NCBI GenBank assembly: GCA_027483065.1 | Contig: JAIXVI010000114.1 | Coordinates: 1-46,668, forward strand | DNA: 46,668 nucleotides | Source of the DNA: Planctomycetaceae bacterium | GTDB lineage: Bacteria; Planctomycetota; Phycisphaerae; Phycisphaerales; SM1A02 | Direction of reading: 5' to 3' | Shown here: positions 1 through 46,668 of the stretch, one piece after another | Layout of the letters: every line of letters begins with the position of its first letter | Numbering within the stretch: the stretch's first letter is position 1 | Position numbers and translations under genes: made by a program | The notes under the pieces: generated by a model | Database searches by the model: none | What the model was told of the DNA's origin: nothing | Seen by the model: only the letters and a program-made list of their open reading frames with translations

Positions 1-33
1 ACCGCAGCCCAATCGACTACGCTGCGAAGCGCC

Positions 34-1647
34 ATGCCTTCCACACTGCCGCCGAGCATCTTCAACGACGTCGTCGGTCCAGTGATGCGCGGGCCGTCGA
101 GTTCGCACTCCGCAGCCTCGGTCCGCATCGGCCGCCTCGCGCGTGATCTCTGCGGCGGCACACCGGAGTCGGTGCTGATCGAATTCGACACCGAGGGTTC
201 GCTCGCGACAACGCACGAGTCACAAGGCTCCGACATCGGTCTGTTCGCAGGGCTCCTCGGATGGGAAGCCGACGATGAGCGCCTGCCGCGGAGCGCTGCG
301 GCCCTCGCAGACGCAGGCGTCACGCTCGAGATCCGCATCGCCACGCTTCATGATCCGCATCCGAACACGTATCGGCTGACGCTCTCGCGCGACGGCGTTG
401 AGCATCGGCTGGTCGCGCTCTCGACGGGCGGCGGCATGATCGAGGTCGTCTCGATCGACGGCACGAACGTGACGCTGTACGGCGATTACGCGGCGACCGT
501 GCTCGATGTGCGCGACGATGGCCGTACGACGGCGTCGGCGCTCGAGGCGCGCGACGATCTCGACACGGTGACGATCGCCGGCGGCAGCCTCACGCGCGTG
601 ATCGTGTGCGCGCAGCGCACGCTGACCGACGAGGAGATCGCGGCGCTCCCGATGGTCGCACGCGCGCGACGCCTCGCACCTGTGCTTCCCGTGCGCTCGC
701 GCCGCGGGCTCAAGGTTCCCTTCCTGCATGCAGGCGAAATGGTGCGGCTCGCGGATCCTGCAACGCGAAGGCTCTCGGAATTCGCGCTCGAGTACGAGTG
801 CGCACGCGGCGGCATCGATCAAGGCGAAGTGTTCACAGAGATGCGCCGAATCCTCGAGGTCGTGCGCTGCGGTGTACGCATCGGACTTGCGGGCACCGAG
901 TACGCAGATCGCATCCTTCCGCGGCAGAGTCATCGCTTCGCGGCGATGCTCGATGAGAAGAAACTCCTCGATGGCGGCCTGCTTAATCGCGCGATTCTCT
1001 ACGTGACCGCACTGATGGAGGTGAAGAGTTCGATGGGCGTCTTCGTCGCAGCACCAACGGCGGGCTCGTGCGGGACTTTCGCCGGAACGTGCCTCGCCGC
1101 TGCGGAATCACTCGAGAGCAACGAGGAGACAACGCTGCGCGCGATGCTCGCAGGCGGGCTCATCGGTGTCTTCGTCGCGACGCGCTCGAGCTTTGCCGCA
1201 GAAGTCGGTGGCTGCCAAGCTGAAACTGGCGCGGGCGCGGCGATGGCTGCCGCGGCGCTTGTCGAACTCGCAGGCGGCAATGCGGCACAAGCGCTGTCGG
1301 CCTCGAGCCACGCGCTGCAGAACGTGCTCGGGCTCGTCTGCGACCCGATCGCGAACCGCGTGGAGGCCCCCTGCCTCGGTCGCAACATCGCGGGCGCCGC
1401 GAACGCGCTTGCCTCGGCGAACATCGCACTGGCGGGCTACGACCACCTCATTCCACTTGATGAGGTGCTCGACGCGCATCGCGAGATCAGCGAGAGCATG
1501 GCGCGCGAACTGCGTTGCACCGCGCTTGGTGGACTCTCGATCACGCCAACGTCGAAGGCGATTGAATTGCAGTTGCTCGGCGCGAGCGCGCGTGGCGAAA
1601 AAGGCGCGGGCGGATGCTGCACAAACGGATGTGGCTCGTGCCGTTGA
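34..1647 (+). CDS. sdaA: L-serine dehydratase, iron-sulfur type (L-serine ammonia-lyase)
   Basis: This enzyme deaminates L-serine to pyruvate and ammonia in the cytosol. The 537 residues hold the single-chain form: an N-terminal beta-type domain (about 10-170) with the motif GPSSSHSAASVRIG, then the alpha-type domain with TAGSCGTFAGTC and CDPIANRVEAPCLGRN. The spaced cysteines in the last motif match the 4Fe-4S ligands of the SdaA family. The tail is unusual, ending in GCCTNGCGSCR, which adds four cysteines beyond the family's usual set. The ATG at 34 is preceded by only 33 bases in this window and no clear Shine-Dalgarno sequence, so upstream context is missing. The family assignment is secure. 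Confidence 0.93.
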   Translation: MPSTLPPSIFNDVVGPVMRGPSSSHSAASVRIGRLARDLCGGTPESVLIEFDTEGSLATTHESQGSDIGLFAGLLGWEADDERLPRSAAALADAGVTLEIRIATLHDPHPNTYRLTLSRDGVEHRLVALSTGGGMIEVVSIDGTNVTLYGDYAATVLDVRDDGRTTASALEARDDLDTVTIAGGSLTRVIVCAQRTLTDEEIAALPMVARARRLAPVLPVRSRRGLKVPFLHAGEMVRLADPATRRLSEFALEYECARGGIDQGEVFTEMRRILEVVRCGVRIGLAGTEYADRILPRQSHRFAAMLDEKKLLDGGLLNRAILYVTALMEVKSSMGVFVAAPTAGSCGTFAGTCLAAAESLESNEETTLRAMLAGGLIGVFVATRSSFAAEVGGCQAETGAGAAMAAAALVELAGGNAAQALSASSHALQNVLGLVCDPIANRVEAPCLGRNIAGAANALASANIALAGYDHLIPLDEVLDAHREISESMARELRCTALGGLSITPTSKAIELQLLGASARGEKGAGGCCTNGCGSCR

Positions 1648-1696
1648 CGAGCGTGTCAAGTGTGGGTGAGCAATCACGATCGACCGGAGGCCTCGT

Positions 1697-2782
1697 ATGA
1701 CGTTCGCATCACACCGCTGCCTCGCTCTTCCACTCGTTCTTTCACTCGCGCTTCCACTCGCGTTGCTTTCGAGCTGCGCTTCGGTTCCCGGCGCGGCCAC
1801 GACGCGCGCGCAGCCGCAGCGACTGCCCTTCACCTACGAAGCCGGGCAGAACGGGATGTACAACGGCGGCGTGCGGGCGATCCTGCAGGACCAGAGCGGA
1901 AACTACTGGTTCGGCAGCCACTTTGAGGGCGTTTGCCGCTTCGATGGCGAGCGGTTCCAGTGCTTCACCACCGCAGACGGCCTGAGCGACAACCAGGTGC
2001 GCGCGATCCAGGAGGATGCGCGTGGAACGATCTGGTTCGACAACGGCGTCGGTATCAGCAGTTACTCGCAAGGGAGAGTCGCCGCGAGCACGGCCCGCCG
2101 CTACGACGCGACGGATGCGTGGACACTCGATCCAAGTGATCTCTGGTTCAAGAGCGACGAAAGTGTTGGGTTCAACAAGTTCGAGCTCGAGCCGGGCGTC
2201 TACCGCTTCGACGGCGAGGCCTTCACCTACCTGACGTTTCCGCTGCCGACGAAGCGCGCGGCAGACGATGGATATTCCCTCACCGGAATGTGCCGTGGGC
2301 AAGGCGGACGCGTGTGGCTCGCGACCTACGAGGCGGTGTTCGGCTTCGATGGAACCGCAATCACGATGATCGACGGCGCTTCTATGGGGCTCCAAAAGTA
2401 CGGCAAAGTTCCGCATGTGCGCTGCGTCTTTGAGGACAGCAAAGGGCGACTGTGGATCGGGAACAACGGTGTCGGCGTCATCATGATCGATGGCGCGCGG
2501 ACGGCGCTGCTCGCAGAGCTATGCGCCGACGCAGCGGATGCCGACCAGTCGCTGCTGCGCGTCTTCTCGATTGGCGAAGACCGCGACGGATGCATCTGGA
2601 TCGGCACCATCGGTGGAGGCGCGTGGCGCTACGACGGGCAATCGCTCCGCCAATTCGGCGAGCGCGACGGCCTGACGACGAAGGACGTGATGGCGATCTA
2701 TCGCGACCGCGCGGGCGACCTTTGGCTCGGCGGCAAGGGCGTGTTCCGGTTCAACGGAACATCGTTCGATCGGATGTATTAG
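1697..2782 (+). CDS. Beta-propeller lipoprotein with two-component-regulator-type propeller repeats
   Basis: A predicted lipoprotein of 361 residues. The N-terminus is a signal peptide rich in Leu/Ala/Pro with a lipobox (LLSSC, Cys about 27). At least five repeats of about 40-50 residues follow, with the signature of ligand_rep/Reg_prop blades, for example QDQSGNYWFGS, EDARGTIWF, EDSKGRLWIGNNGVGV, EDRDGCIWIGTIGGG and RDRAGDLWLGG. Such blades are known from periplasmic sensor domains of hybrid kinases, but here there is no kinase or transmembrane part, so this is a free-standing propeller on the cell envelope. GGAGG lies 6 nt before the ATG and fixes the start. The signal peptide is encoded by a 12-bp tandem repeat (1727-1762). 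Binding partner unknown. Confidence 0.8.
   Translation: MTFASHRCLALPLVLSLALPLALLSSCASVPGAATTRAQPQRLPFTYEAGQNGMYNGGVRAILQDQSGNYWFGSHFEGVCRFDGERFQCFTTADGLSDNQVRAIQEDARGTIWFDNGVGISSYSQGRVAASTARRYDATDAWTLDPSDLWFKSDESVGFNKFELEPGVYRFDGEAFTYLTFPLPTKRAADDGYSLTGMCRGQGGRVWLATYEAVFGFDGTAITMIDGASMGLQKYGKVPHVRCVFEDSKGRLWIGNNGVGVIMIDGARTALLAELCADAADADQSLLRVFSIGEDRDGCIWIGTIGGGAWRYDGQSLRQFGERDGLTTKDVMAIYRDRAGDLWLGGKGVFRFNGTSFDRMY
1727..1762 (+). repeat. 12-bp tandem repeat (3 copies) inside a signal-peptide sequence
   Basis: Three imperfect 12-bp units (cttccactcgtt, ctttcactcgcg, cttccactcgcg) encode the hydrophobic core of the preceding lipoprotein's signal peptide. The unit length is a multiple of three, so a change in copy number would keep the frame and only lengthen or shorten the hydrophobic stretch. 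Confidence 0.75.
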
Positions 2783-2788
2783 AGCGGG

Positions 2789-2804
2789 CCGAGGCAATGC
2801 TCGG
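2789..2804. terminator. Short hairpin between convergent stop codons
   Basis: The sequence ccgag-gcaatg-ctcgg forms a 5-bp stem with a 6-nt loop, placed within the 23 nt that separate two convergent genes. There is no T-tract on either strand, so an intrinsic-terminator role is only a suggestion. Confidence 0.3.
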
Positions 2805-2805
2805 A

Positions 2806-3231
2806 CTACCGGCGGTACACAAACTCCATTCCCTCGTTGACCATGGTGAAGGTGGTGCCGTCGACCGTTCCTGTGGTGGTGCCGGCGCCGTCCCACCAGA
2901 TGGTGAGCCGAGTACCGTCCTTCGCGTAGACGGCGCGTACCTCGCGCGCGACTTCGCGACCCGAAGGTGGAACGAACACCGTCGTCGTGCTGCAACGCCC
3001 GTCGATACCGATGTTGAAACTCCCTGAGCGGACCTCGATCGCTGCGCCTTCGTGCGAAACCATCGCTGGAACAGGCCTCCCATCGACGCTGACAAGCGCG
3101 TACGTCCCTGCGACCTCCGCCATGTCCGGCGTTGGCTGTGGCGGCCTCGGTGCTGCGCGGCACGCAACCGTGCAAAGCAGCGCGAGCGATGCGAGCGAGA
3201 GCAGAACGAAACGGCCAAGGGAAAATCTCAT
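2806..3231 (-). CDS. Small lipoprotein, lipocalin/META-like fold suspected
   Basis: A 141-residue predicted lipoprotein of unknown function. The chosen ATG at 3231 has GGGAGG just upstream; an in-frame ATG at 3243 has none. The signal peptide MRFSLGRFVLLSLASLALLC is followed by a lipobox ending in TVAC. The mature part reads like a small beta-barrel: a segment VAGTYALVSVDGRPVP, a middle with GSFNIGIDGRCSTTTVFV, and closing strands with GTTTGTVDGTTFTMV. That layout (a G-x-Y/W start, alternating strands, a D-G-T motif near the end) is common in lipocalin-like or META-type stress lipoproteins, but no catalytic motif can be named. It faces the propeller lipoprotein tail to tail. The fold suggestion is an inference. 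Confidence 0.6.
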   Translation of the reverse strand: MRFSLGRFVLLSLASLALLCTVACRAAPRPPQPTPDMAEVAGTYALVSVDGRPVPAMVSHEGAAIEVRSGSFNIGIDGRCSTTTVFVPPSGREVAREVRAVYAKDGTRLTIWWDGAGTTTGTVDGTTFTMVNEGMEFVYRR

Positions 3232-3381
3232 CGCGCCTCCCATCGAAAGTGGATCGATGGTATCCGTGGCCGGCTTCAGACCTTGACCAAGCCCTCGACT
3301 TCGCAGTCATCTTCGTCATCGTTCCACGAGATCGCGCCGATGCCCCCGGACGCACGCACGGCCGCACATCGCGTTTCCGAA

Positions 3382-3426
3382 GACCGCGAGACCGACCGCG
3401 AGACCGACCGCGAGACCGACCGCGCG
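3382..3426. repeat. 12-bp tandem repeat (about 3.7 copies), unit gaccgcgagacc
   Basis: Three perfect copies of gaccgcgagacc and a partial fourth lie between divergent genes, 74-118 nt upstream of the exported propeller protein that starts at 3500. The rest of this 268-nt spacer shows no clear promoter. Confidence 0.85.
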
Positions 3427-3499
3427 CAATTGTGTGGAGACTCGCACAAATCCGGCGGTTCCGTCTTGCCTCCGCCTGTGATTTCGACACATTCCCGCA

Positions 3500-4921
3500 A
3501 TGCTCTCGCCCTCGCCCGTCGCGTCACTCTTCCTTGTTGCCGGATTCCTCGCTTCCGTCTCGTCGGCCTCGGCCGACTGGTCGAATCTCGGCGGAAACGA
3601 AGGGGTGAACGGACTCGTCTCCGCCATCGGCCCGACGTCCGCCACCCAGGTCTGGTCGCGAACCAACCTGCCCGGCTTGATCGCGTGGTCGCCATTCGTC
3701 GAGGGCAATCGCATGTTTGTCGTGCGCCAGACGCAGGCACAGAATCCCGTCGTCGGCCCTGGCGACTCGATCCTCCGATGCCTCAGCATGTCGACGGGCG
3801 CGACTCTCTGGAGTTTCGACTGTCCCTTCTCGGCCGGCGACTGGACGACCGTCTGCTATGGCGTGAAGAACGGGCGCGTCTTCGTCGGCCGCGGCGGAAA
3901 CGGCAGCAGCGTGTACGCACCGATCTACTGCCTCGATGCGGCGACCGGATCAACGCTCTGGGTCTCGTCCTACGAGATCGCAACCGGAAGTTACGACGGC
4001 GTCGTCTTCATGGACGACGGTGATCCCATCTTCACCTCGCATCTCGAACTCCGTCGCGTCGATGCCGCCACCGGCACGACGGTCTGGTCGAGGGCGCGGT
4101 CGTGCAGTGTGAGCGGAAGCTGCGGCCCCGCCCGGGATGGCGATGCGATCTACCTCGATGAGGTCGGGCCGAACGGCCAAGTCATCTCGCGCTTCGACGC
4201 GACAACCGGCGCCCGGCTCTACAGCAGCCCGGTCATGAGCGGGTTCCTCAACCAGAACTCGCCGATCTGCGCACCGGGCGGCCTCATCTTCTACATCCGA
4301 ACACAGAACAACTCCACGGTCGATCGCATGTACGCGCTGCGCGACAATGGCAAGGGCATCAGCATCCTGTGGAGCGAACCCTGCCGTTACGAGTTCAACG
4401 GGCGGCACGCCATCACCGCGGACGGCGGTGTGACCATGATCGCACCCGACGGAAGGTTGCAGGTGCGCGACCAGTTGACCGGCGCGCTCCGATCCCAGTC
4501 CGACATGTCCGTGGTCCCGGCGAGCGGGTTCCTGTCCTCGCTGACCGTGGTCGATGGACTCGGAAGGATCTTCCACGGAAACGGTGGCGGCGGAAATCCC
4601 GGCGATATCCGGGTCTTCAGCCCGACGCTGTCGGTCGAGTGGTCGCTGCTCGGGATCGCCGGACTCAATCAGGGCGGTCCGGTGATTTCGGCCGACGGCA
4701 GCATGCTCGTCGCAAACACGACCGCGATCCGACGCTACTGGACTGAACCTCCGTGCGCGGCGGAAGACATCAACTGCGACGGCATCGTGGATGCGTCCGA
4801 CCTCTCGCTGCTGCTCGTGTCGTGGGGCCCTTGCGGTAAGGGAGCGTGCAGCGCGGATATCGATGATGACGGAGAGGTCGGTGCCTCTGACCTGTCACTC
4901 CTGCTCGCATCGTGGGGCTGA
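3500..4921 (+). CDS. Exported PQQ-like beta-propeller protein with a dockerin-like C-terminal tail
   Basis: A secreted protein of 473 residues. It has a signal peptide (MLSPSPVASLFLVAGFLASV, cleavage near ASA-DW). The central part (about 40-420) has PQQ/YVTN-like propeller blades, with recurring D-A-x-T-G-x-x-x-W segments such as DAATGSTLWVSS and DAATGTTVWSRA. The last 43 residues form two calcium-loop repeats, DINCDGIVDASDLSLLLVSW and ADIDDDGEVGASDLSLLLAS plus WG, separated by a short loop with two cysteines. These type-I-dockerin-like tails are widespread in exported planctomycete proteins, where no cohesin partner is established. A surface-sorting or assembly role is therefore an inference. 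No good Shine-Dalgarno sequence precedes the ATG. Confidence 0.8.
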   Translation: MLSPSPVASLFLVAGFLASVSSASADWSNLGGNEGVNGLVSAIGPTSATQVWSRTNLPGLIAWSPFVEGNRMFVVRQTQAQNPVVGPGDSILRCLSMSTGATLWSFDCPFSAGDWTTVCYGVKNGRVFVGRGGNGSSVYAPIYCLDAATGSTLWVSSYEIATGSYDGVVFMDDGDPIFTSHLELRRVDAATGTTVWSRARSCSVSGSCGPARDGDAIYLDEVGPNGQVISRFDATTGARLYSSPVMSGFLNQNSPICAPGGLIFYIRTQNNSTVDRMYALRDNGKGISILWSEPCRYEFNGRHAITADGGVTMIAPDGRLQVRDQLTGALRSQSDMSVVPASGFLSSLTVVDGLGRIFHGNGGGGNPGDIRVFSPTLSVEWSLLGIAGLNQGGPVISADGSMLVANTTAIRRYWTEPPCAAEDINCDGIVDASDLSLLLVSWGPCGKGACSADIDDDGEVGASDLSLLLASWG

Positions 4922-4935
4922 TCGCGTTTGCGCGA
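4922..4935. terminator. Short hairpin just after a stop codon at a convergent junction
   Basis: The sequence tcgcg-tttg-cgcga forms a 5-bp stem and 4-nt loop starting at the stop codon of the preceding gene. A pyrimidine-rich stretch (gattcttcg) follows, but there is no real T-tract. A weak terminator candidate. Confidence 0.3.
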
Positions 4936-5009
4936 CGATTCTTCGCAACACGGTATTGCGATTCCGCAGACACAGCGAACTCTCAAGGTGCCGATCGCGG
5001 TTCAGCGCT

Positions 5010-5040
5010 TCATGCAGCCTGTCATGCAGCCTGTCATGTA
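5010..5040. repeat. 12-bp tandem repeat (2.5 copies) covering a stop codon
   Basis: Two perfect copies of tcatgcagcctg and a half copy. On the minus strand each unit carries ATGA in the same phase, so the gene ending at 5034 has its stop codon repeated twice more, 12 and 24 nt downstream. Confidence 0.8.
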
Positions 5041-5492
5041 GCGCGTCCTTGCGTCGCGGCGTTCTTCGCGCGCCCATCGCGTATGCGATCTGCGAGTTTC
5101 CAACCGAGCCAACCCATCGGGATGTACGCGACGACGAGGTCGAGCGCGACGAACCAAAGCGGCGCCTCCGGCAGCAACACAACCATCGAGATTCCGCCGG
5201 TGAGGAAGAGGACACCGATCGCAAGCCCCGCGAACTTCCCGCGGTACCCACCCAATAGCGTGGCGAGCAGTGCCGCAACCAGCGTGCCGCCCGCGTGCGC
5301 GACAAACGGGCCGATGAATTGCTCGGGGCCATACGACGCGATGTTCGCGCGAATCGACTCAATGCTGTTGCCGTCCACGCCGTCGGGGAGCGGAATCAGT
5401 CGATGCACCACGGAGAGCAGCCCAGAGTTGACGATGGCTCCGATGAAGAGACCGGCGACGAACCCGACAACCCGACGAAGGACCTGCATCAT
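5034..5492 (-). CDS. Small four-helix integral membrane protein, function unknown
   Basis: A 152-residue protein with about four hydrophobic helices: VVGFVAGLFIGAIVNSGLLS near the N-terminus, a second around GGTLVAALLATLLGGY, a third around FAGLAIGVLFLTGGISMVVL, and a fourth LWFVALDLVVAYIPMGWLGW. A polar loop (SIESIRANIASYGPEQFIGP) joins helices one and two. The start is the ATG at 5492, because GGAGG lies 8 nt upstream; longer readings from 5564 lack a ribosome site. The charged C-terminus lies in a 12-bp repeat. I do not recognise the family, and the neighbours (a TerC-type gene in the same direction, 118 nt away) do not reveal a role. Confidence 0.7.
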   Translation of the reverse strand: MMQVLRRVVGFVAGLFIGAIVNSGLLSVVHRLIPLPDGVDGNSIESIRANIASYGPEQFIGPFVAHAGGTLVAALLATLLGGYRGKFAGLAIGVLFLTGGISMVVLLPEAPLWFVALDLVVAYIPMGWLGWKLADRIRDGRAKNAATQGRAT

Positions 5493-5610
5493 GGGGACAA
5501 CCTCCATGCGCAGGGTACCGACGGAGCGGAGCACCCGTTGATTCTTGAACTCAACGCGCAGCATCGAGCCGCGACTTCACTCAGAACTCTCGCGCACACT
5601 CACGCGCACA

Positions 5611-6867
5611 TCAACCGTGCGCACCCTTCTGCTTCGCAGGCATGAGCACGCTGAGCACTGTGGCGAGTGCAAGCGTCGCAAGCACAATCACCAGCGAAAG
5701 CGTCGTATCGAGCTTGATCGACTTCTGTGGCGCCATGCCGATCACGTCGAGGTACGGTGGCACGCTCAGGAGCAGCAGTTTTACGCCGACGAAGGCGAGA
5801 ATCATGATGAGAGCGGGCTTCAAGAAGCGGAACTTCGAGATCAATGCGGCGAGGCAGAAGTAGAGCGCACGCAAGCCGAGGATCGCAAAGATGTTGCTCG
5901 TAAAGACGATGAAAGGATCGGGCGTAATCGCAAAGATCGCAGGGATCGAATCGACGGCGAAGACGAGGTCGGTGACTTCGACCAAGATCAGCGCGAGAAA
6001 GAGCGGCGTGATCGACCACTTCGCGGAGAGCGTTCCGGCTGGCGGCGCGTCTTGGATTTCCTTGCCAGTCGCCGGATCCTTGCTGTAGGTCGGCTTCACG
6101 GTGCGACGCGTGAAAAAGCGTTGGCCGTCGTAGAAGTCGACCGTCGGGAGCAGTTTCTTACAGACCCGCACCGCGATGTTCTGCGACGGATCGTCGTTGC
6201 CTTTGATGAGCGCCATCTTGAGCGCGGTCAGCACAAGGAAGCCGCCAAAGATAATGAGGATCCACTGGTACTTCAGGATGAGGCCCGCGCCGATACCGAT
6301 CATGCCGCCGCGCATGATCAGCGCGCCGATGATGCCCCAGAAGAGCACGCGATGCTGATACTTCGCAGGCACCGCGAAGAACGAGAAGATCAACGCGATG
6401 ATGAAGATGTTGTCCATCGCGAGAGACTTCTCGACGACGTAGCCAACGAGATATTGCTTTGCTGCCTCTAAGCCCTCCACCGTGCCGGAAATGATGATGG
6501 GCTGTTCAGGTACTTGCCCCGCGAGTTCGTGCGTGTTGTAGCGCGGCGTATCGAGGCCAAGTCCGAGCCAGTTCGCGTCGTAGGCCTTGTAGACGAAGGC
6601 CGAGAACGCGATACCGCACGTCAGCCAGATGACCGACCACGTGGCGGCCTCTTTCATCGAGACTTCGTGTGCCTCGCGGTGGAAGACCCCAAGGTCGAGC
6701 GCGAGGAAGAGAACGACGAGCCCGATGAACGCGACGTAGGCCCACATCTTGAGCGATGCAGGGTTTGCGGCGGCTGTGGCGGTCGTGTCGGCGGCGAGGA
6801 GGAGGAAGTCGATCATGGTGGCCACGAAGAGAGCTCGAGTGGCCGCGGATAGTAGCGAGCGCACCAT
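5611..6867 (-). CDS. TerC-family integral membrane protein (Alx-like)
   Basis: A polytopic membrane protein of the TerC/Alx family, whose members are linked to manganese export and, by name, to tellurite resistance. Family hallmarks are visible: DLGVFHREAHEVSMKEA after the first helix, SLAMDNIFIIALIFSFF, AVDSIPAIFAITPDPFIVFT, and SNIFAILGLRALYF. The acidic residues in the AMDN and AVDS helices are the conserved in-membrane aspartates. About eight to nine helices are expected. A cytoplasmic loop (about residues 225-285, with KKLLPTVDFYDGQRFFTRR) is longer than in short homologues. Start choice is open: the ATG at 6867 gives 418 residues, while the ATG at 6816 (MIDFLLLAADT) fits the family N-terminus better, and neither has a clear ribosome site. 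The specific ion is not shown by sequence. Confidence 0.88.
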   Translation of the reverse strand: MVRSLLSAATRALFVATMIDFLLLAADTTATAAANPASLKMWAYVAFIGLVVLFLALDLGVFHREAHEVSMKEAATWSVIWLTCGIAFSAFVYKAYDANWLGLGLDTPRYNTHELAGQVPEQPIIISGTVEGLEAAKQYLVGYVVEKSLAMDNIFIIALIFSFFAVPAKYQHRVLFWGIIGALIMRGGMIGIGAGLILKYQWILIIFGGFLVLTALKMALIKGNDDPSQNIAVRVCKKLLPTVDFYDGQRFFTRRTVKPTYSKDPATGKEIQDAPPAGTLSAKWSITPLFLALILVEVTDLVFAVDSIPAIFAITPDPFIVFTSNIFAILGLRALYFCLAALISKFRFLKPALIMILAFVGVKLLLLSVPPYLDVIGMAPQKSIKLDTTLSLVIVLATLALATVLSVLMPAKQKGAHG

Positions 6868-6946
6868 CGGTTGCTTGGGTGCTTCTGCCGTGAACTACGT
6901 TGTGCATCCGCGCCGAGGCGGGCAGGCTCACGGGGGACCGACCGGT

Positions 6947-8224
6947 TCAGATACGCGCCGAGTGCGTTTCACGCATGCGGGCGGCGGCGATCAACCCAGA
7001 AACGAGCGTCAGTGCCGCGACGGCCCACAGCGCAGCGGTGACTCCAAACTTGTCCGCCACGACCCCCGCGATCACCGCGCCAAACGCGTATCCAAGGTCG
7101 CGCCAAAGTCGATAGACCCCCACCGCCGACGCACGCCATGTCGGGTGCGCAACATCACCAATCGCGGCGAGCAACGTGGGGTACACCATTGCCGTACCGA
7201 TTCCGAGTAGGAAGGCACCTGTCGCGAATCCCGTGAACTCGGACGCCACCGCAACCACCGCAATGCCGACCGCCTGCACGACCATTCCCCACACGATCAA
7301 CCACTTGCGCCCGACACGATCACTCCACGCTCCCGTCCAGAGTTGCGCGATTCCCCACGTCGCGGGATAGATCGCCGCGAGCGTGCCGATCGCGCCGAAT
7401 CCTTGCTGCGCAGCGGCGAACACGAGCGGAAACAAACCCCACGCCATGCCATCGTTCAAGTTGTTGACAAGCCCTGCCTGCGTCACGCTTGAGAGGTTTC
7501 GATCGCGCAACGTCGTGCGAAGAAAGATCTCGCGCTGCGAGAGCGACACGGATCGCCCCGCATCGTTGAGGAGTTTCGCTTCGGCCGCGACATGCTGACG
7601 CGTCTCACGCACAAAGAGCGCAGAAAGCACAAGGCCGACCACGACAAATGCAACGCCAAGATAGAAAGGCTGCGGCCGAAGCCCGTACTCGGCGGCGATC
7701 CATCCCGTCGCGAGCGCGCTGAGGCCAACCGCGAGATATCCCGCGCATTCATTGATTCCAAGCGCAAGTCCGCGACGCGCTGGACCTGCAAGATCAATCT
7801 TCATGATGACTGTTGTCGACCACGTCAGCCCTTGGCTCACGCCGAGCAGCGCATTCGCGACAAGTACCCAATTCCATGTGGGCGCCCACATCAAGAGAAA
7901 CGGCACAGGTGTTGCCACAAGCCAGCCCGCAACGAGCACGTGCTTGCGACCGAAGCGATCGGAGAGCCGACCAGCGAGATAGTTGGTGAACGCTTTGGTC
8001 ACGCCAAAGACGACGATGAAGGAAAGCACCGCGGATTTCGCGGCCAACGCGAAATCGGCCTCGGCGATCGCAGGCAAAATCGTGCGTTCGAGCCCCACCA
8101 TTGCACCGACGAACGCATTCACCACGACAAGCAGCGAGAACTGCCAGAGATTCGCGCGCAAGCCAAGGCGCACTTCCTGAAGCGAGCGCGCGTCAGCATG
8201 CCCACTGCTCTCGTGTTTCAACAC
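6947..8224 (-). CDS. Major facilitator superfamily transporter, substrate unknown
   Basis: A 425-residue MFS permease with twelve predicted helices. The loop 2-3 signature is present as GRLSDRFGRKHVLVAGW, and its partial echo in the second half is AWSDRVGRKWLIVWGM. The first helix region has VVVNAFVGAMVGLERTILPA, and the helix 4-5 region has LLGVSQGLTWSTTVIMKIDL. It starts at GTG 8224, inside the last codons of the upstream DUF1801 gene (7-nt overlap), with AAGGG upstream, so translation is probably coupled. It is the last gene of a run ROK kinase - DUF1801 - MFS. A sugar or drug substrate is possible; the sequence does not decide. Confidence 0.85.
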   Translation of the reverse strand: MLKHESSGHADARSLQEVRLGLRANLWQFSLLVVVNAFVGAMVGLERTILPAIAEADFALAAKSAVLSFIVVFGVTKAFTNYLAGRLSDRFGRKHVLVAGWLVATPVPFLLMWAPTWNWVLVANALLGVSQGLTWSTTVIMKIDLAGPARRGLALGINECAGYLAVGLSALATGWIAAEYGLRPQPFYLGVAFVVVGLVLSALFVRETRQHVAAEAKLLNDAGRSVSLSQREIFLRTTLRDRNLSSVTQAGLVNNLNDGMAWGLFPLVFAAAQQGFGAIGTLAAIYPATWGIAQLWTGAWSDRVGRKWLIVWGMVVQAVGIAVVAVASEFTGFATGAFLLGIGTAMVYPTLLAAIGDVAHPTWRASAVGVYRLWRDLGYAFGAVIAGVVADKFGVTAALWAVAALTLVSGLIAAARMRETHSARI

Positions 8225-8661
8225 GGTCCAAGCCCTTCGCCGCCTAGAAGTTTGCTCGCGGCCTTCACCCAGCGCTTGAAGCGCTCCACATCAAACTCAC
8301 CGCGTTCGTCGATGTGGAGGTAGCGAACTTCTGCAACCTTCGACGCGATCGGCGGCGGTGGATCAAGCGATGTTCCGCGGAAGAACGTGACCTTCATGTA
8401 CTTCGCGAACGCATGCATCGCGAGAAACCAACCGTGGCCTTCGATGCCGTAGAACGGCGAATTCCACTTCACGGCCTTCTTGGCATGCGGGACGGCTTCC
8501 ATGATCGCGCGATCGATGCGTGCGCCGACGTCTTGCTTCCAATCCGGAAGTGCCGCGATGTACGCAGCGACTGGCGCATCGCCATCGCCTCGCGGAATCT
8601 GAGGATTTCCGCCTGAGAGTAAGCGGGGCTTTGCGGGGGACTTGCTGAACTTCTTCGCCAC
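8218..8661 (-). CDS. DUF1801 (YdhG-like) domain protein
   Basis: A 147-residue soluble protein of the DUF1801/YdhG-like family. Typical segments are YIAALPDWKQDVGARIDRAI, then VKWNSPFYGIEGHGWFLAM, and YMKVTFFRGTSLDPPP. These match the family pattern of a helical start, a W-x-x-P-x-Y turn and a compact beta sheet. The molecular function of the family is not established. The start is a GTG at 8661 with only a weak purine stretch upstream. It lies 9 nt after the ROK kinase stop and overlaps the MFS gene, so the three genes are likely one transcript. An Arg/Lys-rich, alanine-rich N-terminal extension of about 20 residues precedes the domain. Confidence 0.8.
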   Translation of the reverse strand: MAKKFSKSPAKPRLLSGGNPQIPRGDGDAPVAAYIAALPDWKQDVGARIDRAIMEAVPHAKKAVKWNSPFYGIEGHGWFLAMHAFAKYMKVTFFRGTSLDPPPPIASKVAEVRYLHIDERGEFDVERFKRWVKAASKLLGGEGLGPC

Positions 8662-8670
8662 GGAACTCTC

Positions 8671-9660
8671 TCAGTCGTTGTTTGATTTCGCGCGCAGCTC
8701 GTCACGCCACGCATCGTGCGCGAGTGCAATCGCGCCGCACACGCCAGCGTCATCACCAAGGAGCGGCGGCACGAGGTAATGCTCGACGCCCGTCGGCGTC
8801 AACAACGGCGAATCGATGTAACCAGCGAGCGCGTCCAGAAGATGGGTGCGCGTCTTTGCGAAAAACGCGGCTTCGCCGAGCTTTCCGCCCTTTCGCACGC
8901 TGCCACCGAAAATGATCCGTCGCGGCGAAAGCACATATGTCAGCGTGGCAAACGCGTGCGCCATGTAGCGTGCGGTGAGCTCCCACGTTGGATCATCCGC
9001 AGCGAGTTCCGCCGCGGGTTTCCCTGCGCGCGCTTCGATCGCTGGACCCGCGCAGAGCCCTTCCCAACATCGACCGTGGATGGCACACGCGCCGCGGAAG
9101 CGATCATCCTCGAGTACCGGCATCGGGATGTGACCCATCTCAGGGTGCACAAGTCCGTGCATCAACTTTCCACGCACCACACCGCCGCCGCCAATACCCG
9201 TGCCGACGGTGACATAGACGAAATCCTCGAGTCCGACGCCTTCAACTCCACAGCCCTCAATTCCTCGCGCCGCGCCCCAGCGGCCTTCGCCGAGCGCTGC
9301 GCCGTTCACGTCCGTGTCGAAACCGATCGGGCGTTTCGGAAACGCCGCACGGAATGGGCCGACGATGTCGGTGTTCTTCCACCCACGCTTTGGTGTCGTC
9401 GTGATGAAGCCGTACGTCGGGGAGGAGCGATCGAGATCGACTGGGCCGAACGAAGCCACACCAAGTGCGGCGAGTTTGCCGTGTTTGCGCTCGGCTTCAA
9501 GGAGCCAATCGATGACTTCCGAGAGCAACTTCGGCGGATCATCACCGGTTGGAAACTGCGCGCGGGCGAGAAGTTCTTCGTCGGGACCCGAGCCCACCGC
9601 GACGACGAATTTCGTGCCGCCCGCTTCGATGGCACCGACGATGGGACGTTCGCTTTGCAT
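8671..9660 (-). CDS. ROK-family sugar kinase, fructokinase-like
   Basis: A 329-residue ATP-dependent hexose kinase, probably a fructokinase of the ROK family. The nucleotide loop is GAIEAGGTKFVVAVG, the catalytic aspartate lies in GFDTDVNGAALGEG, and the second phosphate-binding segment is VGTGIGGGGVVRG. The zinc site is recognisable: HPEMGHIP followed by CAIHGRCWEGLCAGPA. The pattern TTTPKRGWKNTD and the histidine/cysteine spacing are those of bacterial fructokinases rather than glucokinases. It heads the run with the DUF1801 and MFS genes, which allows uptake plus phosphorylation of a sugar as a working idea. The start ATG at 9660 lacks a strong ribosome site. Confidence 0.88.
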   Translation of the reverse strand: MQSERPIVGAIEAGGTKFVVAVGSGPDEELLARAQFPTGDDPPKLLSEVIDWLLEAERKHGKLAALGVASFGPVDLDRSSPTYGFITTTPKRGWKNTDIVGPFRAAFPKRPIGFDTDVNGAALGEGRWGAARGIEGCGVEGVGLEDFVYVTVGTGIGGGGVVRGKLMHGLVHPEMGHIPMPVLEDDRFRGACAIHGRCWEGLCAGPAIEARAGKPAAELAADDPTWELTARYMAHAFATLTYVLSPRRIIFGGSVRKGGKLGEAAFFAKTRTHLLDALAGYIDSPLLTPTGVEHYLVPPLLGDDAGVCGAIALAHDAWRDELRAKSNND

Positions 9661-9726
9661 GGCGTTGGGCGCGAAGTGTAACGGAGGCCCCTCCGCAGAC
9701 CGCTTGCGACGAACCGTTCAGAGTTA

Positions 9727-9775
9727 CATTCTCCATGCAGAGCTCCATTCTCCATGCAGAGCTCCATTCCCCATG
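9727..9775. repeat. 19-bp tandem repeat upstream of the DoxX-type gene
   Basis: Two perfect copies of a 19-bp unit (ttctccatgcagagctcca) and a degenerate third end 10 nt before the ATG at 9786. Each unit contains the palindrome GAGCTC. The repeat supplies most of the leader of the next gene; its ribosome site (gagga) follows directly. Confidence 0.8.
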
Positions 9776-9785
9776 AGGAATACCC

Positions 9786-10193
9786 ATGCTTGAGCGACTC
9801 ACCGACCCCATCTTCGCCGCGTCCGTCCTGACCTCCGCCCTCTTGGCGATCTGCTTTCTCCAGTCGGGGCTCGACAAAGTCCTCGACTTCAAAGGCAATC
9901 TCGCGTGGTTGAACGGTCACTTTGCAAAGTCGCCGCTGCGCGGACAAGTGGCGCCGATGCTCGTCGTCGTCACGATCCTCGAATGCGCGGCTGGCGCACT
10001 CTGCGCGGTCGGTGTTGTGCAGATCATCCTCTCGAGCGACATGAAACTCGCGCTCCTTGGTGCGGAACTCGCAGCGCTCAACATCGTGATGCTCTTCTTT
10101 GGGCAGCGTGTCGCGAAGGACTACGCGGGCGCGGCGGCGCTCGTTCCGTACTTCATCGTGTGTGTTGGCGCGATCGTGCTGCTTGGGCGATGA
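9786..10193 (+). CDS. DoxX-like small integral membrane protein
   Basis: A 135-residue protein with four hydrophobic helices: FAASVLTSALLAICFLQSG, VAPMLVVVTILECAAGALCA, MKLALLGAELAALNIVML and AAALVPYFIVCVGAIVLLG. The SGLDKVLDFKGN segment after helix one and the length match DoxX/SURF4-like proteins, which accompany redox and thiosulfate systems; no enzymatic residue can be cited. GAGGA lies 7 nt before the ATG and sets the start. The next gene follows after 67 nt in the same direction, so the two may share a transcript. Confidence 0.75.
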   Translation: MLERLTDPIFAASVLTSALLAICFLQSGLDKVLDFKGNLAWLNGHFAKSPLRGQVAPMLVVVTILECAAGALCAVGVVQIILSSDMKLALLGAELAALNIVMLFFGQRVAKDYAGAAALVPYFIVCVGAIVLLGR

Positions 10194-10220
10194 ACCGCGC
10201 GATGCGCCACGTTGATCAAC

Positions 10221-10270
10221 CATGCTCACCCCCCATGCTCACCCCCCATGCTCACCCCCCATGCTCACCC
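10221..10270. repeat. 13-bp tandem repeat, each unit carrying ATG
   Basis: Four copies of catgctcaccccc, the last one diverging into coding sequence. ATGs fall at 10222, 10235, 10248 and 10261. Because 13 is not a multiple of three, only the first and fourth are in the reading frame of the gene that follows. There is no Shine-Dalgarno sequence between them. Confidence 0.9.
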
Positions 10271-10881
10271 ACGGCGAACTCCCCTGCCCCACGTGCGGCT
10301 ATCAGCGCAAAGGAACTTCGCACGCAAGCGTGTGTCCTGAGTGTGGCGCGCGCGGATTTGCGGGCGACATCGTTCTCAGCGGGCTTCCGAGTATGTCGGA
10401 GGAATCACGCCTTGGACAACGCGCCCTCAGTTGGAGCCACCTCATCCTCGGGCTTGGGATGCTCTTCTGCTTCGTCGCGACATACTTTGCGGGCGCCGTC
10501 GGCTTGGGGGCGTTTGCATTCCAGCAGAATTTTGCGCGCGTTCGATTCGGAATCATGCTGCTCGTCTTCGCGCTGCTCATCGTTGCATTGCTGCGAAGGC
10601 GAAAGGCGAAGCACGATGGACTTTCGCTCGAACGCTGCGTGTGGGAATTCGACCGCGACGGAGTTGTTGTTCGCGAGAAATCGCACGAAGCGCGCGTTCC
10701 CACAAGCGAAATCACCGAAGTTCATTCGTCGATTGATTTCGTGAAGCGACGCACGCATCTCACGTTGGTCACCAGCGGCCAATCGCTCGGCGTCGTTGGG
10801 CTTCCCTCGCTCATCATCGGCGGAACGCTCGACGAACAACGCGCGATCGCGGCTGCGATCAAAGCGCACGTGAAGCGGTGA
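10261..10881 (+). CDS. Zinc-ribbon membrane protein of unknown function
   Basis: About 206 residues. The N-terminus has a rubredoxin-like zinc ribbon, CPTCGYQRKG followed by CPECGARG, in the first 35 residues. Two transmembrane helices follow (LGMLFCFVATYFAGAVGLGA and FGIMLLVFALLIVALL). A C-terminal soluble domain of about 95 residues carries a pattern like a small PH-type sheet: VWEFDRDGVVVREKSHEARV, ITEVHSSIDFVKRRTHLTL. The ATG at 10261 is the last of four repeat-borne ATGs; the one at 10222 would add 13 repeat-encoded residues. This architecture is common in planctomycetes and is not functionally described. The gene ends facing the seven-gene operon. Confidence 0.7.
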   Translation: MLTHGELPCPTCGYQRKGTSHASVCPECGARGFAGDIVLSGLPSMSEESRLGQRALSWSHLILGLGMLFCFVATYFAGAVGLGAFAFQQNFARVRFGIMLLVFALLIVALLRRRKAKHDGLSLERCVWEFDRDGVVVREKSHEARVPTSEITEVHSSIDFVKRRTHLTLVTSGQSLGVVGLPSLIIGGTLDEQRAIAAAIKAHVKR

Positions 10882-10893
10882 GTGCGTCTCGAC

Positions 10894-10910
10894 GCGCGGG
10901 AAGGCCGCGC
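10894..10910. terminator. GC-rich hairpin between convergent genes
   Basis: The sequence gcgcgg-gaagg-ccgcgc, a 6-bp stem with a 5-nt loop, lies in the 30 nt between two convergent stop codons. It has no T-tract. It may act as a bidirectional transcript end. Confidence 0.35.
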
Positions 10911-10911
10911 C

Positions 10912-11952
10912 TCACGCGAAGCGCCGCATCCACGTCTCAATGGCAAGCGGCAACGCCTCAGGTGCCTCCCCTGCTGTGAAGAGATGATTCGTATTTCCGA
11001 GCGCAAAGCACGTAACCAACGCCGAGTTCGGCACATCTTCGCTCTCGAACTCGCTCATCGTCATGCGCCGCACTTCAACATCCGCCGCAAGTGCGATACG
11101 AGCACACAACGTGTCGCAATTCGCACCGTCGGCAACAGCGAGGAATGTCGGAACCTGCACCTCTGTCAGGTCGATCCACGCATCCACGACATCACGCGCA
11201 ATTCCATCTGGCATGCGACCGCGATCGAACCATTCGTAGGTTCGTTGCGCGGCGCGGGCGACCGACGCAGATCCACGCCGCCGCGCGAGGCCGCGAAGCA
11301 CGCGCTCCGTAAACGCGCGCGGATTTCGCCATGTCACTTGACTCGCGACACGAGCATGAAGGAAATCTGGCTCAAGCAGAAGAAGTCCTGCACATCTTCG
11401 CCCCATGCGTCGCGCTGCGCGAACACTTACCACCGCACCAGCGCAAAGCCCGCCAAGCACAACACGATTCACCCCATGACGCGCACAGATCTGCTCAACC
11501 ACTTCCGCGAGTACGTCATCGAGCGGCGACTCTTGCGCCGCGATACGAAAGTCTTCAATACGCTTGAATGAATCACCAGTGGAGTCGCCAATGCCAGGAA
11601 AATCCATGCGAAAAACCGGATACCCACTCCGTGCAAGTTGGTCGGCGATTTGCCGTGAAAGATCGCTGTTTCCGGCCCGCGGCGCAGGCCCTGCATTCAC
11701 AAGTACAAGGGCAACGTCGGTTCGCTCCGCAACAATCGTCGGGCGGTGATACGTCGCGAGAATCGACTCATTGCGCCAACGATACGTCTCAAACATTCGT
11801 TGACCCGTTGATGTCGCAGCACACCCTGATGATGCATGCAAGACGGGTGTACGCGAGAATGATGCATGCGAAGATGATGCATGCGAAGGTCGTGCTTGCA
11901 CGAGTGGCTCAGTTTGAGCGCGCTGCGTCCATATTGTCGCATCCGGGTTCAT
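10912..11952 (-). CDS. Alpha/beta-hydrolase-fold protein with cysteine at the nucleophile elbow (hydrolase B)
   Basis: The last gene of the seven-gene operon, 346 residues. The start ATG at 11952 has GGGAG 6 nt upstream. The first 50 residues are low complexity and are encoded partly by a 15-bp repeat. The fold starts near residue 53 with MFETYRWRNESILATYHRP. The hydrolase core shows RMDFPGIGDSTGD (oxyanion/strand-4 region) and VVLGGLCAGAVVSV, where the usual G-x-S-x-G elbow has Cys170 instead of serine. An aspartate (VADGANCD) and a histidine (GNTNHLFTAG) stand at the expected acid and base positions. A Cys-His-Asp triad could catalyse acyl transfer or hydrolysis, as in dienelactone hydrolase. 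Resembles the hydrolases that accompany exosortase-A loci. Substrate unknown. Confidence 0.75.
   Translation of the reverse strand: MNPDATIWTQRAQTEPLVQARPSHASSSHASFSRTPVLHASSGCAATSTGQRMFETYRWRNESILATYHRPTIVAERTDVALVLVNAGPAPRAGNSDLSRQIADQLARSGYPVFRMDFPGIGDSTGDSFKRIEDFRIAAQESPLDDVLAEVVEQICARHGVNRVVLGGLCAGAVVSVRAARRMGRRCAGLLLLEPDFLHARVASQVTWRNPRAFTERVLRGLARRRGSASVARAAQRTYEWFDRGRMPDGIARDVVDAWIDLTEVQVPTFLAVADGANCDTLCARIALAADVEVRRMTMSEFESEDVPNSALVTCFALGNTNHLFTAGEAPEALPLAIETWMRRFA
11829..11888. repeat. 15-bp imperfect repeat in the hydrolase B N-terminus
   Basis: Three blocks built on atgatgcatgcgaag, two of them adjacent (11859-11888) and one separated by a diverged block. Each contains the palindromes ATGCAT and GCATGC. 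In the gene they encode repeated Ser-His-Ala-Ser runs. Confidence 0.7.
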
Positions 11953-11983
11953 TGGCATCTCCCTTCATGTGCGCATGGTTCCT

Positions 11984-12913
11984 TCATGCGAGCACGTTTG
12001 AAGTACGCACCTGTTCAAACCACGCTCCAAGCGCGTCGAACCAGTGGGCGTCCTGTGGAACAAGCTGAGGTGATGACTCCCAAAATCTTGGTGCATGTAT
12101 GACAAGTCGATGGGCCGTACTCGAACTGACGTCCTGAAGGCGTGGCTGCGCTGCTGATGCCGCAACGCCCTTGTCGGGAATACGCATGGCGGAGCCACGC
12201 AAATCCAACTGAAGCCACGGTCGCCCTTCGCCGGAATCGGGCATTCGAAACACGTGCTTCGCGGCCTCCGCAATGAAGCCAGGCTTCCAGAGATAACCAT
12301 CAACGCGCGCTTCTCGACCCGCTGCGATGGCTGCATATCCCGCGAACAATTCTGCGTGCGACGCCCCTAACGATTCTTCATGCCGCGCCTTTGCAGCATT
12401 TCCATGCACAAGATCAGCCACCAATGCTCGACGCGATGCATCACGCAAAAGCGACTGACCATCACCCTGTCCCATGAAGACCACTGCATCGCCACATCCC
12501 TCGGCAAACAGCTCGCTTGCAATGAGCGCGCCCACGCGCACACCCACCAACGCGGTTGTGAGACCCAATGGCGCGATGGTGTGCAGGTGTTGAACAACAC
12601 GCCGTGCATCTTCCGCCCACAAGCCGATCGTCGCTTCGTCGAAATTGCCTTCGCTCTCACCAAGACCACGATGGTCGTATCGGAACACTTCGTAGCCGCG
12701 ATCGGTGAGCGCACGCGAGAAATCAACGAGCGTTCGATAGGCGCGCTCGCGCTCAGCACCGATCGGCCCAATGAGCACGACCCGCAGTTGCGCAGGGTCC
12801 CGCGGACGGTGGTGGACATACGCAAGCCGCGCATCTTCGAGTACAGCAAAGCCGTGCTCCTCCGTTGCGCCATGAGTCCGCCCATGCACGATGGCGTGGC
12901 GTTCAAGTTCCAC
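11984..12913 (-). CDS. Alpha/beta-hydrolase-fold protein lacking the serine nucleophile (hydrolase A)
   Basis: About 309 residues of the alpha/beta-hydrolase fold, related to exosortase-A-associated hydrolases. Core motifs are VLIGPIGAERERAYR, FRYDHRGLGESEGNF and, at the elbow, TALVGVRVGALIASE. The nucleophile position is Arg126 rather than serine; I recall similar G-L-R-x-G elbows in this subfamily, so the change may be ancestral. A DGYLWKPGF segment replaces the usual late-strand motifs. I place the start at GTG 12913: AAGGGAG stands 8 nt upstream and the overlap with the preceding gene shrinks to 11 nt, whereas the ATG at 12988 would overlap it by 86 nt. Probably not a classical serine hydrolase; a binding or scaffold role is an inference. 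Confidence 0.72.
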   Translation of the reverse strand: MELERHAIVHGRTHGATEEHGFAVLEDARLAYVHHRPRDPAQLRVVLIGPIGAERERAYRTLVDFSRALTDRGYEVFRYDHRGLGESEGNFDEATIGLWAEDARRVVQHLHTIAPLGLTTALVGVRVGALIASELFAEGCGDAVVFMGQGDGQSLLRDASRRALVADLVHGNAAKARHEESLGASHAELFAGYAAIAAGREARVDGYLWKPGFIAEAAKHVFRMPDSGEGRPWLQLDLRGSAMRIPDKGVAASAAQPRLQDVSSSTAHRLVIHAPRFWESSPQLVPQDAHWFDALGAWFEQVRTSNVLA

Positions 12914-13898
12914 TGCGAGATCTCCCTTGTGCACCACCCCGCACATCCCCGCCACCAGTTTGAGCATTCGGCGGCGTGAATTCCGCATTTTCCGCGAGTT
13001 TCAGTAGGAGCGCGCGTGCAACCACAACTTGCCCAAGTTCGTTGAGATGGCCGCCATCCGACGTGTACTCCGCGCAAAGCGCTGGCCACGCCACGCCCGC
13101 GACGGTACTCGTCTTCGCAGAACCGTCGAGGGCTCGTGACTCAACCGCGGCGATATCGATGATCTGGCTCACCGGAAATCGAGCGCGCAGCAAGTCGTTG
13201 TATCGACCACGAATTGCATTCGCAGGCCCAGTGCCGTTGCCAACGAGTCGCTTTACCGCACCCTTTGCACCTTGATCGGCAGCCTTCAGCGGAACTGTTG
13301 CGTGCAACACACGCAACGTTGGTCGCGCACGTTTGATGCGCTCGACCATCGCAACGTATCGATCAAACAAACTCTGGGCGTTGGTCGATCCATCAATGTC
13401 TGCGTAACACAATTTGACGAACGCAATCTCAATCGCCTCTCCACCGGCGCCTACGACAAAGCGCTCAAATGCCTCGAACTTTGCGCGCGGATCACCATTT
13501 GGGCCCGCAGGTCCATGCACGAGTCCCGGTTCATCGAACGCACCACGCGCGTCGCCTTTCGCGTTCTCAGAAGACGCTGCAATTCGTCGCGTCGAGAGCG
13601 CGATTGTTGGACGCGCCCGCTGAATCTCTGCCAATCCGCGCATCATGTTGCCACCGACGGATTGATGCGCAAAGTAGATCCGTCGTGCACGGAGGGCTTT
13701 CCAGCGCTCTTCCGGCACGCGATCGATCTCATCCAATCCCACCTGCGCGACGATGTCGTCGCGGCGATCGTCACGCTGCGGCGATTTCGGATCCGGCGGC
13801 TCTGTCGCAACACCACTTGCCTGGCCAAGCGGAAGCAAACTCAAACCGACGACAGAACTCGCGAGCGACGCAAACGCAAATCGATGCAAGGATTTCAT
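12903..13898 (-). CDS. Exported SGNH-like protein, intact-motif paralogue
   Basis: A 331-residue exported protein. It has a signal peptide (MKSLHRFAFASLASSVVGLS, cleavage near the ASG stretch). After a charged linker comes IYFAHQSVGGNMMRGLAEI; Ser80 in HQSVG is in the position expected for a block-I nucleophile. Near the C-terminus SDGGHLNELG provides Asp281 and His284, spaced as in the D-x-x-H motif of SGNH enzymes. Between them are RVLHATVPLK and RGRYNDLLRARF. Family members of this H-Q-S-V-G type are, as far as I know, uncharacterised. It starts with an ATGA overlap to the NAD-synthase-like gene and has GGAGG 7 nt upstream. A diverged paralogue lies at 38983-40062. The last 25 residues are low complexity and overlap the next gene by 11 nt. 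Confidence 0.72.
   Translation of the reverse strand: MKSLHRFAFASLASSVVGLSLLPLGQASGVATEPPDPKSPQRDDRRDDIVAQVGLDEIDRVPEERWKALRARRIYFAHQSVGGNMMRGLAEIQRARPTIALSTRRIAASSENAKGDARGAFDEPGLVHGPAGPNGDPRAKFEAFERFVVGAGGEAIEIAFVKLCYADIDGSTNAQSLFDRYVAMVERIKRARPTLRVLHATVPLKAADQGAKGAVKRLVGNGTGPANAIRGRYNDLLRARFPVSQIIDIAAVESRALDGSAKTSTVAGVAWPALCAEYTSDGGHLNELGQVVVARALLLKLAENAEFTPPNAQTGGGDVRGGAQGRSRSGT
12922..12928 (-). promoter_or_regulatory. Shine-Dalgarno sequence that decides the start of hydrolase A
   Basis: AAGGGAG on the minus strand lies 8 nt before GTG 12913. No comparable site precedes the ATGs at 12988 or 12967; the ATG at 12946 has only a G-rich run. The site lies inside the end of the preceding SGNH-like gene, consistent with coupled translation. 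Confidence 0.65.
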
Positions 13899-15085
13899 GG
13901 GTTGGCCTCCTTCGCGGAGAGAAGTACTGATGTTTCGCCTTCGACGACAAGCGCGGATCCATCCAGTCGCGACGCAACGCGTCGCTTGAGATCGATGTCG
14001 CGATACACGCGCTCAACGGCGGCCGGCGTCATTGCGGTGATTTCACTCGCCCGAGTCGTCGACACTTGATGCATGTAGCACCACAGCACAAGATCGAGCG
14101 TTGCATATGGCAGCCCGAAGTAGAACTCTTGCTGCGATTGTGGAAGGCTGTAGGTATCTGTGGTTGGAATCTGCCCTGTGATCGACGCGGGAAGGCCTAG
14201 AAATCGGCCAAGGGCGAACACCTGCGACTTGTAGAGATGCGCGATTGGCTTGAGATCGGCAAGTCCATCGCCGCCACGCACGAAGAAGCCAAGCGCATGT
14301 TCGAGGAGATTTGGCGTGCCAAGCACCGCGCGATTCGAAGCATCGGCAGCTGTGTATTCGACGGTCTTCCGGACGCGCTGTTTCAAATTCGTCGCAGCAA
14401 CAACCTCAAGGTAGATGTCAACCGGGAGTCGCGCGACAGCTGTGGCTCCAGCGCGCGCCGAGAGTGATGCAACCACGTGAAAGTGATTGACGCGATCACT
14501 CTCCGCTACATCATTCGCAATCGTGATCTTGAAGCGATCACCGGGTCGAAATGCAGGTAGAACACGGGAGATGGCGACATCGCGGCGCCGATAGCAGCCA
14601 AAGGCTTCAAGCATGGGCGTGATGTCGACAACTTCCGGCGCAACTCCAGCGATGTGACAGGCTGCATGGCCGAGTTCAAGGCTTGCAGGCGAACTTTCAC
14701 GCTCGGGCATCAGAATGGCGGTCACTCGATCATGTCCGAGCGCTCGCGCGGCGAGTACCACGGAGACCGAGGAATCAATTCCCCCGCTGACGCCGAGAAC
14801 CACACCACGACGTCGAAGTTTCATGCCGACGGCATCACGAATCGAGCGTTCGATCCGCTCACATTCGAGGCCCGGATCAATCTCGAGCACCGACTTTTTC
14901 TCAATCGACACATCCGTACTCAATGTACCTCCTCTGCGCTGCATGAGCGATTCGCTTTCATGCGATTCAACCAATGCCGACTTTGCGAGGACACTCGTCC
15001 GTATGTCGAATGAATCCAACGCCTCTGGTGGAGCAGACGCAGGGAGTGAGTGCTGTGCGATCGAATTGAAAAAGGCTTGCGTCAT
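13895..15085 (-). CDS. NAD-synthase-like ATP pyrophosphatase of a specialised subfamily
   Basis: A 396-residue N-type ATP pyrophosphatase related to NadE. The P-loop GVSGGIDSS (residues 98-106) is intact, as is GDGLADLKPIAHLYKSQVF, the counterpart of the NadE segment before the substrate loop. The substrate loop differs: where NadE has P-S-A-x-L and a Q-T-D-E run, this protein has IPTTDTYSLPQSQQEFYFGL (306-325). About 90 residues before the P-loop are an extension without glutaminase features. NadE-like proteins with such loops are known beside amidotransferases in glycan loci, so it probably adenylates a carboxylate or carbonyl of a sugar or acyl substrate rather than deamido-NAD. It starts by ATGA overlap behind GGAGG in the amidotransferase tail. 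The function is an inference. Confidence 0.8.
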   Translation of the reverse strand: MTQAFFNSIAQHSLPASAPPEALDSFDIRTSVLAKSALVESHESESLMQRRGGTLSTDVSIEKKSVLEIDPGLECERIERSIRDAVGMKLRRRGVVLGVSGGIDSSVSVVLAARALGHDRVTAILMPERESSPASLELGHAACHIAGVAPEVVDITPMLEAFGCYRRRDVAISRVLPAFRPGDRFKITIANDVAESDRVNHFHVVASLSARAGATAVARLPVDIYLEVVAATNLKQRVRKTVEYTAADASNRAVLGTPNLLEHALGFFVRGGDGLADLKPIAHLYKSQVFALGRFLGLPASITGQIPTTDTYSLPQSQQEFYFGLPYATLDLVLWCYMHQVSTTRASEITAMTPAAVERVYRDIDLKRRVASRLDGSALVVEGETSVLLSAKEANP

Positions 15086-17298
15086 CGTTCATCCTCCGAG
15101 CATGCAAAGCACTCCTCCGAGCACGCGCATGCGTCGTGCTTGAAGATCGAGATTGCGCTCTCACGTTGATCGACGGCATTCGCGAAACTCGCATGCTCGA
15201 CGAATCGTTCGTGCCAGAGCACAAGCGTTAAAAGCCCAAATGCAGCCATTTCTTCGCGTTCTGAAAGTGGCGTGGTTGCGCTCGCCGTGAAGGCACGTTG
15301 CGCGAGGCGCGTCGCCGCGGGGCCATCGATGAGTGGATGTGCTCGCAAACGCGTGTCCGAAAGTGCATCGCGCACAAAGTCCGGCGCATCGACGCCGAAG
15401 AACGCCCTTTGCATCGGTGATCGATACGGCCACTTCGGCCGCTCCGCGATTTCTCGCGGAAGAAGTCGGCGCGCGATCCGGCGGAGAAGCGGCTTCTCTC
15501 GCAATCCGACAAGACGCTCTTCTGAACGAAGTCGTGCTGCCTCTGCCGCGAGCGCTCCATCAAGAAAGGGATAGCGCCCTTCGACGCCATTCGCCATCAA
15601 CATCCGATCGCCCTGACTCGAGAGGAGATACGGCACCATGAACGAAGCGATCTCTAACTCCTGCGCGCGTCCAAGATCATCGAGATCGCGCCACGCCGGA
15701 GGCATCGCAGACTCAACGCACCGACAGAACGCTTCCTGGTCAAGTGACGCACGAATGTCTTCCGACAGAAATCGCACCATCCACGCACCGCTCTGCCAAC
15801 GCAGGAGATGCGACGCAAACGGATCGGTGTCGCCGGATCCAGAACGTTGCAACGCGTGCTCTTGCCCATCCTCGCGCAGATGCGCGGACGAATCGCGCCG
15901 ATGCGCATAAGCCTCGCCCGAGCTCAGAAATGCGCTCCACATGGCAATGCCGCCGTCGGTTCGTGTGGCATGTTGCCGATGAAGCCGCGATGCCAGTGCC
16001 TGTCTCATTTCGCTTGCGGGATCACGGGCGAGATACGCGCGCAGACGAGCCTCTTTGAAAATGTCATATCCACCGAAGAGTTCGTCCGCGCCTTCGCCAG
16101 TCAGAACCACGCGCATCCCCTGTTCGCGCACAAACTCCGAGAGGAGCAACATCGGAATGGGACCTGCTCGTAGGAGCGGCGATTCTGTGTGATTGATCGT
16201 GCGTTCGAGTGATTCCACGAGGCGATCGGTTCCCACGGCAATTTCACGATGATCGGTTCCAAGGGCCTGCGCGACCATGTGCTGCGCGGCGCCCTCGTCA
16301 AATCCCCGATCAAAATCACGTTCACCGCGAAATCGAATGGAGAACGTCGTTGGCGGGCTGCTACCGGCGCGCGCTCGTTCCTCCACGATCAATGCGGTCA
16401 GCAGCGATGAATCCAGTCCTCCCGAGAGATATGCCCCAACAGGAATATCTGAGCGAAGCCGTTGCTGCACAGCGTGGCGAAGTCGCTCGGTGACCCGCGC
16501 CTCGCTCGAAGAGCTTTCTCGAGAGTTGTTCGATACCGCCAGGAACTCCAGAGAATCAGATGCATCGCGAAGTCGCGCATAGGTTCGCCCGACAACCGAA
16601 CACGATCCCTTGCCGAGCGAGTCTTGTCGTTCCCGCCGCCAAACAGGCGAACCAATCGCGTCGAGTGAAATCCGCACACGCTGACCTGGCGCGACAGAAT
16701 CCACTCCTTCAAACACGCTTCTCGTACCCGGGACCGACCAATTTCGAAACACCGCGTTGATCGCGATGCGATCGACGCAAGGTGCGACGCGCCCCGATGC
16801 GAAGATTGCCTTTGCTTCTGATGCAAAGATCAAGGCATTCGGAAGTCGGGCGACAAAGAGCGGGCAAATGCCGGCACGATCGCGCACGAGATACATGCTT
16901 CGGGCAAAGCGATCCCAAAGCGCAAGTGCGAACTGCCCTTCGAATCGACGCCACGCGTCATCGCCCCAACGTTCGTAGGCCGCGAGAACAACTTCCGTGT
17001 CACTCTTCGTCGAAAACACACGACCATCCGACTCGAGTTCGCGACGGAGCTCGATGTGGTTGAAAACCTCACCGTTGTAGACAATCGTCGTTCCACGCGC
17101 GGGATTCGAGAAAGGCTGCGCACCTCCCTCGCGATCGATCACTGCAAGTCGCGTGTGCGCGAGACCAACGCGACCTTCCACCAGAATGCCGCGTCCGTCT
17201 GGTCCGCGATGCGCGAGCGAGTTCGCCATACGCGAGCACTCCTCTCGCGATGGCGGTGGCGCGTCGAGGCCCGCAACAACGCCAGCGAAACCGCACAT
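15082..17298 (-). CDS. Class II glutamine amidotransferase / asparagine synthase-like protein
   Basis: A 738-residue two-domain enzyme. The N-terminal glutaminase domain begins MCGFAGVV with the catalytic Cys2, followed by HRGPDGRG, YNGEVFNH and RDRAGICPLF. The synthase domain has the ATP loop LSGGLDSSLL (291-300) and TGEGADELFGGYDIF. Glutamine-derived ammonia would be delivered to an adenylated acceptor. It is longer than housekeeping AsnB (about 550-650), with a serine-rich insert at 240-270 and an insert near 440-490. It resembles the amidotransferases of exosortase-A loci, which are thought to act on exopolysaccharide rather than aspartate. The tail is cysteine-rich (CACSEECFACSED) and its codons duplicate the motif TGCTCGGAGGA, one copy being the ribosome site of the next gene. 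The start is 1 nt after the ligase stop. Confidence 0.87.
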   Translation of the reverse strand: MCGFAGVVAGLDAPPPSREECSRMANSLAHRGPDGRGILVEGRVGLAHTRLAVIDREGGAQPFSNPARGTTIVYNGEVFNHIELRRELESDGRVFSTKSDTEVVLAAYERWGDDAWRRFEGQFALALWDRFARSMYLVRDRAGICPLFVARLPNALIFASEAKAIFASGRVAPCVDRIAINAVFRNWSVPGTRSVFEGVDSVAPGQRVRISLDAIGSPVWRRERQDSLGKGSCSVVGRTYARLRDASDSLEFLAVSNNSRESSSSEARVTERLRHAVQQRLRSDIPVGAYLSGGLDSSLLTALIVEERARAGSSPPTTFSIRFRGERDFDRGFDEGAAQHMVAQALGTDHREIAVGTDRLVESLERTINHTESPLLRAGPIPMLLLSEFVREQGMRVVLTGEGADELFGGYDIFKEARLRAYLARDPASEMRQALASRLHRQHATRTDGGIAMWSAFLSSGEAYAHRRDSSAHLREDGQEHALQRSGSGDTDPFASHLLRWQSGAWMVRFLSEDIRASLDQEAFCRCVESAMPPAWRDLDDLGRAQELEIASFMVPYLLSSQGDRMLMANGVEGRYPFLDGALAAEAARLRSEERLVGLREKPLLRRIARRLLPREIAERPKWPYRSPMQRAFFGVDAPDFVRDALSDTRLRAHPLIDGPAATRLAQRAFTASATTPLSEREEMAAFGLLTLVLWHERFVEHASFANAVDQRESAISIFKHDACACSEECFACSEDER

Positions 17299-17299
17299 T

Positions 17300-18892
17300 T
17301 CAAACCCCCGCTCCGACGAGTGCTCGTCGAATCACTTTGCCATTTGCAGTACGCGGAATCTCCCGACGGAACTCGATGAATCGAGGTTGGAGCGCTGGCT
17401 CAAGCAACGCCCGACAGTGCGCGCGCAGCGTGCGCTCGTCGACGGTCGCATTCGCCTCGAGTACGACCACTGCATGAATCGCCGTGCCATCTTCTTCGTG
17501 CGCGACTCCCGTGACGGCTGCGTCGACGACGCCATCGAGCGATGCGAGCACGCACTCAATCGCCATCGGAGCGACTTTCTCACCGCGACATTTGAAGATC
17601 TCATCTTCTCGCCCGATGAAGGTCAGCAGGCCGTTTCGATCCATGCGAAAGCGATCTCCGGTACGCAGCACTCGCTCCGCAGAACACGCCTCTGCCATCG
17701 GTGAAGGAATGAACTTCTCGGCGGTTTCCTGGGGGCGTCGCCAATAGCCGCGAGCGACATTCGCGCCGCGCACAACAAGTTCTCCCTCGCTTCCCGCAGG
17801 CAACCGTCGACCTCGCGCATCGATGAGAAACAGTTCGCAGTTTGGGATCGCTGTTCCAACCGAGTCTGGATGAGTTGCAACGAGCCGAGGATCAAGCGTC
17901 GCCGCCCGCGAGCATTCGGTCTGCCCGTACATGAGATGAAGCGCGACATGTGGCAACGACTGCGTACATCGCAATGCTTGCGCGGGCGGAAGTGACGCTG
18001 CGGCACACGTTACTGCACGAAGATTGGACAGATCCAGCTCGCTTTGCGAAAGCGTGGCGAGCATGCGAGTGATCATCGTCGGAACGGCGACGATCACCGA
18101 TACGCGATGCCGCGCCATGCGACGCATGGCGTCGAACGGAAACGCAAAGCTTCGTTCGAGAACCACCGTCGCGCCGCTTCGTAACGCGGTCCACAATTGA
18201 AGGAATCCGTAGCTGTAGGAGATCGGTATCGCAAGCGAAACGACGTCGAAATCACGAGTATTCGTATCACTGAGATACTCCGCGACCGCAGCGGTCGTGT
18301 TCAAGAGGTTCGCATGCGCGAGCATGACGCCCTTCGGCTCACCCGTCGTGCCCGACGTGTAGATGATCGCCGCAAGATCCGCGTCGATACAGCCAACTTC
18401 ACGCGCCGTCACTTTGGATGTCGAGGCTGCGTGACCAAAATCAAGCGGTACACCCAACGGCCGAGAGAAACTGTCATCGAGCGCGAACTCCACCCAGCGC
18501 GCATCAAGACCGTCGCTCTCTTCTGCGATCGATGCGCGCAACGACACAAGCGTGACACGCGGTGCGACGACTGCTTGCGGATCGCAGTCCGCGAGAATTG
18601 CGCGAAGCCGGGGCATACGCGTGTCCGCAGGAATTGGCACCAGCACTGCGCCTGTGCGAACGACGGCGAGATACGCGACCACCGACTCAATCGCATTCGG
18701 TGCGACCACCGCAACACGATCGCCTCGGCAAACACCTGCACGTTGCAAGGCAATCGCCACACGCCGCGAAGCATCTTCGAGATGCTTCCAATCGATCGTT
18801 CGATCACCATCGATCAACGCGGCGCGCGCGACCCCACAGGCCGAAGCGAACTCCTTCACGCGTTCAAGGATGACATCATCGAGTAACTGCAC
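17300..18892 (-). CDS. AMP-forming acyl/aminoacyl ligase (ANL superfamily), exosortase-A-associated type
   Basis: A 530-residue adenylate-forming enzyme that should activate a carboxylic or amino acid and load it on the neighbouring carrier protein. Core motifs are complete: YTSGTTGEPKGVM (178-190), MYGQTECSRA, RTGDRFRMDRNG, IGREDEIFKCRGEKV and the C-terminal RTANGKVIRRAL, with Lys519 as the A10 lysine. No condensation or reductase domain is attached. It is closest in style to the ligase that accompanies exosortase-A clusters, and to stand-alone amino-acid ligases such as DltA; the substrate cannot be read by eye. The start is GTG 18892 with GAGG 6 nt upstream, inside the 3-prime end of the carrier gene (17-nt overlap). 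Confidence 0.87.
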   Translation of the reverse strand: MQLLDDVILERVKEFASACGVARAALIDGDRTIDWKHLEDASRRVAIALQRAGVCRGDRVAVVAPNAIESVVAYLAVVRTGAVLVPIPADTRMPRLRAILADCDPQAVVAPRVTLVSLRASIAEESDGLDARWVEFALDDSFSRPLGVPLDFGHAASTSKVTAREVGCIDADLAAIIYTSGTTGEPKGVMLAHANLLNTTAAVAEYLSDTNTRDFDVVSLAIPISYSYGFLQLWTALRSGATVVLERSFAFPFDAMRRMARHRVSVIVAVPTMITRMLATLSQSELDLSNLRAVTCAAASLPPAQALRCTQSLPHVALHLMYGQTECSRAATLDPRLVATHPDSVGTAIPNCELFLIDARGRRLPAGSEGELVVRGANVARGYWRRPQETAEKFIPSPMAEACSAERVLRTGDRFRMDRNGLLTFIGREDEIFKCRGEKVAPMAIECVLASLDGVVDAAVTGVAHEEDGTAIHAVVVLEANATVDERTLRAHCRALLEPALQPRFIEFRREIPRTANGKVIRRALVGAGV

Positions 18893-19259
18893 GGAGTGCC
18901 TCGCTCGAAGAGGGAGCCTTCTCGAACTTCAACTTGCTCGAAACCTCAACCGTCAGTGTGGTTTTGCTCACGATTTCACTCGCAGCATTCACCGCTACCC
19001 GCTTTCGCGCGACGAACGAAGCGATGCGTTCAATCGAATCGAGATTCGCGGGAACAAGTTCGTTGTCCGCGACTTCGATTCCGAACTGCTCTTCGAGGAA
19101 AAGCACGAGTTCCATCGCCCCGGTCGAGTCGAGAATGCCTTCGCCGAGAAGCGACGATCGAACATCGATCGACGCGTCTGGATCAAAGAGAAATCGCTCT
19201 GCGAGAAAACGGCGAATAGGTTCAGCATCCGCGGGGGGTGCGCCACGCTCTTCCTGCAT
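18876..19259 (-). CDS. Acyl carrier protein, first gene of the seven-gene operon
   Basis: A 127-residue carrier protein. The phosphopantetheine site is GILDSTGAMELVLFLEEQFG, with Ser45 as attachment residue, and the flanking helices (IRRFLAERFLFDPDASI and LDSIERIASFVARKR) match the four-helix fold. A C-terminal extension of about 35 residues (with SKTTLTVEVSSKLKFEKAPS) is not part of the usual domain. I choose ATG 19259, with GGAG 6 nt upstream; longer readings from 19382 add basic, repeat-like sequence. It directly precedes the AMP-forming ligase, so the two likely work as a loading pair. An operon promoter should lie in the 368 nt upstream. Confidence 0.85.
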   Translation of the reverse strand: MQEERGAPPADAEPIRRFLAERFLFDPDASIDVRSSLLGEGILDSTGAMELVLFLEEQFGIEVADNELVPANLDSIERIASFVARKRVAVNAASEIVSKTTLTVEVSSKLKFEKAPSSSEALRAVTR

Positions 19260-19627
19260 ACATCGCTCCGATCTGGACGTGTGACCCGAACATCGTGCTC
19301 GCACGCGTTGTGCATGCACGAGTCGGTCCGTCGGCGCGATCGTATGAAGATGGCTTCCATCGTCGAGCAAAACGCAACGCAACGCAGCGCTTTCCCTCGC
19401 ATCAAGGAAAGCTCTGCGAGCATCGTTGCTCAGGGATTTGTGCTTGCGACGCGCCGCAATCCGACTAGACCAACCCTGACGCTAGCGCGCTCAACCGCAC
19501 CCGCGCGATCGCGAGGTAAGCGCGCGTCATCGCTGCGAGAGATCTCTGAACACGATCACGCGCAGACTCAAGCGCTGTCTCAAGCGCTGTCTCAAGCGCT
19601 GTCTCAAGCGCTGACTCACCCGCACAC
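19260..19627. other. Intergenic region upstream of the seven-gene operon
   Basis: No gene is supported in these 368 nt. They must carry the operon promoter on the minus strand, but I see no convincing -35/-10 pair in the GC-rich sequence. A 7-bp inverted repeat (gctttcc at 19389-19395, ggaaagc at 19406-19412, 10-nt loop) could be an operator or leader hairpin. The far end holds a 12-bp tandem array next to the AbgT stop codon. Confidence 0.5.
19566..19613. repeat. 12-bp tandem repeat (4 copies), unit tctcaagcgctg
   Basis: Four nearly perfect copies, the first differing in one base, end 15 nt before the stop codon of the AbgT-type gene, that is, in its 3-prime untranslated region. Each unit contains the palindrome AGCGCT. 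Confidence 0.9.
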
Positions 19628-21409
19628 TCACGCGCCCGGCACGTACGACACCGGTGCATCGGTGCCAAGCGGCAGACCGATCCAGTACCAGAGCAAGAGG
19701 AACGCCGTCCAGACGATTCCGAAGACGAGCGAGTACGGCAGCATGAGCGTGATCAAGCTGCCAAGGCCCGCATTTTTCGAATACCGCTGCAGCGCCACGA
19801 GAATGATGAGCAGGTAACTGTTCAGCGGCGTGATGATGTTGACGACGCTATCGCCGATGCGGTACGCCGCCGTCGTGAGTTCGGGGCTCATGCCGACCAT
19901 CATGAACATCGGGATGAAGATCGGCGCGAGTACGCCGAACTTGCTGAGCATGCCGCTCATGACGAAGTCGCCGCCGATCACGAGAAGCACGAACAGCACG
20001 ATGAGGAGCGGAATCGGCAAATCCGCTTGGAAGAGGAATGATCCGCCCGCGTACGCGAGCATGCGATCGAGGCCCGTGTACTGGAAGTAGTTGACGAACT
20101 GACCCATGAAGAACGCAATCGCGAGGACGGGCACGATCGAACGAATGCCGTGGTAAATGCCGTCGATGAAGTCGGCTTGTCGGCGCAGCGTGCCCGTGAT
20201 CCAGCCGTACGCCATACCGGGCAAGAGGAAGACGAAGAGAATGAGCGGCACGATGACTTGCGACCAGCGATCGCCGGCGCGCTCGCCAGGCGCGGGCGCT
20301 CCGGTCGCAAGCGTCGGTTGACCCGTGCCCGCCAGCGGCCAACCAGGAACGAGTACCGCGGCCGCGAAGAGTCCAAGCACGAGGAGCGCAACGACACCCG
20401 CCACCGCGAGACCGCGCTTTTCATCGGGTTTCAGCGCGAGTTCGGAGAGCGACGGCATGTCGTCGAACTTCGCCGTTCCGCCGAGTCGCTTGAGCCGAGG
20501 TTCGACAATCCAGTCGGTCACGAACCAGCCGGCGAACATGATGACGATGCTGCTCAACGCCTTGAAGTACAAATTGTGCGTTGGGTCGACCGCGTGGTAA
20601 CTCGGGTCGACGATGTGCGCCGACGTTGTCGCGACGCCCGCGAGAAAGCCGTCGCCCGCATTTGGGAAGAAGCCGCCGCCGAAGCCGCCCGCAACACCCG
20701 CAAACGCCGCCGCGAGGCCCGCCACCGGAGGACGATTCATGGCGAGGTAGAGCGCCGCCGCGAGTGGAGGAAGGATGATGTACCCCGCGTCCGAGGCGAT
20801 GGCAGCGTTCGCACCGATCAGAACGATCGTTGGGGTGAGGAGTTTGCGCGGCGTGATGAGCGCTAACCAACGCATGAGCGCACTGAAGAGACCAAATTTC
20901 TCCGCAAGACCAATGCCGAGCATCGAGACGAAGACAAGGCCGAGCGCGGGCAGCGCGGTGAAGTTCCGCACCATCGACGAAAGCATCCAGTAGATGCCTT
21001 CGCTCGTGAGGAGACTCTTCGCGACGAGTTCAACAGGCTTGCCGTCTTTGTCGGTCTCACCAACGAGCGTGACGATCGGCTTCCCCGACTCATCGAGTTT
21101 CGGAACAAGCACAGGCTTGCCGTCGGCATCGAGAACGGGCGCGCCTTCGCGGTCGACCTTCTCGACGAGCTCTGCCTTCGGCTTGATCGGTTGAATGCGC
21201 CAATCGGCGGCCACGCCGAGTGCGGACACCACGATGACCACCGCGGACAGAATCGCGAAGATCAGCGCAGGCTCTGGCAGCGCGTTCCCGATGCGTTCGA
21301 TCCGATCGAACCAGCCGCCGGGCCGATCGGTCGGTGGCTGATGCGCGGAAGGATCGCCGGAGGATCCGTTTGGTGTGGAGGAGGCGTTCGACGGAGAGGC
21401 GTTCGACAT
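19628..21409 (-). CDS. AbgT-family transporter (p-aminobenzoyl-glutamate transporter family)
   Basis: A 593-residue membrane protein of the AbgT family, whose members move p-aminobenzoyl-glutamate or export antimetabolites. Typical parts are GWFDRIERIGNALPEPALIF at the N-terminus, SDAGYIILPPLAAALYLAM, FAGVAGGFGGGFFPNAGDGF, and near the end YRIGDSVVNIITPLNSYLLI. A periplasmic loop with Lys/Asp-rich sequence (residues about 85-130) separates the first helices. I use ATG 21409 (MSNASPSNASS); the reading from 21514 adds 35 residues without hydrophobic or family features. No aminobenzoyl-glutamate hydrolase gene is adjacent, so the substrate is open. Confidence 0.9.
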   Translation of the reverse strand: MSNASPSNASSTPNGSSGDPSAHQPPTDRPGGWFDRIERIGNALPEPALIFAILSAVVIVVSALGVAADWRIQPIKPKAELVEKVDREGAPVLDADGKPVLVPKLDESGKPIVTLVGETDKDGKPVELVAKSLLTSEGIYWMLSSMVRNFTALPALGLVFVSMLGIGLAEKFGLFSALMRWLALITPRKLLTPTIVLIGANAAIASDAGYIILPPLAAALYLAMNRPPVAGLAAAFAGVAGGFGGGFFPNAGDGFLAGVATTSAHIVDPSYHAVDPTHNLYFKALSSIVIMFAGWFVTDWIVEPRLKRLGGTAKFDDMPSLSELALKPDEKRGLAVAGVVALLVLGLFAAAVLVPGWPLAGTGQPTLATGAPAPGERAGDRWSQVIVPLILFVFLLPGMAYGWITGTLRRQADFIDGIYHGIRSIVPVLAIAFFMGQFVNYFQYTGLDRMLAYAGGSFLFQADLPIPLLIVLFVLLVIGGDFVMSGMLSKFGVLAPIFIPMFMMVGMSPELTTAAYRIGDSVVNIITPLNSYLLIILVALQRYSKNAGLGSLITLMLPYSLVFGIVWTAFLLLWYWIGLPLGTDAPVSYVPGA

Positions 21410-21663
21410 CGTGCGATCCAATTCGCCGGACCTCCACCAACTGGCGGGGAAGTCGGGCGCGGAATACTCGCACGGATTCGAGCTTTGTGAAAGACCTCGG
21501 GCGCGATCGCGCACTGATTGCGCCCGCGGCGTAAAAGCTCACGAGCCGAACTTCAAACACCATTTGCGGGAATTGCGGGAATCTCGGGAATCGCGGGAAT
21601 CGCGGGAATCGCTCGAACTTCTTCAGCCCAACCCGGTCGCCCGCCCCGCGCAAGGCTTCGCCT
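21410..21663. other. Leader of the AbgT-type gene with a 9-bp repeat array
   Basis: These 254 nt hold no supported gene. The array at 21566-21610 consists of five units of gcgggaatc or a close variant. Elsewhere the sequence has no recognised site. The leader of the AbgT-type gene has no strong Shine-Dalgarno sequence at the chosen ATG. Confidence 0.5.
21566..21610. repeat. 9-bp tandem repeat (5 copies), unit gcgggaatc
   Basis: Five consecutive 9-bp units with two single-base variants lie between the 483-residue protein gene and the AbgT-type gene, both on the minus strand. Confidence 0.9.
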
Positions 21664-23115
21664 TCAGTCCCCCGCGCCTGCCCCCGCCCCTGCCGCCGCA
21701 CCTGCCGCCGCACCGGCGCTGGTGGTTGCCACCACTCCCGACTCAAGCACAACCTCAGGCAAGAGGCACGCCGCGAGCATCACCTCGTTGATGTCGACGT
21801 GCGACTGCCAACCTTCGGTCGCCTGCGCCGATGGCTCGAGCCACGCGCGTTCGATGCGCTCACCGAGCGGGACGTAGCGAGCCAACGCGTCGATGCGCGG
21901 GGCGATCGCGGCAACGAGCGCCGTCGAACAGCGCGCCGTGGCACAGAGCCCACCGATCGATTGAAGCCCCATCGCGAGTCCGAGCTCGCGAAAGGCAAGC
22001 CGCCGATCGATGGCCGTGAAGAGGGCGCCCGAACGATCGAACGCCTCCAACCCGCGATCGATATCGACCAAGAGGCGTTCCACGAGTCGGTCATACGCGA
22101 GATCGCGGGCGAGCGCGCCCGATGCCGCGAGATGCACAAGCCGCGAGACATCGAGCAACAAACCGCCGAGCGCAAGTGGATCGACGGTTGCAAAGGTTCC
22201 CGCGGCATCGCACATCGCGCGGAGTTCCGCAAGCGCATGTGCAAGCACCGGATCAGGCATGTTCGCCTCTGCAAGCGCTGCCTCGAGCGATGCGAACGTC
22301 GCGATGCCATCGAGCATGTCGGCGAGCCCTGATGCATGCACCTGCGGCCGCGTGAGATCGATACTCATCTTCCACTGGATGCGCTTCGGCCCACCGGGCC
22401 ACGCCTCGAGCACAAACGACGCGTGCATCGCATGCGCGAGTTCGCGCGCGTGATCGAGAAAGAGCTCCCGCGCCTCTCCGCGCGACGACGCGCGGGCGCA
22501 AGCGCAGAGTGCCTCGATCCACCGCGTGAGGTAGTGGTAGTACTGCCCATCGCGTTCCCACTCGAGGCGCCCGTCGTATGGTGCATCGGCCGCGCGCTCG
22601 GGAAGCGGCTTGCCGATCCGCAATCCACCGAGCGTCGGATGCTGTTCACCCGTTGGAGCGTCAAGCCCGCTGATCCACCCGACGCGCGCGTCGTCCAATC
22701 GATGTGTGCCAAGGTGAAGATGCACGAGTTCGACAAGTCGAAACGCATCGGCCTTGTGCTGCGATTCGCCCGTCGCGCGTGCGAGCGCAAGCATCGCTTG
22801 CACCGCGAAGGCGTCGGTCCAGAGATAACGGCGTGCAGCGTCGCCTGGCGCGTGAATACCCGTCCGCCGCGCGAAGTTCGCAAGCAACACGCGCGCCTGC
22901 TCGATCCGCGTATCGTCGCGCGACTCACTGAGAAACGGCGCTTTGTGTGATTCGAGGCCAGCTTCGCCGCCCTCCACTTGACTGACCTCGCGCGCACTAC
23001 CCCCGCCAGTAGTTCGCCCCACCGTTCGCCCCACTGTTCGCCCCACTGGAGAGGCTTGACCTCCGTGGTTTGGCTTCAAGGAGTCGAGCATGTGCGGATC
23101 TTGCGGCGCTTCCAT
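21664..23115 (-). CDS. Unidentified soluble protein, helical, possibly alpha/alpha-barrel
   Basis: About 483 residues; I do not recognise the family. The body (about 65-460) is rich in helices with regularly spaced aromatic and acidic motifs: RRYLWTDAFAVQAMLALAR, WISGLDAPTGEQHPTLGGLR, WERDGQYYHYLTRWIEALC, WPGGPKRIQWKMSIDLTRP and WQSHVDINEVMLAACLLP. The Y-L-W-T-D and H-Y-L-T-R-W-I-x-A-L segments are reminiscent of six-hairpin glycosidase-like barrels, which is only a suggestion. The N-terminus contains three VGRT repeats from a 12-bp array and the C-terminus is an Ala/Gly run. The start is uncertain: GGAGG at 23060-23064 (minus strand) lies 13 nt before a GTG inside the VGRT run, whereas the ATG at 23115 has no ribosome site. 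Confidence 0.65.
   Translation of the reverse strand: MEAPQDPHMLDSLKPNHGGQASPVGRTVGRTVGRTTGGGSAREVSQVEGGEAGLESHKAPFLSESRDDTRIEQARVLLANFARRTGIHAPGDAARRYLWTDAFAVQAMLALARATGESQHKADAFRLVELVHLHLGTHRLDDARVGWISGLDAPTGEQHPTLGGLRIGKPLPERAADAPYDGRLEWERDGQYYHYLTRWIEALCACARASSRGEARELFLDHARELAHAMHASFVLEAWPGGPKRIQWKMSIDLTRPQVHASGLADMLDGIATFASLEAALAEANMPDPVLAHALAELRAMCDAAGTFATVDPLALGGLLLDVSRLVHLAASGALARDLAYDRLVERLLVDIDRGLEAFDRSGALFTAIDRRLAFRELGLAMGLQSIGGLCATARCSTALVAAIAPRIDALARYVPLGERIERAWLEPSAQATEGWQSHVDINEVMLAACLLPEVVLESGVVATTSAGAAAGAAAGAGAGAGD
23011..23046. repeat. 12-bp tandem repeat (3 copies) encoding VGRT units
   Basis: Three units of [nn]ttcgccccac, differing in the first two bases. On the minus strand they encode three VGRT tetrapeptides near the predicted N-terminus of the 483-residue protein, each with a GTG that could serve as a start codon. 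Confidence 0.85.
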
Positions 23116-23186
23116 GCGCGATCGAAGCGAACGAACTCAACGGGTTCCACGCGGAAATTTGCGCGAACGCGCGCGACAGAAAGCCA

Positions 23187-23212
23187 ACGGGCCCGCCACC
23201 TGGCGAGCCCGT
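23187..23212 (-). terminator. Probable intrinsic terminator after isocitrate dehydrogenase
   Basis: On the minus strand this forms ACGGGC, one mismatch, CGCC, a 4-nt loop and the complementary arms: about 10 bp, very GC-rich. It begins 28 nt after the stop codon at 23240 and is followed by TTGGCTTTCTG, a weak T-rich stretch. Confidence 0.65.
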
Positions 23213-23239
23213 GTTTACGTTCATGTCAGCGAGCGAACA

Positions 23240-25498
<2,259 letters not shown>

Positions 25499-25654
25499 TC
25501 AGCGCCCGACAGGGCGTTTGGCCGTGGATGGCAATGATTGACGCAGAATCGAAAGCGCGGCCGCATGAGCAGCCATCAAAGCGGTCCCGCAAGACACGGG
25601 GCGAAGAGTGTACGACAACCGCGCGGCCCTGAAAACGCTCATACACTCGGCCTT

Positions 25655-26176
25655 ATGGCCACGTCCAACGCTCAAACCCCTTCACCGCAAGCACCGTCTG
25701 AAGCGCTCGCAGCCGTGTCGAACGCCATCGCCTCCTACGAATCAGGCCCCGCGAAACTCCGCGCGGCATGCGCAGGGCTGACCGAAGCGCAACTCAACAC
25801 GCGGATCGGCCCTGGCGAGTGGAGCATCATGGAGAACGCGGTCCACCTCCTCGACAGCGACCTCGCCTCGACGCACCGCAAGCGCCGGATCGTTGCCGAG
25901 GAGAACCCCCTGCCCATCGCCTACGACGAGAACGCGTTCATCGCGCGTCTGCCCGCCACGCAGGCGAACATCGCCGAAGTCCTCGAAACTTTCGAGGCCA
26001 ACCGCCGCTTCACCGCGCGTTGGCTACGCACGCTGCCCATTGAAGCGTTCACGCGGACAGGTATCCACACCCAACGCGGCAAGGTGTCGCTTCTGCAAGT
26101 CGTCGAGATCTACGCGAACCACGTCGATCACCATCTCAAGTTCGTGATGGAGAAGCGACGGAATCTCGGCGTGTGA
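25655..26176 (+). CDS. DinB-like metal-binding four-helix protein
   Basis: A 173-residue protein of the DinB/DfsB superfamily. The helix-bundle pattern is clear: GPGEWSIMENAVHLLDSDL carries His64, and VVEIYANHVDHHLKFVME carries His156 and His159/160. Together these make the usual three-histidine metal site. Members act as thiol-dependent transferases or hydrolases; the substrate here is unknown. ATG 25655 matches the start of the fold; longer in-frame reading from 25538 covers the leader. It is transcribed divergently from isocitrate dehydrogenase across a 168-nt spacer that must hold both promoters. Confidence 0.85.
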   Translation: MATSNAQTPSPQAPSEALAAVSNAIASYESGPAKLRAACAGLTEAQLNTRIGPGEWSIMENAVHLLDSDLASTHRKRRIVAEENPLPIAYDENAFIARLPATQANIAEVLETFEANRRFTARWLRTLPIEAFTRTGIHTQRGKVSLLQVVEIYANHVDHHLKFVMEKRRNLGV

Positions 26177-26177
26177 C

Positions 26178-26195
26178 GGCGCGCGGTCACGCGCC
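26178..26195. terminator. GC-rich hairpin between convergent genes
   Basis: The sequence ggcgcg-cggtca-cgcgcc, a 6-bp stem with a 6-nt loop, starts 2 nt after the DinB-like stop codon and overlaps the last codons of the opposing gene. No T-tract on either strand. Confidence 0.35.
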
Positions 26196-27977
26196 CCATC
26201 GGGCGAGCAGCACAGCCAAGTCGGCCGCGCCCACCGAGCCGTCGTAGTTCAAATCCGCACTCGGAAGCGTCGTTCCCCAAGCGCCCAAAAGGATCGCGAG
26301 GTCGCCTGCGTCGATTGCACCATCGCCGTTGATATCCGGCGATGCAGGCGGCGGGCAGAGATCTGGATAGCCGTCTTGGTCGCTGTCGGTGCAGTCGGTT
26401 CCTGCGCCGTTCCACGGAATGCCTAGCACCGCTGCATCGACGTCGGTGATCTGTACACAGCCGCCGTACGTGCATGTCGAGCCGAGCGTACGTACACAAT
26501 CAGCCCACGTTGCTCGCGCGCAACCCGCATCGGGAATCGACAAGCCATGGCAGAGTTCGCCGACGAATGCCTCCGCAAGCATGCGCTGCGCATGTGGCTT
26601 CAGGTGCGCCGCATCGAAGAGGTACGGCCGACGATCAAGCCATCGGTACTCCTCCGCGACGATGCGTGGCAAGTTCAACGCGAGGACATTCGCATCTTGC
26701 AGCGCGATCTCATGGGCCACCACGGGCATGAGATCCAAGATCGGAAACCCGTCCACGGGTCCGCTGCGCAAATCGCTCGCGAGAATGACGGGGAACGTCG
26801 GATCTCCAGTCTCGGCACGTATCCAGGCGACGGTCTGCAGCACACGTGATCGCCATTCGTCGAGGCTAATTCCATACGCTGCGTCATTCGCGCCAAAGTG
26901 CAACACCGCGACGCTCGGATCCATCGCGCGCAGAAACGGGCCGCTTTGCGCATGCTCGCCGAGCACGTCTTGAAGTCGCATTCCACCGCGCGCAAACGAT
27001 TGGACCACGACGCCACGATGTGCGCTCAGACTTCGAAAACGAACACCCGCAACTTCAGTGCCGAGTGACTTCCCGTATTTTTTTGTGTTCTGCGTTTTGC
27101 CGCTCGCAGTTCCGCCATTCGTTCCGTCGTTCTTCGCATCGTTGCTCGGAATCGCGCCACTGAGATTGAGCTGCACGTGCCGCTTGCCGCCGAAGTCGAG
27201 CGTAGGCGTTTCAAGCCAATGAAAACTTCCCGCAGCCGCTTTCGCTGGCATGGGAAGCACCCCACTCTGCGCCACCGCAGCACCAGCGCCCGCCACGCTG
27301 CCATCGCTTGGCGTATTCGACCATTGCACCGCCGTCGGACTTGTACTGCCGATCGCGAGGATCTCACCGACAAACGGCCCTTGCGTATCGAACCATGGAC
27401 CGCCGACCAACACTGGATCTGCCGCAGCCGACGCATCGTGAAGAAGCATCGCACGAAAGGCCCCAAGGGCCGTGCCGTCGTCCGCGAGCAGTCGTCGTAC
27501 GACAACACCTGGGAGAAGCGACGTACTCGCAACACCCGTCGGCAAACTCGCGGCACTCGTCGTACTTGAGGCCAACCAGTGCGGGGTTCCTTGCATACCC
27601 ACATTGGTAAAGAGCATGGTCTCACCTGCGGGTCCGAAGACCTTCGCGAAACGCGCGTTGAGATGCGGAAGGTAGAGTGAGCCAAAGCCACCCGGCATCG
27701 TTTCCTGCGAATCGCCAAGCACAAGGACGCGAACGATCGACTCATCCGACGTTTCAAGGAGCGTGCGAAATCGCTCGGGTGATTGAACACTCACGCGAGG
27801 CACCGAAAGAAACGGCGGATCCTCATCGCCGCGAGCGACTTCAGCCGCCGCACCGATCGTGGCGACCGCGATGAATACAGGCGCTGTCTGATGACGCACC
27901 CAACGCGCGATCTCGCCGAGCGCTCGCCGAGGCTCAGAGACGAGGGCACCCAGATCTTGGAAACACCGCAGAGTCAC
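26187..27977 (-). CDS. Secreted SGNH/GDSL hydrolase with a dockerin-like tail
   Basis: A secreted esterase-like protein. Motifs of SGNH hydrolases are all present: LVLGDSQETMPGG (Ser90 in the longest reading), HFGANDAAYG for block III and FDAAHLKPHA for block V. Between blocks I and III is an inserted beta-rich module of about 200 residues. The C-terminus has a four-cysteine segment (CARATWADCVRTLGSTCTYG) and then two calcium-loop repeats, DINGDGAIDAGDLAILLGAW and ADLNYDGSVGAADLAVLLAR. The longest reading starts at GTG 27977. A GTG at 27896 would give a cleaner signal peptide (MRHQTAPVFIAVATIGAAAE) and is my preferred alternative. It could deacetylate a glycan, which is an inference. It is not closely similar to the two HQSVG-type proteins. 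Confidence 0.82.
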   Translation of the reverse strand: MTLRCFQDLGALVSEPRRALGEIARWVRHQTAPVFIAVATIGAAAEVARGDEDPPFLSVPRVSVQSPERFRTLLETSDESIVRVLVLGDSQETMPGGFGSLYLPHLNARFAKVFGPAGETMLFTNVGMQGTPHWLASSTTSAASLPTGVASTSLLPGVVVRRLLADDGTALGAFRAMLLHDASAAADPVLVGGPWFDTQGPFVGEILAIGSTSPTAVQWSNTPSDGSVAGAGAAVAQSGVLPMPAKAAAGSFHWLETPTLDFGGKRHVQLNLSGAIPSNDAKNDGTNGGTASGKTQNTKKYGKSLGTEVAGVRFRSLSAHRGVVVQSFARGGMRLQDVLGEHAQSGPFLRAMDPSVAVLHFGANDAAYGISLDEWRSRVLQTVAWIRAETGDPTFPVILASDLRSGPVDGFPILDLMPVVAHEIALQDANVLALNLPRIVAEEYRWLDRRPYLFDAAHLKPHAQRMLAEAFVGELCHGLSIPDAGCARATWADCVRTLGSTCTYGGCVQITDVDAAVLGIPWNGAGTDCTDSDQDGYPDLCPPPASPDINGDGAIDAGDLAILLGAWGTTLPSADLNYDGSVGAADLAVLLARWGA

Positions 27978-28113
27978 CGCCGAAACATAGCCTCGACCGA
28001 GAGAATCGCAATCAGAATGTGCCGCAACTCAGGAATGCGTGCTCCACGCTGTTCGATAGCCCGGCTGACCCATACAGACCGTCTCGTTGGTCCGAACGAG
28101 GCCGCCGACGCAA

Positions 28114-28140
28114 GCGAGCGCCCGCATTTATCGCGCTCGC
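28114..28140 (-). terminator. Hairpin spanning the helicase stop codon
   Basis: gcgagcgc (28114-28121) pairs with gcgctcgc (28133-28140) across an 11-nt loop containing the stop codon. On the minus strand it is followed by TTGCGTCGG, not a true T-tract. A smaller 6-bp hairpin (ctcgtt/aacgag, 28083-28100) lies just beyond. Confidence 0.35.
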
Positions 28141-30011
28141 CGACGCCCATCGTCGCGGCGGACCGTGACTCGGCGCCCACGCAACGTCGCGCCCTTCAGC
28201 GCTTCGATCACGCGCTCCGCATCGCGCTCGGGAAGTTCGACGATCGAGAATCCATCCGCGATTTCAATCGCGCCGATACCGCGCGGACTGACGTTCGCCT
28301 CGTTCGCGATCGCACCGACCAAGTCGGCAGGACGCATGCCCATGCGACGACCAGCCGCGATGTAGACGCGCACGAGATCGGCTTCGTGGCGCTCGCCGCC
28401 GCGCGGCTGTCGCGGCGCACGCGGACCACGCGCGTCGAAACCTCCACCGGGGCCATCGCCACCCGCCGGCATCTCGCGCTCGCCGCGCGGATAGCCACGC
28501 CCTTCATTTTGGCGCGTGTAGACCGGCCGCTCCTCGACGGGAACATCTCGGTACGCCGGACCACGCCGCGCGCCATCCTCGAATCGTCGCCCTGCCGGCG
28601 CCGATTGCTTCGGCCGCGAGAAACTCTCGTAGGACGGAATGTGGAGGTCGTCCTCGTCCGCAGCATTTCCGGCCGAAGCCTCGTGCGCGATCTTGACCGC
28701 CGCCGCTGCGACGTCCATCAAATCAAACTCACTCGCGAGCGACTCAACCACCGTGCGGAACCCATCGAGTTCGCTTGAATCCGGCGCGTCGCCGGCCTCA
28801 CGCGCGTCAGCCGCCGCCGCAAGAACCTCGCGCAGCGCGCCCTTGGTGAGATCCAATCGATGCGCCTTGATGTCGTGCGCGGTTGGGACCACGCCAATCT
28901 CAATCTTCGATTTCGTGATCCACTCGATGTTGCGCACCAGTCGATGTTCGCGCGGCTCGGCGAGCGTAATTGCAACGCCTTCACGCCCTGCGCGGCCTGT
29001 GCGACCGATGCGGTGCGTATACGCCTCCGGCGAACTCGGTACGTCGAAGTTCACGACGTGCGAAATGTGTTCGATATCGATGCCACGCGCCGCAACGTCG
29101 GTTGCGACGAGGAGATCGACCGACGCCGCGCGCGCCTTCTTCATCACGCGATCGCGCTCCGCCTGCGTCATGCCGCCGTGCAGCGCCTCGACCGAATAGC
29201 CGCGCCCAACAAGTCGTTCCGCGAGTTCCGCGACTTCGAGTCGCGTGCGACAGAAGACAATCGCGAGCGTTGGCGCTTCGATATCAAGGACGCGTCCAAG
29301 TGCCGCGATTTTGTGGGCACGCGGCACGATGTAACAGGTCTGTCGCACCTTCGGCGCAGTTCCCGTGGCCGTCGGATCGCGCGGAATCAACACGCGCTCT
29401 GGTTCACGGAGATGTCGTTCGGCGATACCCGCGATGCGCGGTGGAAGTGTTGCGGAGAAGAGCGCAGTTTGCCGCGTTTCAGGCAGCGCCTCGAGGATGA
29501 GTTCGAGATCTTCTGCGAAACCCATGTCAAGCATTTCGTCGGCTTCGTCGAGCACGACCGACATGACGCCTGCGAGTTGAATCGTCTCGCGTCGCATGTG
29601 ATCGAGAATGCGACCAGGCGTTGCCACCACCACGTGTACACCGCGACGGAGCGCGATGATTTGACGTCGGAAATCCTGCCCGCCGTAGATCGGCGCGACG
29701 GAGATTCCGAGCCCACGTCCGTAGCGGTGGAACGCTTCGGAGACCTGCATCGCGAGTTCGCGCGTCGGAACGAGTACGAGCACCAACGGCTGACCTGGCT
29801 CCGGCTTTTTGCCAGCAACACGCTGCAAGAGCGGCAACGCAAACGCGGCCGTCTTTCCGGTACCAGTTGCTGCTTGCCCGAGAAGGTCGCGGCCCCCAAG
29901 AAGCGGTCCAGCTGCCGCCCGTTGAATCGGCGTCGGCTCCTCGTAACCGAGGGTGGCGAGTTCGGCGAGAATTTCCGGGCCAAACCCGAGTGCTTCAAAG
30001 TTGTCCGACAT
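28128..30011 (-). CDS. deaD: DEAD-box RNA helicase, DeaD/CsdA type
   Basis: An ATP-dependent RNA helicase that probably helps ribosome assembly or mRNA turnover. All core motifs are visible: Q motif EEPTPIQ, Walker A ATGTGKTAAF, PTRELAMQV, TPGRILDH, LDEADEMLDMGF, SATLPP, VATDVAARGIDIEH and HRIGRTGRAGREG. The C-terminal part has an Arg/Gly-rich linker (about 500-540) and a DbpA-type RNA-binding domain (DLVRVYIAAGRRMGMRPADL to LRGRRVTVRRDDG). At 627 residues it matches DeaD rather than the shorter RhlE type. The gene symbol is used in the family sense. The start is ATG 30011 (MSDNFEALGF), the usual family beginning. It is divergent from the glycosyltransferase operon. Confidence 0.92.
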   Translation of the reverse strand: MSDNFEALGFGPEILAELATLGYEEPTPIQRAAAGPLLGGRDLLGQAATGTGKTAAFALPLLQRVAGKKPEPGQPLVLVLVPTRELAMQVSEAFHRYGRGLGISVAPIYGGQDFRRQIIALRRGVHVVVATPGRILDHMRRETIQLAGVMSVVLDEADEMLDMGFAEDLELILEALPETRQTALFSATLPPRIAGIAERHLREPERVLIPRDPTATGTAPKVRQTCYIVPRAHKIAALGRVLDIEAPTLAIVFCRTRLEVAELAERLVGRGYSVEALHGGMTQAERDRVMKKARAASVDLLVATDVAARGIDIEHISHVVNFDVPSSPEAYTHRIGRTGRAGREGVAITLAEPREHRLVRNIEWITKSKIEIGVVPTAHDIKAHRLDLTKGALREVLAAAADAREAGDAPDSSELDGFRTVVESLASEFDLMDVAAAAVKIAHEASAGNAADEDDLHIPSYESFSRPKQSAPAGRRFEDGARRGPAYRDVPVEERPVYTRQNEGRGYPRGEREMPAGGDGPGGGFDARGPRAPRQPRGGERHEADLVRVYIAAGRRMGMRPADLVGAIANEANVSPRGIGAIEIADGFSIVELPERDAERVIEALKGATLRGRRVTVRRDDGRRRAR

Positions 30012-30212
30012 AAGTGTCCTTCATCCGCACAGGGTACAGGTTCTGCGTGCCGCGCGTACGACTCGAGTGATGCGCGCAAGAACGGACCTTGTGTGGCGAG
30101 TCCGCGAAGTCTGCATCGTCATGCGGCGCGGCGGCGCTGAGCATGTTTCATCGCGATTTGCCTTCACACCGCACTTCCCCGATGCTGCACCGTTTCCCCC
30201 GCCGTAACTTCG

Positions 30213-31415
30213 ATGAAATCCGCGCGTACTTCAATTTCTCCAACAGCGAACGCCGAACGCAACGACCGTCGTCGCATCGCAGTGGTGGCAACTGTGCCGT
30301 ACACCGTCAACATGTTCCTCGCGCCGCATCTCGCGGCACTCGCGCGGCGACATGATGTGACGATTCTCGCCAACGGCCGCGTCGAGGAGATTGCACCATC
30401 CTTGCGTGAGCGCTGCGATTTCATTCAGATCGGTATCGCACGCGAGATCGCGCCACTCACGGATCTCCGCACGCTCGCCGAATTGCGTCAGCACTTTCAA
30501 GTTGGTGCGTTCGACCTCGTCCTCTCGATGACGCCGAAGGCTGGGCTTCTCGCGATGGTGACCGCGCGCATCGTCGGCGTGCCCACACGGGTGCACTGGT
30601 TTACAGGCCAAGTGTGGGCGACGCGGCGAGGACTTGCGCGACGCGCACTGAAGCTCCTCGATGGAGTGACGGCGAACTGTGCGACGCATCTCCTCTCTGA
30701 TAGCCCGTCGCAACGCGCATTTCTCGATGAAGAAGGCGTGATTCCCGCCGCGCGCGTCGAGGTTCTTGCCGACGGTTCCGCGTGCGGCGTTGATGCGCGA
30801 CGCTTCAAGCCCGACCGCGCGGCGCGCAACGCGATTCGTCGGCAGCTTCGTATTCCTGATGATGCATTTGTGGCGCTGTTCCTCGGACGACTCAATCGCG
30901 ACAAGGGCATTCCTGAACTTGCTGAGGCGTTTGCGCAGATCGCGCCCGCACATCCGTCGATGCATCTCGTGCTCGCAGGCCCAGACGAAGGCGAGATGAT
31001 CGCACACACCGCGTCGACGCTCGCTCCGTTCGAAGGACGCGTCCATCGCACAGGTTTCGTGTCGAACCCCGAGGCATTCATGGCCGCCGCCGATCTCTTC
31101 GTGTTGCCGAGTCATCGCGAGAGTTTTGGGCTCTCTGTGATTGAAGCGGCGGCGTGTGGAATTCCCGCTGTTGGCTGCGCGATCTACGGATTATCTGATG
31201 CGATCGTCGACGGTGAAACGGGGCTTCTTGTTCCGAAGGGTGACGCAAACGCGCTTGCAAGCGCGATCACGAAGTTCGCTGAAGATTCCACTTTGCGTAC
31301 ACGCCTCGGCACGAATGCACGCGCGCGGGTCTTGGCGAAGTTCTCGCAAGATCGCCTCGTCGATGCGTTTCTCTCGTCGATCGAACGTTCGTTACACTCG
31401 CAAACGTCATGCTGA
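30213..31415 (+). CDS. Glycosyltransferase, GT-B fold, family 4 type
   Basis: A 400-residue retaining-type glycosyltransferase, cytoplasmic face of the membrane. The N-terminal domain opens with IAVVATVPYTVNMFLAPHLA and the loop TPKAGLLAMVTARIVGVPTR; this style resembles transferases of O-antigen loci (WbpH/PglA-like). The C-terminal domain has VALFLGRLNRDKGIPELAEA and the donor motif LPSHRESFGLSVIEAAACG with the E-x7-E pair. It is the first gene of a three-gene plus-strand operon and overlaps the epimerase gene by 7 nt. No ribosome site is evident at ATG 30213. The donor and acceptor sugars cannot be told from the sequence. Confidence 0.85.
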   Translation: MKSARTSISPTANAERNDRRRIAVVATVPYTVNMFLAPHLAALARRHDVTILANGRVEEIAPSLRERCDFIQIGIAREIAPLTDLRTLAELRQHFQVGAFDLVLSMTPKAGLLAMVTARIVGVPTRVHWFTGQVWATRRGLARRALKLLDGVTANCATHLLSDSPSQRAFLDEEGVIPAARVEVLADGSACGVDARRFKPDRAARNAIRRQLRIPDDAFVALFLGRLNRDKGIPELAEAFAQIAPAHPSMHLVLAGPDEGEMIAHTASTLAPFEGRVHRTGFVSNPEAFMAAADLFVLPSHRESFGLSVIEAAACGIPAVGCAIYGLSDAIVDGETGLLVPKGDANALASAITKFAEDSTLRTRLGTNARARVLAKFSQDRLVDAFLSSIERSLHSQTSC

Positions 31416-32377
31416 GCGATCGGACTCGAGCACCGCACGCAGTGGTCACGGGGGCCTCGGGCTACCTCGGTCGGCATCTCGTGTCAGCACTCGAAGCGCA
31501 CGGTTGGCGCGTCACCCGTTGCCTCCGCGATGCACGGGGTGTGCCAAACGCGGTGTCGGTGCCAGACCTCGACGATCGCTCGCTTGCAGCGATTCCTTGG
31601 CCTGCCGACACGGTCTTTCACTTGGCAGGACTTGCGCATCGCTTTCCGCCCAATGTTCCAAGCGAAGCCGAGTTTGAACGCGTGAATGCGCACGGGACCG
31701 GCGCGGTCGCGCATGCGGCAAAAAGTCGCGCGCGGCGTTTCGTTTTTGCAAGTTCGATCGCTGCGATTGGCGCGCGCGGAGAGCCACCGAGCACCGCGTA
31801 CGGCCGAAGCAAGTTGCATGGCGAACACGCCGTGCTCGAGGCGCTCGCTGGCTCGACGACCGAAGCGGTGATCCTTCGTTTCCCCGCGATTTATGGCGCT
31901 GGTGCGCCCGGTGCGGTCTCACAACTCGCGCGCTGGATTCTGCGCGGACGACCGCTCCCCTCCTGCGCCCGAACGACGCGTCGCAGCATGATCGCGGTCG
32001 AGAACGCCGTCGATGCATGCATTTTTTCCGCGGAAAGCGCGCGGCTCGCAGGAGTGACCGCGGTTCCAACCGATCGCGAAACGCTCAACGTACTTGACGC
32101 AGCGATGACGATTGCGCGTGGCGGCGGCACGCGTGTCCGCACAATTCCGATGCCGCGCTTTTCGCTCTCACTTCTCGGGGCGATTGGCTCGCGATGCGGA
32201 ATCACGGCGATGGCGTCGGCCGAGCGCTTGCTCGAGTCGACCGAAGTCACCGATGCAACACTCGCGGAGATCGCCGGATGGAATCCGCCCATTTCCGCGC
32301 AGCGCGCACTCGCTGAGCTGGGCGCAGCACTTGTGCGCGAAGCGACTCGCGACCACGCCTCGGAGCGTGCCGCATGA
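31409..32377 (+). CDS. NAD-dependent sugar epimerase/reductase (extended SDR)
   Basis: A 322-residue extended short-chain dehydrogenase. The NAD-binding motif is VVTGASGYLGRHLV, the catalytic serine region FVFASSIAAIG, and the active-site pair YGRSKLHGE (Tyr and Lys). In such loci, genes between a glycosyltransferase and a WbpL-type transferase often encode the 4-keto reductase/epimerase (WbpK/FnlB-like) that finishes UDP-FucNAc or UDP-QuiNAc. That assignment rests on context and general similarity. The gene overlaps both neighbours (7 nt and an ATGA overlap), so the three are translated together. Confidence 0.85.
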   Translation: MLSDRTRAPHAVVTGASGYLGRHLVSALEAHGWRVTRCLRDARGVPNAVSVPDLDDRSLAAIPWPADTVFHLAGLAHRFPPNVPSEAEFERVNAHGTGAVAHAAKSRARRFVFASSIAAIGARGEPPSTAYGRSKLHGEHAVLEALAGSTTEAVILRFPAIYGAGAPGAVSQLARWILRGRPLPSCARTTRRSMIAVENAVDACIFSAESARLAGVTAVPTDRETLNVLDAAMTIARGGGTRVRTIPMPRFSLSLLGAIGSRCGITAMASAERLLESTEVTDATLAEIAGWNPPISAQRALAELGAALVREATRDHASERAA

Positions 32378-33540
32378 CCACCACACTGTGCACGATGGCC
32401 TCGATCGCGTCGACCGCGACGATTCCTGATCCCGCACTCATCGGTGGCGCGTTCGTTGCCACGCTTGTTGGAACGCTGGTCTTCCGCCGCGTACTCGTGC
32501 GAGCAGCGATGCTCGACCATCCCAACGAACGCAGTTCCCACGACGTTCCCGTGCCGCGTGGCGGCGGCGTTGTCTTCGTCGCGGCGTGCGCGCTCGCGCT
32601 TCTCCTACTCATCACGCGCGGCGCACTGCATCCGGTGATGTGGGCGACGTTTGCCGGACTCCTTGCGATCGCACTCATCGGCTTCATCGATGATCGCCGA
32701 CATGTTGGTGCCGCAACGCGCCTTGCGTTTCATCTCTCTGGTTCGGCCGCGGCCGTTTTCGCCGCCACGTTCGGAAGTGCTGCGTGGCTTCCGCCGGAAA
32801 TCACCGCGCATCCGATCGTGCCCGTCGCTGGCGTGTTGCTGCTTGCGGTCGCGAGTGCGTGGATGGTGAACCTCGTCAATTTTGTCGATGGCATCGACGG
32901 GCTCGCAGCGCTCGGAGGCGCGACGATACTTGCGGCTGCAGCGCTGCTCCCGGCGGTTCTCCCCTTCGAGAGCGCCCTTCCCGGCGGCGAAACACCTGCG
33001 CTTCGCGCGGACAGCGAAGCGCTTCGTGCCGACAGCGAAGCGCTCCGTGCCCTTGCGTTGGCATGCGCGGCCGCCGTTGGTGCATTCGGTATCGTCAACA
33101 TCTCACGCTGGCGGATTTTCATGGGCGATGCGGGAAGCGGCGCGCTCGGCCTTCTCATCGCCTTCACGCTTGTGGCGCTTGCGATGGGCCGCGGACTCGC
33201 ACCGCTCGCCGCGCTCGCACTTCCAGCGGTGTTCGTCGCGGATACGACAACGACATTGGCCATTCGCGTTTGGCGCCGCGAGCATCCTGCGCGCGCGCAT
33301 CGAACGCACGCCTATCAACGCCTCGTTCGGCGCGGTTGGCCGCATCTTGCCGTTTCAGGGACGTATCTCGCGGTGTTTGCCGCGACGGCCTTGCCCGTCG
33401 CGATCTACGCGCAATCAGGCGGCGCTTATGCGGGTGCCGCGGTGGTGGTGCTCTATGTGACGCTCGCGATCGCCGCCATACTCCTCGGCGCGGGCCGCGA
33501 GCCGCGCACCACCCAAATCAATGCACCTGTAACTGCGTGA
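32374..33540 (+). CDS. Polyprenyl-phosphate N-acetylhexosamine-1-phosphate transferase (WbpL/WecA type)
   Basis: A 388-residue polytopic enzyme that starts glycan assembly by moving a sugar phosphate to undecaprenyl phosphate. About ten helices are predicted. Family motifs are LDHPNERSSHDVPVPRGGG, ALIGFIDDRRHV, NLVNFVDGIDGLA, WRIFMGDAGSGALG and ARAHRTHAYQRLVRRGW. The last is the H-x-x-H-x-Y-Q-R form that I associate with WbpL-like rather than MraY transferases, pointing to UDP-FucNAc or UDP-QuiNAc. A 21-bp repeat adds the run ALRADSEALRADSEALR in the loop at about residues 209-226, which family members normally lack. ATGA overlap with the epimerase gene. Confidence 0.88.
   Translation: MTTTLCTMASIASTATIPDPALIGGAFVATLVGTLVFRRVLVRAAMLDHPNERSSHDVPVPRGGGVVFVAACALALLLLITRGALHPVMWATFAGLLAIALIGFIDDRRHVGAATRLAFHLSGSAAAVFAATFGSAAWLPPEITAHPIVPVAGVLLLAVASAWMVNLVNFVDGIDGLAALGGATILAAAALLPAVLPFESALPGGETPALRADSEALRADSEALRALALACAAAVGAFGIVNISRWRIFMGDAGSGALGLLIAFTLVALAMGRGLAPLAALALPAVFVADTTTTLAIRVWRREHPARAHRTHAYQRLVRRGWPHLAVSGTYLAVFAATALPVAIYAQSGGAYAGAAVVVLYVTLAIAAILLGAGREPRTTQINAPVTA
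33001..33050 (+). repeat. 21-bp in-frame tandem repeat in the WbpL-type gene
   Basis: Two copies of a 21-bp unit (33001-33021 and 33022-33042) and a third partial one encode LRADSEA heptads. The copies differ at two bases, suggesting some age. Because 21 is a multiple of three, copy changes would keep the frame. Confidence 0.85.
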
Positions 33541-33547
33541 GAAGCAA

Positions 33548-33563
33548 GCGCGATTTCTCGCGC
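33548..33563. terminator. GC-rich hairpin between convergent genes
   Basis: The sequence gcgcga-tttc-tcgcgc, a 6-bp stem with a 4-nt loop, begins 8 nt after the stop codon at 33540. No T-tract follows. Confidence 0.35.
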
Positions 33564-33566
33564 AGT

Positions 33567-33602
33567 CCGCGCGCTCGACCGCGCGCTCGACCGCGCGCTC
33601 AC
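33567..33602. repeat. 12-bp tandem repeat (3 copies), unit ccgcgcgctcga
   Basis: Three copies, the last differing in two bases, fill most of the 66-nt gap between two convergent genes. Each contains the palindrome GCGCGC. Confidence 0.9.
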
Positions 33603-33606
33603 ACGC

Positions 33607-35508
33607 TTACGCGACTGGCGGATCAACGCGGCTGTACTCTCGCGCAGGCTGCACAAGCACCGCACGCACACCCTTCGCATCGTGCTGTGAAACAACCGCC
33701 TCAAGTCGCGAGAGTTGCCGCTCGACGTGCGCCCAGCGATCAAACCCCTCACGCGCGCGAAGAATCGCGGGATGCGACGTCGCCTCGAGATCAGCGCCGA
33801 TCACAAGTTCTTCAAACATCTTCTCACCCGGGCGCAGTCCGGTGTAAACGATCTCAACATCGCCATCAGGGCGGCCTGCGTCACGCACCGTGCGACCAGC
33901 GAGTCGAATCATGTTGCGTGCGAGATCATCGATGCGCACCGGCTCGCCCATATCGAGGACAAACACCTCGCCACCTTCGCCGAGCGCGCCTGCTTGGAGA
34001 ATCAGTTGCACTGCTTCCGGAATCGTCATGAAGTAGCGCGTGACTTCCGGATGCGTCACCGTCACGGGACCACCCTGCGCAATCTGTCGCTCAAAGATCG
34101 GAACAACACTTCCACTGGAGGCGAGCACATTGCCGAAGCGGACCATCGTGAACCGAATCGCTCCACGTCCGAACTCTTCCTGCATCGATTGCAGCACGAT
34201 CTCCGCGAGGCGCTTCGTCGCGCCCATCACGCTCGTGGGGCGCACGGCTTTGTCGGTCGAAACAAGCACAAAGTCGCGCACGCCATGACGAAGCGCAGCC
34301 TCGGCGACGCGATACGTGCCGAGCACGTTGACTTCTGCGCCCTCAGGCTCATTGTCTTCGACGATCGGCACATGCTTGTACGCCGCCGCGTGATAAATCG
34401 TCTCGGGCCGATGCCGTGCGAGGATCTGATCGATGCGCACCGCGTCGGTCACACTCGCGAGGTGTCGACGAATCGTTGGCCGCGCACTTCCGGGCGCCGA
34501 GACTTGCGCCAAGCGCGCAAGTTCCGCATCGACTTGGAAGAGATTGAACTCGCTGTTGTCGACGAGCACGAGTTCGCGCGGACCAAGTGCCAGCACCTGT
34601 CGGCACAACTCGCTTCCGATTGATCCACCAGCACCGGTGACAAGCACACACTTGCCACGAACGTTTTTCGCAAGCAACTCCACACTTGGCGGAACCGACG
34701 CGCGACCTAAGAGATCTTCGATCGCGATGGCGCGAAGCTGATCGACGCGCACTCGGCCGTCGTCGATTTCCGCGATCGTTGGAACCGAGAGGACACGAAC
34801 ACCAAACGCCGCGGCACGCTCGAGAATACTCCGCCTTCGTTCGCGCGCACTCGGCGCAAGCGCCACCAACAGCGACTCCACGCCAAGCTCACCGAAGACG
34901 CGCTCAAGCGACTCAGTGCCATACACCGGAACGCCACGAATGGTGCGACCAGCCAAGGCTGGGTTGTCGTCAAGCAGTGCGACAACGTGCGAAGCGCGAT
35001 CCTGATCGAGTGCCGCCACAAGCCCCGCGCCTACGTCGCCTGCGCCGTAAATAGCAACGCGTCGAGGCTTGCTTGCGGCGTTCGTGAGAACGTGTCGAAC
35101 CACAAGCCGCATCGCACCTGCGCCACCAAAGAGCATCATCGCCGCAATCGGAATCGCGGAACGTGGCATACCTGCGCCACGCTCTGCACTCAAGAAGAGT
35201 GTCAACGCAAACAGCACACTCGCAAGAATTGTGCCCTGCGCGAGGAGCCACGCGTACCGAGGACCGATGTAACGCGTAATCTCGCGATAAAGCCCGCACC
35301 ATCGAAACACCGGTGGAACGATGATCGCGAACAAGGCGACATGCAAAAGTGTCAACTGCGTGAAAGGATCGATCGACTCAAGTCGGAGTGCCACTGACGC
35401 AACCACAGCTGTCGCGGCAATCATCGCATCCCACACTCCCATCGCGCACTGTTTCACCACGCGCGGCAGCGCGTCAATGGCTCGGGGAATGCGGAGTTCG
35501 AACGACAT
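33607..35508 (-). CDS. UDP-N-acetylhexosamine 4,6-dehydratase, membrane-bound WbpM/FlaA1/CapD type
   Basis: About 633 residues. Four N-terminal transmembrane helices are followed by a first Rossmann domain (RVAIYGAGDVGAGLVAALD) that lacks the catalytic set, and then the dehydratase domain: VLVTGAGGSIGSELCRQVL, LVDNSEFNLFQVD, YHAAAYKHVPIVEDNE, FVLVSTDKAVRPTSVMGATK and MVRFGNVLASSGSVVPIF. The M-G-A-T-K segment supplies the family's Met/Lys pair in place of Tyr-x-x-x-Lys. It should convert UDP-GlcNAc to the 4-keto-6-deoxy sugar, the substrate for the neighbouring reductase. I take ATG 35508 (MSFELRIPRA); reading from 35601 adds 31 residues without features. It is transcribed towards the WbpL-type gene. 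Confidence 0.9.
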   Translation of the reverse strand: MSFELRIPRAIDALPRVVKQCAMGVWDAMIAATAVVASVALRLESIDPFTQLTLLHVALFAIIVPPVFRWCGLYREITRYIGPRYAWLLAQGTILASVLFALTLFLSAERGAGMPRSAIPIAAMMLFGGAGAMRLVVRHVLTNAASKPRRVAIYGAGDVGAGLVAALDQDRASHVVALLDDNPALAGRTIRGVPVYGTESLERVFGELGVESLLVALAPSARERRRSILERAAAFGVRVLSVPTIAEIDDGRVRVDQLRAIAIEDLLGRASVPPSVELLAKNVRGKCVLVTGAGGSIGSELCRQVLALGPRELVLVDNSEFNLFQVDAELARLAQVSAPGSARPTIRRHLASVTDAVRIDQILARHRPETIYHAAAYKHVPIVEDNEPEGAEVNVLGTYRVAEAALRHGVRDFVLVSTDKAVRPTSVMGATKRLAEIVLQSMQEEFGRGAIRFTMVRFGNVLASSGSVVPIFERQIAQGGPVTVTHPEVTRYFMTIPEAVQLILQAGALGEGGEVFVLDMGEPVRIDDLARNMIRLAGRTVRDAGRPDGDVEIVYTGLRPGEKMFEELVIGADLEATSHPAILRAREGFDRWAHVERQLSRLEAVVSQHDAKGVRAVLVQPAREYSRVDPPVA

Positions 35509-35705
35509 GGCGAGACAAACTGAAACCGAACTTGACGAAGGCACCGGCGCGAAGCCCGTGCGCTGACCTCGAAGTCGTAACGGGCTCAGCCACTCGATCA
35601 CCTACGTACGTGAACGAGCACGGCGCGGAACCCGAGTACCCCGATGTGCGTTCGAAGTATACACGAGCCCCATTTCGTGAAACTTGCGTGGATTGGCGCG
35701 AAGTA

Positions 35706-35721
35706 CGGTTCCAAAGAACCG
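35706..35721. other. Small hairpin cggttc-caaa-gaaccg
   Basis: A perfect 6-bp stem with a 4-nt loop about 200 nt upstream of the dehydratase start. Possibly an operator half of the adjacent larger inverted repeat, or chance. Confidence 0.35.
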
Positions 35722-35788
35722 CTTCGCTTCGGAGACAGGGCGCAACAGAGTTCTCGCGCCAAATCGCGCTGAAGACACCAAAAGACGC

Positions 35789-35819
35789 GCGGATACTCGA
35801 AACTACTCCGAGTATCCGC
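35789..35819 (-). terminator. Perfect 11-bp inverted repeat, terminator or operator
   Basis: gcggatactcg (35789-35799) and its exact complement cgagtatccgc (35809-35819) flank a 9-nt loop. On the minus strand the arm is followed by GCGTCTTTTGG, a short T-run, so it could end the FG-GAP transcript 180 nt after its stop codon. Its perfection and its position upstream of the dehydratase also fit an operator. Confidence 0.5.
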
Positions 35820-35926
35820 AACGAGGAATGCCCAGCACTTCGGGCACCGCATCAAGTCTGTAGCGTGCGCGCATTCACGTCGAGAGCGACCGCACGTGCC
35901 GTGATGAAACGGCTCTACACGCGCCC

Positions 35927-35996
35927 TCTCTCAAGGAATCTCTCTCAAGGAATCTCTCTCAAGGAATCTTTCGCAGGGAATCATTCGCAAGGAATA
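35927..35996. repeat. 14-bp tandem repeat (5 copies), unit tctctcaaggaatc
   Basis: Three perfect copies followed by two diverged copies (tttcgcagggaatc, attcgcaaggaata). The array ends 4 nt from the stop codon of the FG-GAP protein gene and so forms the start of its 3-prime untranslated region. Confidence 0.92.
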
Positions 35997-36000
35997 GTTC

Positions 36001-38649
36001 TCACGGCACATTATGCCACTCCTTCGACGCATTCCGAATGAAGCCACTCGCCGAACGACTCAGCCCTGACATCAACCAACCGTGAACATCGCCGGTGATC
36101 GAGTCGCGCCACAAGAGATCGCCGCGACCATCGCCGTTGAAGTCGGACGCGTCGACGACGTTCCAACGCGTCGCGATCCCTGCCGCGATCGTGGCGGAAG
36201 CGCGCCGCACCGCACCTGCCATCAGCCAACCGACCACGTCGCCGCGTGTTTGGTGACGCCACACCAAGTCCGCTCGCTGATCTCCATCAAGATCGGCGAC
36301 CGCGACGACCTTCCAACTTGCACTGATCGCATTGGCGGTTGAGACCACCGAATCCACTCGGACGATGAGACCCTGCATGAACCAGACGTGCACAGCGCCA
36401 CTCTCGTCACGCCAAAGGAGATCAGCTGCGCCGTCTGCATCAAGATCACCGGCACCGAGGAACTCCATATCCGACGCAAGACCAACAACGCCCGTTTCGA
36501 GTCGCGTCGCGCCATCCATGATCCATGCACGAACCTCTTCCGTCTCGCCGTGCAGGAAGATGAGGTCATCACGCGCGTCGTCGTTGAGGTCTTCGACCGC
36601 GACGAGAGACCATCGAGCGCCGATAGGACCGGAAAGTTTCGTCGCCTCTGAAACGGCAAACCCATTCATAAACCACGCAGAAAACGCGCCAGTCGATTGA
36701 TCACGCCACACGATGTCGAGTCGACGGTCACCGTCAAGATCGCCAAGCGCTTGCGCATCGGTGCCTGGTACAGCATCCCGCGTGAGCATCCCAGTCGATT
36801 CGCGCACGAGACCATTCATCGTCCACGCGGCCATCCGACCGCTTGAGCCTTGATGCCACACAACATCACCCCGACCGTCGCCGTTTGCATCATTTCCAGC
36901 GATGTTCGGGCCAAGCGCGAAAATGCCCACTGCGCCTTCCTTCGACTTCGGATCCTCCGTCGAAATGCCGAGCACGATCCATCCATCGCGCATCGCTTCA
37001 CGCTCGATCGCCACTGCGGTGACGACGGATTCCGGTGAAGCACCCGCATCGATGATCGCCGCCGGCGATCCAACGGAGACTAGCTCCGCAACAACAGGAT
37101 CAGACGGACCGAATGCCGAGAAAATCCCGTCGATCTCGCCACGACGTGCTTTGAATGTAACGCGGTAACCGGAGCCCGTTCCACCGTGATCGCGGTCGTT
37201 CGCAACCGCGATGAACGTTGCGCTTCGCCAGCGCGCGAGTTCACCTTCTTCTTCCTCAATCGCGACGCCCTCGCCTCCACCCTCACCACCGCCCTCACCG
37301 CCGCCACCCGTACCTGGCGCGCGGCCGCTGAAACCCCAGAACACAAAGTCGGTGAAGTCACCCTTGTCAGTTCCGGTACGCGCGACCATCGTGGTCACAC
37401 CATTGGAGAGGTCGTGCACAAAAACCCCTTGCTCCGCGGGAACCTCTGCGATGTAGCCCTGTGGGTGTTGCTGGTTGCACCACGCGATGATGTCGGGGTT
37501 TCCATCAGTCGGGCATGAGAGATGGATTTCACGCACCGCTTCGCCCCAACCTCCCCAGAAGGCGATGAAGCGTCCATCGAACGACAGCGCTTCGCCGAGG
37601 CGCGTGAACCCAACACCATCGACTTCGCCCGGCACTTGATCGCCGATGGAAGCGATCGCAGTCAACTCAGGATCATTCGCGATGGGTGCAACATAAATGC
37701 CACCGAGCGTCGGTGACTCTTCGTTGTCGACGCCGAGGAACGCAACCAATTCATCTGCCGCCGATGGCGGCGCCGTTGAACCGAAGCGAATCGGTTCCTT
37801 TCCAGCCACACCTCCTGCGAGCGGGACTTGACCCGGGATGATGGTGTCTGATGAGGCGATTCGAACGAGCGGCGCATAAAGCATATCCAAATCCCGCGCG
37901 TAAATGCCAGTTTTCCCTGCTGATGTCGTTGGGTCTGTGAAGTTGCCTTTCGTCAAAACCCAACGTCCATCTGCGATCGCGGGTGACCCTGGAAATTGAT
38001 CGAAACGCGTGCCCTCTGGCATCCCGGGCACCGAAAAGTGTGGGAACACAGATTCGCCCGTCTTCGGATCAAGCACAGCTCCCAACAAACTGAAAGCTGT
38101 AAAGAACTCGCCGCGTCGAAGTACATAGATTCCCGCGGTTCCCACCCGTGTTTCGCTGCCATCTTCGAGCGGATAGGTCCACACCGGACCGTGAACGCCA
38201 CGCGTCGCGATCACTTCGGAACCTTCATCGATGCGAGGGATCGAGGGAAACTCGTTGAAACTCGTCAACGCTGGTTCAGGCGCCCCGGCAACCGCACCCT
38301 CACCTTCTCCACCGCCGCCGCCTTCGGGTGGCGTCAGCGTGTTGTTGGGATCAGGAACCGTCGTTCCACGAAGCGCCATCACTTCAATCGGCTGGCCTTG
38401 CGCACCCATGCGCCGGATGAAGACGCCGCGCATGGGCTCGCCTGGCCCGCGGCCGCGCGCCCGAAAAACCACGGCGCCGTGGTGATTGATGGACGGCTGA
38501 TTGAAACTTGAGAAGTACACATCGGAGCCAGGAATCAGGTCACGGCTCGTTGCGATCGGTCGCCACTGTGTAAACGGAGCGGGATCGCCCGCATGTGCGG
38601 CGATAGACACCGCGAGTGCGATCATCCAAACACCAGGTCGCTTACGCAT
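36001..38649 (-). CDS. Exported FG-GAP/VCBS repeat protein
   Basis: About 882 residues, secreted (signal peptide MRKRPGVWMIALAVSIAAHA). AGGAG lies 8 nt before ATG 38649, which fixes the start. The first 570 residues are a beta-rich domain resembling choice-of-anchor or adventurous-gliding-type propellers, with repeated phrases such as KTGIYARD, GGIYVAPI and GVFVHDLS. Two Gly/Glu-rich linkers (residues about 110-125 and 450-470) are coded by 12-bp-like repeats. The C-terminal 300 residues hold six FG-GAP/VCBS blades with calcium loops DANGDGRGDVVW, DLDGDRRLDIVW, DLDADGAADLLW, DLDGDQRADLVW and DFNGDGRGDLLW, each followed by W-x-M-x-G. Such proteins bind glycans or other surface ligands; the partner is unknown. 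Confidence 0.82.
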   Translation of the reverse strand: MRKRPGVWMIALAVSIAAHAGDPAPFTQWRPIATSRDLIPGSDVYFSSFNQPSINHHGAVVFRARGRGPGEPMRGVFIRRMGAQGQPIEVMALRGTTVPDPNNTLTPPEGGGGGEGEGAVAGAPEPALTSFNEFPSIPRIDEGSEVIATRGVHGPVWTYPLEDGSETRVGTAGIYVLRRGEFFTAFSLLGAVLDPKTGESVFPHFSVPGMPEGTRFDQFPGSPAIADGRWVLTKGNFTDPTTSAGKTGIYARDLDMLYAPLVRIASSDTIIPGQVPLAGGVAGKEPIRFGSTAPPSAADELVAFLGVDNEESPTLGGIYVAPIANDPELTAIASIGDQVPGEVDGVGFTRLGEALSFDGRFIAFWGGWGEAVREIHLSCPTDGNPDIIAWCNQQHPQGYIAEVPAEQGVFVHDLSNGVTTMVARTGTDKGDFTDFVFWGFSGRAPGTGGGGEGGGEGGGEGVAIEEEEGELARWRSATFIAVANDRDHGGTGSGYRVTFKARRGEIDGIFSAFGPSDPVVAELVSVGSPAAIIDAGASPESVVTAVAIEREAMRDGWIVLGISTEDPKSKEGAVGIFALGPNIAGNDANGDGRGDVVWHQGSSGRMAAWTMNGLVRESTGMLTRDAVPGTDAQALGDLDGDRRLDIVWRDQSTGAFSAWFMNGFAVSEATKLSGPIGARWSLVAVEDLNDDARDDLIFLHGETEEVRAWIMDGATRLETGVVGLASDMEFLGAGDLDADGAADLLWRDESGAVHVWFMQGLIVRVDSVVSTANAISASWKVVAVADLDGDQRADLVWRHQTRGDVVGWLMAGAVRRASATIAAGIATRWNVVDASDFNGDGRGDLLWRDSITGDVHGWLMSGLSRSASGFIRNASKEWHNVP

Positions 38650-38982
38650 CTTGAAATCTCCTGCACCCACGTTCCCTCGATGTCAACTCGGCGGGGTCAG
38701 CCGCATTCAACACCGCCGTGATCACGACGGACAACGACGCTAGACCTCGCGTCACGAACAATCGACGGGGATGATTGCGCAGTGCTGCGATCTCACATCA
38801 TCGATGCCACACGTACCAACATGCTCGACGTGCTGGAAAAGAAACACGCGGTGCATGCTCGATTTGAACACGCACCGCGCGCGATGATGGATGACGTTGC
38901 TGCGATTTCAACTCGACGCGTCAGCGATATCGACTCGCTCGCTGACAGCGCAAATCATGCGCTCTCGCAATCGTTTGCAGAA
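38650..38982. other. Intergenic region between the FG-GAP and SGNH-like genes
   Basis: These 333 nt carry no gene I trust: reading frames across them lack ribosome sites and run into the neighbouring gene. An 8-bp inverted repeat (gtcagcga at 38920-38927, tcgctgac at 38939-38946) stands 37 nt after the stop codon of the SGNH-like gene and may mark its transcript end, although no T-tract follows. Confidence 0.45.
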
Positions 38983-40062
38983 TCAATCACTCCCGCCGGT
39001 GCCGGGAACCACCGTCACTTCTGCCTCTTTCGGCAACTGTGCCTTGACGCATGGTCGAACCAACGCTGTTGCGAACTCACGCGCGATGGCGATACGCCCT
39101 TCGTCATTGAGATGACCACGTTCATCGGCGTGTTCAGGAGTCAGTGCGGGCCAACGAACACTCCCAACGAGCACGCTGCATGACTTCCCGTCCATGCGCT
39201 CACTCTCTGCCTGCGCGATATCGAAGATGGCCTCGCGGCCAAATTCTGCTCGAAGCAGATCGTTGAATCGCCCGCGTTGAGCGTTTAGTTGGTCTGCACC
39301 ACGCCCAACAAACTTCTTCATGCGCGCCGTCACTCCGTGGTCGGGTACCGCCAATGGAACTGTGCTGTGCACAATGCGCAAGTTGGGTCGTTCTCCCGAA
39401 AGCGACCGCATCGTCTCGACGTAATGCTGGTGCAGTGACTCAACGTTGGTCTCGCGCGTGAAATCCTCGGCCGAAAGCAGGAGCACTGCCACATCGACAT
39501 TCTGACCTTCCTTCGATCGAAGCTTCGCGACGAATCGATCAATCTTCGACATTGGGTCACCGTCCGCTCCCGTCGGCCCCTCCACGATCGCAGGCGTTCC
39601 GAATGGCGGCGGAGAAACAGTATTGCCTGCCTGTGGCTTTGATGGCGCCTCCCCGTATGCAATGACTTTCAAGTCCATCGAAGGACGTTCGTCGAGGATT
39701 GCATGAAGTCCGACCAACAGTTCCTTCCCCACAGGTCCGTGTGCGAAGTACACGCGTTTCTGTCGAAGGTCTTCCCAGCACGCGTCGGGAATGTCGTCGA
39801 TCAGACCGATGTCATGTCGCGGAACATGTTGCACCGCGCGATCGGTGGCGTCTTCCTCGCTGGTATTCGAGTGTTCACGCCCGCGATCTTGAGTTCGATC
39901 ACGTGTGGCTTGATCCTTCGTCGACTCCTTTGTTGCTTCTTGTGCAGCAGTCGCGGCACGCAAATCCGCTACGCCAACAACATGCTCCGCGGCAACCGAC
40001 GGCGCTGCGGAGACGAGCGTTCCCAACGGCATCACGAGAACTCCGGCGAACAAACTCAACAT
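38983..40062 (-). CDS. Exported SGNH-like protein, paralogue with lost catalytic residues
   Basis: A 359-residue exported paralogue of the protein at 12903-13898. The signal peptide is MLSLFAGVLVMPLGTLVSAA; GGAGA lies just upstream of ATG 40062. A charged linker of about 50 residues (Thr/Lys/Arg/Asp-rich) precedes the domain. Shared segments are VYFAHGPVGKELLVGLHAI, EGPTGADGDPMSKIDRFV, RIVHSTVPL, RGRFNDLLRAEFG and RGHLNDEG. At the nucleophile position the paralogue has Pro110 where the other has Ser80, and the residue three before the histidine is Glu instead of Asp. It is therefore probably inactive as a hydrolase and may bind the same ligand. It follows the two-component genes, behind an intrinsic terminator. 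Confidence 0.72.
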   Translation of the reverse strand: MLSLFAGVLVMPLGTLVSAAPSVAAEHVVGVADLRAATAAQEATKESTKDQATRDRTQDRGREHSNTSEEDATDRAVQHVPRHDIGLIDDIPDACWEDLRQKRVYFAHGPVGKELLVGLHAILDERPSMDLKVIAYGEAPSKPQAGNTVSPPPFGTPAIVEGPTGADGDPMSKIDRFVAKLRSKEGQNVDVAVLLLSAEDFTRETNVESLHQHYVETMRSLSGERPNLRIVHSTVPLAVPDHGVTARMKKFVGRGADQLNAQRGRFNDLLRAEFGREAIFDIAQAESERMDGKSCSVLVGSVRWPALTPEHADERGHLNDEGRIAIAREFATALVRPCVKAQLPKEAEVTVVPGTGGSD

Positions 40063-40142
40063 TTCTCTCTCCGTTCTGCGGCGTCGCCGCGTTCGAGTTC
40101 GATGGCAACACAAACCATCGCGCGAGCCTAGAGAGACCGTGC

Positions 40143-40185
40143 AAAAAGACAACCGCGAGCACTCTTTGTCGAGCACTCGCGGTTG
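40143..40185 (-). terminator. Intrinsic terminator of the two-component operon
   Basis: On the minus strand CAACCGCGAG pairs perfectly with CTCGCGGTTG (40150-40185). Inner bases extend the stem to about 15 bp (two G-T pairs) around the loop GACAAA, and TCTTTTT follows directly. It stands about 96 nt after the stop codon of the response regulator and is the clearest rho-independent terminator in the window. Confidence 0.87.
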
Positions 40186-40280
40186 AATCGCGACAGAATC
40201 CCGCCGCAACACTTCCCCCTACCGTGTCTCCGAATCATCCATCGACAGCGAAACTTCAACAGCCAAAGTGTTCGACGTCA

Positions 40281-41120
40281 TTACGCTTGCGCAAGTCCTT
40301 CGCGGATCGCGAAGCGCATCAACTCAGCACGCGTTTCAACGCGCAACTTCTTCATGATGCGCTCTTGATGTCCATCCACGGTCTTTGGACTGCGCGCGAG
40401 TTCTTCACCAATTTCACCGCGCGAAAGTCCCTTTCCGATGAGTCGCAATACTTCGAGTTCGCGCTGGGTCAAGAGATCGAGCAATGTTGCGGGCGGCCCC
40501 GATTGCACCACCTGTCGTGCTCCAACGGCTCCTTGCCGCGAGGCGCGCACTTTCGGTGGCTGACATCGTGCGCGGACCTTCGAACCCATGACGAATGTGC
40601 CTTCCGCGCAACGCGCCACACGCTTCAAACCTTCGACGATCTCCTCAAGATCGTCGCCCTTTGCGAAATAGCCGCTTCCCCCGCAGCGATACGCCGACGC
40701 GAGGAATCCATCACGAATGTGCGCGCTGAGGAAGATGAAGCGGACCTCGGGATGCAGATGGTGGAGCCGATCGGCCACTTCGAAGACATCCGGCCCAGGC
40801 ATTTCAATATCGAAGACGACGACGTCCGGACGATGCTCGGCAACCGCGTCGATCACATGCTCAGCACTCTCGAGACTTGCCACGCAGCGGAGTTGCCCGT
40901 CGATACCAAACTGCGCTTTCAAACCTTCAACAAGTACAACGTGATCGTCTACGCAAAGCACTCGGACCGGTGCCTTCGATGTATCGCGCGTAAGTGTCTG
41001 TGATGGCGGTGCATCGACGGCGCGCCGACGCGCGATCGTCCGTAAACCAGACGTTTCATCGATGTTTCGATCCGAAGTGACCGCTTGTGAAGACGGTGCC
41101 GCGATTGTGGAGCCTTGCAT
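40281..41120 (-). CDS. Two-component response regulator, NarL/LuxR type
   Basis: A 279-residue regulator (start ATG 41120; a GTG at 41157-41159 would add 13 residues). An unusual 50-residue polar N-terminal leader precedes the receiver domain, which begins VRVLCVDDHVVLVEG. The phospho-acceptor is Asp104 in VVVFDIEMPG; the switch residue (IFLSAH) and lysine (GYFAKGDD) are present. A basic linker leads to a LuxR-type helix-turn-helix, LTQRELEVLRLIGKGLSRGE to SPKTVDGHQERIMKKL. The domain order and the adjacent kinase make phosphorylation-dependent DNA binding likely. Targets are unknown; the downstream SGNH-like gene is separated by a terminator. Confidence 0.9.
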   Translation of the reverse strand: MQGSTIAAPSSQAVTSDRNIDETSGLRTIARRRAVDAPPSQTLTRDTSKAPVRVLCVDDHVVLVEGLKAQFGIDGQLRCVASLESAEHVIDAVAEHRPDVVVFDIEMPGPDVFEVADRLHHLHPEVRFIFLSAHIRDGFLASAYRCGGSGYFAKGDDLEEIVEGLKRVARCAEGTFVMGSKVRARCQPPKVRASRQGAVGARQVVQSGPPATLLDLLTQRELEVLRLIGKGLSRGEIGEELARSPKTVDGHQERIMKKLRVETRAELMRFAIREGLAQA

Positions 41121-41258
41121 TTGAGCCGACCTTTCTTGAACTCTGTTTTTCTCACCCACTTCAGACGCTCATTCGGAACCCACCGCGTCTGACTTTTCGA
41201 TTCGTCGCAACAGACCACGAGCCCGTGCGCGATTTTGTGTTTGTGAAACTCGTTGACA

Positions 41259-43310
41259 TCATGGAGAGGACTCTTCACGCACCAAAGATTCAACATGCAC
41301 TGTTCCAAGTGCCTGATCCAACGCTGCTTCAAATGCATGAAGATCACGCGGATCGTGTACGGCCGTCACCTCAAACGGAAGAGATGAGAACTTCAGTCGC
41401 CCGACCACGACGATCTGTTCAGCCGGTCGCTCTCGCGCCCAAAGTGTCAAGACGCGCGCGTCGACAGACTCGGCACCAACAACGCAGATCGCGCAATCAG
41501 ACGGGGATGTCTCGGTGACAACCTCAATACCACGCCTCGCGAGCATTGCACCGACCATCGCCGCGGTACGACCGTCGAGCCCCTTCAGCAAAGCCAAAGG
41601 CGCCGCGCCATCGCGCGCATGCTTTGCCGCTGGAAAGTAAAGTCGAATCGTGGTTCCTTCGGTCGGTACCGAGTCAATCTCAAGCGAACCGCCCGCGCGA
41701 TCCATCACGCCGCGAACGAGCGGAAGACCAAGTCCCGTTCCGAGTCCGCGAGTTTTCGTCGTGAAAAACAACTCAAGTGCGCGTCGCCGTGTCTCCGGAC
41801 TCATACCAACCCCGTTGTCACGGACTTCGAGCACGACTTGCTCAGGCAGGTCTCCTCGACGGGCTTCGATGCGAACGACGCAATCTCCTGCGAGTTGCGC
41901 TGCGGGCATCGCTTCGCGCGCGTTGACCAACAGATTGAGCATCGCACGAGTCAACGCATGCGGCGGAGTAGCGATTGGAGGAAGTTCAGGCTCGAGCACG
42001 ACATCAAGCGTCGCCGCGCGATGCAGTGATTTGGAGAGCAACGGTCCTGTCTGTGTCCACCAGATCCCGATGTCCGTCGCGGCGGTTTCATCCGTTTCGG
42101 ATTCAGGATCCATCGAGAGATAGTGAAGTGCATCGGCGAGGTGCTGGAGATAGCACACACCACCTCGAAGTTCCGCGATATGGGCACGTCGACGATTCGC
42201 GCTCGCGCGCAGGCCGAGCTGTTCCAACGCGTTGATGTGTGCGCGAATCGGAAAGAGCACGTTGTTCATATCGTGCCCAAGCCCCGCAGCGAGCGTTCCG
42301 ATCATCGCAAGGCGATCCGCTTCGCGCAATCGATTCTCCGCAAGCCGACGCTCTGAGACATCACGGATCACGAGAACGCGCGCAGCACCGAACTCAATCC
42401 GACTCACGGAACACTCACCTTGAAATCGAGAACGATCACGCCGAATCGCTTCAACCTCTCGAAGAAACCCATCGGTGGATCGCCGCATTCGCGCAAACTC
42501 TTCGCGCGCAAACTCAGGTAACAACCTCGAAACAGCAATCCCAACAAGGCTGCCATGCGCATAGCCAAACATGCGATGCGTCGCAGGATTCGCAGAAATC
42601 ACCGTGTCTTCATCATTGACAAGCAACATCGCATCGAGAGCGCCATTGAAAACCGCACGAAGTTGCGCTGATGTCGACTCTGCATGCCGCATCAACCAAA
42701 TGCGCTCAAGGGTCAACATCATCCGGCAAAGCACATATTGACCTGCGAGAATGGCCATCAGCTGGGGCATCTTCGATCGCTCGAAGAGGAAGCGAGCCCA
42801 GCCGATGACTTCACGCTCATTCCTCATGAGCGGATAGACAAGACTGGCAGAAATGCCCGCTTGTTCAAAGAGTCCGTAAAGCAGCGTTCCCTCAATGCAC
42901 GGATCTTCCGCGAGAGGAACGAGCACTGGCACATCACCGATCGCGCAGTCACAATTGCCTGTGAGATCGCTCAAAAACGCCCCCGCGAGAGACGCGTCAA
43001 GTTGAAACGGCACGACAATCGAAGCGCCTGCATCAAAGGGTGGTCGAAGAACCGCAACTGCTGACTTTGCACCAAGCTGCTCGGACATCACGCGGAGCGC
43101 AATCGCAAGGAATTCCTGGTCATCCTCGCATCGTTCCGCTTGCATGAGTTCATCGAGGTGCGCGCGACCGATCGCAACCTGCACGTCGCTGACACGCTCC
43201 CCCCTCGCGAACCGAATCGTCCCTCGCGCCTCCGCGTCACGCTCTGCGCAGCACTTCTTCGCAAGCGAGTCGCCGCATTTGTTCGGCGTGATGTCTTCGG
43301 ATTCCTCCAT
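41259..43310 (-). CDS. Sensor histidine kinase, GAF-PAS-kinase with degenerate receiver
   Basis: A 683-residue soluble kinase without transmembrane helices. Domains in order: a GAF-like sensor (about 50-205), a PAS domain (214-330, with VFNGALDAMLLVNDEDTVIS and RMFGYAHGSLVG), a dimerisation/phosphoacceptor helix with LGHDMNNVLFPI (His346), and an ATPase domain with LNLLVNAREAMP, VRDNGVGMS and GLGTGLGLPLVRG. The last 115 residues look like a receiver fold (DGRTAAMVGAMLARRGIEVV) in which the phospho-acceptor region is CAICVVGAES, without aspartate: a pseudo-receiver. It is upstream of the LuxR-type regulator in the same direction. The signal is unknown; cysteines at 11-21 and 120-122 are notable in the sensor part. 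Confidence 0.88.
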   Translation of the reverse strand: MEESEDITPNKCGDSLAKKCCAERDAEARGTIRFARGERVSDVQVAIGRAHLDELMQAERCEDDQEFLAIALRVMSEQLGAKSAVAVLRPPFDAGASIVVPFQLDASLAGAFLSDLTGNCDCAIGDVPVLVPLAEDPCIEGTLLYGLFEQAGISASLVYPLMRNEREVIGWARFLFERSKMPQLMAILAGQYVLCRMMLTLERIWLMRHAESTSAQLRAVFNGALDAMLLVNDEDTVISANPATHRMFGYAHGSLVGIAVSRLLPEFAREEFARMRRSTDGFLREVEAIRRDRSRFQGECSVSRIEFGAARVLVIRDVSERRLAENRLREADRLAMIGTLAAGLGHDMNNVLFPIRAHINALEQLGLRASANRRRAHIAELRGGVCYLQHLADALHYLSMDPESETDETAATDIGIWWTQTGPLLSKSLHRAATLDVVLEPELPPIATPPHALTRAMLNLLVNAREAMPAAQLAGDCVVRIEARRGDLPEQVVLEVRDNGVGMSPETRRRALELFFTTKTRGLGTGLGLPLVRGVMDRAGGSLEIDSVPTEGTTIRLYFPAAKHARDGAAPLALLKGLDGRTAAMVGAMLARRGIEVVTETSPSDCAICVVGAESVDARVLTLWARERPAEQIVVVGRLKFSSLPFEVTAVHDPRDLHAFEAALDQALGTVHVESLVREESSP

Positions 43311-43360
43311 GTATGCGAAGGTAGGTCAAGCTGCCTTGCTTTGCATTTCGTCATCCGTAG

Positions 43361-43420
43361 GGACTTTTCCCCTCTTTGATTTCAATATGTTTTTCAACAT
43401 TTGTTTTTTTGCTGGAACTC
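43361..43420. promoter_or_regulatory. AT-rich divergent promoter region
   Basis: This stretch between the kinase gene (minus) and the attachment operon (plus) is the most AT-rich in the window, with runs tttt, gattt, tttttc and ttttttt. A small inverted repeat (atgtt-tttc-aacat) is followed on the plus strand by seven T. No gene ends just upstream on the plus strand, so it more likely marks promoters or a regulator site than a terminator. Confidence 0.4.
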
Positions 43421-43512
43421 AAGCGCGCAACTTTCCGCCTGTTCTTTGCAAATGCCGCGACCAACATACGCATGAAGCCGCGCGATCTTTCGCATGCGGT
43501 CGGGAGAGCGGC

Positions 43513-43884
43513 ATGCCTCAATTCTCAACACCAGAAACCATGACGTCGCCGATCGGACTGTCGACAGGTTCGACATCGAAGATCGTTACGTCGCAGCCCG
43601 CGGCGAGGCACGGAGCTCCGAGTTCCATTGATGCACGAATCGCAAATCCCAACGCATCGCTTTCCATTTGTGCGCGTGAACTTGTGATTACGCCGCTTCG
43701 GGATTCAACGCAAGCGTTCGATCCAACGGAAGCGATCGTCGATGCGATCGCTCGCGAACTCACGCGTCGTTGTGGTGGAAATCTCGTGCTGAATCGCATG
43801 GAAGCCGCCGCGCACTTCGCTCACATTTTGGGCGATACAGACAGAACCCCTATCGCGCCATCGGAAGCACATCGATTGGATTGA
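43513..43884 (+). CDS. Small protein of unknown function, first gene of the attachment operon
   Basis: A 123-residue protein. The start at ATG 43513 has GGGAG 6 nt upstream; upstream in-frame sequence overlaps the kinase gene on the other strand and is discounted. The first 45 residues are Ser/Thr/Pro-rich and probably disordered. The rest is likely helical, with ICARELVITPLRDSTQAFD, AIVDAIARELTRRCGGNLVL and NRMEAAAHFAHILGD. I do not recognise the family. It lies 39 nt before the host-attachment-family gene and was probably co-transcribed with it. Confidence 0.6.
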   Translation: MPQFSTPETMTSPIGLSTGSTSKIVTSQPAARHGAPSSIDARIANPNASLSICARELVITPLRDSTQAFDPTEAIVDAIARELTRRCGGNLVLNRMEAAAHFAHILGDTDRTPIAPSEAHRLD

Positions 43885-43923
43885 TGTGCTCGAGGCGTCG
43901 TTTCGTTGCAGGAGGAGATGGAC

Positions 43924-44556
43924 ATGGATCAGGTGTTTCATATGGATCAAGATTTTGGCACTTCACACGCGACGACCGTTCCTACGGAAGCCGCGGCAAC
44001 ACAACCATTTCTCGACGAACGCTCCATCGCGCTCGAACGCATGGCGCGATGGACAACGGCTGGACTGACTGCGATTCGGATCGCGACCACCGATGCACGT
44101 ACCGCGTCGCTCTATGCGGGATCACTTGATACCCGTGGACGGCTTCATCTCGTTCTGGTTGGCAGCATGCGCTCGCGTTGGGAATCGTTCCACCAATCGC
44201 ATCGTCCGGACGAACTTGGACGCGGCCCGAGCGCGAACGCCGTGCAGCGACCGGCATCGATCGGACACGAACCCGAAGAACTGATGCGTCGGTTTGCACG
44301 CGAAGTTTCCGATTGGCTCCATCAAGCGAAAGAGACTGCACCGACCGAGCCGCTCGCGGTCTTCGCTGCGCCGCGTTTCTTGGGCCATCTGCGTGACGCG
44401 CTCGGGCCGCTCACCGATGGAATCGCGCTCTATCGCGGGGAATTCACGACATTGCGCACAAACGAACTGGCAGCACACCCAACTGTCCGTCTTCTCGCCC
44501 AATCTATGCGCACTGAGACGCAGTCTCGCGTCGTTCGCCCAGGGGTCGATCGATGA
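43924..44556 (+). CDS. Host-attachment-family protein (Host_attach/AtsE-like)
   Basis: About 210 residues. The second half matches the family first described as needed for attachment of Agrobacterium to plant cells: RRFAREVSDWLHQAKE, LAVFAAPRFLGHLRDALG and FTTLRTNELAAHPTVR. The first half has the usual alternating strands (GLTAIRIATTDARTASLYAG). Members are soluble and related to release-factor-like folds; many are in stress operons, so the name should not be read as proof of host contact. AGGAGGAG precedes ATG 43924 (MDQVFHMDQD). It ends with ATGA overlap into the fused methyltransferase gene. Confidence 0.8.
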   Translation: MDQVFHMDQDFGTSHATTVPTEAAATQPFLDERSIALERMARWTTAGLTAIRIATTDARTASLYAGSLDTRGRLHLVLVGSMRSRWESFHQSHRPDELGRGPSANAVQRPASIGHEPEELMRRFAREVSDWLHQAKETAPTEPLAVFAAPRFLGHLRDALGPLTDGIALYRGEFTTLRTNELAAHPTVRLLAQSMRTETQSRVVRPGVDR

Positions 44557-46634
44557 GCGCAACGACCGATGATGCGCGAACCCGCATGCGAAATCAGATG
44601 GTCGAGCGGCAAGTTCGCGCGCGCGGTGTTGAAGATCCTCGCGTTCTTCAAGCGATGCGCGATACACCTCGCGATCGATTCGTTCCATCACGACTCGCCG
44701 ATCTCGCGTACGAAGATGCGCCACTTCCGATCGAAGAGGGCCAGACGATTTCGCAGCCCTACATCGTCGGGCTCATGCTTGAAGCGGCGCATATCAAGTC
44801 AAGCGATCGCGTACTCGAGATCGGTGCGGGGAGCGGTTATGCCGCCGCTGTCATGTCGCTGCTCGCGAAAGAAGTCCTCGCGATTGAGCGGTTTCCCTCA
44901 CTGGTCGCATTGGCACAAGCGCGACTTGAAGCGCTTGATCGTGCGAACGTCTCGGTGATACAGGGCGACGGAACGCTCGGAGCAGCCGATCATGCGCCTT
45001 TCGATGCCATCATCGTGTCGGCGGGTGCGCCGGAGGTACCGCCTTCGCTCCTCGCGCAACTCGCCATTGGCGGACGACTCGTCATTCCTGTTGGGCACGA
45101 TGCTCGCTCTCAGGAGCTCGTGGTCATTGAGAAAACTGCAGATCATCACTTTGATCGAAGATCACTTGGACATGTGCAATTCGTCCCACTCGTCGGGACG
45201 GAAGGTTGGACTTCCGAGGGCGCGGCCGTTGCGATGCGACGTTCGTCGCTCGACCTTCGTCTCGGCAGCCGCGACCGTGCAAAAATCGCACGGGTCATCG
45301 CAGATTCGTGTGAACCATTCAGCGACGTTCGACACGCGCCGCTCGATCCGATCCTGAGACGCATCGGACAGTCACGCATCGTGCTGATCGGCGAGTCGAC
45401 GCATGGCACCAGCGAGTTCTATCGCCTTCGTGCCCGGATCACCGCCGCGCTCGTCGCGCGTGCAGGATTCAAAGTGATCGGAATCGAAGCCGATTGGCCT
45501 GATACCGCGGCCGTCGACCGCACGGTGCGCAAGCGTCCCGCAAGCCCATTACGTGAGCCCATGTATGCGCGCTTTCCAACCTGGATGTGGCGCAACGCAG
45601 AGATGCAAGAGTTTGTTTCGTGGCTCGCGCGCAGAAATGCGACGCTTGATCCGGCCGCGCGGGCCGGCATCCATGGGCTCGATGTCTATGGCCTCAACAA
45701 TTCGATTGGCGCCGTCATCGACTATCTCGCCCGCGTGGATCCGTTCGCTGCGGAGCAGGCACGCGAACGGTACGCATGCTTCTCACCGTGGGAGCGAGAT
45801 CCGAGCGTCTGGGGACGCGCCGCCGCGGTCGGACTCGCGCCGACCTGTGAGCATGAGGCGGTTGCGACGCTCAAGTCACTGCTTGAAGAGCGACTTCGCT
45901 ACTCACGTGATGATGGCGATGCCTTCTTTGATGCGGCGCGCAGCGCGACGGTGGTCGGTGAGGCCGAAAAGTACTACCGCGCGATGTACCGAAGCAGTCG
46001 GGAGTCTTGGAATATTCGCGACAGGCATATGTTCGAAACGCTCATGGCGCTACTCGAACATCGCGGTTCGGATACGCGTGCTGTCATTTGGGCGCACAAC
46101 TCCCACGTGGGAAATGCAGCAGCCACCGAGATGGGCGCGCACGGCGAAATCAATCTCGGCCAACTGGTCCGTGAACGATTTGGAAATCAGGCGTATCTCA
46201 TTGGCTTCGGAACCGATCAGGGCACCGTCGCCGCGGCAACCAACTGGGATGCACCCATGGAAGTGAAGGAGATCCGTCCTTCACATGAAGATAGTTACGA
46301 GCGCATCCTGCACGAAGCATGTCGAATGCTCCCCGCACCATCGAACGCGTTCTTCCTGCCACTCAGGGCTGCACATGCGTTGCCCGCTCGTACCGAGTTG
46401 CTCCATCCACGATTGGAACGAGCCATTGGCGTGGTCTACCGGCCCGAAACAGAACTCGTGAGCCACTACTTCGAGGCAACTCTTCCAGCGCAATTCGACG
46501 AGTACATTTGGATCGATCGAACGACGGCAGTGCTGCCCACGGACGCTCCGCCGACAGGCGAATACGAGTCCGAGGCAGCGCGATCTCAAGCTGGTGTTGA
46601 TGCGATTCCAGATACCTATCCGTTCGGACTCTGA
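44553..46634 (+). CDS. Protein-L-isoaspartate O-methyltransferase fused to an erythromycin-esterase-type domain
   Basis: A 693-residue two-domain protein. Residues 10-215 are a complete Pcm methyltransferase: QTISQPYIVGLMLEAA, the SAM motif VLEIGAGSGYAAAV (87-100), VIQGDGTLG and DAIIVSAGAPEVPPSLL. It would methylate isoaspartyl residues of damaged proteins. Residues about 260-690 are an erythromycin-esterase (EreA-like) domain, with IVLIGESTHGTSEFYRLRA (276-294), GIEADWPDT, WNIRDRHMFETLMALL and VIWAHNSHVGNA. Such fusions are known in bacteria and are not evidence of antibiotic resistance; the hydrolase substrate is unknown. It overlaps the preceding gene by ATGA. The domain assignments are firm; a role in protein repair under stress is an inference. 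Confidence 0.9.
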   Translation: MSATTDDARTRMRNQMVERQVRARGVEDPRVLQAMRDTPRDRFVPSRLADLAYEDAPLPIEEGQTISQPYIVGLMLEAAHIKSSDRVLEIGAGSGYAAAVMSLLAKEVLAIERFPSLVALAQARLEALDRANVSVIQGDGTLGAADHAPFDAIIVSAGAPEVPPSLLAQLAIGGRLVIPVGHDARSQELVVIEKTADHHFDRRSLGHVQFVPLVGTEGWTSEGAAVAMRRSSLDLRLGSRDRAKIARVIADSCEPFSDVRHAPLDPILRRIGQSRIVLIGESTHGTSEFYRLRARITAALVARAGFKVIGIEADWPDTAAVDRTVRKRPASPLREPMYARFPTWMWRNAEMQEFVSWLARRNATLDPAARAGIHGLDVYGLNNSIGAVIDYLARVDPFAAEQARERYACFSPWERDPSVWGRAAAVGLAPTCEHEAVATLKSLLEERLRYSRDDGDAFFDAARSATVVGEAEKYYRAMYRSSRESWNIRDRHMFETLMALLEHRGSDTRAVIWAHNSHVGNAAATEMGAHGEINLGQLVRERFGNQAYLIGFGTDQGTVAAATNWDAPMEVKEIRPSHEDSYERILHEACRMLPAPSNAFFLPLRAAHALPARTELLHPRLERAIGVVYRPETELVSHYFEATLPAQFDEYIWIDRTTAVLPTDAPPTGEYESEAARSQAGVDAIPDTYPFGL

Positions 46635-46668
46635 AACGCGCTCGCGCACGCAGTTCGACCAGCCATAC

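Follow-up and report, generated by a model that had tools for sequence, protein, structure and literature searches.

The DNA analyzed here is a stretch of 46,668 nucleotides (the window) from Planctomycetaceae bacterium (GenBank assembly GCA_027483065.1, contig JAIXVI010000114.1, positions 1-46,668, forward strand), which is classified by GTDB as Bacteria; Planctomycetota; Phycisphaerae; Phycisphaerales; SM1A02. Inspection of the open reading frames in the window revealed an operon of seven open frames on the minus strand, running from 19259 down to 10912 (Table 1), and the gene families that an earlier note had assigned to them agree with our NCBIfam and Pfam scans. The ACP and LIG frames overlap by 17 nt, LIG and ASNB are separated by a 1-nt gap, and both ASNB/NADE and NADE/SGNH meet in ATGA junctions, all as previously read, whereas the 11-nt and 31-nt junctions given for the hydrolase genes depend on the choice of start. 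The longest HYD2 frame begins at 12988 and overlaps SGNH by 86 nt, a GTG at 12913 would leave the 11-nt overlap, and the spacing between HYD2 and HYD1 is 25 or 31 nt according to the start Met chosen for HYD1. A consensus scan of the operon for sigma-70 promoters and terminators gave nothing above shuffled sequence. The frame overlaps, together with a gene order conserved in relatives, nevertheless indicate that the seven genes are probably transcribed as one unit, as had been proposed.

Table 1. Genes of the operon, in order of reading; positions refer to the window
Gene	Predicted product	Position	Strand	Supporting features
ACP	dedicated carrier protein	18876..19259	-	DSTG motif, phosphopantetheine Ser45; PF00550 24.9 bits over cut-off
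LIG	AMP-forming acyl/aminoacyl ligase	17300..18892	-	best NCBIfam model TIGR03098, under cut-off
ASNB	glutamine-hydrolysing asparagine-synthase-type amidotransferase	15082..17298	-	TIGR01536, 422 bits over 267
NADE	NadE-like single-domain PP-loop amide synthase	13895..15085	-	NF002048/PRK00876, 397 bits over 313
SGNH	HQSVG protein with the SGNH fold, probably an exported esterase/acyltransferase	12903..13898	-	invariant S80, D281, H284; AF2 fold
HYD2	alpha/beta-hydrolase-fold protein	11984..12988 (start may be 12913)	-	TIGR03101-like, 61.6 bits vs 203
HYD1	alpha/beta-hydrolase-fold protein	10912..11958	-	TIGR03100-like, 48.7 bits vs 168

A search for the same gene order in other planctomycetes, which the earlier note had recommended, was successful. 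The congener G444 carries all seven genes in the same order (44-72% identity), the congener G446 (the same record as locus L084) carries ASNB-NADE-SGNH-HYD2-HYD1 up to the contig end (53-77% identity), and the Phycisphaerales MAG SJ456 (locus L085) has exactly ACP-LIG-ASNB-NADE-SGNH-HYD2-HYD1, with identities of 65, 47, 47, 56, 40, 38 and 45%, respectively. Given its conservation in G444, in L085 and partly in G446, the seven-gene order is more than chance. The distribution of the NadE-like gene is patchy: it is present in 3 of the 7 genomes of the genus and missing from all 60 genomes sampled in the family, the congener G045 among them. A clean empty site was not found in G445, where the ROK gene has another neighbour. 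Some of the genes flanking the operon are also common to congeners.

A profile scan with the NadE-like protein over 84,980 species genomes returned at least 573 relatives, the best 80 of which were used, and a total of 102 NadE-like neighbourhoods (from the scan, plasmid and phylum loci) were scored with HMMs built from gene clusters, with ORF starts in other genomes assigned by rule. ASNB, LIG and ACP were all present in 48 of the 59 NadE-like loci with at least 6 kb of flank on each side and all missing from 5, and each of the three was absent from 26/26 control loci around canonical NadE; these co-occurrence statistics, like those given below for module loci, were computed without phylogenetic correction and with marker HMMs trained on the module loci themselves. 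Such loci were found in Planctomycetota, Pseudomonadota (Alpha, Beta and Gamma), Myxococcota, Acidobacteriota, Nitrospirota and Verrucomicrobiota, and ACP, LIG, ASNB and the NadE-like gene thus recur together as a module conserved across six or more phyla. In plasmid records the four genes also stand alone, on pSymB of S. meliloti and in Mesorhizobium and Shinella, whereas those of Azospirillum place them within EPS loci. The idea of a distinct planctomycete version of the operon, marked by its NadE-like and HQSVG proteins, is not supported, because the former belongs to a widespread core and the latter occurs in 17 of the 102 loci. No paper describing the module was found in the open-access PMC literature, nor did papers there on paralogous NadE, exosortase W or Zoogloea/Rubrivivax EPS contain a description of the gene set.

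By score and by fold, NADE belongs to NF002048/PRK00876, a family that NCBIfam names NAD(+) synthase. Its AF2 model (pLDDT 84) has the NadE fold (the two best Foldseek matches have a TM by target of 0.84-0.87), and alignment to solved NadE showed that the PP-loop and the core ATP and PPi residues are retained. These features, and the housekeeping contexts without the module in which some NF002048 members occur, would fit a housekeeping or backup NAD synthase within a loose grouping of genes. We regard this explanation as very improbable and largely refuted: NADE sits in a carrier-protein operon while the canonical NadE of the source genome lies elsewhere (G000:C253), another NadE-family gene was present in all 26 genomes tested (the source and 25 others, including genomes with a module-less copy; the second gene is of partial or long type in G110, G418 and two myxobacteria), the association with the module is specific to the NadE-like family, and most genomes sampled in the family and genus do without the gene. 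We are therefore nearly certain that the NADE of the operon does not serve the cell as its NAD synthase. NADE has no glutaminase domain, and it differs from canonical NadE in an extra segment of ~58 residues (at about 164-221) and in a loop PTTDTYS in place of PSA(D/G)LW. Both segment and loop are also present in module-less NF002048 members and therefore do not by themselves prove a new substrate. The open-access PMC papers on NadE that were consulted deal with NMN synthetase and NadE1/2(Gln) and not with the NF002048 branch.

In the rest of the core, too, the catalytic residues are intact. LIG scores 371 bits against the exosortase-A-associated model TIGR03098 (cut-off 592). At the position equivalent to D235 of NRPS adenylation domains, assigned by motif, it has Ser (ISYSYG), as do the ligases of G444 and L085; Asp occupies this position in 26 of 69 module ligases. 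Since Ser replaces the Asp that binds the amino acid, the substrate in these three genomes probably lacks the usual alpha-amino group, and an alpha-amino acid, one form of the amino-acyl load considered earlier, is disfavoured for the source copy. Among 61 module ACPs, D44 and S45 are invariant and T46 and G47 are conserved in 97%. The glutaminase Cys2 and the synthetase motif SGGLDSS of ASNB are intact; among module AsnB proteins C2 is kept in 93% and S292-S297 are conserved, and the C-terminal tail of ASNB is Cys-rich and genus-specific. Against the XrtA-type model TIGR03108 ASNB reaches 311 bits (cut-off 817). A housekeeping AsnB role was rejected in view of four further full-size Asn-synthase genes in the source genome, which also has five other AMP-ligase matches. 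The earlier note had reckoned with the ligase and the NadE-like protein being housekeeping enzymes in sole genomic copies; for the LIG, ASNB and NADE families alike, other copies exist.

The two hydrolase-fold proteins differ at the nucleophile. In the alignment HYD1 has Cys (GLCAG), and HYD1 proteins always show GLC[AGS][GA] plus a late His, whereas HYD2 has Arg at this position (GVRVG), with Arg or Gln across HYD2 proteins. The two are fused in loci L130 and L045. As judged from these residues, HYD2 is probably a non-catalytic partner and HYD1 a probable acyl-transfer or off-loading enzyme. PHA synthase has an alpha/beta fold with a Cys nucleophile, and by analogy the HYD1 arrangement recalls acyl transfer. 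No Pfam or NCBIfam family matched the SGNH (HQSVG) protein. Its AF2 model (pLDDT 84) matches PatB, PAF acetylhydrolase and sialate O-acetylesterase, with Z up to 15 against natural GDSL enzymes. The fold is shared with the SGNH O-acyltransferases/esterases PatB (7tjb), sialate O-acetylesterase (6njc) and an LPS acetyltransferase domain (6se1), and the Ser, Asp and His stand in the expected blocks; in contrast to these enzymes, to which identity is 10-20%, the GDS block reads HQS. Ser80, Asp281 and His284, invariant among homologues, would form the catalytic triad. An N-terminal hydrophobic stretch, judged by eye and seemingly missing in some homologues, suggests that the protein is probably exported.

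The kinship with exosortase-A (XrtA/EpsH) exopolysaccharide companions noticed earlier is borne out by TIGR03098 as the best ligase model, by an adjacent ACP, and by the hydrolases, since both the Cys (GLC) and the Arg (GxRxG) signature, which were derived in the present analysis, recur in TIGR03100/03101 pairs. In L239 and L240, for example, hydrolase 1 exceeds the TIGR03100 cut-off and HYD2 has GxRxG, and the HYD1 motif of L240 is WGLCGGA. The operon proteins nevertheless fall below the cut-offs of all four accessory families (TIGR03098/03100/03101/03108), and the operon differs from exosortase-A loci in having neither exosortase nor decarboxylase and in having NadE-like and HQSVG proteins added. 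The absence of the PLP decarboxylase (TIGR03099) holds among the seven genes. That of the exosortase, also remarked on earlier, holds for the operon but not for the genome: no PF09721 match lies on the window contig (C145), but two exosortases (PF09721) are encoded on contigs C250 and C146. PEP-CTERM proteins, which were likewise to be searched for, gave three matches over cut-off and others that score lower, none of them on the window contig. The operon contains no glycosyltransferase, and the nearest recognised glycan genes are ~11 kb off (30213-35601).

Several module loci of other lineages include glycan genes. Azospirillum loci have the order glycosyltransferases, deacetylase, ACP, LIG, ASNB, NADE, GNAT. 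Exosortase W occurs in the module loci L095, L103, L135 and L145 (563 over 425 for the L145 protein), and in L103 an XrtA-type deacetylase (TIGR03006) and FemAB (TIGR03019) were identified. In particular, ~19 kb of a Nitrospira contig (G455, C3) hold the core four genes, exosortase W, SGNH, FemAB-type genes, a deacetylase and HYD2/HYD1, so that this exosortase-W EPS locus unites all seven protein families of the operon. EPS markers were found in 21 of 52 module loci against 2 of 26 controls (p 0.003, without phylogeny correction and with HMMs trained on module loci), and were absent from the remaining 31/52 within the sequence examined.

The genes that accompany the module point to how the product may be transferred. 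Within 6 kb, in 83 module loci, GNAT was present in 31 and SGNH in 14, and both together in none (p 7e-4); as they never co-occur, this suggests that GNAT and SGNH are alternative transfer routes. A hexapeptide transferase accompanies SGNH (9/14 loci, vs 5/69 without SGNH). PrmC/HemK-type methyltransferases occur in 12 of the 83 loci; the NPPY motif is present in 13 of 14 members of this cluster (one a fragment, L032), and one member passes the PrmC model. PrmC methylates glutamine side-chain amides. The ligase FDYG motif has Asp in 12/12 loci with a PrmC-type gene versus 14/57 others (p 1e-6), and in 4/4 versus 7/32 (p 0.006) after thinning at 60% identity. Because genes of this amide-N-methylating family accompany only Asp-type ligases, an amide product is supported, and the pattern hints at an amino-acid-like load that is converted to an amide in this subtype.

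On balance, we favour a model in which an amide-bearing acyl group is built on the operon's own ACP and then attached to a glycan of the envelope or an exopolysaccharide; we infer every chemical step, which amidation comes first, what the acceptor is and where the pathway acts. LIG would adenylate a carboxylic acid, here probably no ordinary alpha-amino acid, and load it onto Ser45 of ACP. ASNB, using glutamine nitrogen, and NADE would turn carboxylates of the acid or of the acceptor into amides. The Cys of HYD1, with HYD2 as non-catalytic partner, would then take the group off the carrier, and SGNH, probably exported, may transfer or trim acyl esters on the finished glycan. In butirosin biosynthesis (BtrI/BtrJ/BtrK), a stand-alone ligase charges a dedicated carrier and the load is modified and transferred to an amino sugar; the operon offers an analogy to this scheme in which a pair of amidating enzymes would take the place of a decarboxylase. 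A glycan is favoured because the Azospirillum loci lie amid glycosyltransferases and deacetylases and because the seven families meet in the Nitrospira exosortase-W locus. Of the role first proposed, the envelope glycan is thus retained, and it is plausible that an amide is formed on a group bound to the carrier; the amidine found no specific support.

A glycan acceptor cannot apply to every lineage, because Sinorhizobium and several others have the four genes on their own. Alternatively, the product might be a small molecule that diffuses away or a lipid carrying a modification, in either case an acyl or aminoacyl compound with an amide, set free from the carrier, and the frequent place of the module in EPS loci would be incidental. 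The stand-alone operons on S. meliloti pSymB and on Shinella and Mesorhizobium plasmids, the best ACP model (ornithine-lipid ACP, 48 bits, below cut-off) and the resemblance of LIG to NRPS adenylation domains are in favour of this reading. We consider it rather unlikely, as the recurrent neighbours observed around the module included neither an exporter nor a condensation domain, several phyla have EPS genes, exosortase W and FemAB linked to the module, and the hydrolase pair matches exosortase-A companions. It is less probable still that ASNB and NADE amidate nucleotide-sugar uronic acids to uronamides while ACP and LIG acylate the same sugar separately. NadE enzymes do act on dinucleotide carboxylates, NADE keeps the catalytic core motifs, and AsnB homologues annotated wbpS occur in XrtA-type EPS clusters, which were hit in Rubrivivax biofilm mutants (PMC3684757), but the near-fixed co-occurrence of the four genes, stand-alone Sinorhizobium included, argues for one pathway.

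Taken more broadly, and as a proposal to which we give slightly less than an even chance, a large branch of the NAD synthases, found across many phyla in genomes that number in the hundreds, has joined AsnB, an adenylating ligase and a carrier in an undescribed pathway that makes amides on carrier-bound acids for surface glycans, with interchangeable GNAT, SGNH/hexapeptide and Cys-hydrolase-pair transferases and optional N-methylation. The annotation 'NAD(+) synthase' would then be wrong in function, as the present results suggest at least for module-linked members. The exosortase-linked 'hydrolases 1 and 2' gain testable roles, as a Cys acyltransferase and its dead partner. The module is widespread yet undescribed in the open-access PMC literature, and its carriers S. 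meliloti and Azospirillum allow knock-out.

NadE-like copies of family NF002048 that lie outside the four-gene module (ACP, ligase, AsnB-like amidotransferase and NadE-like protein) were found at seven loci (L097, L100, L113, L118, L133, L091 and L040), some of them adjoined by PFK, Pta/Ack, Rrf2 or IF2/ThiN genes, and the genomes concerned also carry a canonical NadE. Within the module, the Cys-rich tail of AsnB recurs in variable versions in two congeners (G446 and G444) and is missing from the AsnB of Phycisphaerales MAG SJ456 (L085). A GNAT-like/PrmC-like gene pair is positioned ~10 kb from the module in S. meliloti, and its counterpart in M. ciceri (L033) adjoins the module.

Features around the operon and in compared loci
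Feature	Locus	Position	Strand	Detail
Cys-rich AsnB tail	window	15082-15150	-	C-terminal end, ACACSEECFACSEDER
AbgT-family transporter	window	19628-21514	-	upstream of operon
GDSL-like protein	window	26187-27977	-	dockerin type I domain
Glycan cluster	window	30213-35601		glycosyltransferase, epimerase, MraY/WecA-like membrane protein (by eye), CapD-type Polysacc_synt_2 protein; ~11 kb from operon
HQSVG paralogue	window	38983-40212	-	37% identity; response regulator and histidine kinase adjoin
GNAT-like/PrmC-like pair	L032	23274-24781		S. meliloti
HYD2-HYD1 fusion	L130	17651-19582
HYD2-HYD1 fusion	L045	3537-5441

The AbgT-family transporter is likewise close to the operon in G444 (L072). The distant paralogue of the HQSVG protein, the operon's probably exported SGNH-fold product, has HGP in place of HQS, and the nucleophile serine is thus lost. 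Its surroundings are in part common to a further congener, G045 (L075), in which the additional, dockerin-bearing GDSL-like protein is also retained close to the paralogue.

The probably non-catalytic HYD2 and Cys-type HYD1, both hydrolase-fold proteins, are naturally fused at two loci, which suggests that they form a single complex.

Follow-up and report, generated by a model that had tools for sequence, protein, structure and literature searches.

A predicted SGNH-fold enzyme and its probable pseudo-enzyme paralogue beside a two-component system in a planctomycete genus

The described systems closest to the locus reported here are the SGNH/GDSL hydrolase superfamily (Pfam clan CL0264; PF13472, PF00657), the OSK domain of Oskar from Drosophila (PDB 5cd9, 5a4a) and the exosortase-A-associated genes (TIGR03098, TIGR03100, TIGR03101 and TIGR03108). 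For the Streptomyces rimosus SGNH lipase, loss of activity is reported upon mutation of the block-I Ser, the block-III Asn or the block-V His (PMC10779480). Oskar is reported as a precedent for the SGNH fold serving binding (PMC6191285, PMC7250577). What is new here is an SGNH paralogue that is under selection, has been inactivated repeatedly and resides at a regulatory locus. No description of the pair of proteins discussed below was found in the open-access literature, a search that covered open access only and does not prove absence.

The window, i.e. the whole stretch of 46,668 nucleotides of planctomycete DNA that was analysed, encodes two proteins with a predicted SGNH fold, both on the minus strand. 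SGNH1 (12903..13898, 331 aa, HQSVG ... DGGHLN) is the operon copy, and its putative catalytic residues are Ser80, Asp281 and His284. SGNH2 (38983..40062, 359 aa, HGPVG ... DERGHLN), a putative pseudo-enzyme located 25,085 bp from SGNH1, is the copy at the two-component system (TCS) locus and carries Pro110, Glu314 and His317. A preliminary description of this DNA had given both reading frames correctly, together with the catalytic residues of SGNH1 and three blocks common to the two proteins (YFAHQSVG/YFAHGPVG, RGRYNDLLRA/RGRFNDLLRA and GHLN/GHLN). Its claim of catalytic loss in SGNH2 stands, the Ser being replaced by Pro110 and the Asp by Glu314; a refinement is that the His is still there. 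SGNH1 and SGNH2 are 37% identical over about 260 residues (E 4.2e-51; profile to profile, E 1.4e-69), and the 3.69-Mb genome gave no third match. Each begins with a hydrophobic stretch, taken by eye as a signal peptide, which suggests that both are exported. By combining all these data, the pair can be described as the products of one duplication in the ancestor of a planctomycete genus, which would have left an enzyme in the operon and an exported pseudo-enzyme at the TCS locus. The probability of this account as a whole is put at about 0.72.

The family assignment comes from predicted structures. None of the NCBIfam families fits SGNH1 or SGNH2, and PF13472 gives sub-threshold matches only (13.8 (P0001) and 19.1 bits, with a cut-off of 32.9). 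Neither phmmer nor profiles found a significant counterpart among the solved structures, the best E values being 0.78 and 1.1. AlphaFold2 models, built from alignments of the window proteins and fetched relatives, have core pLDDT values mostly >90 for both proteins. The solved structures matched by both models at E <0.001 are nearly all SGNH hydrolases and O-acyltransferases. The SGNH1 model aligns with 4hf7 (Z 14.6, rmsd 3.0, 177 aligned residues) and the SGNH2 model with 4ppy_A (Z 13.4, rmsd 3.4, 178 aligned residues); designed scaffolds stand slightly above the SGNH structures in both structural-alignment lists. Both proteins are thus predicted to adopt the SGNH/GDSL hydrolase fold. The catalytic geometry was read from the alignment registers of the predicted models. 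If the alignments are ungapped near their ends, Ser10 of 5b5l corresponds to Ser80 of SGNH1 and Pro110 of SGNH2, and Asp191/His194 of Axe2 correspond to Asp281/His284 of SGNH1 and Glu314/His317 of SGNH2; the register of Axe2 Ser15 is off by one. In the models, then, Ser80, Asp281 and His284 would be in register with known catalytic residues.

Family members were gathered from the genus, the class, the phylum and named genomes of other phyla, and a tree was made of 35 of them: 15 operon-type proteins (four from the genus and 11 from other groups), 11 distant members and nine TCS-locus proteins. The Ser is kept in all 26 members from outside the TCS locus, in agreement with its earlier reading as the nucleophile, which was to be given up if the Ser proved variable across the family. 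In the family-wide alignment, the complete Ser-Asp-His set is present in 15/15 operon-type and 11/11 distant proteins and in 0/9 of the TCS-locus proteins. Several sequences were left out of these counts. In L025/L035 (G482) the domain is split over two frames, with the Ser and D-GGH recognizable by eye; L032 (G217) has FASRSWG as block I, the Ser being kept by eye, and DLIH at the end; L105, the second match of G592, has HRSVG and DAQH by eye; and L011/L052 (G082), in which HQSVG is present, is cut by a contig end. Duplicates of loci fetched twice were also excluded. The remaining exclusion, L033 (G409), has HANLG and DDGGYLN and has lost both Ser and His. As this protein comes from outside the genus, inactivation is not confined to the TCS locus.

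The likeness of these proteins to the SGNH/GDSL superfamily lies in the predicted fold and, for SGNH1, in the block-I Ser and the block-V Asp-x-x-His. They differ from it in that block I is HxSVG and not GDS, and in that the block-III Asn (GxND) is absent throughout. Position 166 in block III is Ala, Val, Ile or Thr in all 26 members with Ser-Asp-His and never Asn, its register being taken from the 6njc alignment and from a weak hhalign comparison (probability 1.5) with the canonical dockerin SGNH protein. Because this Asn is missing across the subfamily, SGNH1 itself appears to have a variant SGNH site, the oxyanion hole of which must rely on something else. Our best guess is that the invariant Asn134 takes the place of the block-III Asn, with Asn84 as a further candidate. 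Gly132, the candidate block-II oxyanion-hole Gly, is found in the alignment in 14/15 operon-type and 6/11 distant members. Proteins of the pattern HQSVG ... KxC[YFW]xD ... DGGHLN make up an SGNH subfamily that is as yet without a name and is unusual in its block III.

The operon that contains SGNH1 is encoded on the minus strand. It comprises genes for an acyl carrier protein (ACP, 18876..19382), an AMP-forming acyl ligase (17300..18892), an asparagine-synthase-like amidotransferase (15082..17298) and an NAD-synthase-like amide ligase of the PRK00876 family (13895..15085), the last being the upstream partner of SGNH1, followed after SGNH1 by two alpha/beta hydrolases, one TIGR03101-like (11984..12988) and one TIGR03100-like (10912..11958). 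The reading frame of the first of these hydrolases shares up to 86 bases (12903-12988) with the 3' end of SGNH1, which points to translational coupling or else to a true start that lies later. The set of ACP, acyl ligase, asparagine-synthase-like, NAD-synthase-like and SGNH genes (10912-19382 in the window) recurs in Planctomycetota, Gemmatimonadota and Spirochaetota. When genes were scored within the fetched stretch, loci cut by contig ends included, the NAD-synthase-like gene and the acyl ligase were each present at 14 of the 16 operon-type loci, the asparagine-synthase-like gene at 13 and the ACP at 12. Within the genus, SGNH1 and its NAD-synthase-like partner are found in the identical four of 16 genomes. 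An unnamed SGNH subfamily is thereby tied to a conserved acyl/amide-making gene set in several phyla.

The operon resembles the exosortase-A-associated genes in that its ligase, hydrolases and amidotransferase match TIGR03098 (the best NCBIfam match of the ligase), TIGR03101, TIGR03100 and TIGR03108, and in that two exosortases encoded elsewhere in the host genome score above the cut-off. It differs in that all four operon matches fall below the curated cut-offs (371 of 592 bits for TIGR03098, 311 of 817 for TIGR03108, 49 of 168 for TIGR03100 and 62 of 203 for TIGR03101). The window contains no exosortase, and outside the genus only one operon stretch of 12 does, so that exosortase linkage was dropped as a general trait. 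At one operon-type locus (L080), the gene next after that of the SGNH protein encodes an EpsH exosortase, and a sugar transferase and glycosyltransferases adjoin; a spirochaete operon-type locus adjoins sugar-nucleotide genes. It is from these neighbors that a polysaccharide is suggested as the target.

SGNH1 is likely to be an exported serine acyl-ester hydrolase or acyltransferase of the SGNH type. It would act outside the cytoplasm, through Ser-His-Asp catalysis. Its substrate would be an acyl or amide-bearing substituent that the co-encoded ACP, acyl ligase, NAD-synthase-like and asparagine-synthase-like proteins produce, and its target would probably be a surface polysaccharide or a related product. 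Lipobox-like cysteines were seen by eye in L048, L049 and L051. That SGNH1 is a PatB/OatA-like acyltransferase rather than an esterase, loading the operon product onto a polysaccharide, is a possibility of some weight, if somewhat short of an even chance: PatB (7tjb) ranks second among the Foldseek matches, OatA (5ufy) aligns with Z 12.9 and rmsd 2.9 over 165 residues, and the partner genes would make activated acyl groups. Hydrolases, however, are just as near in fold.

The earlier proposal that the two proteins arose by duplication is borne out by the tree. The TCS copies form one clade (support 94/83), and this clade groups with the operon copies of the genus as its sister, apart from all other members, with a joint support of 99/98. 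This placement points to a duplication in the line of this genus. The residues found at the three catalytic positions of the nine TCS copies are PEH, PDQ, PEQ, PDN, HEH (end ambiguous), SDS, TDH, SGD and AGD. No one catalytic residue is missing from all nine, and the tree requires at least three changes for the Ser, two for the Asp and three for the His. Such different losses, none of them common to all copies, fit a release from constraint that was followed by separate losses. In L010/L046 an insertion disrupts the end of the domain, so that the alignment places the Glu and His at positions 281 and 284 only tentatively. The record of L046 is titled Limnohabitans and carries a planctomycete TCS locus; it is probably a mis-binned contig or a mislabelled assembly.

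The changes in SGNH2 of the window are gathered around the catalytic blocks. Of 30 positions invariant in the 15 operon-type proteins, it alters eight (S80P, N84E, N134D, K162L, C164S, Y165A, T279A and D281E), each of them at or close to block I, II, III or V. A set of eight "active-site" positions used in the alignment analysis was picked once the alignment had been seen. SGNH2 very probably is non-catalytic, because without the nucleophile it would be unable to form an acyl-enzyme. Some of the TCS copies could retain activity, since L007 has Thr-Asp-His, and L006 and L008 still have the Ser, a catalytic partner being missing in both. The TCS copy might still be an enzyme that uses another nucleophile or a different chemistry, and the 14 operon-invariant residues that are kept in all nine (His78, Gly82, Gly88, Lys140, Phe144, Asp167, Tyr181, Thr201, Pro203, Asn227, Arg230, Asp248, Ala250 and Leu285), like the Thr-Asp-His of L007, could be taken in this sense. 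This is unlikely, however, as the losses gather at the catalytic blocks and their kind differs from lineage to lineage, which is unlike the adoption of one new chemistry.

The loss of catalytic residues, and the existence of two genomes that have the response regulator and no SGNH2, could also mean that SGNH2 is a functionless decaying gene. Such decay is hardly credible. The frame is open in 9/9 copies with the full domain, the gene has a conserved place beside the kinase and regulator genes, and pN/pS is 0.19-0.39 for SGNH2 (six pairs), near the 0.19-0.32 of SGNH1, with 0.08-0.17 for the response regulator; these values are rough, the synonymous sites being near saturation. A decaying pseudogene was rejected on the open frames and pN/pS, and the purifying selection indicates that SGNH2 is maintained as a pseudo-enzyme. 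The proposal of one enzyme and one pseudo-enzyme is thus upheld by sequence comparison insofar as the triad is intact in SGNH1, incomplete in all the TCS copies, and SGNH2 is under selection.

The two-component system named in the preliminary description does adjoin SGNH2. A response regulator of the LuxR/NarL type (40281..41159) is located upstream on the shared minus strand, preceded by a histidine kinase with PAS and HATPase_c domains (41259..43310, minus strand). The order kinase, regulator, SGNH2 on a single strand is found in nine of the 10 genomes with SGNH2; in the tenth, the two are split between contigs, one of which ends just after the regulator gene and the other begins just ahead of SGNH2. 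SGNH2 is present in 10 of the 12 genomes of the genus that have the regulator and in none of the four that do not (Fisher p 0.008, the genomes not being independent), the two exceptions being G075 and G079. This neighborhood and co-occurrence would be expected if SGNH2 detected a ligand in the periplasm, as a receptor or co-sensor, and relayed the signal to the adjoining kinase; a receptor had been suggested at the outset. The kinase, however, is without a predicted transmembrane segment: its highest 19-residue hydropathy mean, 1.37, is too low for a membrane helix. It should be cytosolic, and thus could not easily read an exported protein. Furthermore, G079 (88% complete) has the same kinase-regulator pair with no SGNH2 gene downstream. 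The receptor reading is accordingly judged improbable. Control by the two-component system would more likely be exerted on expression at the SGNH2 locus.

An alternative partner for SGNH2 is its own twin, SGNH1, of which it might be a regulator, decoy or dimer partner. All four genomes with the operon copy also have the TCS copy, and in those four the nucleophile position is Pro. Six of the 10 genomes with a TCS copy, however, lack the operon copy as well as its NAD-synthase-like partner, and three of these six are at least 96% complete. This alternative is thus also quite unlikely.

The absence of a nucleophile suggests for SGNH2 a role in binding or scaffolding. It keeps the fold and many of the invariant residues, without the nucleophile and the residues around it, and most likely would bind a substituted glycan or acyl ligand of the kind that SGNH1 is expected to act on. 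Its partners would be secreted proteins of the TCS locus, especially an SGNH hydrolase with a C-terminal GC-type dockerin (26187..27977, minus strand), which is canonical (GDS, GAND, DAAH). The presence of a dockerin of this type is in keeping with a planctomycete. The GDS, GAND and D-x-A-H blocks of this hydrolase are intact in 9/9 sequences, i.e. in the window and eight related loci, and it is found in nine of the 10 genomes with SGNH2 and in two of the six without. Directly downstream of SGNH2 is the dockerin hydrolase in five of the 10 genomes, an FG-GAP repeat protein (36001..38670, minus strand, in the window) in four and a contig end in one (G082). In one genome the hydrolase is one gene further, past the FG-GAP protein, and in three, including the window, it is not beside SGNH2. 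An exported non-catalytic binding partner is thus our tentative proposal for SGNH2. A bolder version, rather unlikely as it stands, is that the TCS proteins are fast-changing exported SGNH pseudo-enzymes, a lectin made from an esterase, that read acyl-substituted glycans together with the dockerin-tethered hydrolase.

If SGNH2 does bind in this manner, the OSK domain of Oskar would have a counterpart in bacteria, one in which the residues lost differ by species and much of the scaffold is fixed. The SGNH2 model matches 5cd9 with Z 11.9 and rmsd 3.4 over 170 aligned residues, a likeness in predicted structure; Oskar differs in that it binds RNA inside the cells of insects, whereas SGNH2 has a putative export signal. 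The genus offers a series from enzyme to pseudo-enzyme, with intact relatives across phyla, one duplication and a conserved locus at which nine TCS copies show nine combinations of residues at the three catalytic positions, one of the nine being uncertain. The use of the SGNH fold without its nucleophile thereby becomes testable in bacteria.

The TCS copies of the four closest species also have a conserved C-terminal tail similar to EAEVTVVPGTGGSD (38983-39030 in the window), which is absent from SGNH1. This tail is possibly an interaction or anchoring signal. Beyond the kinase gene, the region 44553-46634 encodes a protein-isoaspartate methyltransferase domain fused to an erythromycin-esterase-like domain, and this fusion is located near the two-component system in related genomes as well.
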